Positions 1 to 64,000 of a DNA stretch of 64,000 nt are shown here, piece by piece (position 1 is the stretch's first letter; each line of letters opens with the position of its first letter). The stretch comes from Eudromia elegans. Lineage: Eukaryota; Chordata; Aves; Tinamiformes; Tinamidae. The notes under the pieces were generated by a model, which saw only the letters and a list, made by a program, of their open reading frames with translations, did no database searches and had not been told where the DNA came from. The position numbers and the translations under genes were made by a program. The stretch covers positions 5,007,209 to 5,071,208 of the forward strand of contig PTEX01000012.1 of the NCBI GenBank assembly GCA_003342815.1, written 5' to 3'.

Positions 1-407
1 TAATAAATCATACTTTCTTACCTCTTATGGACTAAGTACATTTAGGCCATAAAGTACATGTGATGTAAAGGTATTAGGAGAATTAGATTTAGTTGCATTA
101 CTCTTTGCAATTTGTAAGAACGTGAGCAGAACCCTCAAGTGTGCCGAACATCTGTGTTGATGTTACGAACATCAGGGAGCACTCAATGCTGGATATTATT
201 TTAGCAATCATTTAAGAATCATCTAGAGCCAAAAGAGTGCTGAAAATGTGGCATTTATGGAATCTGTGGGCCCATGGAGATAGACATTGGACTAAGTAAT
301 CCATTGTGCTGTGCCAGCTTTAACCTAGAAAGATGCTGCTGGCTTTAGGAGAACTACTGTTGAGCAAACCAGCTCTCATAAAGGGGGACATTTGGGCCCA
401 GTGCTTC

Positions 408-775
408 ACAGAATCCCAGAATGGTTGAGGTTGGAAGGGACCTCTAGAGATCATCTAGTCCAACCCCCTGCTCCAGCAGGGACCCCTTAGAGCACGGGGC
501 ACAGGGTGGCATCCAGGTGGGTCTGGAAGATCTCCAGAGCAGGAGACTCCACAGCCTCTCTGGGCAGCCTGTGCCAGGGCTCTGTCACCCTCACACGAAA
601 GCTCTTCCTCATGTGGAGGTGGAACTACCTGGGTTTCAGCTTGCACCCATTGCCCCTTGTCCGGTCACTGGACACCAACAGGAAGAGTTTGGCACCATCC
701 TCTTTGCATTCTCCCCTCACGCATTTATACATATTGATCAGATCTCCTTTCAATCTTTCGCTAATACTTAGCAAA
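408..775 (-). mobile_element. CR1 LINE fragment, 5'-truncated, minus strand
   Basis: The plus strand reads as the reverse complement of an avian CR1 3' end: it begins with AGAATCCCAGAATGG, then GGTTGGAAGGGACCTCTAGA, then the CTCCAGAG...CACCTCTCTGGGCAGCCTGT block. The element therefore points left and its 3' end is near 408. It fades out near 775. Reading frames through it (506-958 plus, 455-646 minus) come from the repeat, not from a host gene. Confidence 0.9.
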
Positions 776-3131
776 ATAAAATCATTGATAGACTTTTTGC
801 TTATTTTGTTGATAGTGCAGAAGTTGAATGTCCACCTGCCCGGTTTATCAAGTCTGGCCCTGTTAAACAAGCTTAGTGATAAAACTGAGGCTAAAAACAT
901 ATGTCAGTACAGAATTGCCAATATTTTCCCCTTACATCTTTATCTTGTAGTTTTCTAGCCCTGTGCTTAGGGAGAGGCAAAACAGGAATACAAACTAGTG
1001 AAACCAGCTGGGGAAAAAAATAAAGCACAACAAAAGAAAAAGTAAAAGAAAACAAAAAACCCAGAAGGAACAAAGTTAAAAAGCAAATGAAAAATCTGGG
1101 TGTTTCCCACACCCCAAGTGAGTTGTCAAAAAGTCACAGATGTGTGCAATATATGAGTCAGCGGAGAGCAGCAAGTGAAGTAGAGCAGTCCTTCCCAGTC
1201 TGGGAGAACAGCTTTAGGTGTAGCAGGCTGTGCAAGTTTATAAATTTGGCCAAAGAATATACACGTTTTAAGTAGCATATTTGTAAGAATGAATGTATGT
1301 GAGAGTGTGCATGACCAAGGCTTGTACTGGTCTCCATTACACGAGGGAGGGTCAGAGTTTAGGCCATCTCTGTGCTGGAATATTTCCTAGTTTCTTCCAG
1401 AGCACACAGTATAACTGTGTCTACGTGGACAGTTTGCTTTTCCACCGGGCTCTAAAATGCACTCCAAAGATGCTTTCTTCTCACGTAAAGGCCTCTCGGT
1501 CGCTTGAAACTCTGTCCCTTTTGCAGCCTGCAGTTAAGAGCAGACACTGACATTTATCTTGCTATTAAGCAAACAGCCGGCACCCAAAGGCTGCTGGCCT
1601 GTCTCCTTCCATGCCCAGGGCATGACAAAGTCAGACAGGCAAATCTGCCCTTTCATTTTTCATAGGCTTTAGGTTAAACTGCTTGTAATGAGCACTGTCT
1701 CCTTTCTATGTGGAATAGGTATATAAATATGTGAGTCTCTTATGCTACCTATAAGGTCTAAATTGCATTTTCCTTTGATTTTGGTTGCAGAATGCTGCAG
1801 AACTTGAGTAAGAAAAAATTATTTCTGAATTTTGTATTCATTAAATCTAATAAGCTCACCTATTTTTATTAATGAAGCTGATCCAAAGATATAAAAGAGG
1901 CAAGCAAGATTTTCTGAAATCAGATTAATACCCTTGGGAAATTTAAAAAAAAGCCTTGCTGGTAAAGTACATCTGAAATATAGTTGCTATGACAGAGAGT
2001 ATCTCATGCCATAATATTAATCTCAAAAGACTACTATTTAATACTGGTATGGAAAAAAAGCAACCAATATTGAACAGTTTTATGGAGTTTCTCTCCTCTG
2101 GGAGGTGACTAAATGTGTGGCTTTGCACGGTTGTGTATTTCTGTGAGTGCCCCTAATGAGCTCTACCATTAGTAGAACATCTCCAGAGCAAAACCTTTCT
2201 GGGGCCCTGTCTGGGACTTGGTGTTGTGAATCAGGGTGTCAAAACACACACAGAGCTGTAGAAGATGGAAGTGAGTGAAGTGCTAACAGGAGTTGCCCTT
2301 TTCCTTCTGCCGCCAAGACAACCAAGGATAAAGTATGAACCAATATGTTGAAAAACCATATAATTGTCAGGTGTTGCAGTTAAAAGGTGTTTCGTTCTTC
2401 AGGACGAGAAAGCCAGATCAAATCAGGCAACTCAGTCACAGCTAACTCATTTATATATCTATGTGATCTTGTAAACTATAGAGTCATAGACTTCACAAGC
2501 AAGCGTATTAGTCAAACAGATATTTTTCCGAGCATCGTACAAATACATAAAAAAACTATGCTCCGTTAGTCATCATTGCTTGGCTTCTGAGAATCCTGCA
2601 ATTGAATTTGTCTTTGGAAGTGAAGAAAGTGTTGTCTGCCAGACAAAAGGGATGAAAGCTCATCTTAGTTATGACAAAAGTAATGGTAATAAGTAGACGT
2701 ATTCTATATGGTGAGTCACTGCTGAGTACAATCCCACAAATGAGCTGTTCCTGTAAGTCTGCTAACTGCTGGGTATTAAGCACTACTGTTTATCTACAGG
2801 CAAGTCTCACAGTCTGGTTTAGTGATTTATTTGTCAGTAAAATTCCAAGTAGCTTCCAGTGCAAAGCAGATTGCCCACAACTATAGCATGAAATATGTTA
2901 CAGCAGAGTTGCAGTGTGTATCTTTTTTATATGTCATGTCATCTGTTAATAGTAGCAGGCTTGTGATATTCCTCTTTATTTGTGCATCACTGTTTGAACA
3001 GGAAGCCCCTAAAATACAGATGTTTTAGTATCTTGGGGCTGATACTCTTTATAGTGCAAGTATTTCAGATGCATTTTGTGTAATGCTGTGATTCTAAGCG
3101 ATACTAAAAGGATTTGGTTTACCGAACAGCT

Positions 3132-3208
3132 TTTGTAGGTCTAATTGTAGGTCTAATGTAGGTCTAATTGTAAGTGTAATATAGGTCTAACATTTTGTAG
3201 GTCTGATT
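3132..3208. repeat. Short tandem repeat, unit about 12-16 bp (GTAGGTCTAATT)
   Basis: The motif TAGGTCTAA, or a close variant, occurs five times within about 75 bp, with spacers of varying length (TTG, TG, TTGTAAGTGTAA, CATTTTG). It is a small, degenerate minisatellite within an intron; I see no coding or splice role. Confidence 0.75.
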
Positions 3209-6200
3209 GCACTGGCTTAAATAATAAGCGTCATTTCAATGTTATCTACCCAGTAAACCCCAAAAATCTGAATTCACATAGTATCATAGTCCTAGCTGTG
3301 TTTGTCTGCACCTATGATGTTGGTGCCACAATTCTGATTGCACAAATTATTCTTGAATCTCTCTCTTCAGGTCTGCTTTCTGTTACTCAGGGAAAAGGAG
3401 TCTCCTGTAGGGTATGATTCGTTTTCAGCATGGTTAATCAAATAAGCAAGTGCACAAATATCTACGTGGCAGTGAAGGCTTGCTGGTTTTAGGTTTTAGA
3501 AGTTTTAATTCAAAACACAGTAATTCAAAACACTGCAATATTCTTCTACACTTTGAACCTTTAACATAAAATATGAGATTTGGAGCAATTTATTATTTTG
3601 TTTTCAGTTGACAGTGATGGAGATCTGCTCAGCCACAGTCTGATCCTGGAAACATTTACAAAAAAATTGGCGACTTTGAGTCACTTTCTATGTCTTGATA
3701 TTTAACATTTGGAACCACTCAGCGTATCTTTTACTCTGTGCTGGAATGAGCTATGTTTTCTGCTACAACACTGTGTGATTTTGATAGTGTCGTTCGTGTT
3801 AATGAGGACCATCGGCTTTGTTATGAAGTAGTGTTTTTTGAGAGGAAAATGCACTTCAGAATTGCCAGAGTAAGGGAGTTGTTAGGATTTATCTTAGGTT
3901 TATAGGCAGCATTAGAGTGCAAAACCTCCCTAGTACATCAGCAGGTAGAGTTCTGCATATGCAGTGTAGGCACTAGGAAAAGTTTATCCAGGTCTTTAAT
4001 AACCCCATCACTAACGACTTAAATAAACATGGAGTTCAGAGATTCATGGCACTCTTGACTGAGACAGTGCTGAGGAGTGGAAGCTGCTTGCCATCTCTCA
4101 GAACTTTTGTAATTGCAAAATTACTCTCATCTGTTTGTAAGTTGAATAAGAAGCCTTTGGGGCTGTTAGTGTTTGAGTTCAAGGAATAACTGTGGTTTGC
4201 CAAGGCAAGAAGTAGATAATTAAAGCAATGTTTATACACACATTGAGAGTTTCAAAATGGGACAACTTTAAAGTTTTCTTTTTCAAGACTGAAAAGGAAA
4301 GAAAGTGAAAATAACCCCCAAAATATATTAGTTCAAGTCCCAATATTCTAACAGCTCTGGAGAGCTATATAGTAATTACAGTTATTACCAAAGATCTTAC
4401 TGTAAGAGTTATATTCTGATATTTTCTATGTATTATGCAGCCACAAGTTGCCATACCAACTTGCTCAACTCACAGGTCAAAACAGGACGTTCTGAGAAGG
4501 TGAATACTGCTCTTGCAGCTTGTTGTGCTGGAGATGCCTTCTGCTTTTGCTTTGTGCACCTTGGCCAACAGGAATGGTTTGGGGATTAGAGCTTCCATGC
4601 TTTCCATGAGTTAGGAAGCAAACCAGAATTTGCTTTACTTACATTGAGTCTTGCCTGTCAGTAGTAATGACTGGCTTCATGAAATGGAACTTGAAAGACA
4701 TGCTGTAAAATAGACACAAAAACTAACCAGGTGTCATTTCTATAGGATTTCTCTCACCCCAGGTATATATTGAGTTTTCCGTCTTAGGCTCACTATTCAA
4801 TAATATTCAATCTTACATGTATAAAGAGGTAGGCATTTAAATATTTGGGATGAGGTTGGTAGGAAGCAAGATACTAGGTTATAGAGCTTATATCCAAACA
4901 AATCCCCATGCCAGCTAAGTTGCTCAGGTTTTTTTACCAGTTTCTGATGCCTAGGATCATCTCTAGAAGGCCTTTGCAGGGGGTAGACGTGCCCCCTCCA
5001 CGCTTGGGTAGACCAGCTCTCCACACACATTATAGCAGAGCTGCTGGAGACCCTGTGGCCGTACCCAGCGGCCGCGTCTCCCACTCCCTCCCGCCCACAT
5101 GCGAGGCCGCGGTTGAGGCGTCCCATCGATCTCAGAGGGCTACCGTGTAAGGTGGTGACGGCTGCCAAAGTGGGCTGTGGAAGCTGTGAGGTGAAGCCCC
5201 GATTAGAAGGAGCTTTATTAGCTGCAGAGTTACATTTACTTGTTTTTTAATTGATCTTGGAGAGAGATTACTTGTCATTCCTCGTAAACATGGGTGTGCT
5301 CTTGAGAACAGTTCAGTATTAGTGTGTGGGAAGACCTTTTCTCAGCTATCTTTCCTAATGCGAAGGAGTGTTAATTTTGCTTAAAGAGCAGCTATTTAAA
5401 ATTTTGCAGATGCTCACAAATTTAGAAATATTATTACTTGCTGGTCAGAAGAGCCTGTGTTGGCTTGTGAGGCAAAGATAATCTTTCCACTGCTTTTAGC
5501 TAGTATTATTTACTGCGAATAAGGGCAGAATTGCAACCTTAGAGATATGACACTAGTAAATGAAAGGGCATCTTCTCCTCCTCCTTTTTTATATAAAAAA
5601 ATACTTTCCTCACTTGAAAAGTGGTATGCTAGTTTAGGAAAGATATTCTCAAGGATCAAGTGGCTTTTAAGCAAGGAATGAATGTTACTCCAATATGTTT
5701 TAAGGACTGAAAAGTATAGAAACAGTGTTGTAAAATGTGCGAACATTCAAATAAAATTAACTGCATGCACTTAATCTGCTGCAGGTTTGTTTTTAGGACT
5801 GAATAGTCCCTTTTTTAAAAAAAAAAATCTTCAATGGAAGGCGGTATTTTAAATATTACAGTAAACATTCTATTTTATTTGTGTTGTCCTAGTTGCCTTA
5901 CATAAACCTACAACTGGAAAAATCAAGTTTGAATTAAAGTTTGTTGAAGGCCCCTGACACGGGACACATCACTATTCTGTTTTGGTAGGAATGTGTTAGG
6001 ACATAGAAAGTTGTCACTAGAGGGACTTTATGTTTATAGTTGAGTATTTGCTTCCTAGACCCTCAGGGGTGAGTGAACCGGTCAGGGATGGGGGCTCAGA
6101 AAGAAACGTTAGAATATTCCGCTAGGTGGTCAGGTGTGAAATTAATTAAAGGTTTTAGATTAATTCTGTGATTACTCATTTTAGAGGGAGAAGTTTTACC

Positions 6201-6848
6201 CTGTTACAGATCTAGTTTTAGTCTGCAGTTTTTCCTTCCATCAGAAGCTGATGGTGGTAACCGTAAAGTTCACATAAGCCGATGGCAGAAGTCAGCACTG
6301 TGACCTTAACTAAGGAAGCGCTTTTGAGGGAAGCATATCAGGAAGTTAAAGATATAAGATGGAAAAGAAAAACAGGGAACAAGCCATTGTGGTGGCATCA
6401 TTTTCACAGCATCCTACCGCATCCAAAGGAATTCCCTTCGCCGGCACCTTTTCTGGAAGTGTTTGCTTGCGTTCTGCTGCGAGATGCGGCTCCCACGTCC
6501 CCAGCCATACCCTGGGTGGCTAATCCTCTATGGATGCCTTCGTTGCTGCTTACTGGTAGCCTACAAAATCCAGCTTTATGTTAAGTAGGCGGGTAGCTGA
6601 TTTGCCAGCGTGCCAGCCTGGATCGGGCCTTTATGAATTGTTTTTAAGCACCAAAGCGGACAATGGAAGCTTTATAGCAACTCCCCAATTAGCAGTAATC
6701 ATTCTTGTTAAACTTGGGTAAAGAGCTGTAGTATGTGATGAATGTAAAGTATTCATTCCTGTGATTTTTTTTTTTTTCCCTGGATTTCCACTTTGGTACA
6801 TTTTGTGAAATAGTCTTATAGTGCCTGTTATTTCTGTTCGTATTGCAG

Positions 6849-6921
6849 ATTGAGAATGTTGATGTCTGCCTGAGCTTTCTGGCAGCCAGAGGCGTCAATG
6901 TGCAAGGTCTTTCTGCAGAAG
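6849..6921 (+). CDS. NAV3: NAV3 exon: CH-domain C-terminal part (IENVDV...GLSAE)
   Basis: This 73-nt internal exon encodes IENVDVCLSFLAARGVNVQG followed by LSAE, plus the first base of the next Glu codon (enters in phase 0, leaves in phase 1). The acceptor is a pyrimidine-rich stretch ending TATTGCAG; the donor is G|GTAAGA. The peptide is the penultimate helix region of the type-3-like calponin-homology domain of NAV2/NAV3, which NAV1 lacks. CH domains of this kind are linked to actin or cytoskeletal binding, though the exact partner for NAV3 is not visible from sequence. It matches human NAV3 residue for residue as far as I remember it, where NAV2 reads IENIDACLNFLAAKGINIQG, so the paralogue assignment is firm. 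Confidence 0.97.
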
Positions 6922-9909
6922 GTAAGAGAAACGTTAGCAGGGAAAAAAGTGGTTATCAGGAAAAGCTGGGGCCGTTTTGAAATACATTCCTTTATTCATA
7001 ACTTTCACTTTGGAAAATAATATTTAAGGGTTATAAATTTGACTGAGCAGCATTAAATGCAGATACTGCTAACTGCAGTAATTCAACTTGGTGTGAAACA
7101 CAAAGAATAACTTGTAAAAGCTTTAAAAATCTGAAAAAAAACCTAAGTGATTTATTTCATAGAATTTTGAATTAGTTAATTAGGCTTCCTGTAAATTTTG
7201 AAAGCTGCTAACAAAATAAATTTGTTTTGCTTGGTAAGTATTCTCTACTTTGAAGCATTCATATGATATTTATAGCTTTTCTTGAGAAGATCCCAAATGC
7301 CATTTCCAGGGCTCTAACAGAAGCGAATAAGAGTGTAAGATGAAAGTAGTAGGCAGAAGGTATATTTTACCAGTGAAATTCTCACTTCACTGATAAAAAT
7401 AGCAATTTTTGTAGTGAACTCTGAATTTTGTAGTGTCTGCACCTTCCAGTCAAAGAATATTAACTATATTTCTGGTCTCTTTACCACTTCAACATTTGGC
7501 TGTAGCACACAGAAATTCATGAGGTGCATTCTGATAGAGTGATGCTGATGAAAGTTTATTCTAAAATGAAGTTTCTTAGAAGAGAAGTAATTTGTTGGTA
7601 TTACTAAATTCCTTGTTTCTTTAATTAAAAAAAGACTGCCTAAATAAAGCCATTCTGGAAAGACACAGCCAAGAATGCACCGTGCTTTGTGATTTTATGC
7701 ACTGCAAATATGTTTGAAGTAAATTAAAGCCCTTCTAAAACACACAACTTATGTATTACACAGATAATTTTTTTTTCTTTATTTCTGCTGTTTTGTGTTT
7801 TTTTTTTCTTATAAGACATGAGTGCTTCTATCTTAAAGGCTGTCAGTCCAGTGTGCAAAGTTATAGTATGAAATTAATTTTCATTTCTTAGATGTTTGTA
7901 GTTCTTCTCAGTCATAATAATTCTTCAGCCTCAAAAACTTCACAAAAACACAGTAGTGGCAGGCTTTAAATTCCAAAAATAAAAGATTAAAGCTAGTTTT
8001 GCTATTATTTTGCACTTTGTCATGAATCTGCTCTAAATGTGTCAAAATCTTTTTGAGTGATCTTAGGGCATATTGACACAAGCTCCTGTAAATACACCGT
8101 TTTGGGTATGCACAACCCTGAACATTACAATTTTTCCTGAGAAGAATTTTCAAACTTGAGCAAGGAGCTCCAGAGTAAAAATAATTTCCAAATTTTTACT
8201 GCAAAATCTGTACAGGAGATCTCATTTGCTGAACAGAGAAGCAATCCTACCTCTCTCTCCTCCAAAAAAGTTTAGTACAAATTATACATCTTTTCTCCAT
8301 GCAAGAGAAATCTTCCAACCTTAAATGGTTTAAAAGCATGAAAGAAAATGATTAGAAGTAATTCCAAAAGTTCTCATAGTCTCTTTTTAAAAATACACAA
8401 AAGTATAGTTGAAGACAAAAATTAGAGAAGTTTTAAGTTTAAAATCTGAATAATGATGTGACTTTTTAATAAAAAAGTTTCTTGTTGAATATTAAATGTT
8501 AAAGTGATAAGAATAAACTGGTAGCAGGTACAAAAAAGTTTTAAAACTACAGCAGCCTAAAGGGTATTTGTGTGTGGGAATTTTAAATAGGTGGTTTCGT
8601 CATTCCTTGATGATGACATTCCTTGAGGCTGATGTGACTGCAAAACATTTTTTACAAAGCTTTCTATTTCTGAGAAAGGTTTTCTGCACATCGGTGGTGG
8701 TTTCGTGGGGAGTCCAAGGCCCTGCAGCAGGATGGGCTTCCTGAGCACATTTCCATTTTGCAGAACGCCCCAGCATCCTGGGCTGTGTTTGCTTTTTTAT
8801 AACAGAGCAAGTGTATAAAGGCTGTTTGCTGCCCTGTCCATTTATGTGCTAGTAATTCTTCTGCTTCTTTTTAAAGAAAATAAATATGTTTTAAGCACCT
8901 GAATGTGCTCATTTATAAATTCTGTTTTAAGCATTGCATAAAAAATGGCCATTGGCACCTCCAGCTTGGGAAAGACTGCAGGGCTGCATGCTAGTTCAGG
9001 CATCATTGCAAAGCTTTACACCTAGTGAAAACCTTTCACAAGTTCAAGCTTAAGAAAATTGATAATGAATCAAAATGATAATTTTATTAAAGCTTCTTCC
9101 CCTAGCCCCGAGGCTTCTTTTGGACAGATATCCTTTATATGGAGAGAAAGACATTAGTCTTTTAAAAAGCCTGATCCCAGGCTGGGAAAAACAAACAAAC
9201 AAAACAATCAAACCAGCAAATCAAACCAAACCAAACCAAAACCAGACCAAGAGGGAACGGAATGAGAGACATAAGGAAGCGACTGTGGATCACCACAGTT
9301 TCGTTCCGTTATTTTTAGCCCTGTGTGAAAGCTGTAGTTTTGAGGCCTTCATTAACCCATTCTACCAGCATGAGAGAGAGAGATAAATCATCATGTAACT
9401 GGAAAATTAAGGATATAATCAAAGGCCTTGGGTCTTGTCTTCTTTTTTCTCGGCATTTTCCATTTGCTAATCTTTCCGAGTAAGATGCTCTTGTCTCCAA
9501 ACCATTACCTTCCCTTCTGCTAGATTTTTATGGAAATCACTATTTACTGCTAGACTTCGACCCTACATCAAGGATATAAAGCAGATGGTAAAAGGGATGA
9601 ATTTCAATGCTACCACTTGCTCTCACCCGTCAGCTTCTTGAGAGTCTTTGAACTGTATCTGGACAGGAGCATTCATTACAGATAATGTATATTATTTAGG
9701 GTTTGATATTCTCATCTTTATGTCAATGCATATTTGACTCATCATGATGAAGTTATGTAATAGATGTTTACTGAAAAAAAAAAAGGGGCAGATAAATAAC
9801 CGAAGGTTATAATAGTAATAAAATGTGCACATATCTGTTTTACTGATACAAACTGAAAGCCTAAACCACAGTGATTTCACTTCTTTTTCTCTCTCTTATT
9901 TTTTTGTAG
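6922..9909 (+). other. NAV3: NAV3 intron
   Basis: A 2,988-bp AT-rich intron runs from GTAAGA to TTTTTTGTAG. It contains an A/C-rich AAACC/AAAC simple repeat at 9186-9250. No conserved exon or transposon was recognised. Minus-strand frames such as 7908-8153 and 8557-8748 show no family resemblance. Confidence 0.85.
9186..9250. repeat. A/C-rich simple repeat (AAAC/AAACC)n
   Basis: Interrupted runs of AAAC, AAACC and AATCAAACC extend over about 65 bp, with four consecutive CAAAC units at the right side. It is typical intronic low-complexity sequence. Confidence 0.8.
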
Positions 9910-10087
9910 AAATAAGGAATGGAAATTTGAAAGCCATTTTAGGCCTGTTTTTCAGTTTGTCTCGCTACAAACAGCAGCAGCATCATCAGCAACAATATTA
10001 TCAATCTTTGGTGGAGCTACAACAGCAAGTTCCTTCACCTCCAGCTGAAATCAGCCAATCCAAAACACACCAAGATATGCAGTCCAG
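9910..10087 (+). CDS. NAV3: NAV3 exon: end of CH domain and Gln/His-rich tract
   Basis: This 178-nt exon (phase 1 to phase 2) completes the Glu codon and reads EIRNGNLKAILGLFFSLSRY, the last helix of the CH domain. It continues into a Gln/His/Tyr-rich tract (KQQQHHQQQYYQSLVELQQQ) and a short linker ending DMQSS. The acceptor is a strong T-rich tract ending TTTTTTTGTAG; the donor is AG|GTAGGT. The CH helix is shared with NAV2, but the HHQQQYYQSLVELQQ stretch is specific to NAV3. The Q-rich tract uses mixed CAG/CAA codons, so it is not a pure triplet repeat likely to expand. Confidence 0.97.
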
Positions 10088-12773
10088 GTAGGTTAAAAAG
10101 TTAATTTTCTCAAGTGCAAAATCTTTTTACTTGGGTGTCCAAGAAAGATAACTTCAGGTGGAAAGATTCTGTCTCCTATAAAAGACAGAGAAGACTTTTT
10201 AAGACTTTGTTTGCAATATATGGAGTAAAATGGTATCTATATTAAGTGTGTGCTTGTTTTTAAATTTGCAGTTCTTTGGTGTAAAACTGAAGTGTGCAAG
10301 AAATAAATTTAGTTCAAGTATTAATTAATTTTAAGATGTTCTAGACTTTTTTATTTGCATTCTCCGAATGATCTAGGCAGATACTGAGATACTGAGAAAA
10401 CCTGAGTTACTGACTAGAATTGCAACTCTTTGGAATAAGCTCGTCTGAGGGACAAAACAGTCCTTTGCATAATCAAAACCAATTAGATGATACCCACAAA
10501 TGAGTGCACAGATTATTTTGATGTTTTCCTCACATACCCAATTCCATATACAAATGAATGATTTCAGATGATCAGCAAATAGATGGGGAAAAAGACCAAT
10601 CAGTAGTATTATGGGTTGTAAACTTTTCTTCACAACACATTCTGGCTTTAGGTGCTTGGCTCTATTTGGTTTTTATATTTAGGAGGGAACAAATGGCCTT
10701 AATCTAGTTTCTTTTAAGTGATCAGTTTAGATTTAGAAAAAAACAAAACTCAGCAGAATTCTTAACTGCTGAATTACATTGCTTTCAGAGTGAAGCTGAA
10801 CAAATATTTTTCAAAGGTTGCTTATTGGCCATGACAAAAGAGTCAGTTTTAAACATAAATATCTCAGTGGAAAGAGTGTTAGCAACATATACTTTATTGG
10901 GGAAGGAAAACAAAGACCATCCATGTGCAAGACAACGGAAAATGAACTTTTTAATGAAGAGCTTTATGCATTGTCCTATTTGGTTTAATGCCTGTTTGAT
11001 ATATTATTTGCTTATTTAAGAGATATTTGCATACTTCATGAATAATAGAGTCGCTAAGATGTGATAATGAAATAGGATGGAATACAAGTATCGGAGTACA
11101 ATAACAGTGTTCTGATTCTTGAGTCTACTCATATTAAAACTACACTGTCATGTTTATGATAAATTTATTCCTTCTGCATAGAAAACTCATTCAGACTGTA
11201 TCCTTGTAGAAATCTTTGGCTTGAAACTAGGAACGTTGTAAAAATAAATTTATAGGAAAATGTTGCTGGTAGCAATTACCTGATTTGATAATTAAGATAT
11301 ACTTCCTTTTGCTTTGGGCATTACAATGTGAAATGCATTTTCTTCCTGTGCTACTGAATGTTAATGTCTTTGCATACTCTTCTGTATGGCTTACTATGAG
11401 CGTGTAATCTGGGAAATAATGAGGTGATTCTAGAGGAATTTGGGAACTTCCAACATTTTCTGAAGCGGAATTTTGCATTCTGTTGGATACTTAATACTGT
11501 GTGTAAGGATATAACATCTTGCTCTTGAGAAAAATAGATTCTTTTTCAGTATTATTTCCATCAAAATGACAGCATTTTTAATGCAGGTCTACAAGCAGCC
11601 AGTGTGTACTACTTTAATCAATGGAATAAGGGGCTATGCTGCATATAAATACCACTGGATATACATTTTTGCTTATGATTTAGTAAAAGTGCCTAGAATA
11701 GGTACTGTATCCCTGTATACTACCGCTATGGAAAGGAAGTCTGGGCAAAAAAAGCTCGGAGCAAAGCAGTTGTTTATGATTCGGAAGATAGCGAGTGCAT
11801 ACTAGTCCTTTGTTTGCTCAGGAATGGAAGGCAAAGAGGGGATGAATTTATTTCCTTTCCTTGAAATTCCTTGAAATCTCATAGATCTTCAGTCCCTTTC
11901 TCTCACCTTCTTTTTCTATGTTTAAATATATTTCATTATGAAGGGATGTGACCGTTCTGTGTCCACAACCCCAGCTTTCATGCCTTCATTAAGAGAAAGA
12001 AATACAAAAGCTAAGACTGGTTTAAGAAAAATTCTCCTTCCATTAGCAAGCTTTCAGCCCTCTACTTTATTGTCTGACTATTTCATTGCTTGATTAAATT
12101 TAATGGCTATGCTTCAGCTACACATTTTTTCAGCTCTTAAAGATTTTTATACTGAGCATAATAGTATCTTTCTGATTTCCTATCTCTAAACTGAAGGCAA
12201 GAATTTAGCTGTTTGCTTCGTGCTAATCAAGAAGTTGAATCTCTTGGTCACCGTAAACTTCTGTATTCTCTGAGGAATACAGTTGTCTCTTTCCATATAT
12301 TTTCCATTTATTTTTCAGTAAAGGCTTTTTAAGTAAAGACAAGGTCTTTAGTTCAGAAAGCTTTATATATAAAAAACTTCCATCTTGTGCTGCAGATTCT
12401 TCTAATATTCTGCAGAATAAAGAAATCCAGGACTTAGAAATATTGGTATCAAACAGAACATTAATTAGTTCATTATTTTGAAACATGCCATTACTTTGAA
12501 GTAATACTAAGAAATTGGCATGCAAGAGCATATCCCTTTCTTTTAGAAAATTGCTACACTTGAAAAACATGTCATCCACAAATACATGTGTATATGCAAG
12601 TATTAATTCGTGCAGACTGTCTATAGTGGTCTCAGCAACCTTTCTTTTTTTGTAGTAGTAATTTAATTATACATTTTTCCCCATAAAAAGCTTACATTTC
12701 AGAAAATAATTCAAAATGAGTTCTTGAGCAGCTTCTTAAATTTTAGGCTGATAATGAGAAAATAAAAACTTTT

Positions 12774-12845
12774 GAAAGAGAAAGAGAGAAATAGAGAGAG
12801 AGAAAGAGAGAAGGAGAGAAAGAAAAGGAAAGAAAGAGAAGGAAT
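12774..12845. repeat. GA-rich polypurine tract
   Basis: About 70 bp consist almost only of A and G on the plus strand (GAAAGAGAAAGAGAGAAATA, then GAGAGAGAGAAAGAGAG and variants). It is a polypurine/polypyrimidine simple repeat of the type that can form triplex DNA. Confidence 0.9.
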
Positions 12846-13218
12846 AAATGCATAAAATAAGGTGATGGGATTCATCTTGCCCACTTTTTACTATCTAAAA
12901 AGCAGGTAGCCTATATATTTCCAAGACTGACTTCCAAGTATGGGATATGACTGCTTTTGTGGCAGCTTTCCTCTCAGGATTGACTACTGAAGGAGCCAAC
13001 GTGACGTACAGATGTAATAAGCATTTAAATTTTACAAGGCATATGATGTATGAGGTGAAGTCTGCCTTCATTGATGTAAGTAGAATCAGACTCAAGGTGC
13101 TGAAGTGTTACGTCTGTGTGAAATACAGAATTGTGCTCCTCTCTCAGTGTTTATAGCCTAGAAGGCTGCGTGTATGGCTGCTCCATTGGACACCTGAGAA
13201 GTTTACATGTTTTGGACA

Positions 13219-13272
13219 AAATTTTAAATTAAAATTTAAAATTAAATTTATTTTTAAATTCAAATTTAAATA
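13219..13272. repeat. A/T-only palindromic low-complexity stretch
   Basis: About 50 bp are built of overlapping AATTTTAAATT / AAATTTAAAA units that pair with one another in several registers. This is low-complexity A/T sequence with strong self-complementarity. Confidence 0.75.
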
Positions 13273-16200
13273 TTGATACTTAAATTGTCTGCTTTCATTG
13301 AATGAAGTATAATGTCTTGATAAAAGCTAAGTGCTATCACAGTTTCATTTCATATTTTTTCCAAAGTAATGGTGATGAAAATAGCTATTCTGTCCTTTCA
13401 TATTGAATTTTAATCTTTAAGACTATTATTGTAGCTTATTATGCAGATATTCCTCTCTTTCTTGATTAAATTTTTCAGAGTGTACTTAAAAAAATTGTAA
13501 TGCTCTATTTTCAGACATTTTGTGCTGCAAAAAGATTTGGCATGTAGAAAACATAAATCAGCAATTTAAGGATGGCATATATGTTGAAAAAAAAATTCAG
13601 CAAATATATGTAGTAGAGATTATTTTCCATTAACTCAGTATGTGGTCCTTTAATACTTAGGAAAAGTGTTTGTGGGTGCTTGAGAGAGAACAGCGAGGAT
13701 GATGTCCACAGAATGACAAAAGCAGGACAACAGCCATAGCAGCAGAGAGCTAAATGGCACCTTCATCTTTGTTAAGAATAGCAAAATCTTCAGTCCTCAT
13801 TTCAGTGAATTTTCAAATGCGTCGTGGAAAGTTACCGGTTCTTACATGTATGGTAGAGGGCAGTGCAACACACTTCAGCTGCAGCTGCTCTATATTTGAC
13901 TGAAAGAATCCTGAACTTCCCCTGTGCTAGACCTGCCATTCTGAGGCACTGTATCCGTTTTGAATGCCTTTGTTTGGGTGCACATGTTTCAAAACAAAGC
14001 ATATATCCTGGAAAGGGTGGATGCTTCTTATAGACTTTTTAATTTTTGAAAACTTTAATTAGGGGACACATTTCATTTTCAACTTTGGAACTCAGAAAAT
14101 GTGTCTTGATAATGGTAATCCGTTTAGGTTAGATTATTGCAATGAAGAAGTCATCGTCCTGCTTAACCTTACAGTGTTGGATTTCCTTGGCCCATCCTGA
14201 TACACAGGCCATCATTCATTTAACCCAAAGGATGTGGGGTTGGTTGTTTGTTTTGTGCTGATAATAACTGAGGGCACAGATGTGGAAACATGCAGCCCCC
14301 ACAGAAGATAAAGACAGGTTTTGTCCTTGCACATGCCGAGTTAGTGACTAAATCTCATTTAAGAGAGTGGTTCTGGTGGAAGTGCTGTGATTCTCATTTG
14401 TAGGTATTCCCAGTCGCGTGTCATCTGTAAATAACCAAGCCCTAAATCATAAAACTTGTACTTATAAAAAGGGAACAAGACTCTGGACATGAAAGGGTAT
14501 CATTAGCCTATATGGAAGTCTAGGGACTACAGCTACATTTCAAATCAAAAGGAGAAAGAATAAGGGAGTCAATAAATGCCAAGTAAATTTACACTCTAAG
14601 GAGTATGCCTTATTTATGGGAGGTTATAAATGAGTACCCTAAATGTCAGCCCCCTTAAACTGATTTGGATAATTAGTGGAAAAATCTGCACTAAATAGTG
14701 AGTAGTAACTTGAGGGAGGTGGAGGTTTTAGAAGCAATTTCTCATTTCTTTTCATCCTAAAATGTCCTACATTATTGTATGACTAGCTGTGGGAGTAAAC
14801 ATGAGGTAGGCACATCACTATTTAGTTTGAATTTGGTTGCTGCTTTGAGATTTAGTGAAAAAAAAATACAGTCCTGGTGGCCTTATTTATATCTGTCAGT
14901 ACAGATACATGACAACAATGGTTACATTATATTTTTATGCTTCACTTTGCTAGTGGATTCCATTATCACAGCAATACATCTAAACTTGCTACAGTGATGA
15001 TCTTTCAACCACCCAGATACTAAGAGAAAACACATGTGGATGAAAGAAGTTCTGTCTCATTTATGGATTAGGCAGTAACTGGTTTCAGTAAGCTGTCAGC
15101 AGAATTCCCCAAGACGGACAAACTATTTTATCATGAACAGGAATGATGAGCACAGCTTGAGGTCCAGATGGATTTTGTTAAATTTGTTATATTAAAAGAG
15201 CACCCTGGTTTTCCTAGGCGCATAAACAAAGTTAGGTAGCTGGTTTCTACAGGCAGTTGCATATATAACTGATGTAGTGAACTGGTTTCATGTTGCTGCC
15301 TTCTCAGAAGTACTGGGGCAAAAAGTGAAGCAAATTGGATACACAGCTTGTGCTATGTGCATTATTACCAGAATGCAAATTTTGTGGTTATGATTAAAAA
15401 CTAAACTAGATCCTTGACAGAATAATGGAAATCCGTATTCCAGTGTTGGTTACACCCCTGCCAGTTAAGGAGAAAAGGCCATTGCTGCCGTGTTCCTGAG
15501 GGTTAAAATACACCTTCACACTGCGCAGCCACCAGGTGCGCTGGGCTGACATCACAGGCTGAAAGATGAAAATCCTCATGCGTGACTCTTGGATAGTGGA
15601 AAGGAGAGCAATTAACCTCAGCCCTTTTGCTGTTAGGCGCTAGTTTGAATGAAGAAAATGAGGTATGTAGCTTTTCCCAGTATAAAATTACCTTTAAAAA
15701 CTGTCAATGAGAAAAACTAGAAACATTTCTTCTTTCTGTTCTCCGTTTACTAGTAAGGGTCCAAACCAACCATATCAGCCTATCCTGGTTGGCATAGGAG
15801 AGTCTGGGAGATAACTCAGCGTGCTCCACATTGCTTAATGTCGTTGCAGCAGCAGCTGTGGTAGCTGCCCTTCACGTGGACCTTAGGGATTCGATTCTCC
15901 TTAAACGGGCTCTATCTCTGTGCTGAGAAACACCTTGGGCTTCATTTCATTCTGCTCCTCAAAGACACAGCCATGGCAATCCCTGTGGGTCCCAGTGAAG
16001 GCACATTTAGAGAACAGGTTATGAAGTTCTTTCATCTTTGGTGTTCAGAAGCCCAAACACCTGAGGTATAACATACTTCAGTACCAGTTAAATCAGTTGA
16101 CTGTTTTAAGATTTCTGTTTGCAATTCAAAATGTAGCTGCCATTCTTTCTTGTTGTCTGTTCTTATGGCTTTCAGAAGGGTGTTTTCATTCAGCTTAGTG

Positions 16201-18149
16201 GTAAATTTAATTCTATACACTCCAGATATGTTTGTTCTGTCTGGCATTTATCTCCCTTGCTACTCATTCAGTTTCGATGCTCTTTGGCCATAATTTTCAC
16301 TTGCACATGCAGAACTTAATGAGAAGTCTTCAGTTCATCTCTGTAGCATTTGAATCCGACTTTCTATTTATTTGCCTTAGAATATTCCCTTTAGGCATTA
16401 CTAGTTTGTTTTCTCCATTTCCTTGATACAACTTCATTAATTCTTCTCTTTCTCCCCAAGTGCATTCTGCTGAGATTACGACCATGTATCTTTTTGCTTT
16501 CCCAAGCTTGACATCTATTTAATTCTCATTTCTTGCAAACATTGGAGTATGCATATACATTCCAGTATATGATACATAGAAAAAAAAACAATGATGTCCA
16601 GTGTAAGTTATAGTGGATTACGCTGATCTGTGCTTTTTCTTGTGTTCATGTCCTTACTTGTTCTGATGCAAAACGATCTGCTTTGATTTCCTATGTATTG
16701 CTTGACAGCTGGCTTTTGAACCACAAAAAGAAGTGTGTGACTCAGTCTTTCTCTTACATTCAGGCATGTATTGGAATGTTAGCTTTATGTTTATGCTGGT
16801 ACTTCATCTGCTACCATTTGTCCTTCTTGCGTATACACTGGGCATCAAATATGGTAGTTTGTATAATGTTGTTTTGCAAACATCTGTTAATGAAATAATA
16901 TTCCACTTTGCTATGGGGAAAATGACTTTCTTTCTTTATTGACCAATAAATAAATAACTAAAAGGCCAATTATGCCTAAGGAGACACAGGCTAAGATCTT
17001 TATAGAAATAGGGCCTATGGAAAGTAGAAATGAAAACAGGAACTTTTGATAGACTTAACTGTATAATTCACCACTCTTATAAATTGGCATCTGAGGAAAA
17101 TAATTTATATATACGTTTGAGATTTGGTCTGCTGTTAAAAAAATGCTTAGGGCACCTAAAATGTTGGCGAAAGTTTCCCAATTCGTTTCTAGTACATGGA
17201 TTTTTACTATTTCAGAATGAATAGGAATGCCCAGAAAAGTACCCACAAACGTACTTTAATTTGCTAAGTAAAGATAGCCTTAAGCCTTATGCTAAATACT
17301 TCACTGAATCAGATCTGTAGCGATGCCAGCCAGATTTTACGACGTGTTGATCAGTGTGGGTGTTCTGGAAATCTGTGAAAAGATCCACAAGGCCAAGTAT
17401 AGACTTGAAAGAGGTCCGACAGCCTCAGGGTTGCGACGTCTTCTTTCTCCTTCGCTCTGGGAGAAAAGTTCTGCGACCTCCTTCTTTCAACAAACTGTGA
17501 AACCAAATAGTGGCGTATGCTACCGTGGGGATAATCTGCCATAATCTTGTTCTGGTAGGAGGTCGTAAATGGGATGGAGATAAGGTCATAAAAGCATTAG
17601 ATTGGTCCCCCAAGGCGTAGTCCTACTGCTGGCAGCATACTGATATACACTGGACTGCTTTATTCAGTAAAAGTAATGATTTTGAAAAGGTTGTTTGAGC
17701 TACTTAAACTGACTTGCAGTTCAGTTTAAGAACATATCTAAGTTACCGTTTGGGTGCATCTGTTGACATCCTTCTTTTTGTTTATGTAATGTTGTGATTT
17801 CATATATTTATTCATTAAATTTGGCAGGATATCTGTATTTCAAGTACTGGGATCAGGGTGGGAAAGGCAGAGCCAGTGCTTTTATTAAAAATTGCTGTGC
17901 TCTGCAAGACACAAATGTTGATGCAAGCTCGGGATATCTCAGATATGTTTTATGAATGGTGAGCAATTGTATTGAAAAATCATTTTTGCTTCTAACTCCA
18001 AGCCCGCGTGGCTTGGCTATAGCCTGCTTGTATAAAATGCCAGAAGTCTAAAGAGCAGAAAGGAGAAACCTTCACCTAATGTAGAACAGATGACATGGTG
18101 GGAGCCTATGAGCTGGCCGAACTATGGATGTTTCTTCCTGTGAATAAAA

Positions 18150-18212
18150 AAAATGTGTGTATGTACAGATTTATATACAGATATATATACATATACACAC
18201 ATATATTTATTC
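18150..18212. repeat. TA/CA-rich simple repeat
   Basis: Mixed TGTGTATGTACAG, ATATATACATATACACACAT and ATATATTT units span about 60 bp. It is a degenerate dinucleotide microsatellite. Confidence 0.8.
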
Positions 18213-18436
18213 ACCAGGAGTGGGTTAGAAAGCACAAAAGAAATGTCTGAAATATATAGTGTTCTTGCAAAAACTTCTTTGGTATTGTGTTTTTATTTCT
18301 GTCTTTCTAACTTGTGCGCCTTGTCTCTGTGGCAAGCATCTCCTGTGCTGTCTGACAGGCTGATGCAAAACACGCAGCCAAGGGGCTTGCTTTTTGCAGT
18401 TTTTGTCCACAGAACAATCAGTACTTTCAGGACTCC

Positions 18437-18453
18437 TTTTTTTTTTTTTTTTT
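18437..18453. repeat. Poly(T) run
   Basis: Seventeen consecutive T residues occur in intronic DNA. There is no flanking duplication or retrocopy sequence, so it does not mark a retroposed tail that I can recognise. Confidence 0.85.
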
Positions 18454-19099
18454 CCTATCAGATCCATGTAACAGAAAAGTCTTTAAGAGATGTGGAGTGC
18501 AGCCACCTTAATGACATTAATGCACTTTTTCAGAGCAACTGCATATTAAAATTCATGCATGTCAGTAAGGTTAGAGAGACTTTGAGTGCATGTGAGAAAG
18601 CTCTTTGCCTTTTGCATCATTTTAACGAGTCACACAGCAGTCACTTGAGCAGCCCCTTGCACTTCTTAACCTGGGAGGAAATGGCCACGCACCTGGGGCA
18701 GCGTGATGCAGCGTGATCCTTTGGGTCTTTTGGAAACTGTTAAGAAAAACTAGAGGATATTCTGCTGAGGGTGAATGGGGTTCTGAAGGAAGAGGTTATT
18801 TTGAACTTGGTGCTGCTGAGCGTGCAGGTTCATGAGCTCCATCCTTCAGCTTTTCGTGCTGTGCTCTCAAGGAGCTTCTTCTCTACCATGCTGCTTTTTA
18901 TTATTTATTTAAAAAAGGAGAATAACCAGAAGGCCTTTCTGGCAGTTTAGTCTGGTGTCTAGCAGTGACTTGTCTTCCATCTTCATCTTTTTGGTTCTTA
19001 CCTGCCCCTTGCAGTTGGACATTTCACTTGCCACAGGAAGGCATTTAAGCACCTGCAGCTCACGGTGACTTCTAGTTTCTCCTACCTCTCGTAGGAGCA

Positions 19100-19570
19100 T
19101 TTCTTACATCTCTCTCCCAGCCCTTACGGCCAGCCCTGGCTCCGTGGCTTAGCCTCCCAAAACCGCAGGCCGTGCTGTGCATGGGAGAGCGCTGCTGGGA
19201 ATGCGGCACTGGAAAGGCTCCTGGGAACCGGAGAACCTAAGGCTTTCAGGGTGCCCCTTCCCGTGCTTCCGGTAAATAAGCCCTTCCCTGGCCTAAACGC
19301 CGTAGTGCTAAACCTGTGCGTATGAGCGCAGGCCTGGACACTGGGAACAGGCATCTGCATGAGCTGCTCGCGGGCCCGCACGTCCAGCGTCACGGACAGC
19401 GACGGCCCAGGGTCGTGGAGGCACCTGGTTCATGAGCCGTTACCTTCCCTCTGGAGAGCCAGGCTCCCCAGGCGCAGCGGAGCCGATCCGTGGCTGCGGC
19501 TCGCACACCCCGCGGCGCCTTTCGAGAGCCTCTGCAGCGCCTGGACGTGGCCCCGAGTGTGACGTTGCAT
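19100..19570. other. Intronic GC- and CpG-rich patch
   Basis: Base composition shifts sharply from the surrounding AT-rich intron. CpG dinucleotides are dense between about 19365 and 19560 (for example GCTCGCGGGCCCGCACGTCC). The open frames across it (19359-19562 plus, 19124-19393 minus) do not resemble NAV3 or another family. It could be a regulatory CpG cluster or a recombination-driven GC spot; the sequence alone does not decide. Confidence 0.5.
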
Positions 19571-19670
19571 GGGCTTGCTAGAGCAGGGAGCCCCGGGAGC
19601 AGCTGTGGGTGAAAGAGGTGTTTCTAGAAGGCATCTTTAGGTTGCAGCTTCTTGTTCTTACTAAATAGCC

Positions 19671-19689
19671 AAAAAAAAAAAAAAAAAAA
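19671..19689. repeat. Poly(A) run
   Basis: Nineteen consecutive A residues are followed by GGAAAAAG. It is a simple homopolymer in the intron, with no recognisable retroposed sequence upstream. Confidence 0.85.
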
Positions 19690-21634
19690 GGAAAAAGTGC
19701 TGTCTATCTATGGGCTAGTTCAGCACCATCAGCAGCTCAGCAGCATCACCGAGACTGAGCGATTTGGTCTGTCCAGCTGCTTTGGGGTCACGTTGTTTCA
19801 GGTAGCAAAGCTCCGGGACGGGGCGGCAGCTGCAGAGCTTCAGGACTTTCAGGCAATGGTTACGATCACCCCCTTCACCCTGTTCCTCTGCTCACTGTCC
19901 GTGCTGATTGCACCATGTATCATTTTCCCTTTTAATGACATACACACACTAAGGTCTTTTGTTTTTCTTTTTACATATCTTTTTTTTTCTCCACAAACTT
20001 CTTAGCTTAGTCAACGTGAAACCAGCTAAACATTTCTAGGTGTCTTCATTTCAAACATGTTGGGAAAAGAAAAAAGGAGGAACTTATCCAGAGATCTGAT
20101 GTTAAGCCAGTCACAATTTTAGCAACTTTTGTAAAGCATCATATTTGCTTCATACGTCCAGGCATTATCAAGAAATATAGCTCCATGTGAAATGGTAATG
20201 TAATATTCAATGGCCATAGAGGTATAAATATGCATAAACTGTAATTATTACAGTACTATTATAATTTACTGGAACTCCCAGAGAAGCTGTGGTCATTTAA
20301 AAGAGCAGTTTGTCACCATTACTGTGGAGCTGTGTGTCAGGGAATTGAAATGCTGCTTTTAGATCTTGGCTGATGCCTTTTTGCCCTGTTAGGACTGATT
20401 TTTAATGAATTTTGCCCGCTGGTGCCATTTGTAATTGGCAGTCACAGTGGCAGTGTTGAACCCTTCCCTGGGGTTTGGATAAGCAAAAAAGCAACCAGCC
20501 CATGTCACACTCAAGTCCCACTTTGCCCATTGGTTGGTGCCTCCCGCCCTGTAAATCTGGGGCCGAGGGGCTGCAGCTTCTGCTGCTCTGCAGAGAAAGC
20601 GACTGGAAGACGCAGCGCTGTACGAGGTGCATTCAGATGGCACCTACTGGAACTGCTGCCTCCTCACCTTGCCTGCCCTTCCTTAATCATGCAAGGACTT
20701 AGGTGTGGTGATTGCACCAGACTTGGACACCTCCCTGGGCCCTCAGGCTGTGTGGCTCCCCAAGGATGCTCCTGTTGGTAGTAAGTGAAGTGATTTGGCA
20801 GCAGGAGGCATTTCCTTGGCTGTGCCTTCGGCCTCTGCAAACGCCTGGAAGAAGAGAGACATTCATCTGCTGGTTTAGGCACAGGGCACACACTGGGTGG
20901 CAGGGGGAGTATGCATCATTTAGCCCTCTCACACAGCTTGTCTTCTGTTGCAGAAATGAGAGTCGGGTAGTACACTAAGGTGCATTTGCCTATAGAATTT
21001 AACTGTGAATCTAAGCACATATCAAGGCTTTCCTAATGAAGCCTCTGCATATCTGCCTGGGTAGTGCGTCAGAGGCACGTACTCTCCTGCCATGAGTGAC
21101 AGTAAGGAAAAGTACGATTTAATATGAGTGAATTATGCTGGCAGGAGGGTGGCGTTCTTTAGCAGGGATTTTTCTGAGTCAAATTGGCACCTCAGTACCA
21201 TACTGCCAAGCTGGTCGATTTATTGGAGATGCCAATAGCTCTGTATTTGCATTTAGGACTTCTTGTGGGTACAATAAAATACAAGCACAAAATATGGAGG
21301 TATCCTGACACTTCAAAATGGACAGATTTCATAGTGTGCATTAGTGAAGCTAGAATACAGTCACTGTGGACAGCTGCCAGAATTTCCTTTTCCTAGGATA
21401 ATTTCTAGCAAATGAGACAAGTTATAACAATACCCATTATTTTTCATAATCTATGCATTGCATCTCTCATAAAAATCTGCATGTTGCATTAATTCATATT
21501 TTTGCGAGTTAATTTGTGTTTTCTATCCATGTTCAATTTGCATTCATTAACTCATAGTTTGCTGGTAAGTGTGTTCTTTCTATGAGCATTCAAAGAAATT
21601 CTTTAATTCAATTTCTCTGTTTCTTCTCATACAG

Positions 21635-21703
21635 TCTCACAGCCAGATATGCAACTCAGTCTAATCACAGTGGAATTGCAACCAGTCAAAAAAAGACCTC
21701 TAG
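21635..21703 (+). CDS. NAV3: NAV3 exon: 69-nt in-frame cassette (YATQSNHSGIATSQKK)
   Basis: This small exon completes a Ser codon and encodes LTARYATQSNHSGIATSQKK then TS, ending inside the next Arg codon (phase 2 to phase 2). The acceptor is TTCTCATACAG and the donor AG|GTCAGT. At 69 nt it is symmetric: joining the exon at 9910 directly to the one at 24421 keeps frame (AG|G, Arg). NAV2 has a different, shorter sequence here, so this segment separates NAV3 from its paralogue. The peptide is polar and Ser/Thr/Lys-rich with no known domain; it lies just after the CH domain and may be a phosphorylated linker. Confidence 0.95.
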
Positions 21704-21915
21704 GTCAGTTAAATACCTCTAATTTATTGCTTGTTAGTGATATTCAAGTGACTCGATGCCCACTGGTATTTTATCCTTTGGACACGAGCGACATTAAACA
21801 ATGTGTATTAATGTTATGTGTGCAAGCTTGACAGCAATGAGCTTTGTCCTGGGAAAGTCTCAAATGGGCTGGGAGAAGCTGATTTGTACAATATTTTAGT
21901 AATCTTTCTGGTTGT

Positions 21916-21953
21916 TATGTATCTCTGCATCCTGTATGCATCTCTGTATCCTG
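21916..21953. repeat. Two-copy 19-bp tandem duplication
   Basis: TATGTATCTCTGCATCCTG is followed directly by TATGCATCTCTGTATCCTG, with two differences. It is a small local duplication. Confidence 0.75.
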
Positions 21954-22379
21954 CATGTAAAGTATCAGATGTGAAGGGCTAGTTGGCGATTTTAGTGCTC
22001 TGTAATTTCTGGCTCACGTCTCTACTTTTGTCATGAGTGAGAAGGAGTTTGGGAGTCCCTCCCAATTCCCGTTAGATCCTTTGACCATATCACAAACCCA
22101 CCGGATAGGTTGAGTTTACCAAGTTCATACAGAAGCAAAAGAGAGCAGAAGAATGAACCACTACCACGACTTCTGCTCCTTCCTCACGAGCGTGCACACA
22201 GTCCCTGCTAATGAGATGCTTTGGTTTGGCCAAATACTTGATCTCAGAAGATTTGATTTCTGCAGATTTCGTCAGCACTTCTAGTTTATCCCTTCCATGA
22301 GCACTAAAATCTACAAACCGGTTTGCAGAAGAGACCGAGCTCTGAAGCTTCCTCTCGTTTCGGGCCGTTTTGTGGGGGG

Positions 22380-22690
22380 CGCCTAACGGGTTCATGACTC
22401 ACGCTGTTCTGCTGTCCAGTTCGTGGGTGAGAACGATGCCCTCCTAAGCGGTGTAACCCAGCCTGAGCACTGCCCGTGGCGGTGGCGCGCGCTAACACGG
22501 TCCGAGCTGCCGCTGGGAGCTTGGCGCGAGCGAGACCGCGGCACGGTTGCTTCGCACCTGCACTTCCAGGTCTTCCCTTCTCCTTACTGCTCATGCTCCT
22601 GTCTTGTCCGCACTCAGTGTGTCTGGGGCTTAACAGTCTCACTGTCTAATCCCTTAAATCCGTGGCAGTGTTTCCGAGGCCTGTTCAGAG
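22380..22690. other. Intronic CpG-rich patch
   Basis: A stretch around 22480-22560 is unusually GC- and CpG-rich for this intron (GTGGCGGTGGCGCGCGCTAA, GCGCGAGCGAGACCGCGGC). Open frames in it, such as 22423-22698 plus and 22304-22642 minus, resemble no known protein. It may be regulatory or simply a GC spot. Confidence 0.45.
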
Positions 22691-23414
22691 GTAGGTGACT
22701 TGTCCCTTATTTGTTACTCTCCTCTTTGCATTTCCTTAGCTGCTTAACATGATTCTGCAAGAGCAATTTGAAACCTGAATTCAATTAAAAAAGACAGTAA
22801 ATGAGGTAAACTGGAAAGTGTGTAGAGCAAATGACCTCATGTGTAATGTGCTTACTGTGGCAAGTTCTTGAATTCTGGCATGCCGAGTATATGCATAAGT
22901 ATTTTGTTTTTAACAGAACAGATGAGTTTCCAGTGTTGCACATGCCTTCTTGATGCTTTTTTTCATTACCTTTGACAAACGATCTCAGGGCTCTTACTGC
23001 CTGTCAAATTAGGGTAATGAGAAGGAGCAAATGGATTTTTAAGTTGGTTTGAGTGCGTTCTTCAGGGAGCAGAAGATGGCTAGAACTGGTGGGTCATGGT
23101 AGAGGTTAGAAAGCGTCCAGCTGCAGAGGAGAGACAGGCTGCTCCGGGCTCCGCGCAGGGACTCCGGGGCAGGCAGGCGGCCAGAACGAGCCATAAAAAT
23201 AACTAATGGGTTAGCTCTCTGGGGCTCAAATTGGTCAAGTAGGAGAATACGGAGCTGTTTACATATGTCCACTAATGAAACTGAAATGATCTGAACGTTT
23301 CTGATATGCCAGTGCGTTAAAATGTTCAGTAGAAATCTCACATTTTGTAATCCTTTATAACGTGATTTTTTCTCTCACCTCCGATGCTATAGTTCAGTTG
23401 TAATGTAGTAATAT

Positions 23415-23438
23415 AGTGTCACAGTAGAGTGACACTAA
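23415..23438. repeat. Small inverted repeat
   Basis: TAGTGTCAC is followed by the 6-bp spacer AGTAGA and its exact reverse complement GTGACACTA. The arms are 9 bp. It is too short to call as an RNA gene or a transposon end. Confidence 0.6.
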
Positions 23439-24420
23439 CTGAATTTGATAACGCTGACATAATTTGTATGTCAGATATAGTTTGAATTCTATTAATATTC
23501 ATCATCCCAATAATGATGAAGAGCAGAAGGTAGATACTCTCCTGTGGCAAGAGTCTCTTGCTGATTTGACTATTTAATTTGTCTATTAGATAAAAAAAAA
23601 AGAGGAAAGGAGTAGGGGTACCCACAAAGATGCTGCAGAAGGTTTGAAGTGGGTAGATATTAAAGAACCTGCATCAGAGAACTGATTCAGACAGAAAAAG
23701 ACGCAGCCTTGCCCACGCCAAGGACAAGAGATTCTACATTTTTTGTTTAACGTAACCGCACAGTAAGGTTCAGATGGTGGCAGCAAATACCAACAAATGA
23801 ACTGTACAGTCTGCATATTATTCTGATATCAAACAGGTATACACGCATGTGTAGCGTCCAGCTAAAATGCTTGTTTTTGGTGTTTTAAAATAATAAGCTC
23901 ATAAACCTCTGGAGGTAGAAATGTGCTAGCCAATAGCCCTGAAAAATGACCAAAGAGATAAAAGAAAATCCAGCTTTTATGCTGAACACCGTTAGCTGTA
24001 AAGTATTTACTAGGGTAAGAGATATGGAATGTTTCTCAACTATTCATTTCTGTGGTTTCTAGATAATTTCTGTAACATTTCCTCTGAAAAAAAAGATATA
24101 CTTATTGAAAAGTTGATTTTGCACTTTAGTGGCTTGTTAGGGTGAATCTGTTTTAGCAATGTTAACGGCAAATGCAAAGGATCTTTTTACATGTCTTGTG
24201 AATCTAGAAAGCATCCCTTCCCCGTTTGTGTGCGTAAAGATAAAACCTTTATTTTGCATTTGTTGAGTCTTAACTAATTCAAATCAGCTGTTCGTTGTTG
24301 CTTACATGAAATGATTGTTGTTCAGTTGCTGGCTTTAAATTATGGCCTGATGTTTGCATAGTGCCTCTTCTGTGTGTTGCATTCCGTACAACGAGCTGAT
24401 TTCCCCTTACACCATTCCAG

Positions 24421-24560
24421 GCTTCCAGGACCCTCCAGGGTGCCAGCTGCAGGCAGCAGTACCAAAGTCCAGGGAGCTTCTAACTTAAATCGGCGAAGTC
24501 AGAGCTTTAACAGCATTGACAAAAACAAGCCTCCACAGTATGCAAACGGCAGTGAAAAAG
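24421..24560 (+). CDS. NAV3: NAV3 exon: RLPGPSRVPAAG...NLNRRSQSFNSIDKNK
   Basis: This 140-nt exon (phase 2 to phase 1) begins by completing an Arg codon. It reads LPGPSRVPAAGSSTKVQGAS, then NLNRRSQSFNSIDKNKPPQY and ANGSEK, and ends with the first base of an Ala codon. The acceptor is ACCATTCCAG and the donor G|GTAAGT. The RLPGP and NRRSQSFN cores are shared with NAV2, so this is a conserved linker element. RRSQSF is a plausible basophilic phosphorylation site (RRxS) and possible 14-3-3 contact, which is inference. The exon differs from human NAV3 at a few positions only (for example Tyr-Ala-Asn-Gly-Ser against Tyr-Ala-Asn-Gly-Asn). Confidence 0.97.
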
Positions 24561-25895
24561 GTAAGTGATTAGAAGTGAGTAACTTCATTATTCCTAAGTA
24601 CAGTACAACAGCAGGAAAAATAAAAAATAGCTTGAATGACAGAGGAGGGAATGTAGCGATTGGACTCGGTTTGGAAGACCTATGGAGATGCTGTTCTGAA
24701 GTGGGACTTTTTGAACTGGGCTAAAAGTTCAGTACTGCAAACTTTGAAGATGTTTGAGTGCTGGAGGTGTCATTGGATGATGTCTCTGAGGTAAAAATGA
24801 ATCCATATTGCATGCATAATATCTTGGGCCATATTCAAGACCATTCATATGCATAATGTGACTGCATTAATCTTCAGGAGACTTTGCATCTGAACCTCTA
24901 AAGGGGGAAGGTTTTTAGAATTTTGCCTCAGAATGTATGTTCCTTCAATGCCTTGCCTAAGAGATGCGGGTCTGAAGAGGAGATTAGAAATTAAGCCAAA
25001 TTTAATGAAATTTGCAGAGATTGGAATTCAGTGTTCATATTTTACTTTGTCCTTCAAATATGAACTTCCCTTTTGCAGACAAACTGAGCTCCCTGGGCAC
25101 TTCTATTTCTCTCGTATCTGACGCCATTTCCCTAGAAAATGTCCCTCTTCAGGCTTTATCTCAGAAAAAGAATAATGTGAAAAATCAGCTTTCTGAGTTG
25201 TGTAACCGGTCCAGCTCCCCCTCCCCTTTCTTTCTCCCTTTGTGTAATGAACAGCATTTTATTCATATCTCTGGGTTAGAATACAGTTGAAAATGATACA
25301 ATATACATAGTACCCGTTTGCATCCTTGGGGTCTGTGGGAGGAACAAGTATGCAGTGAATGTTCTTCATCTAAGCAACAGGCAGCTGTCCAGATATTTTT
25401 TTACAAAATTCTGATGAACACACTTTGCCCCTAGCTGTATCTGAAGATATAAAGCCATCCTTTCAATAGTCACTTCTTTATTTTTACTATCGAGGTTGAA
25501 TGTTTTAGATCATTCTGTAGTGGAATTTATTTTATCAAGGACTTGTATATGGCAAACCCTGTCGACTAAAACTAAAAAGAAACCAGGGTGATCTCTGAGT
25601 AGACACTATATAGTTCACAAACAGGATAGTGAAGTTAAGACGTAGGAGATGAGGCTGCTTGAGTGAAGGTATGTACAGTAGTTTAGGTTTAAGAGTTGCT
25701 TTATATTGTCGACCTAAGTTTGCTACTGAAATATGGGAAAGAGTGAAATGACTCAAGGTGAGACTTGCTTGTGGGTATTAATATTCTTAGCTCATTACTT
25801 GGAAACTGTCTTTGGACTGCTAAGGTTTGTGTTGCATTGCACATTTACATGGCTTTTTGCATGATGGATTTCTTTACTTTCCTGTTTCTTCCCAG

Positions 25896-25951
25896 AAGAA
25901 AATGAGAACCTTGATGAGATTTTTAGTGAAGTCGAACTTGCGAGAGGATAA
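25896..25951 (+). CDS. NAV3: Candidate alternative terminal coding exon (short acidic tail)
   Basis: A strong pyrimidine tract and acceptor (TTTCCTGTTTCTTCCCAG) are followed by a short open frame. If the exon ending at 24560 splices here, its spare G joins AA to give Glu and the frame reads EENENLDEIFSEVELARG before TAA at 25949. The phase match has a one-in-three chance of being accidental, and 18 codons is short. The following 1.3 kb is AT-rich, with AATAAA at 26927, 27182 and 27232, as a 3' UTR would be. If used, it would give a short NAV3 ending soon after the CH domain. I know of no described isoform with this tail. Confidence 0.25.
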
Positions 25952-26785
25952 GAGTGGCTTTGTTTATGTATAATGACTCAATTAATTTTACAGGATATAG
26001 GAAACGTAATGGTGCATAAATATATTTAGTACTATATTTTAGATGTTTCTGTCTGCTTTGTCTTCTTTCTTTCAAAACAGCAGAACAGATGGAAGAATAT
26101 TGATTTTTCCATGAGAACAGTATGTATACAAAGCAGACATTAATGAGAGAAACTGGCTACTGTGAATGCAAGGATACTGAAGGGGTATTTTTTATAATAC
26201 ACCAAAGAATGTATGAAAAAATATATTTTAATCTACTCTGTTACTTCTTATGCCTAAAGAGAAAAAAACAACAGCCTGCTATTTTTTCAATTTAAATATT
26301 ACAGTGACTATTTTTTAAAAATGTTACAATGATATTTTCAAATTTTTTTTTCATGAGGACATTCTCTACCCTGAAGTTTTGATGCAAACCCCAACCCTCA
26401 CAATAATAGTAGCAATAATAATACACACCTACCTTTTAAAAGAGTGGTAGTAAACTTTTGAAAAACTGGTTTTTTTTCAGGACAGTGCTGCACACAAAAT
26501 GAGAGTTGTACTTAAAATCTTTCTTCCAAAGTAAATACTTGCAGTGAGATAACTTAGCATTAACATCTTGTCTCCAAGCACACTAATTTCTGAGACTTGC
26601 AGCATGCAACACGTAGTTTATAATTCTGCATTTAGTGCTGCATAAACTAAGGCAAAAAATGAATCATCTTGCAGTGTGTAAAGAGCTCCTAGATCTTGGG
26701 TCTTCAAGGTCACTCTGACCACCTTTGGTACATTTTTCTTTGCTAGACAAATTCCTCTTTGTGCTGTAAAGACTCCTCTGAAAAG

Positions 26786-26810
26786 ATAGATATATATATA
26801 TATGTATATG
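26786..26810. repeat. (TA)n microsatellite
   Basis: A short run of alternating T and A with one TG interruption (GATAGATATATATATATATG) lies in the intron. Confidence 0.8.
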
Positions 26811-29800
26811 TTTCAGTTATATGTAGTATTCAAAACCCAGTCACCGTATAACATAGTTTCCTACTCAGTCACAGTAAGGAATGGGTTTGCAGTCACAGAT
26901 GTAAGAGAGAGCTTAAATTGATCCAAAATAAATCTGATGTGGGTCTTTTCTATTTCACTAACAACGTCGACTCTTAGGAGAGTTTCTTAGGGAGTAGTTC
27001 ATATGTAGCTGAGATTAAAACAGGAATATAGAATGCATCAAAATAGTAAATGTACCGTGAGTTGAAACTCATCGTGCAACTTTAGTCTTTTTTTTCTTAG
27101 CTGGATGTTGCAGCTGGATGGATGGATTTCAAAGAACACATCTGTTTTCCAGGTCACATAATCTCCATCTGCTTCTGACTAAATAAAACAGGGAGGAGAA
27201 AATAACAGTACTATTATTCTGAAACTAATTGAATAAAGTAATTGCTCACATTGATAATGAGATGGATACCTATGGCATTTTGAGACTAGCAAAGAAGTAA
27301 TGTCCTAATTCAAAATGAATTGAAAAAAACCCCCACATATTTATATTCTAGAGTTTAGAAGCACACTGTATCTGAATATAGATAAGGACCTCTATGTCAC
27401 AGAGTTTAATTACCTGCTATTCAGTATATCTGTGTAGTAGGAAATGCTGCTCGTTTACCATCCAAACTCATCTTCAACACTGTTGGGCTATTTTCCCCAT
27501 ATTAACCTTAAGAACCTCCCGTTTTCTTCTGGTGGTTGCAGGTTAATCTGCAGCCAGAATGTGTCCTGCATGGGTAGCAGCAGGGTGCACCTACTGCTGG
27601 TTTGTTCAGGGCTGTTCTGGTGCCCGTGTTTTGCCAGGTGTTCCTGGAGGCGTTTGCCTCCTGAGCGCTGAGAAGCGGCAGCTCCGTTCCTGTCAGGTAT
27701 TTCCGACAGGTTTCATGTTCTTCTGAACATCCTCTCAGCCCTGTCTTTCTGTTAAGCCTTCTAATACGAATGACTAAAAATTTACATGCTCTAATCAGGA
27801 CACCTGGCATAGTGGCATTAAAATGTTTTCTGCTAGACATACTTTGTCTGCTGTAGAACATCTAGAAGATCAATGCTTATTTTTGTTCCAACTGGTCAGC
27901 TGTTATAGAGCACCCATCTTCTCCAACATGGCAGTGTGCAGAGCAGGTCCCAGATGAGAAGGCAGAGGAGGGTGGTTATATCTCCAGCCCAAGTTTGCCT
28001 TTATTGTGTAGGAGCCTGTGAAAGAGGCACTTGAAAATGTCCCTTTTTGTTACTGTATTCTCTTGTGGTTCTGGTACAGTTTCTGTCTCTGTGTTGAGCA
28101 CCCAGTGGTGTTGCTGGGCTGCTGTCCCAAGGCAGGTGGGCCTGAGCCCAGAAGCAGAGAGCTCCTGGGGGGATCCAAAACTGTTTGCACTGAAAGGTGA
28201 TTATGCATTTCAGGAACAAGGAGAACAGGCCCCAGAGACAAGCCCACTGCTCTGTAAATTTTAACTTACAGAAATAGGAAACGCTCATCAGAGCATTCAC
28301 CCTGTATCAACATTACCACAAGGTGGGGACAAATTTCATGTAATGAACAGCTATTCCAGTTGAATGTGCAGAAAGCAGTGACAAAGAGCTTCCAGTAACA
28401 CATGTGAACAGGAGGAGGAAGTAAAGCTTTTTCTTCCTCCTCTTTAATGTGCAGACAGACCCTGCATGGTACTTGGGCACGTGCAGCCCACTTCCCTTGC
28501 AGGACCATTAAGGATCTGCTCGTAAGTGAAGATTAAAGACAGGTTTGAGTTCCCAGTCTGCTTGTAATCATTCCGATGCTGCTTAGGGTTTGTGGCACAG
28601 CAGTCAAGTAACCACTAGGAGTTGCAGGCACCTGTGGTTTTTGCTATATGAGTAGTGGAAAAAGCTGTTGATGAAGCAGTAAAAACTCTTCTTTCTACAT
28701 TATTCCTCTTTTTGAGCTTAATATTATAGAGCAGGACATATGGCCAAGCTCACATTCTTCTTTTTAATCAGAACTCTTCCTTTGAAGTAAAATTAATAGC
28801 CTGAATACATACACATGTACCAGAGCTAGTACAACAGAATGCACGGGCATCCTGCTGTTCACAGATTGCTTCATATATTTGGCAGTAGTTTTTGCATGTT
28901 CTTAGGGCAAATTTTCTTCTGCAACACTCCTGTGATAGCACAAGCCCCAGTCTCCTGGTGTAACTGAAGCATGTGCAGTGCAAGGCAGGATATATGCCGG
29001 AAGGTCCTCACACACAACCAGCCCTGAGTCAGCAGCCCCAGGGCTGATCCCAGGGATAAGTCCAGAGAAGCCTGAAGGCTGCAGTAATGTACAACAGCTG
29101 TTGCTGGCCCCAGGCTTGGTGCCAAGACCTGAGGCTCACCAGAGAATAACAGAGGCCCAGCCGCAGCCCTTGCCCTTGTGCATGGGACCAGGAGCTCTGC
29201 AGCAGCCTGCAGAGCAGCCCCTCATCCCCAGCGCTCCCAAAGCTGCTCTGTGTGTGTGAGCACCTGCTGCGCCCCGAGCTACCCGCGGCGCCGGGCACCT
29301 CCTTAGTGAGCACTGCTCCTTCCCTTCCCTGAGCGCCCCGTTAACGGCGGTCAGGTGCACAGAGCCCTCCTGGAACGGCGTGCGAGCCTCACAGCGGAAG
29401 AGTGTCCGGCCCTTCCATGCCCTGGTCTGTTTTGCTTGATAGGGCTAGATGGCTTACTGGGAAGGCATGACTCAGCACAGTGTCAGCTCCTTTGCTTCTT
29501 TCTAAAGGTCTGATATGTTCTGAGGATTTGCAGTAACTCTTAGGTGCTGCAAAAGTACTAAAGCCTGTAATGAGGTTAACACGAGCCTTCTGCACCTGCC
29601 TGAGGTTCATGGCCAATATACCTACCAATGCTGTGGGCTGATGGATCACGCATGGCTTTCAAGTACCGGCAGTGGTGAAATTCTTAGTATATTTTCTCCT
29701 GCCTAAGAAAGTGTCCTGTGATAAGTTCCTGAAGTTGTTTACGAGTGCTTGTTAACAACTAGTTAATAACAAGAAAGTATAGTGCCCAGAAGCAGAGTTA

Positions 29801-30415
29801 AATTAGGTATTTTGGATCTCAAACAAGCCCTTACCTACACCAGCCTTTTTTTGCTTTGATGGACACTGCTGGTATTTCCCCTTTCAAGCAAGCATATGTA
29901 TACTTAGTCATCCCCTTCCCCCAAAAAACAACTGTGTAGCACATATTTTGCTTTCGCTAAATATCAAAAAGGATTTTTTTTCTCGGCTTTTATTCTTTTT
30001 CTTCCAGTTTTACTCTTTTTTTTTTCCAGTACCATATTTCAGCGGGTAAGAGTTAACAACTGGTGGGAAGACTTTTTCATCACATTTTAGAGACAACACC
30101 TTTAAATTGACAGATTTAATCTGAATAAGGAAATGGTTATGATGAAAGTATCTGCAGATTGCTTGAACTCTGAATAAGAAATAGTGCCAAGCACCACAGT
30201 GGTGGGGAAGAAGAAGGCGTTTTTGCTTAGCGTCTGTAAGCATGCCCGTTTAAACTGTGTTTATTATAAACCACGTTTCCAGCGATTGCTGAAAGTTCAG
30301 CTGTGACTGTGGTTTCTAGTGCAGAATGAACGGGATGTCACCTTCCAGCAGGAGAAGGGAGCTGTATCGTTGCCGTATGCCTAATTCCCTATCCCTTCCG
30401 TTCCTGTGTTTTCAG

Positions 30416-31421
30416 CGGATTCGCCGAAAGGCCCTCACGCCGCGGCCGGCATGAACGGGACCGTGGCGGGCGGCGGTGCGCAGCCGCCGGCCTCGGCCAT
30501 CCCCTCGCCGAGCGCCAGCAAGCCGTGGCGCAGCAAATCCATGAACGTGAAGCACAGCGCGACCTCCACCATGCTGTCCGTGAAGCAGCCCAGTCCCGCC
30601 ACCTCCCCAACCCCGTCCGCAGAGAGGCTCAAGCCGCCCCCCGCGGAAGGCGGGAAACCTCCTTCGTCCGGCCAGAAGTCTATGCTGGAGAAATTCAAGC
30701 TGGTTAACGCCCGGACTGCTCTGCGGCCTCCGCTGTCGCTAAGCTCGGCACCCGGCGACGGCGGGCGAGACGACGATGCCTTTTCAGAGTGCGGCGAGGT
30801 CGACCTCTTGGGCGGCGGCGTGAACAGCGGGGGCTCCACAAGCAGCAGCCCTAAAGTGTCGCCGAAATTAGCCCCTCCAAAAGCTGGAAGCAAAAATCTG
30901 AGCAATAAAAAGTCTTTGCTACAGCCAAAGGACAAAGAGGAAAAGAACAGGGACAAAAACAAAGTTTGCACTGAGAAAACAGTCAAGGAAGAGAAGGACC
31001 AGGCCACTGAAACATCCACAAAGAAGAGCTCAAAAATTGCAAGCCTCATCCCAAAGGGGAGCAAGACGACAGCAGCCAAGAAAGAAAGTTTGATACCCTC
31101 TTCCAGTGGGATCCCAAAACCTGGCTCTAAGGTGCCCACGGCAAAGCAGGGCACTTCCCCTGCCTGCACGGGAAGCAAGGAGGTTGAGAAACTGAGGACT
31201 ACAAAAGGAAACCAGTCCCAACCAGCAGCAAAATCGCAGCTTGCTGAGAAGGCTTCGCCTCCCTGCGGCCTTGCTTCCTCTGAAGGGAAAGATCCCGGCC
31301 TCGCTCTTCCCGCCGGCTCCGCGGCCGCCAGCAGCGGGCACGGCACCGGCGTCGTCCAGCTCCCGCAGCAGCAGCAATACAGTCACCCTAACACTGCCAC
31401 GGTAGCCCCCTTCAGCTACAG
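30416..31421 (+). CDS. NAV3: NAV3 large exon: Ser/Lys/Pro-rich linker with S-x-I-P motifs
   Basis: This 1,006-nt exon (phase 1 to phase 2; 334 full codons) is the largest in the window. It runs from ADSPKGPH to NTATVAPFSYR. Blocks in order: SAIPSPSASKPWRSKSMNVK (shared in large part with NAV2), GQKSMLEKFKLVNARTALRP, an acidic patch (DDDAFSECGEVD), a Ser-rich NSGGSTSSSPKVSPKLAPP, a highly charged Lys/Glu stretch (KDKEEKNRDKNK, VKEEKDQ), KKSSKIASLIPKGSKTTAAK, ESLIPSSSGIPKPGSKVP and a final QLPQQQQYSHPNTATVAPF. Four S-x-I-P motifs lie at 30493, 31042, 31087 and 31105; such motifs next to basic residues bind EB proteins at microtubule ends. Acceptor GTGTTTTCAG, donor AG|GTAAGC. Its first third is far more GC-rich than its last third, with Ala/Gly where human NAV3 has Ser/Thr/Asn. 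Confidence 0.97.
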
Positions 31422-33310
31422 GTAAGCCCGGGCCGAGTGGCTTTGTGGTGTCCTTGAGAAGCGAGAGAGCAGCCAGTCGTGCTGGAGCACACTAGGTTCT
31501 ATCACAGCATCGCGCACACTTTTCTTAATACTGCGTTTTAATCGGTGCTGCTGTGCGAGTAATTTCCTCTACCTTACACCAAAGTAATCCACTGCAAATA
31601 TCGGCCATTCAGAATTCAGGGTATTTTGATTGGAAATGTGAATCGCAGGGTACATTCCCTGTGCAGCTGTGGAAAGGTCACAGCTGAGTCAGGCTTCCAA
31701 TGTGAGTGCTCTTGTTTGCCATTTAAAACCCTCAACATTTATTTGCCAATGCTCAATAATATTTGCTTAAAAAACACTATTTTCTTAAAGCATCCTAAAA
31801 TAAACTTTGCAGGAGTTTTCAGAGTATGTGACAGTACTAGCAAGTGATTACAGGAAAAGCCTTATGTAAACTTCTGCAAATATTCACAAGCATTTCAACA
31901 TTTTGGGCAGAGGGAAAAGGTAGTGGCTGCAGCAGGTCTTGTTTTGTTTTGTTTTGCTTTCTTTATACAGGAACTAAGTATAGATTAACTCCACAGAGAC
32001 AGTTAATTTTCATGGATGAGGCAAGTTCTTCTGATGGCCAAGGCTCTGAGATAGAGGAATGGGAGGTTAAAATGTATCAGCGTTTGAGAAACAGAGATGT
32101 AACTGCTGTTATACAGTACAGAAAATACAGTAAATGTAAATGACCGGCAGACTGATTTGACTAATCAGTTCAGATGTCAGCTGTTGGAGGGCTTTAGCTA
32201 CAGCTGTGGGCAAATTTAACATCTGATAAAACGACAAATACATTATTAAGTGAAATATGCTGGCAGTTGTTGTAAGTGAGTAGTACTGTAGATAATCTTG
32301 GCTGAAGATTAAAGAGGTGCTGAAGGAGGCTCTGAGGGAGTAGATCTATCATTACACACAACTAAACATAACTTCAAAACCAATGTGGGTGAGTGATGGA
32401 CTGTTACAGTTAATTCTGAACAAATCCAGTTGTGAAAATTATATGGGAGGGGGAAATGGCACAACATAGTGTATATATTTGTTTTAATATGCAGTGAAGA
32501 GCTGGTTTAATTTCAGTTAAATGTATCATTGAATGTGCTTAATATATGTGTTGATATAATTCATAATATTAATTAGCTCATGATCTGGAACAATTTCAGT
32601 GATACAGACGATTTGCACTGTGGTACATATGATGGCCTGCCTAGGGGCTAGGGTGCATAAATCTGGAGAGAAAGGGAGGCTGTGGTTTGCCCTCAGAGGC
32701 CTGTGCTAGTTAATGGCAATATTGCCAGACGTTGATGCCGTTTCATTGCGTGGTGGAGATACCTTATCGCTCTTGTAGGCTTCACCATGAAGCAAAATGT
32801 ATTTGGAATTTCAAAAGGAGATAGAAGCGTGCATCTTCCACTAAAAAATGGTATTAATAATCATCTCTTTGCTTCAAACAAGCAGCGAAGGCGACTGTAT
32901 TTGAAGTTAAATCTTGCATGAAAATAAAATTCTCAGAGCCGAAGTCAGATCTCAAAGCACTCTAAACCCAGAGTAATAGACTGTCTTTGAGGTTGCTTCA
33001 ATGTGTGTTTGTGTAACTGAGAGCAGAATCTGACCCACACATACACAGTAACTCTACTCCTTACAAATCTCAAGGGCTTTGTAAGAGTAGAAAATGCTTT
33101 CATAGAAGAATATAAATATAACCAAGGGTAAAATATCCATATTTCCAATGTCAGCAGAATTTTTATTTTATTTTACCTTTTTTTTGTGGGCGTGCAGTAA
33201 GTAAAAGTTTGCGTGAAGCTGGGGCACTGTATTTACATTTTCTCACTCTTAAATATAATTGTTTTGCAGTGAATAAATGCTCAGGTGTGCTTGCTAACTG
33301 CTAAAACAGC

Positions 33311-33401
33311 TTTATAGATAAAATAGAGTAAATAAAAGATAAAAGATTAAAAAAAGAGGTATAGATAAATGGATATATAGATAAAAGAGTAAATAAATAA
33401 C
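33311..33401. repeat. A/T-rich direct repeats (TATAGATAAAAnAGTAAATAAA)
   Basis: TATAGATAAAATAGAGTAAA near 33312 recurs as TATAGATAAAAGAGTAAATA near 33375, with related AGATAAAAGA and TATAGATAAATGG units between. It is a degenerate A-rich tandem array. Confidence 0.7.
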
Positions 33402-35871
33402 AGTGGCCATTCATACCAACTGTCTTCATACAGCTAGAAGGAGTGCCCAGGACCGACAGATTTGCACTGCAGTCCTCGGAAAAACTTCAGCATAATTCAG
33501 CAAAAATACAGTACATTTTTCCAGAATGCTGCATAAATCTGCCAAATGTTGTGTACTACTATGATTGTTTTAAGCTGTTTGCGTGAGGAAAAGTAATTTT
33601 TTTTCTGGCTTGCTGCTGTTACCTGCAGATATCATGTATTTTGCAAAGGGTTATTATTAGCCCTTTATTAATATCCCTTAAGCGGATATTAATGTAGGTA
33701 TGTGAGTGGAAGGAATTATTTAGAAGTTGTAGATTTTTTTTATAAATGAGTGGTAGGTAGAAAGGAATGGTTCACTAAAAGATGCTGAAATGATCTATTG
33801 GACTATTGAGCTCTGCACTATTGGTACCTGATCCCTATCTGATATCACATTGTATTCATGCCTTTGAAACACTATGGCATGGAAATTCACATGGGTTTAC
33901 CACTTCTAAGTTTAGTGACTACAACACTCAATATAATTTGAATACTTCCATCCTCCTCAATGAGTGATTATTTATTTTCAAATACATGTTTGTTTATTTT
34001 TAATTACACAGTAATTAAATTTTACATTTGCAATCATCTACCATCTTTTACATGTCACTTCTGAACTTGACTGCAGGGTCTGCACTAAAGCAGGTAAAAT
34101 CTGGCTGCCAGAGAACTTTATAAGAGGGCGTGAAAACAAAGGTGTAAGGCAAGGTCTAATTATTTAAAGCAGACTAGCCATTACTTTAAATTACACATTC
34201 TTTTACATAAGCAGAATTAGAAAAAGATGCAAACTGCATAATCAGCTAGAGTCTCTTGGGCTTGTATCTAGATTCACCATAGAATTTAGTTATCTCCCTC
34301 ATGCTGCTTAAATTTCAGATTGAAAAGAGACTTGATGCTTACTAAGCTACAAGGGAAACAGGGGAAGAAGCATTAATGAAAAAAAAAAGGCAAAATTTTG
34401 TTGCGGGCATGGAAGCCTACTGTGTGCAACTACTACATTATTTTTTTGTGAGCTCAACTGTGCAAATTTACAGATTTCCTTGATTGATGTAAGTCAACAT
34501 GGCCCTACATTGAGTATGTGGTGTGGAGGCAGTGAACATTTGCTGTGAATTTGCTCTCGTAGTCATAAAGGAGGGTTTCAGAAGGAGAACCTTGTGTTCT
34601 AGTCGATTCAGAAATAACTGGTGTGCAGTGTTGAAGAAGTGCTATTGCCTGAAATGCCGAGCAGTGGAGAAGCTCCTGGCCAGGATGAGGTGACCAGTCA
34701 TCTTCCTGAGCTGTAGATCTGTGTCACACATCAGTCAACCTTCACTCCTTCAGCTCAGGGTGGTGGGTAACAGCAGAGACCTGTGGAAGAGGTTTCAGCA
34801 CTGCCTGAATTGAGACCTCCTAGAGAGATGCACTTCCAGTGTCAATGCCAGAGACTGCAAAAGCATTTTGGCATTGCTTCTGTCATTAAGGAATAAGATG
34901 CTGATGACTTCAGCTATCTAAGAGGATGATAGAGTGAGGTTGGAGATAGTTTCTACTTAAAAATCCATGGTGATAGGATAAGAGGTAGAGGATGCAGGTT
35001 ACAGCACAGGAAATACTGATTAAATGTAAGAAAAGATGGTGTTTTCACCATCTAAGCAGATCTGCTTTGAGTGGGAGACTCTAGAGCTTCTTTCGGTTAT
35101 ATTATGATGATGATTTTCTGGTGACAAAAGCATTCACTCAGGGTAGAGGAAGGAAATATCGATATAATAAAAATATAACCAGATACTAAAGTATTTTTCC
35201 TGTTGCCTTTCCCATATGGTGTTTGAAACACGTTTATTACTGGGCTCTAGGTTGGTGGGTGTATGGGAACCATACAGCTCTGATGGATAGGAAGATTTTG
35301 CCTGGTTCTACCTCTGGAGGCATAGGGAGGTTCAGTTCCAGCTGCCTGCTCAGCATGTTTGTATGCTGCCCTAGGGAGGAAAAGTAAACTGCTCTTTAAA
35401 GACTGTAAAAAAGGCAGCATCCACAGTGATTGCTGAAGCCATATCTGTTGCCAGAGTTAATAACTAGAAGTTAATTCTGGTTGTCTGTGTCGTCTGTGCT
35501 TTTTAATAATACATTGTTCTACTAAACATATTGCAACTCTTTAAATATGTGATGATTCAGTCATACTGCAGTGCCTCCTTGGTTTCTGCTATTTACATTA
35601 CTGTTGTGAAGTTAAAACCAACAATCACTACTAAGATTTTACAATGGGAGCTAGCAATAAACACTGCCATGCACCACTTCTGCTTGCAGCAAAACCTGGA
35701 ATTAGAAAAATCCCCACATTTTCTTATCCATGTTTGACAGGCAGTTGTGAAAGCAGACTTGCCAAGGTAGAGTCTTGGGGTTGAGAGTTGGGAAGTGCTG
35801 TTTATTATCTGAAGCTATTCTTTTAAATTGTCAAGTCTGGCCTTGTCTCTTTGATTAAATTATCAATAAAA

Positions 35872-35922
35872 TGTAGGTTACAAGACCAGTCTTGCAATGT
35901 GGGTTACAAGACTGAGTCTTGT
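35872..35922. repeat. Two-copy direct repeat, about 25 bp
   Basis: TGTAGGTTACAAGACCAGTC and TGTGGGTTACAAGACTGAGT follow each other almost directly, each continuing into CTTG. It is a small diverged duplication with no visible function. Confidence 0.65.
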
Positions 35923-36099
35923 TCAGTCTTCTGCTGTTGCAAGCAACCATGCAATGCCCTTCATAAACCAACCCAACTACATATTAATGTAGTTGTTCCC
36001 CAGTACTGGGAAGTGGGAAGATTCCTCCAGAATTTCACTCACCTCATTGCTCAAAACCACCTACAACCCACACATTGAGACTGCATCCATTCATTATTT

Positions 36100-36410
36100 T
36101 GCTAATATGGCCCTGTAACTTGGAAAGCTCTTTTTCCTCTTTACAATCGCTCTGTCTAAATACATAAGGGAGTAATCATATTCCCCTCCTTCTCTTTTGC
36201 AAGACTAAACCAAATTATCTTTTTTGTTTCCTTTCCTAAGAGTTTCCTTTTCCCCATGATTACCTAAGTAACCTTTTCCGCAGCTGTTCCCAATTTAATT
36301 CACATCTTGAACCCGGGTGATCAAACTGCACATGTTGCAGATGTGGTCCTGCCAGTCCCTTACAGTGACAGTGATGCCCCTTGGAGAGCTGTAGGATGAA
36401 AAAGCAGCAT
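36100..36410 (-). mobile_element. Degraded, old CR1/L3-like LINE fragment
   Basis: The plus strand resembles the reverse complement of ancient CR1/L3 elements: TAACCTTTTCCGCAGCTGTT, then CACATCTTGAACCCGGGTGA, then CAAACTGCACATGTTGCAGA and TGTGGTCCTGCCAG. This follows the order of the CR1 region encoding the reverse-transcriptase C-terminus (CTGCACACAGTA-like, then a GTGGCCTCACCAG-like segment). It is much more diverged than the other copies, and its ends are uncertain. Confidence 0.5.
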
Positions 36411-37038
36411 ATTTGTGGGATATCTCTTGGAATGTCAAGTAGTAACCAGCCAATCTTTGATGTTTATCAAAAGTTCACTATTTCGTTAGGGGCAGGAAAT
36501 TGCTGACTGTGTTAAAGACATTTTCAGGTAGTCTTCCAAATTCTAGTCTTAATTACTTTTCTGCAGGCTTATTTTAATCAACTCGAATGAGCCTCTGCAG
36601 GTGTACTTAGAGCAGGATTTGTGCCATTAAGTGTGTTTTGTGCTTTAACAAATAGGTAATATATAATTCATTGAGTTGGGGTATATTTATTCTCTGATTG
36701 CTGTGATTAATATAGAACACAGATTGTCCTGTTTTCATGCTAGTTGCTTAAATTAACCTGCCCTGCAGATGCACAGCGCTGTTATAAATATCCACAGGGG
36801 AGCTTTGACTGCGCCGAGATTCTCTTCACTCTCCTTCATGTCAAGAGGGAGATGCAAGGATTTTGATTGCCTTTAGAAGCCGTGGCTTATGAATGGGCAG
36901 AGGGCCATTCATTAAGGCCGATATGTAAGCGTAATGAGAAAATCCCTTAATTTTCTCTGTCCTTGCCTGGAGCTTAACCTGTGCCATAGTCCTGGAGAAA
37001 TCACTTGACTCCTTCATAGGATTAATATATCCCACAGG

Positions 37039-37080
37039 AAAAAAAAAAAAAAAAGAAACAAAAAGAAAAAAAGGGGGGGA
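37039..37080. repeat. A-rich tract with AAAAG units ending in G7
   Basis: A run of about 16 A is followed by GAAACAAAAAG, seven A and seven G. It is a low-complexity tract just upstream of the CR1 pair. Confidence 0.8.
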
Positions 37081-37278
37081 AAGCCAGAGTAGAGGGTAAG
37101 ACAAATCTCACAATATCACTTTCCTCTTAAGCTAAGATGGTTTAGCTAAAGAGGAGGCCAACTGCCTGCTTAATCCAATGGATCGTGTCCTGTGACAGGC
37201 TCAGCACAAAGCTGCCCTATGTTTTAAGGCACCAAATCTATATCAGGTTTTCCTTGAACCAAGACCTAGGATACCTCC

Positions 37279-37440
37279 ATAGAATCATAGAATAATTATG
37301 CTTGGAAAAGACCTTCCTGATCACTGAATCTGACTGTAAGCCCTGCAGTGCCAAACCATGTCCCTAACTACCTCATGTACATGTTTCTGATGCTTGGAGA
37401 TATTTTACTTGTAGACCATTCCTAGCCCATCCAGGCTAAG
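37279..37440 (-). mobile_element. CR1 LINE 3' fragment, minus strand
   Basis: The plus strand starts ATAGAATCATAGAATAATTA and GCTTGGAAAAGACCTTCCTG, then GCAGTGCCAAACCATGTCCC, the reverse complement of a common avian CR1 3' UTR. The 3' end is on the left at 37279. It is 5'-truncated where the opposite-strand CR1 begins, around 37440. Confidence 0.8.
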
Positions 37441-38297
37441 ATGGACATCTAGGGAAAAAAGAGCAGGAACTTGGCCTCCAGACACTGAGGAACAGAGCGG
37501 AAGTGCTGACTACCAGCCGACCCCCTGGAGATGTGGTAGGAGAGGGACACTTGGTGAGGGCCCATCGCCGGGGCCCCCTCTTGGTCTCAGCAACCCCATG
37601 CAACGCTATGGGCTTGGGGCAGGGTGGCTGGAGAGCTGCATGGCAGAAGGGGATCTGGGGAGATGATCGATAGGCAGCTGAACGTGAGCCAGCGGTGTGC
37701 CCAGGTGGCCAAGAAGGCCAGTGGCCTCCTGGCTTGTGCCAGGAACAGTGTAGCCAGCAGGACCAGGGAAGGGATCGTCCCCCTGTACTAAGAACTGGTG
37801 AGGCCGTACCTCGAATGCTGTGTACAGTTCGGGGCTCCTCACTACAAGAAAGACATGGAGCGGCTGGAGCGTGTCCAAAGGAGGGCAATGAAGGTGGTGA
37901 AGGGGCTGGAGCACAGGCCTTATGAGGAGCGGCTGAGGGAGCTGGGGTTAGAGGAGGCTCAGGGGAGATCTTACCGCTCTCTACAAGCACTAGAAAGGAG
38001 GTTGTAGTGAGGAGGGGGGCGATCTTTTCTCCAAGATAACTACTAGTAGGGCAAGAGGAAATGACCTCAAGCTGCACCAGGAGAGATTCAGGTTGGATAT
38101 TAGGAAGAATTTCTACATGGAACAGGCTGCCTAGGGAAGCGGTGGAGTCACTGTCCCTGGCAGTGTTCAGGAAACATGTGGATGAGGCGCTTAGGGACAA
38201 GGGTTGTCAGACAGAGCGTTGAAGGGCTTGTGGTTAGACTCGATGGTCTTGAAGGTCTTTTCCAACCATAAGGATCCTATGATTCTGTGATTCCTGA
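37440..38297 (+). mobile_element. CR1 LINE fragment with RT C-terminus, plus strand
   Basis: The plus strand carries the end of a CR1 ORF2: [18 protein letters not shown], then after an in-frame TAA (37788) [20 protein letters not shown] and RLRELGL, followed by the [21 protein letters not shown] C-terminus. The 3' UTR ends in CTTTTCCAACCATAAGGATC and CTATGATTCTGTGATTCC. Stops and a frame change show it is dead. The left boundary, about 37440, is approximate. Its right end is the retroelement 3' end, so it lies back to back with the minus-strand copy at 37279. The long minus-strand frame 37436-38200 is an antisense shadow. Confidence 0.85.
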
Positions 38298-41200
38298 GGG
38301 TACCTCAGGACTGCCTGAGGGCTGGTGGGACCCTCTGCTCTTTGAGGCCACACTCGGCTTCCCCCCCGCTCCAGAGCTAGTGCCTTTTGGACTGTCACTT
38401 CCAGAGCAAATAACCATCTTCTCAAGTACTCCACCGTAGTGAGGGCTCACTTTGCTGATCCGTGATCTTCTCGGGAATTTCTGTTGTAACCTCCAACAGC
38501 TGAAATCATGGATGTTTTCCCCAAATCAAACATAGAATTGCAGAATAAAGTCAGTAGAGCAGTTTTTTAATTTTGTTTTGATAACAAATCAAATTTATTT
38601 GTTGCTGTCTTTACACTTTAAAGTAAGATAAAAGAGATGTTTCACAATCTTAGATCTGCTATTTAAGACTGCCTGCAAATTTAAGAAAACATTGAACAAA
38701 AGATCACATTTACATTTGTTTTGGATTTCCAAGGTTTTGTTTCCAATAATGAAATCAAACATTTTAAAATCATTAGCATGACATGATCATTATTGTTTAG
38801 TATTATTATTCAAGGTTTAGATTCCAATGTTATCTTATGCTGTGGAAACTGGATTTTGTGCTACTATTAACCACAGCCATCAGGTTTACAAATTGGAATG
38901 GAAATCTTTGCAAGTGCTTGTTCTTAGGTGTTTTATCTGCTTCCATTCCTGCCTACAGCAGCAGCAGGTTTTTGAAAATGAGACAAAGCATAGCACCGAA
39001 GAGAGGAGCAGGGTTGTAATTGGTCTTTGCCTTATCTCTGAAAGGTTTTGTTTGATGTGAGCAAGTGAGAGTTTGTGTTCATGGTTACTCCAAGTAAACA
39101 GATTCATCCATCATTTGTAATTTTACTTAACTCCTCACTCCTTTGTACTCTTGTTCTTGTGAGGGAATCTAGTCCTTTTATAGAAAGCACTTACCTTCCC
39201 ACACAGTCAGTGGAGAATTAGCTATTTGCCTTTCCTTATGGATTGTATAAACAATGACGGAGGGCAATTGAGATCATCCAAGTACTGTTTGCCTTCCCCA
39301 TTTGCCGTGTAATAAGTACCACCTTTTCCATTTGTACTCGTTACTCCCATAATGAGCACAATAGTGCAGATGCTGGGCGCTGGCTATCAGCTGGGATCCA
39401 GGCCACTTAATCCTTCTCTCATGATAGATGTCCAAATAAATGGGAATGGATCCTTTTTTGGAAGGTAGAGTGCTTGCTTATCGGATTTTTGATCATTCTT
39501 GGAAGAGGTTGCATCCACCTTTCTGTCTGAACAGTTTCACTGTCAGGAATAGAGTAGGGTCAGAAAAAGAGCAGGCAAAAAGGATCCCTTTCCCTTTCTA
39601 CCCAGGGGTGCTCTGATGTAAACTCCACGTAGGTCTCAAGCTACAGCAGTGAATACTGGAGCTGTACCCACCTAGCCGAGGGCTCTTACGACAAGACTGA
39701 AATTAGCCTGCCTTTTTCCAGTTAGGTTTTCCGGTCTCCCTCTGGCTCCAGCCCTGGTAGCTCGGTGCCTGGGACTCAGTTACGAGTGTGGGGGCTGCTT
39801 CATTTGCCTGCTGGCCGACAACATTGCTGGCTAATAATGAGTGCCTGCCTGTAAGATGTGATTTTAGGCTGACAGAGTTTGTCCTGGGCTGATCCAGCGC
39901 TAAGTTTTCCAGCTAAGCCCATTGAGAAGTACTTGTGAGTGTTTGTGGCCTCTTGAAGTTATATTCAATGTAAGTAGCTATTTTCCCTTGTACATTTTGA
40001 TGATTTGAAGCAATTTTGAAGTGAATTTGGAATTTCCATGTGTGCGTTTGTCAAGGAGGACTCGAGCGAGCCCTTGTTACCTAGGACAGTGGCCAGATAT
40101 ACCAAGGGAAGAATGACATTGGAGGTGGCAGGACACAGTATTTGTACTTGCAGCACAAACTGTGCTTATATTTTCAGTCTAATGGTGTGTGGCAGAGGGT
40201 AATAGTCGACAAGGACCCCATTTCTTTTTTCTGTTTAATGGAGCAGCTGTCTGTTCCCGGCATCTCAAGAGCACAGAAATTTATAAGGAAGAAAATGCAT
40301 TAGACCAGATAGTCCTTGTGCTCTGTTTAAGAACAGTCAGGGTTAAACCTAAACTAGAATTCTGATCAACAGATTCCACCACAGCCGTGTTTGGTCCTTT
40401 GTATATGCTTCTCTCTGTTCCCCAAGGTACTTCCACTACTTACTGAACAGCTCTGTTCTGTAAGTAACCTTTCAGTAAACCTAACAATGGGAAAGTTATT
40501 TCAGAAACTAACTTTCCATAAAATTCATTTCGGAGCAAAGACACTGTTTTTTTTCTCTTATTCTTATAAAATATGTTTGGCAGAAAGCTAAATACTTACT
40601 TGTACAGTTGACCATTGCAAATGTTATGGTGAGCTTTAAGAGTTGAGATATTAAATGTAATGCTTTAAAAATAGGCATAAAATATTTCAGTGGTCTTTAT
40701 AAGAATTCAAGACTCTCTAAATGTGTTATTCATGTCAGTAAAGTCCAAAGAGCTTAAGCTCTAAGTGAAGATTTTTTTCCATTTTATTTTGAAAGGTGAT
40801 TAGTGTTTCAAATTTTTACACTAATTTTTAGTTATATTTTTTAATGTAACAAATGTGGAACAAGTTGTTATTTAATATAGTCATTGTTTAACAGCTCACA
40901 CGTCCTTCAGCTGTTCCTTAGGAAGAGACGGTAATTGTGTTATTTGTATTGTAAATATTAGCATTATAATATACCAAATAACTGTAGTCCACAAAACTGT
41001 GTGCATTATAATTTGTCAATGGTATCCATACAAATATACTATCACAGAAAATATAGGCTATTTGTTAGCAAGTAAATGAGAACACTTTCATTATCCCATT
41101 TCCCCACAGTCATATACATGCCATGTATAGAGGCATTATCAAAAGAAGCTGCACATAGATTTAAGTGTCTGAGTAGGATTTTCATTGCAGCTTCGCGTAA

Positions 41201-41591
41201 GCTTCTTTACATGTGGCCTTTCTCACTTAATATTTCAGCAATCAGTTACTAGTTTTCATTTCCCTTATATACATCCAAGGATGTGATTTAACCAACTTTA
41301 ATGGATTCTGCCTGTATCTTGTTGACACCTCCTACAGAGAAAAAGAAACATTGCTCCAAATTTCCCAACTTAAATTCTGAGTTGTTCCCACAGAGAGCGA
41401 ATTCCCTGCAAATGTGTGTAGCTGGAGTCAAACTAACACAGTAAGAATGTGACCTTCATGATATATTCACCATATGGCTTTTTCTGAGATGAGAACAGAG
41501 AAAAGAATCTGCTTGGAGCCTCAGTTAACACATGTGTACCTCAATATATGTATGGTAGATAATAATAATTAGTCTTCTTGCTTGATTTCAG

Positions 41592-41707
41592 AACTCTCTC
41601 GGAAAATGACAGTACCTCTTTACCACCTGCTGACTCCTGCACCAGTCCTACTAAAATGGATTTGTCGTTCAGTAAGACTGCCAAGCAGTGCCTGGAGGAG
41701 ATATCTG
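41592..41707 (+). CDS. NAV3: NAV3 exon: SADSCTSPTKMDLS...KQCLEEIS
   Basis: This 116-nt exon (phase 2 to phase 1) completes an Arg codon and reads TLSENDSTSLPPADSCTSPT, then KMDLSFSKTAKQCLEEIS, plus the first base of a Gly codon. The acceptor is TTGATTTCAG and the donor G|GTAAGT. The second half (CTSPTKMDLS-SKTAKQCLEEIS) is almost identical to human NAV3, while the first part (TLSENDSTSLP against human AHSENEGTALP) varies. It is the last exon used only by the CH-containing form: both it and the alternative first exon at 47803 end in the same phase and join the exon at 53572. Confidence 0.95.
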
Positions 41708-42467
41708 GTAAGTAACAGTAAGACGGGAAGAGCCTCCCTTTTGGAATCGTACATTGCTTTGCTTACAGCTCTGTCTTACCGGGAGCTTTGCGATGAGCTG
41801 AGATCCTGCTTCTGACCTCTGCTCATGAATGGTATTAAATATGGACAAAATTTGGGTCTTGTACAATTAGCACATCAAATGCACAGTTCTTTTATATGAA
41901 CTAGTGTCTTAGGTTCAAATAAACTCTTCATCACTTTGCAGAAACTGGCGTTTCTGAAGCTAGGAATTCAAGTCATCATTATGTCAAGGTCATACTGGGT
42001 TCTCCAAGAGAAACCATGGAAAGCCCATTTTGTAATGTTTGACACTGCATGGCATTTAAGATCATGAGATTAAATGGCCTGAGACATAAGTAAATAGGAT
42101 ATGTTTTGCCTTTGTAAATGAATTTGGAACCAGAAAGTGGAGAAATGAACAAGTACTTAGAATCATAGTATCTGGCTTTTAAGCAGCTGTTAGGGCTAAG
42201 CTGCTAAAGGTTCTGTCCTAGAATTCCTTTGTAAACGTGGGGTAAAATTCCTATTATGTTACAACATGAGGAAATCTGTGAATAATATTGGAATAATTTC
42301 TCTGAAGGCAGCGGGGCTGTGCTGATTTACATCAGGCCAGGATCCGGCCCTAACTTCATCCATGGATGCAAAGCAAAGTGTGTCACAGCTGACATTCTCA
42401 TCAGGATTAAATTGCACTGCAGGCTTGTGTGGGAGTACTTTCAAAGGGACTCTTTGCCAGAGCTGCT

Positions 42468-42508
42468 CTTTTTCTTTCTTTTTTTTTATTTTTTTTCTTT
42501 TCTTTTTA
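42468..42508. repeat. T-rich pyrimidine tract
   Basis: About 40 bp of T with a few C and A interruptions (TTTTTCTTTCTTTTTTTTTA, then TTTTTTTTCTTTTCTTTTTAG) end in an AG. It looks like a very strong 3' splice signal but nothing NAV-like follows, so it is treated as simple repeat. Confidence 0.7.
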
Positions 42509-44860
42509 GTCAGCATCTTTATTGTTAATACCACTTTTATGAGACTAGAATGTGAAATCTTGATCCACTGGATTCAACTGTAGTTTTCCCATTTTACTAT
42601 GAATTTTTAACATTCACACAGTTTATTACCAGTTATCTGGTTCTTCTCACACAGGATATAACTCACTTCAAAGCACTCATTTGACACATCAATCTAAAAT
42701 TATATCTCCACCATAAGGAAGATCAGATGCCCAAGCTTTGTGGGACTGCCGTGGCATTTCAGCTGATTCATACTGAAATTGAGGTTTTATTCTGGTTTGT
42801 GTTAGTCTCTTCAAAAATTGTCTGAGCCTAGCAATCCTTATTTGCACAGGCAGCTTTATTATAAATACTTCATGTAAAACCTGTTGAAATGTTCCCTGGA
42901 GATGCCTGTTAAAATTATTTTATGATAATACTTCTTAAAGGAAAAAAAAAATCATTTTGAATGAAATCAGGCTCATTGGTATAATTTTATAAAGAATATA
43001 AACTGAAACATGCAGTTCAAAAGATTCTTCAAAGAATTATCCACTGAGGTGATGAAAAAAAATACCGTTTCAGTACCTGCTGAAATGATCAAACAGGATA
43101 TCATGTATCCTGGTCTTTTACTGCTCTGAACAGAAATGGAACAGCATCAAAAAGAAGAAAAGGGCACTAGGCATCAGAGATATTTCTAATCTGATTATTC
43201 AGACTCTGGCATTAGCAGTTGACTGACATAATAGGCAGCAAAACTGAATCGCTGGGAAAATGTGGTCAATGTCTCGTATACGGAAGAAAACAGATGTGTG
43301 TCACTCCTAATTGGCGTGTAACAGCACAAAGAATGAAAGGATCGAGTATTGCATTTGCTGAAAAGAGATTATTGTCTGTATTGATGAACCGTGGTCGAGG
43401 CGTTGGTTATTTTATCATTGGTGAATATTATGGGAAGCAATGAAATGGTGGCTGTGCAGGAGAGTGTTCCATGATGCCTTTAGCCATGAGAAAGTACAAT
43501 TAAAGTCTGTTTGGAGGGGAGGATCTTTATTCTGGTATGATAAAGGAATTATGCTGGTGGTAAAAAAGGAAATATGCAAGACTTTATTTCCTTGATATGA
43601 TCATTTATCCTCAAAGTATTAAGATGGAGATGAATTAGGAGTTTCTTTCACATTGTGATTATCTTTTCCTGGTATTTTCCACTTCTGCTCTCAATGGGCA
43701 TTGCCTTTAGAAAATCTCAGGCTACTTATGTGACCCAAACACAGTAGCACACAATATTGTGAGTCAAAAAAAAAGGATCTGTAAAGTTCCCTCAAGGATC
43801 ATCTGTTGAAACTGGTGAACAGCCTTCGGAAGAGGGCTCGTAGTGTGCTCTCCTACCTCTATGATGTAATGAAGGTTAGCCTCTATTATAATTTTTACAG
43901 AGCCAAATATTTGTTAGATTTCTAACAAAGCAACTCAGACTGAAATCTTCAGTACCAAGATGTCTTAGTCCACGTTTAGGTGATTATTGCTTAAACTGTC
44001 CCACAATTTTGTGATTTCTTACTTCTTCTAGGTACCTTCTCTTGGCTGTGATTACTGACCCTATATTAGCCAAGCAGATCAGATCCAAGCTCCTAATCCA
44101 CTGTAGGGCCAAATCAACTAATCAGCCTTAAACTAGTCAATTTGAAATCTTAAAATAGACATGTCTGGCCTAAAACTTTCCACAACATAAGCAAAAATGA
44201 AATGGGGAAAGTTGAGCTAATTTCTACAAGTTTTGGCAATATTTTTTCTAGACTTTGTTCTCCCTGGGCGTTTCAGGATACCAAACCCACGGTAATTTCC
44301 TTGCTGCATTGGCAGACAGTGGTGGTTCTGATTTCTGCATGCCCAGCAAGGCAGTTCAGTTCTTCACACTGCAGCTGCTCCCTGTAGCTCCGTAATCTCC
44401 CACCCTGCCTATGCCTAGAGCCAGCTCTGCCTCTTGGTAGAGCTACTGTAAGTCTGGCGTTCCTCACAGTTCTCGCTAGCGATTTGTTCCAGATGTGCCT
44501 CGACTTCTCTCCCCCTCCTGCAATCTTTCTGTGGCTCTGCCAGAGCCATCACAGCTGTTTCCCCCGTGGTGTGAAGCGATGCAGCACATGAACACAAGGG
44601 CCCCCCCTGCATGGGCTGCCCCGGCGACATCCGTCCCCACGCTCAACCCGCTGTGCTTGGGACGAGACACATTTCTTGGCAGGGCACGTGGTGGTGGCCT
44701 GGTGGGGGCATTTGCCTGCACTAGCCCCCTTGCACATGTGGCATACATCTGAGCATGATTTTGCCCAGGAAATCCCAGACAAATGTGGGAGTCCTAAGCC
44801 CTGCCCTGCAGTCAGGTGTGAAAGTGCTTGCTGGCGTGTGCTCTTGCTACCCACTCCTTC

Positions 44861-44943
44861 AATAAGCCTGCTCGTAGGATATATTTCCCTGCAAAATTGC
44901 AGTACAGTTTTGCAGGGAAATACATCCTACGACCAGGCTTATT
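44861..44943. repeat. Near-perfect 36-bp-stem hairpin with 11-nt loop
   Basis: The left arm 44861-44896 (AATAAGCCTGCTCGTAGGAT to TTTCCCTGCAAAA) pairs with the right arm 44908-44943 over 36 positions with two mismatches; the loop is TTGCAGTACAG. A direct repeat of the loop side (TTGCAGtACAgTTTTGCAG against TTGCAGcACAaTTTTGCAG) follows at 44943-44961. The length and pairing suit either a hairpin RNA such as a pre-miRNA or a short foldback transposon remnant. No target-site duplication is obvious, and I do not recognise the arms as a known microRNA. Confidence 0.7.
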
Positions 44944-46919
44944 GCAGCACAATTTTGCAGACAGAATTTAAAAATGAGAGAAACGACTGATAAGGTAGTA
45001 TCTGAAAAACGGTTTGGCTCGTGATTAATGGTGTGGTTAAGAACAAGTCGTTTAGACTTCCTTACCCAGCTTTTCCTATTTGTAGTAGCTGTGATGTTTA
45101 CCAATCTACTGTAAGTTGGTTTCAGAAAGATGCCAGTAAGTTAATAATTCAACAAGCCTTTCTTTGAAAATTGAACATGTCTGTAGCTACAGAGTATTAT
45201 TTTTATGAAATCAGTGACAATGTTTGGCTATAAGTGCTTACATGTTCAAAGAGCTTAACGCAAAGCATTTGATTAAACAATTATTCATGAATTTACAAAT
45301 ATTGACTAATTACATAAAATCTGAGGCAAGAAGCAGAAATGAAAGAGAAATTTTAAGAGTTGTATGCCAATATCAATGGCAGGATTAGCATAGTAATGTT
45401 CATTTTTTAAGCTTTTATGCTTACTCTGCTTGTTTTTTCTTTCTGAAAGAACTAGCTAATTAATGGGTGTGGAAATAGTTTGCAACATTTTTTTAGCTAA
45501 GCTTAGCTGAAGAGACTCATAATCCTATGCATTTCCAGATCTATTACATAATTCATTTATAAGACTCCAAACTATGCACTGAGACTTCAAAGAAAGTTTT
45601 ATCTGACAGAAAAAAAGAAAATGTCCCTAGATTATTAGTTCTTAAAATCATTTTAATAATTCCTTTTATGAATGATGCGGTGAAAATAAGCTGCACTGAC
45701 TGTGATGGCCTGGGGAAATTCCCTGTGCTCTTCTTCACTTAGACAGGTTCCTCTCTGCTGGAAGGGGAGTAACGGAATTGCAAGGTAGGCAAGGAATAGT
45801 GCTGTGTCATGACATTTGCTGTCCTGCTGCCTCCTCTGGAGCCTGCTTCATTTAGATAAGTTTGTGTGTTTGCTGCTGTTATTCATAAATTCATAAGGGA
45901 AGCGTGGGCTTTACGAGAGTGCATTTCGGTAAATAAGCCTGAGAATTTCCCACGCTGCAGCTCCGTGTTTGGTCCAGCGTCACCCACAGCGCGCTGTGGC
46001 ACAGCGGGATGAACGCACGTGGTCCAGGATGCCCGCGGGTGTCTGCTGTACTTGAGGATTATCGTGACAAACTGCAGCAAGAGAGGCGATGGATGGAGGG
46101 GGAGAAAAGCTCACAATCTCGTGATTAGAGGCTGCAGTATCATGTGTGAGAGTCCAGGAAAGGCACATGGGCAGCGGTGGTGCCTCGGTGCCCGAGCAGG
46201 TGGTTCCTCGGGTTTGTCATGTATGTGCCTTAGACGGGGCAGCTGGAATTCATGCAGGAATTCTGCAAATGGTCTGTAATTCTTAGGGTGGCATTTTTTA
46301 AAGGTTACTCCCCTGTCAGGCTTTCCCAGGTAGGGATTTATGACAACTGCATTTTGGTGGTGACAAAAGCAGTATAGGATTATACAGTGATTTTCAGATG
46401 TGTTTGTTTCTGCATGCTTTTTAATGATATTAATTGCCCCTGGATAAAAAGTTTGCATCCCGAAATTGATTGAAATTCTGGTAGTTCTTTGTTCAGCTGT
46501 CCCCATTCCTAGTACAAGCACCTTTTTTCCAGTGGGAAAAGATACAATTTTGCACATAGTCTTTCTCAGTTGGTATTTTATTTAAAAGCAACATTTAATA
46601 GTAGTGTACATAGTTCAGCCATGACACTGAGTAGATTTATTTTTTAAAAAAAGAAGAGTATTGCACTTACTATGATTTCTTCAAAAGGTTGCAAAGCAGT
46701 GATTTTATCACAGCTCTTTAATTCCGTAGTAGCCTCCGAATCTCCCAGAGATGCACACGAGGTGTGTTCTAAAGAGAAAGAAATGAAATGCTTCCTTTTA
46801 TAAATCACCTTGCAGGGAAGGTACTGCTGTGCTTCATTTTGCAGCTTAGGATCTTAAATTACATGTAGTTTTTATTCGTAGCAGAAATGGCAAGGCTAGA
46901 GGAGCGTTTGCAAATCTGC

Positions 46920-47802
46920 TTTCAGCTGCCGGCACGGGAGTAGCAGCGAGATGGAGGGAATAATAGTTTGTCCTCCTTACCTTCGGGGGAGGAAGCCAGC
47001 GTTTGCCTGCGAGCTTGCTCTGCCAGCGTAGCATCCCGTTCAGGTGCAGCCGTGGCTTGGAACCTGTGGCACCCGCGTCCCCGCTTTGATTCAGCAGGAT
47101 GTTTGCTGCCATGGCAGCCAGCAGCATTCACCGCAGTAGCGGAGAAGAGTCATATATCTGGGAATGCAGGTTGAATACTAAAATGTGAGGAGGCTTCTGC
47201 AGGGCTCTGCTTCACTGGTTAATTTGGGCTCGTTATTGAGCTCTGACGTGGAGGCAGCACTTGCAGTTCCGTGTCAGCCCGTCTAAAGTGACGAGCTGAG
47301 TGTTGGGCTCGGGCACGAGCCGGTGAAAGGGGGGAAAGCAGAGCCGCGGGCGGCCCTTGCGCCTACTCGGGCTTGCAGACCGCGGTGGCCGTGGACAGAG
47401 ATGCGGGCCCATCGCTCCGGTGAGCCCGGACGTCAGATGGAAAGGGGAAAACACAGCTGGTGTGGGGATTACTTCTGTGCTGGAGCAGAGTGCTCGATCA
47501 ACTCTCTTCTGCTTGAGAGAAATGCAAGTCAGAGTGACTGTAAGTGCTGCAGACTCGCGTGACGGGGGAGCAGTGGCTCCGCGGAGACGGCAGCGTGGTT
47601 TTCAAGGAAAAGGACTGTGCCTGCCTGGTCGCTTGCGGCTCGGACCCTGCGTGTTGGAGCTGTGCTTCTCGTCACGAGTGCAAGTGTCTGCTACCTGGCA
47701 TGTGCAGCGTGCGGGGTGGGAGGCATCTCCTCTTAAACCTTGCTGAGGAACTGAACTGCTGCCTGTCTGAAGAGCTGGGAAATCTGGCTGAGGCGAAGCA
47801 CG
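46920..47802 (+). promoter_or_regulatory. NAV3: CpG-rich probable alternative promoter and 5' UTR of NAV3
   Basis: From about 46920 the composition changes from AT-rich intron to GC- and CpG-rich, densest at about 47280-47420 (GCCGCGGGCGGCCCTTGCGC, GACCGCGGTGGCCGTGG). It stays high into the coding exon at 47803. There is no convincing TATA box, as is usual for CpG promoters, and the transcription start cannot be placed. An in-frame TGA at 47752 closes the frame upstream of the ATG, so the last part before 47803 is probably 5' UTR. The overlapping frames 47357-47746 and 47544-48008 are shadows. Confidence 0.6.
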
Positions 47803-48346
47803 ATGCAGCGATCGGCCGAGCTGTCCGTGTTCAAAGGCAAGGAGGTCAGGAGAGGGTGTGCTCGTCTCCAGAAGCAGAAGTCCCTAACCAATCTCACGCT
47901 CATCGGCGAAGGGGAGAAGAGGCGATACTCCTGCAGGGAGAACTGGTTCGGGAACGCCTCCAAGTCCAGCCAGAGTTACCAGCAGCGGGACGCAGAGGCT
48001 GCCGGTAGGAGCTCGCTTTCCCGGTCCCTCTCCAAGTCCGTGCACTCCCTGTGCCACACCAGCCTCTCTGTGCCCCAAACGTTCCAGGTGCTCCCACCTG
48101 TCCGGAGCCGGATGCCCGGGAGATCAGCTGTCCGGCGGGCGGGCGAAGGCTTTGGGATCGATAATGAGGAAGGGGGGAAATCGGACGATGAGAATGCGCC
48201 CTGTGCGTCCCGTTTCCGCGGCAGGAGCTGGGCGGAGGAGGAGGAGGAGGAAGGCTGCCTGCGTGAAGGGACCGCGCATCTGGATGAAGATGTCATCATA
48301 ACGATGCTGGGTGACCTAGAACAGGTCCTTTACACTGATATCTTAG
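47803..48346 (+). CDS. NAV3: NAV3 alternative first coding exon, NAV1-like N-terminus without CH domain
   Basis: An ATG at 47803 (A at -3, in-frame TGA at 47752) opens 181 codons plus one base, then the donor G|GTAAGT. Phase 1 matches the acceptor at 53571, giving ...VLYTDIL-G-EDPEARRMRTV. Protein features in order: AELSVFKGKEV, QKQKSLTNLTLIGEGEKRRY, a Ser-rich stretch with SLSRSLSKSVHSL, a basic Arg/Pro-rich part, NEEGGKSDDENA, an acidic run (AEEEEEEG) and DEDVIITMLGDLEQVLYTDI. NAV1, as I remember it, begins with the same series (AELKVFKSG, RKQKSLTNLS, KTLSKSEHSL, DGKSDDE, VTVLGDLEQLLFSQ) before its own version of RTVxNxxDLRQNLEETMSSLRG. The NAV family therefore appears to share an ancestral CH-less first exon. 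This form would lack everything encoded from 6849 to 41707. Confidence 0.85.
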
Positions 48347-51300
48347 GTAAGTTAACTTCAGCTTGACATGCAAAAGAGCAGGAGGAGACCTCAGTGTTAG
48401 GACATATCTGCACGGATCAGATTTCTGCTCTTGACAGTGATGTGAGACAGAGCTGGGCTTTTTTGCTATAGTATGCAGAACCAGGGGGTTGCCATTCCCT
48501 CCTTGTTTGCTTACTCTTAACTCTAAGGACGGTAGGAAATGAAGGCAAATATCTAAATCACTTTTGATAGGTGCATGGGCAGCAGCAGTATGGGAGTAAT
48601 AGAGCAGAGTTTTGTTAGCTGTTTTAAAATCTAAAGCAAAACATTGAAGTGCTGTTAACTTACTCATCAGTAGTTTAATGGCATTTGTTCTCTTGAAGCT
48701 AAAATTGGAATCCTAAATCCAAGGTTTGGTTTAAAATAGGAAATGTCTTGGCCTACTTACAGACTGCCCAGCCATTATTCCGCCCCCCTACCCTTTCTAC
48801 CAGTAATTTCATCCATAAGCCTGGAATTACGAGTGTCAGGGTTTCACAGTTTAGTTATATCAGGGCATGCCAGCAAGCATTTGAAATCCACAGCCACAGG
48901 TGCTTCAAAAGCCTTCTGAGCTCCTGGTTTTGCTTTTCATCTTTCATTCCTTTAAAAAAACGCTCACAGTGTTTGTTTCTGAAGCTTTGTGCTGCAAGCG
49001 GTCAAGCGGTTGAAGTGTGAGCTGGTCCTTCCGAGGTTGTGCCGCACGTGTCCAGCCTGGAGGCGATTCTCTGGGCAGTGGGCTAGGCCCTGGCTGTACC
49101 TAACATACACGTTTTGCAGTACATGCAAAGTAAAAAGCTCAAAATGATGAAGAAAAACGTGACTTCTTTTCATACTTTCTGTTCTGAGAGGATGCCAGTT
49201 TTCTAGAAGAGGCAAACGTGGCTTTGCCTAGAAATCAGGGGCTGGTAGCAAAGGAAGCCACGTCCTGCCCCTGCCTGGCTGTGTGTCCCTGAGCACATCC
49301 TGGCTCTGGCGTGAGCCTCAATTTCCCTGCTTGCAGACTGACACTGGTACTGGCCTCTGTGAATGGAGGAACTGCTTGTTATTTGTAAATCTGGTTACTA
49401 ATGGACTTACTGTTTATCTGCTTTGGGCTATAATTACATGCACGCAAGTATTGAAGTCATCATGAACTTTATTGTTAAGTGTGCAATTCTGGATAAGCTT
49501 CAGATTTGTGAATGCAAAAATTTAGTTCAGGTGGTTTCAATAAAATGTTTATTTCAATATCTTGTGTATGTATCTCATGCAGTGGTAGAAAAGATTGTGC
49601 TCTAGGTATTCATTCAGGGAACCTGCTCAGTGCTTATAGACAAAAATTGGGAACAATCTTTTGAAATATTTGTGTTTTGTATAAATGAGGAAGCGACAAG
49701 TGATTTGAGCATATTTCTTGGGGACAGCAAAGTATTTGCATTGGACATTCATGTAAGATGAGCAGGATTTTGTAAGGAGTTTTTAAGGAACTTTAGTCTT
49801 GCATATATATATTACTTTGATGTAAAATAAAAAAAAGAATGGCTTGAGATAACAGATCAGCAAGTGTTTCTGGTGTGTTAGATTGTGCAGATATGGGTAG
49901 ACTGAAGGATGGCAGTGGGCCATGTTAGTAGGGAGTCTGGGGGAGTGTGATCCTTTTGAACCCATATGGTGAGTCCCCATCCTGCTGCAGCCAGCAGGCT
50001 GTTTCTTCCAACGTGTAAAGTGTAGCTGCTTTTCAGAATATGGAAAGCAGTCACCATCTCTGTGGTCCTTCTTATACAAGGAGGCTTGATGGAGGTGGGG
50101 GGAAACCATGATGCTGTCCCAAAAATGTAGAAAATGGTCAAATGTGCAAATTTGGTTTATGCAGTAAATTTCTGTTCTCAGTGCAGGAAATTTGTCAAGT
50201 CTCATTTTCTTTTTCTGCTCGTGACTTCTTCACCAATGGTTTACATAAGCCCATCAAAAGAGCCCCATGATAAGCAGGGAAAGGAAAAACAAATATTTTA
50301 AAAACACTTTATTTGTCTCATTTTAGTTATGAGGATTTTGTAAGTGGTACTAGGCAGTATTTTAAGACCATGAATTGTTCTTCTGAATCTTCTTCAGATT
50401 GTTCTTTTTTTACAAAAAAAAAAAGGTAGAGAAGTTTTGAAATTACCCCTCACATCAGTGAGAGCTCAAAAGAGATTAGACCTCAAACCTTGCACCTCTC
50501 AAGGGCAGAATAATGCTGCTTTGAATATGGTAGTTTGTTTGAGGGTGAAATCTCCCTTATTTTTTTCTGTGAAGATGTGTTTTGGCAGTTTGCCGTGTGT
50601 ATGTACCTTTTTTTATTGCAATTATATATCTTAAGGCTTTGTTCTACTAGTTATTGTGCAATATATAATAAGAAGACAGTTGCTGTCATTTTTGCTGCAA
50701 CAACTTGCAGTGTTAACGTGAAGCAAAAGGACAACTGGCAAGGATAAATAAGGAAGGAAAAGGCAAAGTCACTTCAAATGTGAATTATCTTCGGTTCCTC
50801 AAATAACTATACAGGGTTTGTATTGAGCTGCCATATTTCTGCCTGGTTATACCTTGGAGTTTGTCTTTCTGTGTCTGTAACAGAAAATGCTCTGGTAGCA
50901 GCAGGGATGAGCTGTTCTTTCAGCCCTGGTTTGGGGCAGGGTTTTGGGTCTCCCTGGTGCAGGTCTTGTGGAACAGTTCAGTTTGTAAGTGCTCAAAGAC
51001 TCCACCCCTAGTCAGAACTCAACTAAGATTTTTAAGGGAGCTATTGTTCGAACATGGTTTGCTCCTGCAGATTCTCCCTTATATTTGAAATAAATCTGTC
51101 ATGGTGCATATGTAAAACCAGTTTAAAGAGAGATTAGCATTGTATTTATGAGGATTGTACTCAGGATAGAGTTGCTGCATTAGCTGCTCTGTCCATCTAT
51201 GACCATTCATATACTTGTTCTCCTACTGCAAGCCAACCTCAGTATATTTTACCCAAGCCTTCAAATAGATGTTGAGATTGTGCATGCAAATGTATTTTAT

Positions 51301-53571
51301 ATTTTACAAGAGTGAAATATCTTAGCACTGCCCAGTACTAATTGATCTTTACTTGGATCTCAGTTTTGTATCACGTTGAATTTAAATTTGCAAGACTGTC
51401 TCCTGTTCCATGAATCCAAAGATGAATCAGTTCCTTCATGTTGCAAAAGTTCCAAAAGGAAGTCAGAAACTTGTTCTTTCTGTTGGATGAGAATGCTGAA
51501 ATTTAGAATTAAATATTAAAGATGTTTTTAGTGGTGGCACGATTTTGTTATAGATTATATTTTTTTCAGAATGAGAAGTAAAATTAAGTTAGCAAAATGA
51601 GGTATGACATGAAATTTTTCATTGATGGAATCAAAAGAAAATAATTTGCCCTTCATGTGCAATGGTGACAGTCCACATAACTAGAATAAAAATGGTTCCT
51701 GCCAGCCTTCTTTCAAGTAACATATATGAGGTAGACCCCAAAGAAGGATGCTAGCCTTGAACAAACCAGTGGTTTTGTCACCGATTTTATTTTAATATTA
51801 TTTAATTCTACAAAAGAAAAGACACAAAATTATGTTACTTGAAAGTCACTGGTATGCAAAAAGTATTACTGAACTAAAGTGTATGAATGTGCTGGAATAC
51901 ATGCATTTCTCTATCTTCAATTATGACTACAAAATCTTTATGTTGTAGATTGCTTTGAGTTTTATTGCATTTCCCTTTTTGCAGCATGGAAAATTTTTTT
52001 TTTCTCAATTGTGTGAAGTAGCTGCGATTTGGGATGCTCCGGGTGAAGTTCTGTGGGCTTTGCTCTTCAGGAAGCTGGAGTAGTTTGTCCCAATGCATAG
52101 AATCATAGAACCATAGAATGCTTAAGTTTGGAAGGGACCTCTAGAGGTCATCTAGTCCAACCCCCCTGCACACGCAGGGTCCCCTAGAGCATGTGGCACA
52201 GGGTGATGTCCAGGCAGGTTTTGAAGATCTCCAGAGAAGGAGACTTCACCACCTCTCTGGGCAGCCTGTTCCAATGCTCTGTCACCCTCACTGTTAAGAA
52301 ATTCTTCCTCAAGTTCCTGTGGAATTTTTGGAGCTTCAATTTTTTTAACCGTTTCCTCTAGTCCTTTCACAGGCCACCACTGAGAAGATGCCGGTCCCAT
52401 CCTCCTCACTCCCTCCCTTGAGATACTTGTATGCACTGATGAGGTCCCCTCTCAGTCTTCTCCAGGCTGAAGAGGCCCAGCTCTCTCAGCCTTTGCTCAT
52501 AGGGCAGATATTCCAGCCTGCTGATCATCTTTGTAGCCCTGTGCTGGATGCTTTCTAGCAGCTCCACATCCCTCCTGCACTGGGGAGCCCAGAACTGCAC
52601 ACAGTACTCGAGGTGCGGCCTCACCAGGGCTGAGGAGAGGGGCAGAATCACCTCCCTCGACCTGCTGGAGACGCTCTGCTTAATGCACCCCAGGATCCCA
52701 TTGGCCTTCTTGGCCACGAGGGCACACTGCTGCCTCATGGTCAACTTGTCGTCCACCATGACGCCCAGGTCCCTCTCTGCGGGGCTGCTCTCCAGGAGGT
52801 CGGTCCCCAGCCTGTAGGCATGTCTAGGGTTATTCCTGCCCAGGTGTAGGACCCTACACTTGCCCTTGTTGAACTTCATGAGGTTACTCGCCGCCCAGCT
52901 GTCCAGTCTGTCCAGGTCCCTCTGGATGGCAGCTCAGAGTGTTAAAATCCATAATTCTATAAACGATGGGAGTGCCTGGAGTGTTTTGATTTTTATCCCA
53001 AGTAAAACACATGAAAAATAATCCCTCAGTTCAGGAAACTATTCCGTTGGAGGAAGGATGCTTTAGTAAGTGCCTGACTTCAAGAGTACTTTGAAATAGC
53101 CTGGATGTTAAGTGCATACTGAGAAGTTGTTATAAGAGCCATCCCAGTTCTTCCCAGACACAGATTTACCGAGGCCTTATTTCCGACCAAGTCATGTAAA
53201 ATGTCAAGGAGGAGAAAGAGACTGTGTGATATATCATCAAGTGGTCTGGGACTGCATCCTGCCGTGATTACAGAGGATGGCAATCCAAACATTGTAAATC
53301 TGAATTTTATTAATATATTTGGGCTCTATAAGGGATACTTCACTAGGACTCTTTTAAATGTTTTTTTTTCTTACGTATCATGTTTTATTTACAAGCATGT
53401 GTGTGTTTTATTACTGACAGGATGAGGTTTTATTTTTTAAAAGATTGAAAGAACAGATACACAGTCTAGAAAAATAGCATCTGTAAGTATTCTCCACTAT
53501 GTATGCATTTTATTTAACCTTCTGTACTGGGGTACACCAAAATATAGGCTCACGTTTTTTTTCTCTTCCAG
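48347..53571 (+). other. NAV3: NAV3 intron downstream of the alternative first exon
   Basis: This is the second half of the 41708-53571 intron for the long form, and the whole first intron for the short form. It begins GTAAGTTAAC and ends in TTTTTTCTCTTCCAG. It contains one CR1 copy (52098-52935). The rest is AT-rich with no recognised exon. Confidence 0.8.
52098..52935 (-). mobile_element. CR1 LINE, 5'-truncated, RT C-terminus readable, minus strand
   Basis: The plus strand begins ATAGAATCATAGAACCATAG and GTTTGGAAGGGACCTCTAGA, so the element's 3' end is at 52098. On the minus strand, 52879-52406 reads as the C-terminal part of CR1 ORF2 ([76 protein letters not shown]), after which the frame shifts. 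It is the best preserved CR1 in the window, but it lacks the endonuclease and most of the reverse transcriptase, so it is immobile. The 5' truncation lies near 52935. Confidence 0.92.
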
Positions 53572-53680
53572 GGGAAGACCCCGAAGCAAGAAGAATGCGG
53601 ACTGTAAAGAACATAGCAGACCTGAGACAGAATTTGGAAGAAACTATGTCCAGCCTTAGAGGGACCCAGATAAGCCACAG
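53572..53680 (+). CDS. NAV3: NAV3 exon: EDPEARRMRTVKNIADLRQNLEETMSSLRG
   Basis: This 109-nt exon (phase 1 to phase 2) completes a Gly codon and reads EDPEARRMRTVKNIADLRQN, then LEETMSSLRGTQISH. It is among the most conserved segments of all three neuron navigators (NAV1: RTVQNVLDLRQNLEETMSSLRG), and is predicted helical with heptad-like spacing of Ile/Leu. It is the junction exon: both the long form (through 41592-41707) and the NAV1-like short form (through 47803-48346) enter here in the same phase. The acceptor is TTCTCTTCCAG, the donor AG|GTAGCT. Only one residue near the start differs from human (EDPEA against EDPET). Confidence 0.97.
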
Positions 53681-54016
53681 GTAGCTGGATTTTGTGTAGC
53701 CTGCTAGAACTTTGGGGTGAAGAGGGTGTCACCAACCGTGTGACTGAGAGGCTTGAGAAGGAAAATTGACGAGGCTGTTGTCCATGATATTGTTCTGATT
53801 ACCTCCACACCTTAAATATGGCTTTAATATGTTTTTCCATCCAAGTCTGTCTTATAGAATCGTTCATAGAGCCGAGTGTCGTTTTATATTTAAGTGCCTG
53901 CAACGGTGTTCTCAGGTTGTTTCATAGAAGGTCACCGTATGCACAGATGCCTCCGATTTTCCATGTTTCCCCGGCGCAGAGCCCAGTGGGCTGACCCCTC
54001 CGTTCTCTCTTGGCAG
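53681..54016 (+). other. NAV3: Short NAV3 intron
   Basis: A 336-bp intron, by far the shortest in the window, runs from GTAGCT to CTCTCTTGGCAG. It holds nothing recognisable beyond the splice signals. Confidence 0.9.
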
Positions 54017-54400
54017 CACACTGGAGACGACCTTCGACAGCACCGTGACGACGGAGGTGAACGGCAGGAGCATTCCCAGCCTGGCGAGCCGCTCGGCGCC
54101 CGTGACGTGGCGCCTGGGCCAGGCCAGTCCTCGGCTGCAGGCCGGGGACGCGCCGTCCCTGGGTGCCGGCTATCCCCGCGGCGGCGGCAGCCGCTTCATC
54201 CACACGGACCCCTCTCGCTTCATGTACACCACCCCGCTTCGCCGGGCGGCCGTTTCGCGCCTCGGAAACATCTCCCAGGTTGACATGAGCGAGAAAGGGG
54301 GCAATGATTTGGATATGTCCACGGAAGTGGACGTTGGCGGCTACATGAGCGATGGGGACATTCTAGGGAAAAGCCTCAGAGCTGATGACATCAACAGTGG
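54017..54400 (+). CDS. NAV3: NAV3 exon: STLETTFDSTVTTEVNG...GYMSDGDILGKSL
   Basis: This 384-nt exon (phase 2 to phase 2, symmetric) encodes TLETTFDSTVTTEVNGRSIP, then WRLGQASPRLQAGDAPSLGA, GYPRGGGSRFIHTDPSRFMY, TTPLRRAAVSRLGNISQVDM and VDVGGYMSDGDILGKSLRAD, ending DINSG. The core WRLGQxSPRLQAGDAPS is shared by NAV1, NAV2 and NAV3; RFIHTDPSRFMYTTPLRRAAVSR identifies NAV3. The region is disordered and rich in SP/TP sites that could be phosphorylated, which is inference. Its first two thirds are very GC-rich compared with the flanking introns. Compared with human NAV3 it shows Ser/Thr/Asn to Ala/Gly changes (for example RGGGSRF against RSGTSRF). Acceptor TCTTGGCAG, donor GG|GTAGGT. Confidence 0.97.
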
Positions 54401-57400
54401 GTAGGTGGTGTTTTTACCCTTTTAAACTTATGAGTGATTAGCACTCATTAATAAGATTAATGGAGACAACCATGATAACCACGATAGGCTTTTCCATAAC
54501 AGATTTTGGCACACGAGAGCAATTTTCATTACGGATGCCACATAATATAGGCAAAATACACAATACATGGATAAAAACATTATCAAGCCCCTAGGCTGAC
54601 AGTGATGTTCCTACCTGCGTTTGAATGGTCTTCTTCATTAGCTTCATCCTGAGAGAAGCACCTAAATCTTCCTATTGGAATTTCTCAGTTATCCAGTAAA
54701 CCATTGTTCTGTACTGCCTGCCTTGAGATGGGCCCTCATTCAGTATTTTTATTTTTCCTTTGAGATGATAGTGGAGTTGGATGCAGCTAACAGAAAGCAG
54801 TTGCTGACAGGCCTGACTTCTCTGTTTCCACTTTAGATGTTGTCTTGTCTAGTCTGTATGATAGGTCTTTACCACAATTTTTCAACTGTGTATATCATCT
54901 GAGCTGTAGGAATATCTTTTGTGATACAAATAGATCAGTCACTCTGCTGGCTTACCCAGGAGAAAAAATGACTATTATTTTTTATCTGTCCTGTCTGTTT
55001 TTGTTTTCTTGTTCAGTTGATTGACTTTGGGGAGCTGATTTCTGTCTGATACTGAGAGGGGCTGCTGTACTTTTCTCATGTGGAACTTGGCTTGTTCTAC
55101 AGAAGGAACATTTTTTTTTAAAGTCTCTATATGTGCCAGGGATTATGTTTCTGACTGATTTATGGGTATCTTTAATATCAGTCTTTTCTGTTGAGACTGA
55201 CAAAAAAAATGCACCTTAGCTTCAAATGACTGTTTAAGAGTTCTTGTATCAATCATAAGAACATAAATCGCTTAATTTCTGTGTATGTCAGAACTCTGTG
55301 TATGTCAGAACATCAAATAAGAAAAAAAAGCACCATGTTAGTGATTCATAACTCTTTAACTTACCCATCAGTGCTGTCTAAAGTGTTACTTTAGTGGAAA
55401 TGTTGGCATCTCAAGGCTGCTTGGCAGCTGAGGGAGCATTGGTTGGAAAAGAAATCCCACAGCCACATGACTACTGGGCACTGTGTACGTTTGGCTCCTC
55501 TGCCTGTGTACTCTCTAAGGCTGGTGTATAGCTATGACCAAACAGTGGCCAAGCAAATAGGATGTGATGCACTCCTAAAATAAATGTGAGTCCGTGATCA
55601 GAGCTTGGTTAGCCTAGTATCTCACCTGAAGTAGCATCCGATGGTAGATATCTGGAAAGAGATACAAGAAAAGAAAGATATCTCTGTATTTCCTGATGCA
55701 CTCTGTCTGTGATGTGTGAATGGAGTCCTGCTGGGAAGCATGTCCACAGCAGAGCATTAGAGGCTGTAAACAGGATGCTGGATTCAGGTGTGCTAGAACA
55801 GTGAAGTGAGGGGAATTAGGAGTAGGAGCTCAGGCTCACTCAACTGCAGTACCCAAATAGAGAAAAGCAGTCTTGAACGTATAAGACTTCAATGTTTTAA
55901 GACCTTTTTTTCTAAAAAAGAAGTATAAATTATGTCTTTGATGGATGTATAGGCCTCTTAAAAGAAAAAAAGGAAAAAAAGGAGGAAAGGGGAACACCCT
56001 TTGGAATGCCTGATGAGTTGTGTTAATTAGCTTATCACATTAGAGAATGAATATAGTCATCTTGTTGTGTGAATTTTCTTTGCATCTGTAATAAGGATGA
56101 CTCAATAGACAGTAAGTTGCAATGCTCAGTTCACATTTTTAGGTATGCTAAATGTTAAAAGTAAGTTAATATGCTCTGAAAATTCAGGATTTATTGAGCC
56201 ATGTAAAGTCTTATCTCCCTTATTCCTCGCCCATTTTCAGTTTAATTACTTTAAACACTTGGGGATAGGAGTGCAGCAGTAATTAGAAATCAGTGTGAGA
56301 AAGGCCTGTTGCACTCCTTAAGCCTTTCCTCTCAGGCCTTATTTATAAGGGAAGAAAATCCATATAGCCTGGATTTCATTCAAACCTCAGCTCAGTTTAA
56401 TGGACCATCCCAGAGCCTTGGCCTCTGCGGCACCATCCGCTTCTCGATGAATAGTCTGTCACAGAGTCCAAGCTGTGACATTAATAAAAGGGCAAATGTA
56501 CTGTGTAAGGTGGAGTAGTATTTTACCTTTGAAAGCAAATGCAAAGCTCTCTTCTGCGGGCTCCAGAAACCAGGGTTTCAGAAAACCCTGTCTTCACCCA
56601 TATACGTTGAGTGGCACGTTTTATAGCTCTAGGAGAATGAGAGTTAAAGAGTGTGTGAATTGGGAGTGAGCTCCAGGCAGTCGTTTTAACCTTCCTCACA
56701 GCACTGGAACAGCACCCTTTCCAGGAAGCTTGTAGATTTACCTGGAATGGTTTCCTTGGGGTATTCCTAGATTTCTGTTTCAGTGTATGTATATCCATAT
56801 TAATATTACAACTAGTGCGGTGCCATAGAAGTGCGTGGGCCTTTACAAAGAAGGGTTTGCCAACTGCGTGGCAGGTTACTCTACTGAAGATACCATAAAA
56901 ACAGGAAGAGGGAGAGGTAAAACGAAGAGCAAAAAGAAGAAAGGGGATTTAACGTAAGGTGTTCTGAGAACTAATGGCCAGCTCTTCAGAGCTAGACAGG
57001 TTTGTTGGATGGCTCAGTCCAGTCATAAGCACCAAAGTTTAAATCCCTTACAGAGATAAATCGTAGGTAGGTGTTGCAGGAATTATGGCTGCTTCTTGAA
57101 ACTTTTAATAGCTCTCTAGTGAGTAAGCACTGCTGTACTTTCCCTTTGATTCATTAGTGGTTCATTAGAAGGTCAAGTGGTAGAATCAAGGAGAAGGAGG
57201 ACAGATATAAACAAGTTTCTTGCATCAGATACAGCTCTTTGACAAGACTGCAGTGCTTAAAGTCAACTTAGGGAGATATTTGATGGCCTCATTCAAAATA
57301 GGATTTCACAAAACAGGGTTCTGTGTAAGCCGTCAAAAAAGTCAAAAGTTGCCAGAAAACAAGCATGTAGCTCATCTCACTGCACTGGACACCCAAGCTG

Positions 57401-57541
57401 GGACAGTTTAGAAGGAGTCTATGAGCTAATAGGACAGCCCTTGCTTTAGACATCTGAATTTTATAATCAGTTAATTTCAGAAGGAAACACAGTTGCCAGA
57501 TGGCTGCCTTTCCCACTGATTGACCACACATTTATTTTCAG
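54401..57541 (+). other. NAV3: NAV3 intron
   Basis: A 3.1-kb intron runs from GTAGGT to TTTATTTTCAG. It contains a tiny two-copy repeat (CTGTGTATGTCAGAA, 55279-55308) and an A/G-rich stretch near 55960-55990. No exon or transposon was recognised; frames such as 56523-56798 minus look like chance. Confidence 0.85.
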
Positions 57542-57661
57542 GTACATGACAGACGGAGGCCTCAACCTATATACAAGAAGCCTGAACCGAATACCAGACC
57601 TAGCTACTTCTCGAGACGTCATTCAGAGAGGGGTTCATGACGTGACTGTGGATGCTGACAG
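57542..57661 (+). CDS. NAV3: NAV3 exon: GYMTDGGLNLYTRSLNRIPD...VDAD
   Basis: This 120-nt symmetric exon (phase 2 to phase 2) completes a Gly codon and reads YMTDGGLNLYTRSLNRIPDL, then ATSRDVIQRGVHDVTVDAD, ending with two bases of a Ser codon. The GYMTDGG start repeats the GYMSDGD motif of the previous exon. NAV2 has YMTDGGLGLYTRRLNRLPD, and NAV1 lacks this exon's sequence (it goes from DDITTG straight to WDESSS). Skipping it would keep frame and would give a NAV1-like arrangement. The acceptor is TTTATTTTCAG and the donor AG|GTAACT. It is the last NAV3 coding exon in the window. Confidence 0.97.
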
Positions 57662-58755
57662 GTAACTGCTTTGTTTAGTGTGAAGCTGTCTGAAGTTTTT
57701 CAGGTATTGTTTTCATCCTTCGTACCTGCTAACACATCAAAATTTCGTTCATGCAAAATAGCAAATGAAAGAAAGTTTCTCAAACTGCTGCTTTTCTGGG
57801 TACAGGGCGGAATATGTCAAGTACTGTAGCGGGAAAAACTAGTGCCTCACAGAAGAACAGACCTTAAAGGATGAATTTATTTTTGTAAATGGAAGAAAAA
57901 GAATGAGGAGCCCAGACCTGATCTTTAGTCTCAAACCTCTGAAGTAGGGCAGGAGTTTCACAGGTTGCCTTGCCCGATGGGTGGATGTGGGGCAGGGAAG
58001 ATACGCAAGGTCTAAATGCTGCAGAGCTTGCATGTGCCTGATGCAGCAGGTCAGAACACCTGGGGCTGCCTCGGGTGATGACACCGTCTTCTCCTCCTCC
58101 CCTTTGGACCTCTGGTGGTGTCAGAAGAAAGCTGTGGGAGTGAGCGTGGGGATTCTCTGTGCAGTTTGAAAAATGGAGAAATCACTGTCCTGCCCTTATA
58201 AACCTGCATGCAGGCGTAGGCATGAAAATGTGTTCCCACCGGTACCCATCCAGATGAGGCAAGAGTTTTCTCTTGGACATTTTCCTTGAGCTGAAAGCAG
58301 ATTTAGACATTGTGGCTTGTGTCTACTCTGGGAAATATAAATGCATAACCCAACTTTTGCAGAGCCTACAGATGTCAGCTCTGGGGTTTTGATCAGACCA
58401 TCATATAGATAAAGAGCAGCTGCAAAGTTTGGCAATCCTCAGAATTCAGGGTTTGATTTCAGTCCCATCTTTCTCTAATCAGTTTTCCCTTAAGGAATAA
58501 AATGTGTTTAATCATGAAGGAACGAAAGGTTCAAAGAGTGGCTTTTGTTTTACAAATCCAGCAAATTGTTGAAGAAGTTTTAGGATATTAACGTATCTAT
58601 GATATTGTTTTTTACTTTTCATGGATTTCTGTTTAGAGTATAGCCATGAAACAGATCAGATACAATCTGCTTAGTCAAACAGTGAATACTGTGCACTTGG
58701 ATAAAGGAGACAGTTTTCAACTATATATCCAGTTAGTTAAAAAAAAATGTTTCTT

Positions 58756-58790
58756 TATATATATTTTTATATATATATTATCATATATTG
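58756..58790. repeat. (TA)n microsatellite
   Basis: Alternating TATATATAT runs are interrupted by TTTT, over about 35 bp, following an A-rich stretch. Confidence 0.8.
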
Positions 58791-60138
58791 ACCTTGCAAA
58801 AAAAGTCTTTTTTTAGCTAGTAATTCAAAGGAACGCTGGTGGCTTCTTTGGAACACCAGCGCTGACGTGAGGCAGGGACCAGAGAGTGTATGGTGGGCGT
58901 CAAAGAAAACTATTTGGATAGAACTCAGCAACAGAAGGAGAAAATGAGAAATGAGATGTGGGCTGGACAACTTTTGTGGAGCTGTGTATGCGAGAACGAG
59001 AACCTTAAGCTTAAAGTAGGAGAGAGGGTGGAAAATTTGGAGGATGGGAATCATGTAATTGAAGTCAGTGAAAGCTGCTAACACCCACAGTTTTGTGCTT
59101 CTCCATGTCTTTCGTTCACCTGGAACTCAAAGATATTATAAGCCTTCCCACGGTGCAATATTCACACCCAGATTTCAAACCACCCACATTCTCCCTGGAA
59201 AAAGAAGGTCCAAATTTAGAGGTTTTTAAATTTTACTCATATTCTTAAAACTCTAGTTATCCCGTGAAAAGTTATGGTTTTGTGTTCAAGAGTTATGTAT
59301 GTGTTAATTAGATCTGTATAATCTACAGGTATTTAGATGTTTTGCAAGTTACTACGGGAAAACTGTCATCAGTTCTTTATTAAGAAGATTATCCAGCACT
59401 TCCCAGTACACAAATCTATTTTGGTTTGTTTATATAGTTTTGTCAGGCTGGCTAGAAAATATAAGGCTAAAAACTACAGTGCTCTTCCTGAGTCTTTCAT
59501 CTCTGAGTCTAGTGTCTGTTAAGCTTTGGAGCAGGGACTTCAGATTTGTCAGGAGATTTATTTTGAGTCAAAGATCTTGTCTGGAGAGAAAAATTGACCA
59601 ACTTTACATACACACATACACACAAAAAGATTCATGCATATTCAAGAAAGATTTATTTGATCTCAACAACTTAAATTTCCATATATTCCATCTTCGCTGT
59701 ACATTCTTAAACTGCTCTTGGCATTAGCAGATTGCATGAGCAAGCCCCAGATTTTGGGGTATACAGTTACAAATATGAAGTAGGATATATATAAAATATC
59801 TGTTTCCCTTTGTACCAAGAATGCAAGCAAGACTCCTGGCAATTCTGGACCCCCAAAAAGAGGTGTCACAGAAAATATTGTATGCTATCATGTAATTAAA
59901 GACATTATCATTATTCACAGGTATAAGAGCTTTAAATTATGGCTGCTTGACACCTCTTTTCAATGCTTCATTTTAATGCAATCTTAATCATGCTCTTCTG
60001 ACATAGCTTTCTGTTTGTGTGTGTTATAAGTGTATGCTATGCCTTAAAGCAACAAGAAGGTGTTTATGAAGTGTGAAAAATTGCTTATTTTTATGAGTTC
60101 TGATAATAACAGAATTTGTGTTTGCCAAAACGGATCAT

Positions 60139-60157
60139 AAAAAAAAAAAAAAAAAAA
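60139..60157. repeat. Poly(A) run
   Basis: About nineteen consecutive A residues lie in the intron. The sequence before it does not look like a processed transcript. Confidence 0.85.
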
Positions 60158-63100
60158 GAATTGCTTATACTGTTCTTCAACAGTGTATGTTACATTTATG
60201 ATATGAAATCAAGTGGCAAAAGTAATACTGAGATTGATGGGATTATTTCTTTGTTTGGCAAGGTAGGTTTTGGTCCTTAGCAGCAGCCCAGGGGCCTGCA
60301 ATTTTGTCTTATCCCATGTAGCATTTTAGAGATGACTTTGCATTCTGAGGAAAGAATAACAAGGTTTGTGGCAAGGCTTCAAGGAATGCCTTGCCACCTA
60401 TATGCTGCACTTTCATGGAAGAGGACTGCTGCCCTTTCCGTCAGCCCTGCAGTCTGTTGAAGGACGTGTGCCTACTGTATGTGTTGTCATTAGTATTTTG
60501 TCATAATTGGCAAGATTTTCCATGGCCTGTCTGCTGTAAAGGACTGTGCTGGCATCTCTGTGCAGGGAGAAAATAAAAGATATTCTGCAAATATCTAATT
60601 TACATTAACAGAAACCAAGTTTCAGTATTCTGTCTATCACTACAGGCAGCAACTTTTGCTGACAGCAGCCTCATGTTCCTGATGATAATTGAGCTTGGGT
60701 TTTCTCTGACAACCTCAGTTACAGCTTCTGGGAACGTTTTATAGCTTTTTCTGTTAGTGAGCTGTCAGTAGGTAGATTGGGCTAATGATGTTTCCAAGGG
60801 TAATGCCACGCCAGGCAAAGGTATGCTTTCAATCTGATTCTTATTTCATGGATAAGCCAGCATTAAATTAGTAAATTTAAAGGTATGAAACTGGTGTAAA
60901 AGAGAACCAGGTCCACAGTGATTGCACTCCAAAGAGGTTCAGGTTAGTCTGCTTTCTCGTGCCGCTCTGGTGAATGCCAAGAGCAAACTGTTGAGGGATC
61001 TCCCTTGGGCAGGTCACCAAGGGGACTTAGCCTAGGAGCGCTCATCCAGATAACAGGGGCTCGTTCATAGGGCAAGTAGTATTTGATTAGCCATAAAAAG
61101 CAAAATATGTGAACGCAACTTTAGCTAAGGCCCAGGTGTTGCCTGTGTATTGCTCTAGAAAGCATTTTGCTTTGGACAGCAACACAGTGAAATTGCTTGT
61201 TGTGCTGGAAGAATTATGATGGTTCAGGGAAAGGATGAAGGGACACTGAAGGGCACTAGATGTTAACAGCTGTATTTTTCTCCTTTTGCTTTTTTTTCCT
61301 AATCTGGACTTTTTTTTGGTCTCTAAGTGCATCTTCCTTGTAAGTTACCTTGCTTCAAATACCATAAGAAATTCATTTAGAGTAGAAAGATGGATGGTTT
61401 GCAGTGAGTGTAACTTGGGATGCGCCTGGGAGAGTTCTCTGTGGGATGCCATTGCTTTTCGTTTACTGTTCTGTCTTCCTCCTCTTCATTCTAGCATTTG
61501 CCCCCTGGGACTCATAGAGGGAGTATTTGAGGAATATTCCTGGAGTTCAAAACCTTTTTCAAAGTAAGATGAGCCAAAAGAGATTAGACATAAGCAAACA
61601 GAATGAATTATGTTCTTGAGAAAACCAAACAAAAAAAACAGGTCTAGTGAAAAGTAAGTCACATTAGTTCTAATCAGTTCTACATTGCTTATGTACAGTT
61701 TGTTTTAAAGGTAGTCTAATCAATCCTTTTTAGGAGGGGATAGAGCTCCGCAGAGTTAACCATGTTATCCTGACACCCCTTCCCTCTGTACTAGGTGAAT
61801 TTAGCACGCAGTATCAAAAGTGGCAGTTTGCTTTCGTAGCAAGAAATGCGCGCCCACGTTCCCCTCGCATCCCTTGACTGCACCGTTTTCCCCTTTGCCT
61901 CAGATGGAGCTTCTTGGCTAGAAGCTTTAATGGGCGGTGCTGCTCCTTGCACTGACCCGAGCTCCTCTTGCACGGTCTCAGGGTTCATACGTACAGGGAG
62001 TCTTCAGAAGGCCTGCACCATCTGCCACATGTGCGGGAGATGCTGGCAGCTATCTTAGCCTAGCGCAGGCAGGCCTGTTTCTTCTCAGCCAAACCATAAT
62101 CACCATGGTACATTATTAATTATAATAAAATAATCTATCTCAGATTTGGCCTGTAGTTTATTAACTAACTTCCTGCCTGAATGACTATTTGGTCTTTTCT
62201 GGTATGTGTTTTAGCAGATGACTCTTGAGTTGGAATATTATCTTTCGGAAATTCAGGGCTTTGTTTCATAGTGTTGGCAGTAGCAGAAAAAGCCAGAAGA
62301 GATCACAAGGAGTAACTCAAAATCCTAAGAGCGGGCAGTGCTAATTGCTGATACCATTGGGGATTTAACCTTTTGGGATGCTGTCCGGTGGGTAGGCAAA
62401 GCATCAAGTAGATACTTTTTTTTCTTACCTTCTAATATTTTCTGGGGGAAAAAAAACCCCGAGTTCTTCTATACTGAGCTTCGTAGCAAGGCTACCTATA
62501 TTTTTACTGCACCTGCCTTCATTGCTAAGTATACCTGGCATTGCTGTTGTGTGCCGCAAATTTAAAAAGTCATTATAGCTGTTAAAGTCAGCTTGGTTTA
62601 CCCAGTCATGTGATCTGCTATAATTTTCCTGGTTGTGATTTTATACTGTTTAGTGTGTTCTTAAAATACTGACAGAACTATAAATATCCACACCTCACTG
62701 TTTTTGCAATTATTACTCAAATATCTTCAAAAGGCGTAATTAAAGAATCTCTCTTGTGGAGCAATTTAAATTTAAAACCCTGTTTTTACTATTGTTGTTA
62801 TCTTCTCTACTTTTAATCTTCCATAATTTCCTTTCACAGCTGTTACTGTTAACATTTCCCACCATTTGCTTTTATTATTCTCAAATGATCTTATATTTCC
62901 ATAATCTCTACTGTAAATCTTCCCTTGTTCTGGCATCTGTTGGGCTATGAAAGAAGTTGCTAGCTAGAAGTATCTACTATGAAGTATCAGTTTCATTTGC
63001 TTTTTCAATTGCTTAGTTTTTATTGTGTTTCTGCAAACTAAGGATGCTGAATTTAAGCATCTAAAGCATAGATCTCTGTGTGCTCTAAAAGTAAAGTCTA

Positions 63101-64000
63101 ATAATTATATCAAAAGGAGCACTCCTGAGTATTTTGGCACGTTATGGTGTTAAGTGTTCAAGACTCTCTGAGGATAAATATGTTATTTTAAAGAGTGTGG
63201 TGAACAGTCACTGTAACTTGATTTTTTACAGCGTTAATAATTTAGAAAAAATTGTATTTAAATTGACTATTTCTGCTTGTGTTTTCAAAATAAGGATCTG
63301 GACAAAGTAAGATAAGCAGAGCAACTGAACTGTCATTTAACACTATGGGGTCGCCCTCATCCTTCAGCTGATTTAACTCTCTGTAGAAATTACCCAAAGA
63401 ACCACAAACCAAAACGCAGAGACTATTAACAGCTGTGTATGTTTTAAAGCTCAGATATTAAATTAATATCAGTGGTAAACAAACTGCATTGTTAGCAAGC
63501 TGCCATTAGTATGTTAAACTGTCATGATCCTACAGCATCGTGTCTGCAGAAACATGTATTTGTGCCCAACATATATAAGGAAATGACACTCAGTAAAGGC
63601 AAGTATAGTAGGAGGCAGATGTTTACTTTAAAACTAGAATGAGCTGCAACTTATAATGTGAAATGAAGGACAAAGTAAGATTTTTCCTTTTCATTTTTCT
63701 CTTGCATGACAGAAGAAAAAGGACAATATCAACTCATGCCAATTCTATGAAAAAAAGAATTCATGGAAATAAGTTTTTAGCCTTTGTGAGAAATGGAAGT
63801 GAATTACACTCCTAATGCTAAATGAGCTGAGCGTGTTGCTGTAGTGTCATTAAACTGAAGGGTGTCTGTTTATGGCTGAAGCATTTAACATTCTCACAAG
63901 TCCACATTTGAAAGTGGGTGGTGTGGATCTGTTTATTAATGTTACGTCGTCTATCTGCATTCTTTCTTGCTTCTTAGCTCAAAGTTTGGCTTAGATACTT

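Follow-up and report, generated by a model that had tools for sequence, protein, structure and literature searches.

A short form of NAV3 in Eudromia elegans predicted to start in an internal exon homologous to the first coding exon of NAV1

Coy et al. (2002) reportedly speak, in the title of their paper, of different protein isoforms of the NAV3 gene. Its relative NAV2 has an alternative start ahead of exon 13 that yields a shorter protein, according to the available part of PMC2843687, and so also provides a short navigator with an internal start; the case differs from the one described here in that the exon concerned was not found in NAV2 of the present genome. NAV1 is described in the accessible text of PMC9877351 as reaching plus ends via its SxIP motifs and as having likely lost its 5′ end including the CH domain; the word 'promoter' does not occur in the text of that paper. 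Outside the family, the gene of the large cytoskeletal linker nesprin, which is unrelated to NAV3, works alike, in that short isoforms without the CH actin-binding part arise via internal promotion (PMC3981789, in the part available).

We analysed 64,000 nucleotides of Eudromia elegans DNA (the window; contig C14, 5007209–5071208), in which NAV3 exons lie in order on the + strand from 6849 to 57661 and give an open spliced reading. The long form is represented by an exon inside the CH domain (6849–6932; earlier CH exons were not found within the window), by an exon that carries the last part of the CH domain together with KQQQHHQQQ (9909–10088) and by one beginning SLTARYATQSNHSG (21633–21704), the limits of these three being those of the matches. 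They are followed by an exon beginning SRLPGPSRVPAAG (24416–24560, of which the 5′ limit is that of the match and the exact boundary may differ), a large exon with four SxIP motifs (SAIP, SLIP, SLIP and SGIP; 30416–31421) and an exon that ends with KQCLEEIS in phase 1 (41592–41707). The common exons begin with GEDPEARRMRTVKN (53572–53680), STLETTFDSTV (54017–54400) and YMTDGGLNLY (57542–57661), the latter being the last one found in the window. The − strand carries a 256-residue open frame inside the intron 31421–41592 (37439–38206; no Pfam match) and another of 175 residues about 0.6 kb before the exon at 53572 (52406–52933), which had no Pfam match either and which we take to resemble the end of a CR1-type LINE reverse transcriptase. 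Six open reading frames of the window other than exon A (below) hit no Pfam family, and the whole window gave no Rfam match.

The exon of interest, exon A (47803–48346, + strand), starts with an ATG at 47803, is open to 48346 and comprises 181 codons plus one base, thus ending in phase 1. In its reading frame a TGA stands 5′ of the start (47752–47754), and its end is followed by the splice donor GTAAGT (48347–48352). This site, TAG|GTAAGT, ranked fifth among the 3706 GT sites of the + strand of the window by a simple, approximate weight matrix. When 48346 is joined to 53572 the junction reads TDIL-G-EDPEARRMRTVKN, and the frame stays open as far as 57661. The exon ending at 41707, also of phase 1, can be joined to 53572 free of stops as well, and on these grounds the two exons are predicted alternative partners of 53572. 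Between the TGA and the ATG there are four AGs, none of them in phase to accept the exon ending at 41707; an upstream in-frame stop together with the lack of an in-phase acceptor is what marks an alternative first exon. Exon A also contains KQKSLTNL, LSKSVHSL, GKSDDE and LGDLEQ in that order. The preliminary description of this DNA had claimed an ATG-started 181-codon exon behind an in-frame stop, a consensus donor, the phase needed for 53572 and these four N-terminal motifs in this very order, and the window bears it out in all of these respects.

Exon A is conserved beyond birds. With the 181-residue query, 57 proteins out of 300 candidates matched at E≤0.001, all of them open frames by construction; 54 of the 57 cover at least 99% of the exon, which points to conservation exceeding chance. 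Most of the matches examined read through the same donor into the intron, in the manner of genomic frames, and loggerhead turtle, a gecko and koala are among the named ones. The ostrich exon (isoform X7, P0059) is orthologous to that of the window and does not differ in kind; the two are 80% identical, compared with 93% and 97% for two later exons. Across 32 sequences KQKSLTNL and the terminal LDEDVI.TMLGDLEQ are nearly fixed positions. The preliminary description had named frame-breaking changes in related birds as an observation that would speak against the exon, and two bird-like sequences do not fully keep the frame: P0057 aligns with the window in two different frames, and for P0054 the match starts only in mid-exon. 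Either loss or sequencing error, indistinguishable here, would account for both.

Predicted full-length proteins carry the same junction. Among 120 listed of 159 matches to exon A, 84 have a core of the NAV2/3 type and 35 a NAV1 core, P0111 being neither by pattern. The junction to 53572 is present in 82 of these 84 listed proteins, of which 79 begin in exon A (the other three being P0100, P0140 and P0142). Together with P0111 and P0135, 81 of the 120 listed proteins start inside exon A and are 1,127–1,930 residues long; most of these entries are named predicted neuron navigator 3 isoforms. They come from ostrich, songbirds, a parrot, turtles, lizards, marsupials and placentals including human, and the ostrich P0059 and human P0105–P0108 join the same first exon to the same core exon. 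A query with the sturgeon exon (120 of 242 matches listed) added ray-finned fish; of the 26 teleost entries inspected, 25 have a relative of exon A as their start. By comparison of predicted proteins exon A is therefore shown to be conserved in amniotes and ray-finned fish, and the search of other vertebrates proposed earlier finds it from fish to humans. By the same token the exon is not 'hidden', as it had been called: many predicted database isoforms, from birds to human, already carry it. We thus reject the idea of an unannotated exon; the short NAV3 isoform was already in the databases, and the interesting part is its kinship with NAV1.

The human junction very probably occurs in RNA. P0109, the sole RNA-like evidence, is encoded by a 6,663-base assembled contig of a public assembly and has 1,693 residues; aligned with the 1,700-residue human isoform over 1,700 columns it shows zero mismatches and one gap. 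Since the contig is too small to hold the introns, and the absence of mismatches argues against a retrocopy, we take P0109 to derive from RNA. As had been supposed, the predicted isoforms that begin with exon A lack the CH domain. Exon A would then be an alternative first coding exon of a CH-less NAV3, to which, jointly with the whole of the explanation developed here, we assign a probability of roughly 0.86; the bird isoforms themselves are predictions.

The earlier proposal that the 181 residues align with the N terminus of NAV1, and that the exon is older than the split of NAV1 from NAV3, holds well. Two profiles, built from 65 and 20 distinct sequences of the NAV3 and NAV1 exon, respectively, aligned over 171 columns (hhalign 99.4%) with a score of 138.1, as compared with 15.4 for the reversed control and at most 21.2 for 49 column shuffles. 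The NAV1 gene of this genome is situated on contig C187, where its exon ends in GDLEQLLFSQML-G|GTGAGT with only the last part assembled. The exon is cut by a gap, and everything upstream is N (C187:690001–700000). The next NAV1 exon (DPESQRKRTVQN) follows about 14 kb downstream, is homologous to that of NAV3 and is entered in the same phase. Thus the first coding exon of NAV1 (P0208 in Eudromia, beginning MLGSNLK) is shown by these comparisons to be homologous to exon A; it likewise comes without a CH domain. It is about 30% identical to exon A in the profile alignment, is longer, and carries an SRIP that is conserved in all 35 listed NAV1 entries (120 of 159 matches listed) and that NAV3 exon A lacks. 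Score, phase and homologous next exon support an origin of exon A before the NAV1/NAV3 split, and the usual start of NAV1 is, by the same comparison, the equivalent of the predicted short-form start of NAV3. A search of the whole genome with exon A gave three matches, from which the NAV1 exon was absent. Since this exon, partly in an assembly gap, was missed, that search says little about missing relatives.

Long predicted NAV1 proteins have, before their exon A, a stretch ending in QQSHPVTATVAPFHYR or a similar sequence. In a profile comparison this stretch aligns with the end of the large NAV3 exon plus the next exon (hhalign 95.2%, with a score of 64.1 against 15.6 for the reversed profile and 19.1 for the best of 39 shuffles), from which we infer that the predicted long NAV1 forms retain a remnant of the upstream exons.

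Exon A lies in a CpG-rich block that would comprise a putative internal promoter, the 5′ leader and the exon itself (46751–48600, G+C 0.56), and transcription would start in or near it. The block claimed by the preliminary description is real, with a CpG obs/exp of 0.69 where the median across 1271 500-base windows is 0.26. It is not special, though: qualifying CpG windows merge into six stretches, of which it is one, and three others (19001–19950, 22001–22900 and 45751–46400) are without any NAV3 exon. CpG richness as sole proof of a promoter was rejected for this reason. A lead for the promoter of exon A is the SOX10-dependent Nav3 start of PMC7430845, the available part of which counts Nav3 among the genes with such starts in Schwann cells and does not specify which Nav3 start is meant. 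It is conceivable, if rather unlikely, that exon A is truly the first coding exon but transcription starts further upstream, at least one non-coding exon lying between 41707 and 47803, and that the promoter is not the CpG block. In favour of this, the guinea pig model P0100 continues ahead of exon A with additional sequence, a portion of which has a weak likeness to 47118–47204 of the window (tblastn E=0.082); a long leader would be burdened by the nine ATGs that stand upstream of the start of exon A between 46900 and 47802; and the block is, as said, not unique in the window. On the other side, the block directly adjoins exon A and no upstream exon was identified. Considerably less probable is that exon A serves mainly as an internal cassette of CH-containing NAV3 transcripts, although several models read that way: sturgeon P0140 and Polypterus P0179 place it after KQCLEEIS, both entering two codons and a split codon before its Met; cat-type P0142, mouse-type P0143 and gar P0181 enter inside the exon; and the long NAV1 models P0144–P0178 carry their exon A internally, likewise entered just before its Met. 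Exon A stands behind CH-containing sequence in three listed proteins (P0140, P0142 and P0143), making cassette use possible in some species. Against this, the window has no AG of the right phase between the in-frame stop and the ATG, 79 of the 82 listed junction proteins begin inside the exon (120 of 159 matches listed), and the cat, mouse-type, gar and guinea pig entry points differ from one another, as expected of prediction artefacts. Dual use as first and internal exon may be old, and use as first exon only may be the state in this bird.

The likeness of the two first exons might itself reflect low complexity, or a later transfer, instead of common descent. Both exons are serine- and charge-rich and mostly predicted to be disordered (the prediction was run for NAV3), and, no exon A being detectable in NAV2 of this genome, its gain followed by copying is formally possible. 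We nevertheless regard such an origin as very improbable, because shuffled and reversed profiles reach 15–21 as compared with 138, and because splice phase and next exon agree. Moreover, among the long proteins listed, the sturgeon NAV3 exon hits NAV1 at E=8e-12 and the bird exon at best at 9e-8, the pattern expected if both diverge from one ancestor, and in the long NAV1 models a relative of the upstream pair of NAV3 exons is retained with its order unchanged.

In Eudromia NAV2 lies on the reverse strand of contig C81, with CH exons, an SxIP exon, a relative of the 41592–41707 exon and GEDPETRRLRTVKN in order, and the intron in which exon A would lie measures about 3.3 kb. No relative was found there: over 86 kb of the region without gaps the best tblastn hit (E 0.31) lay elsewhere than in this intron, and so did the best hit of three profile HMMs (E 0.89). 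The HMM scan dropped frames consisting mostly of N, including the NAV1 exon, and so had no NAV1 positive control; its NAV1 profile found exon A of the window at E=6e-18. A NAV2 copy of exon A in this genome, detectable by tblastn or HMM, is rejected, and the NAV2 alignment suggested in the preliminary description finds no partner in the equivalent intron. NAV2 is not among the protein matches listed either (120 of 159, and 120 of 242), to which we attach little weight. Most likely, judging from the assembled sequence, NAV2 of this bird lost exon A.

We slightly favour, over its alternatives taken together, the view that the ancestor of the vertebrate navigators had two starts, an upstream one for proteins with the CH domain and many SxIP motifs and one at exon A for short proteins without CH. 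The ancestor of NAV1–3 would already have possessed exon A; NAV3 would have kept both starts, NAV2, at least here, would have lost exon A while retaining the long form, and NAV1 would have lost the CH exons and now employ exon A as its ordinary and main start. If so, NAV1 is largely an old short isoform made permanent, and not a gene broken at its 5′ end. The finding is also a testable alternative to the view given in the accessible text of PMC9877351, where it is credited to Maes et al. The top-ranked literature matches, drawn mostly from outside subscription papers, contained neither exon A nor its NAV1 homology, and the shared ancestry with NAV1, the absence from NAV2 and the two-start ancestor were undescribed in them; PMC11978060 does not mention Nav1–3.

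Both autism (PMC9470534) and a recessive neurodevelopmental disorder (PMC11754320) have been connected with NAV3, as stated in the parts of these papers that are available. In the latter, the variants are named on the long transcript NM_001024383.2, and the homozygous c.243+1G>T hits the donor of NAV3 exon 1. Provided that human exon A functions in the way suggested by the sequences, this variant would spare the short form; changes in exon A, being intronic with respect to the long transcript, could escape notice. Should the two-start reading be true, variants in upstream NAV3 exons would remove the long form only.

The short protein was characterized on its ostrich relative P0059, in which Pfam finds Ubiquitin_6, AAA and the NAV lid, and no CH domain. 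Exon A itself hits no Pfam family and no PDB chain; it is predicted to be disordered or of low confidence (mean pLDDT 56) except for a confident helix at residues 162–180. Short NAV3 is without the CH domain and without the four SxIP motifs of 30416–31421, and it keeps one of five, an SGIP in the shared core, plus a TLIP by the AAA domain of a type that the available text of PMC9877351 does not count as SxIP. The preliminary description, which had the two forms share a core without CH domain or SxIP linker, was right about the CH domain and the four motifs; its further claim that this core is EB-independent has to be rejected, as one SGIP remains in it and NAV1 uses SxIP motifs for plus ends (PMC9877351, available part). 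The cell would thus choose between two NAV3 proteins: a long one that has the CH domain together with several EB-binding motifs, and a short one whose head is disordered and for which we expect EB recruitment to be weaker, not absent, and CH-mediated contacts to be missing. A conserved SxIP in NAV3 exon A was considered and rejected: of 157 entries, 59 contain the loose pattern [ST]x[IL]P, and its position varies among them. The SRIP of NAV1 is not among its 12 commonest forms, the most frequent of which is the SLIP of EHSLIPVPW, found in 21 entries.
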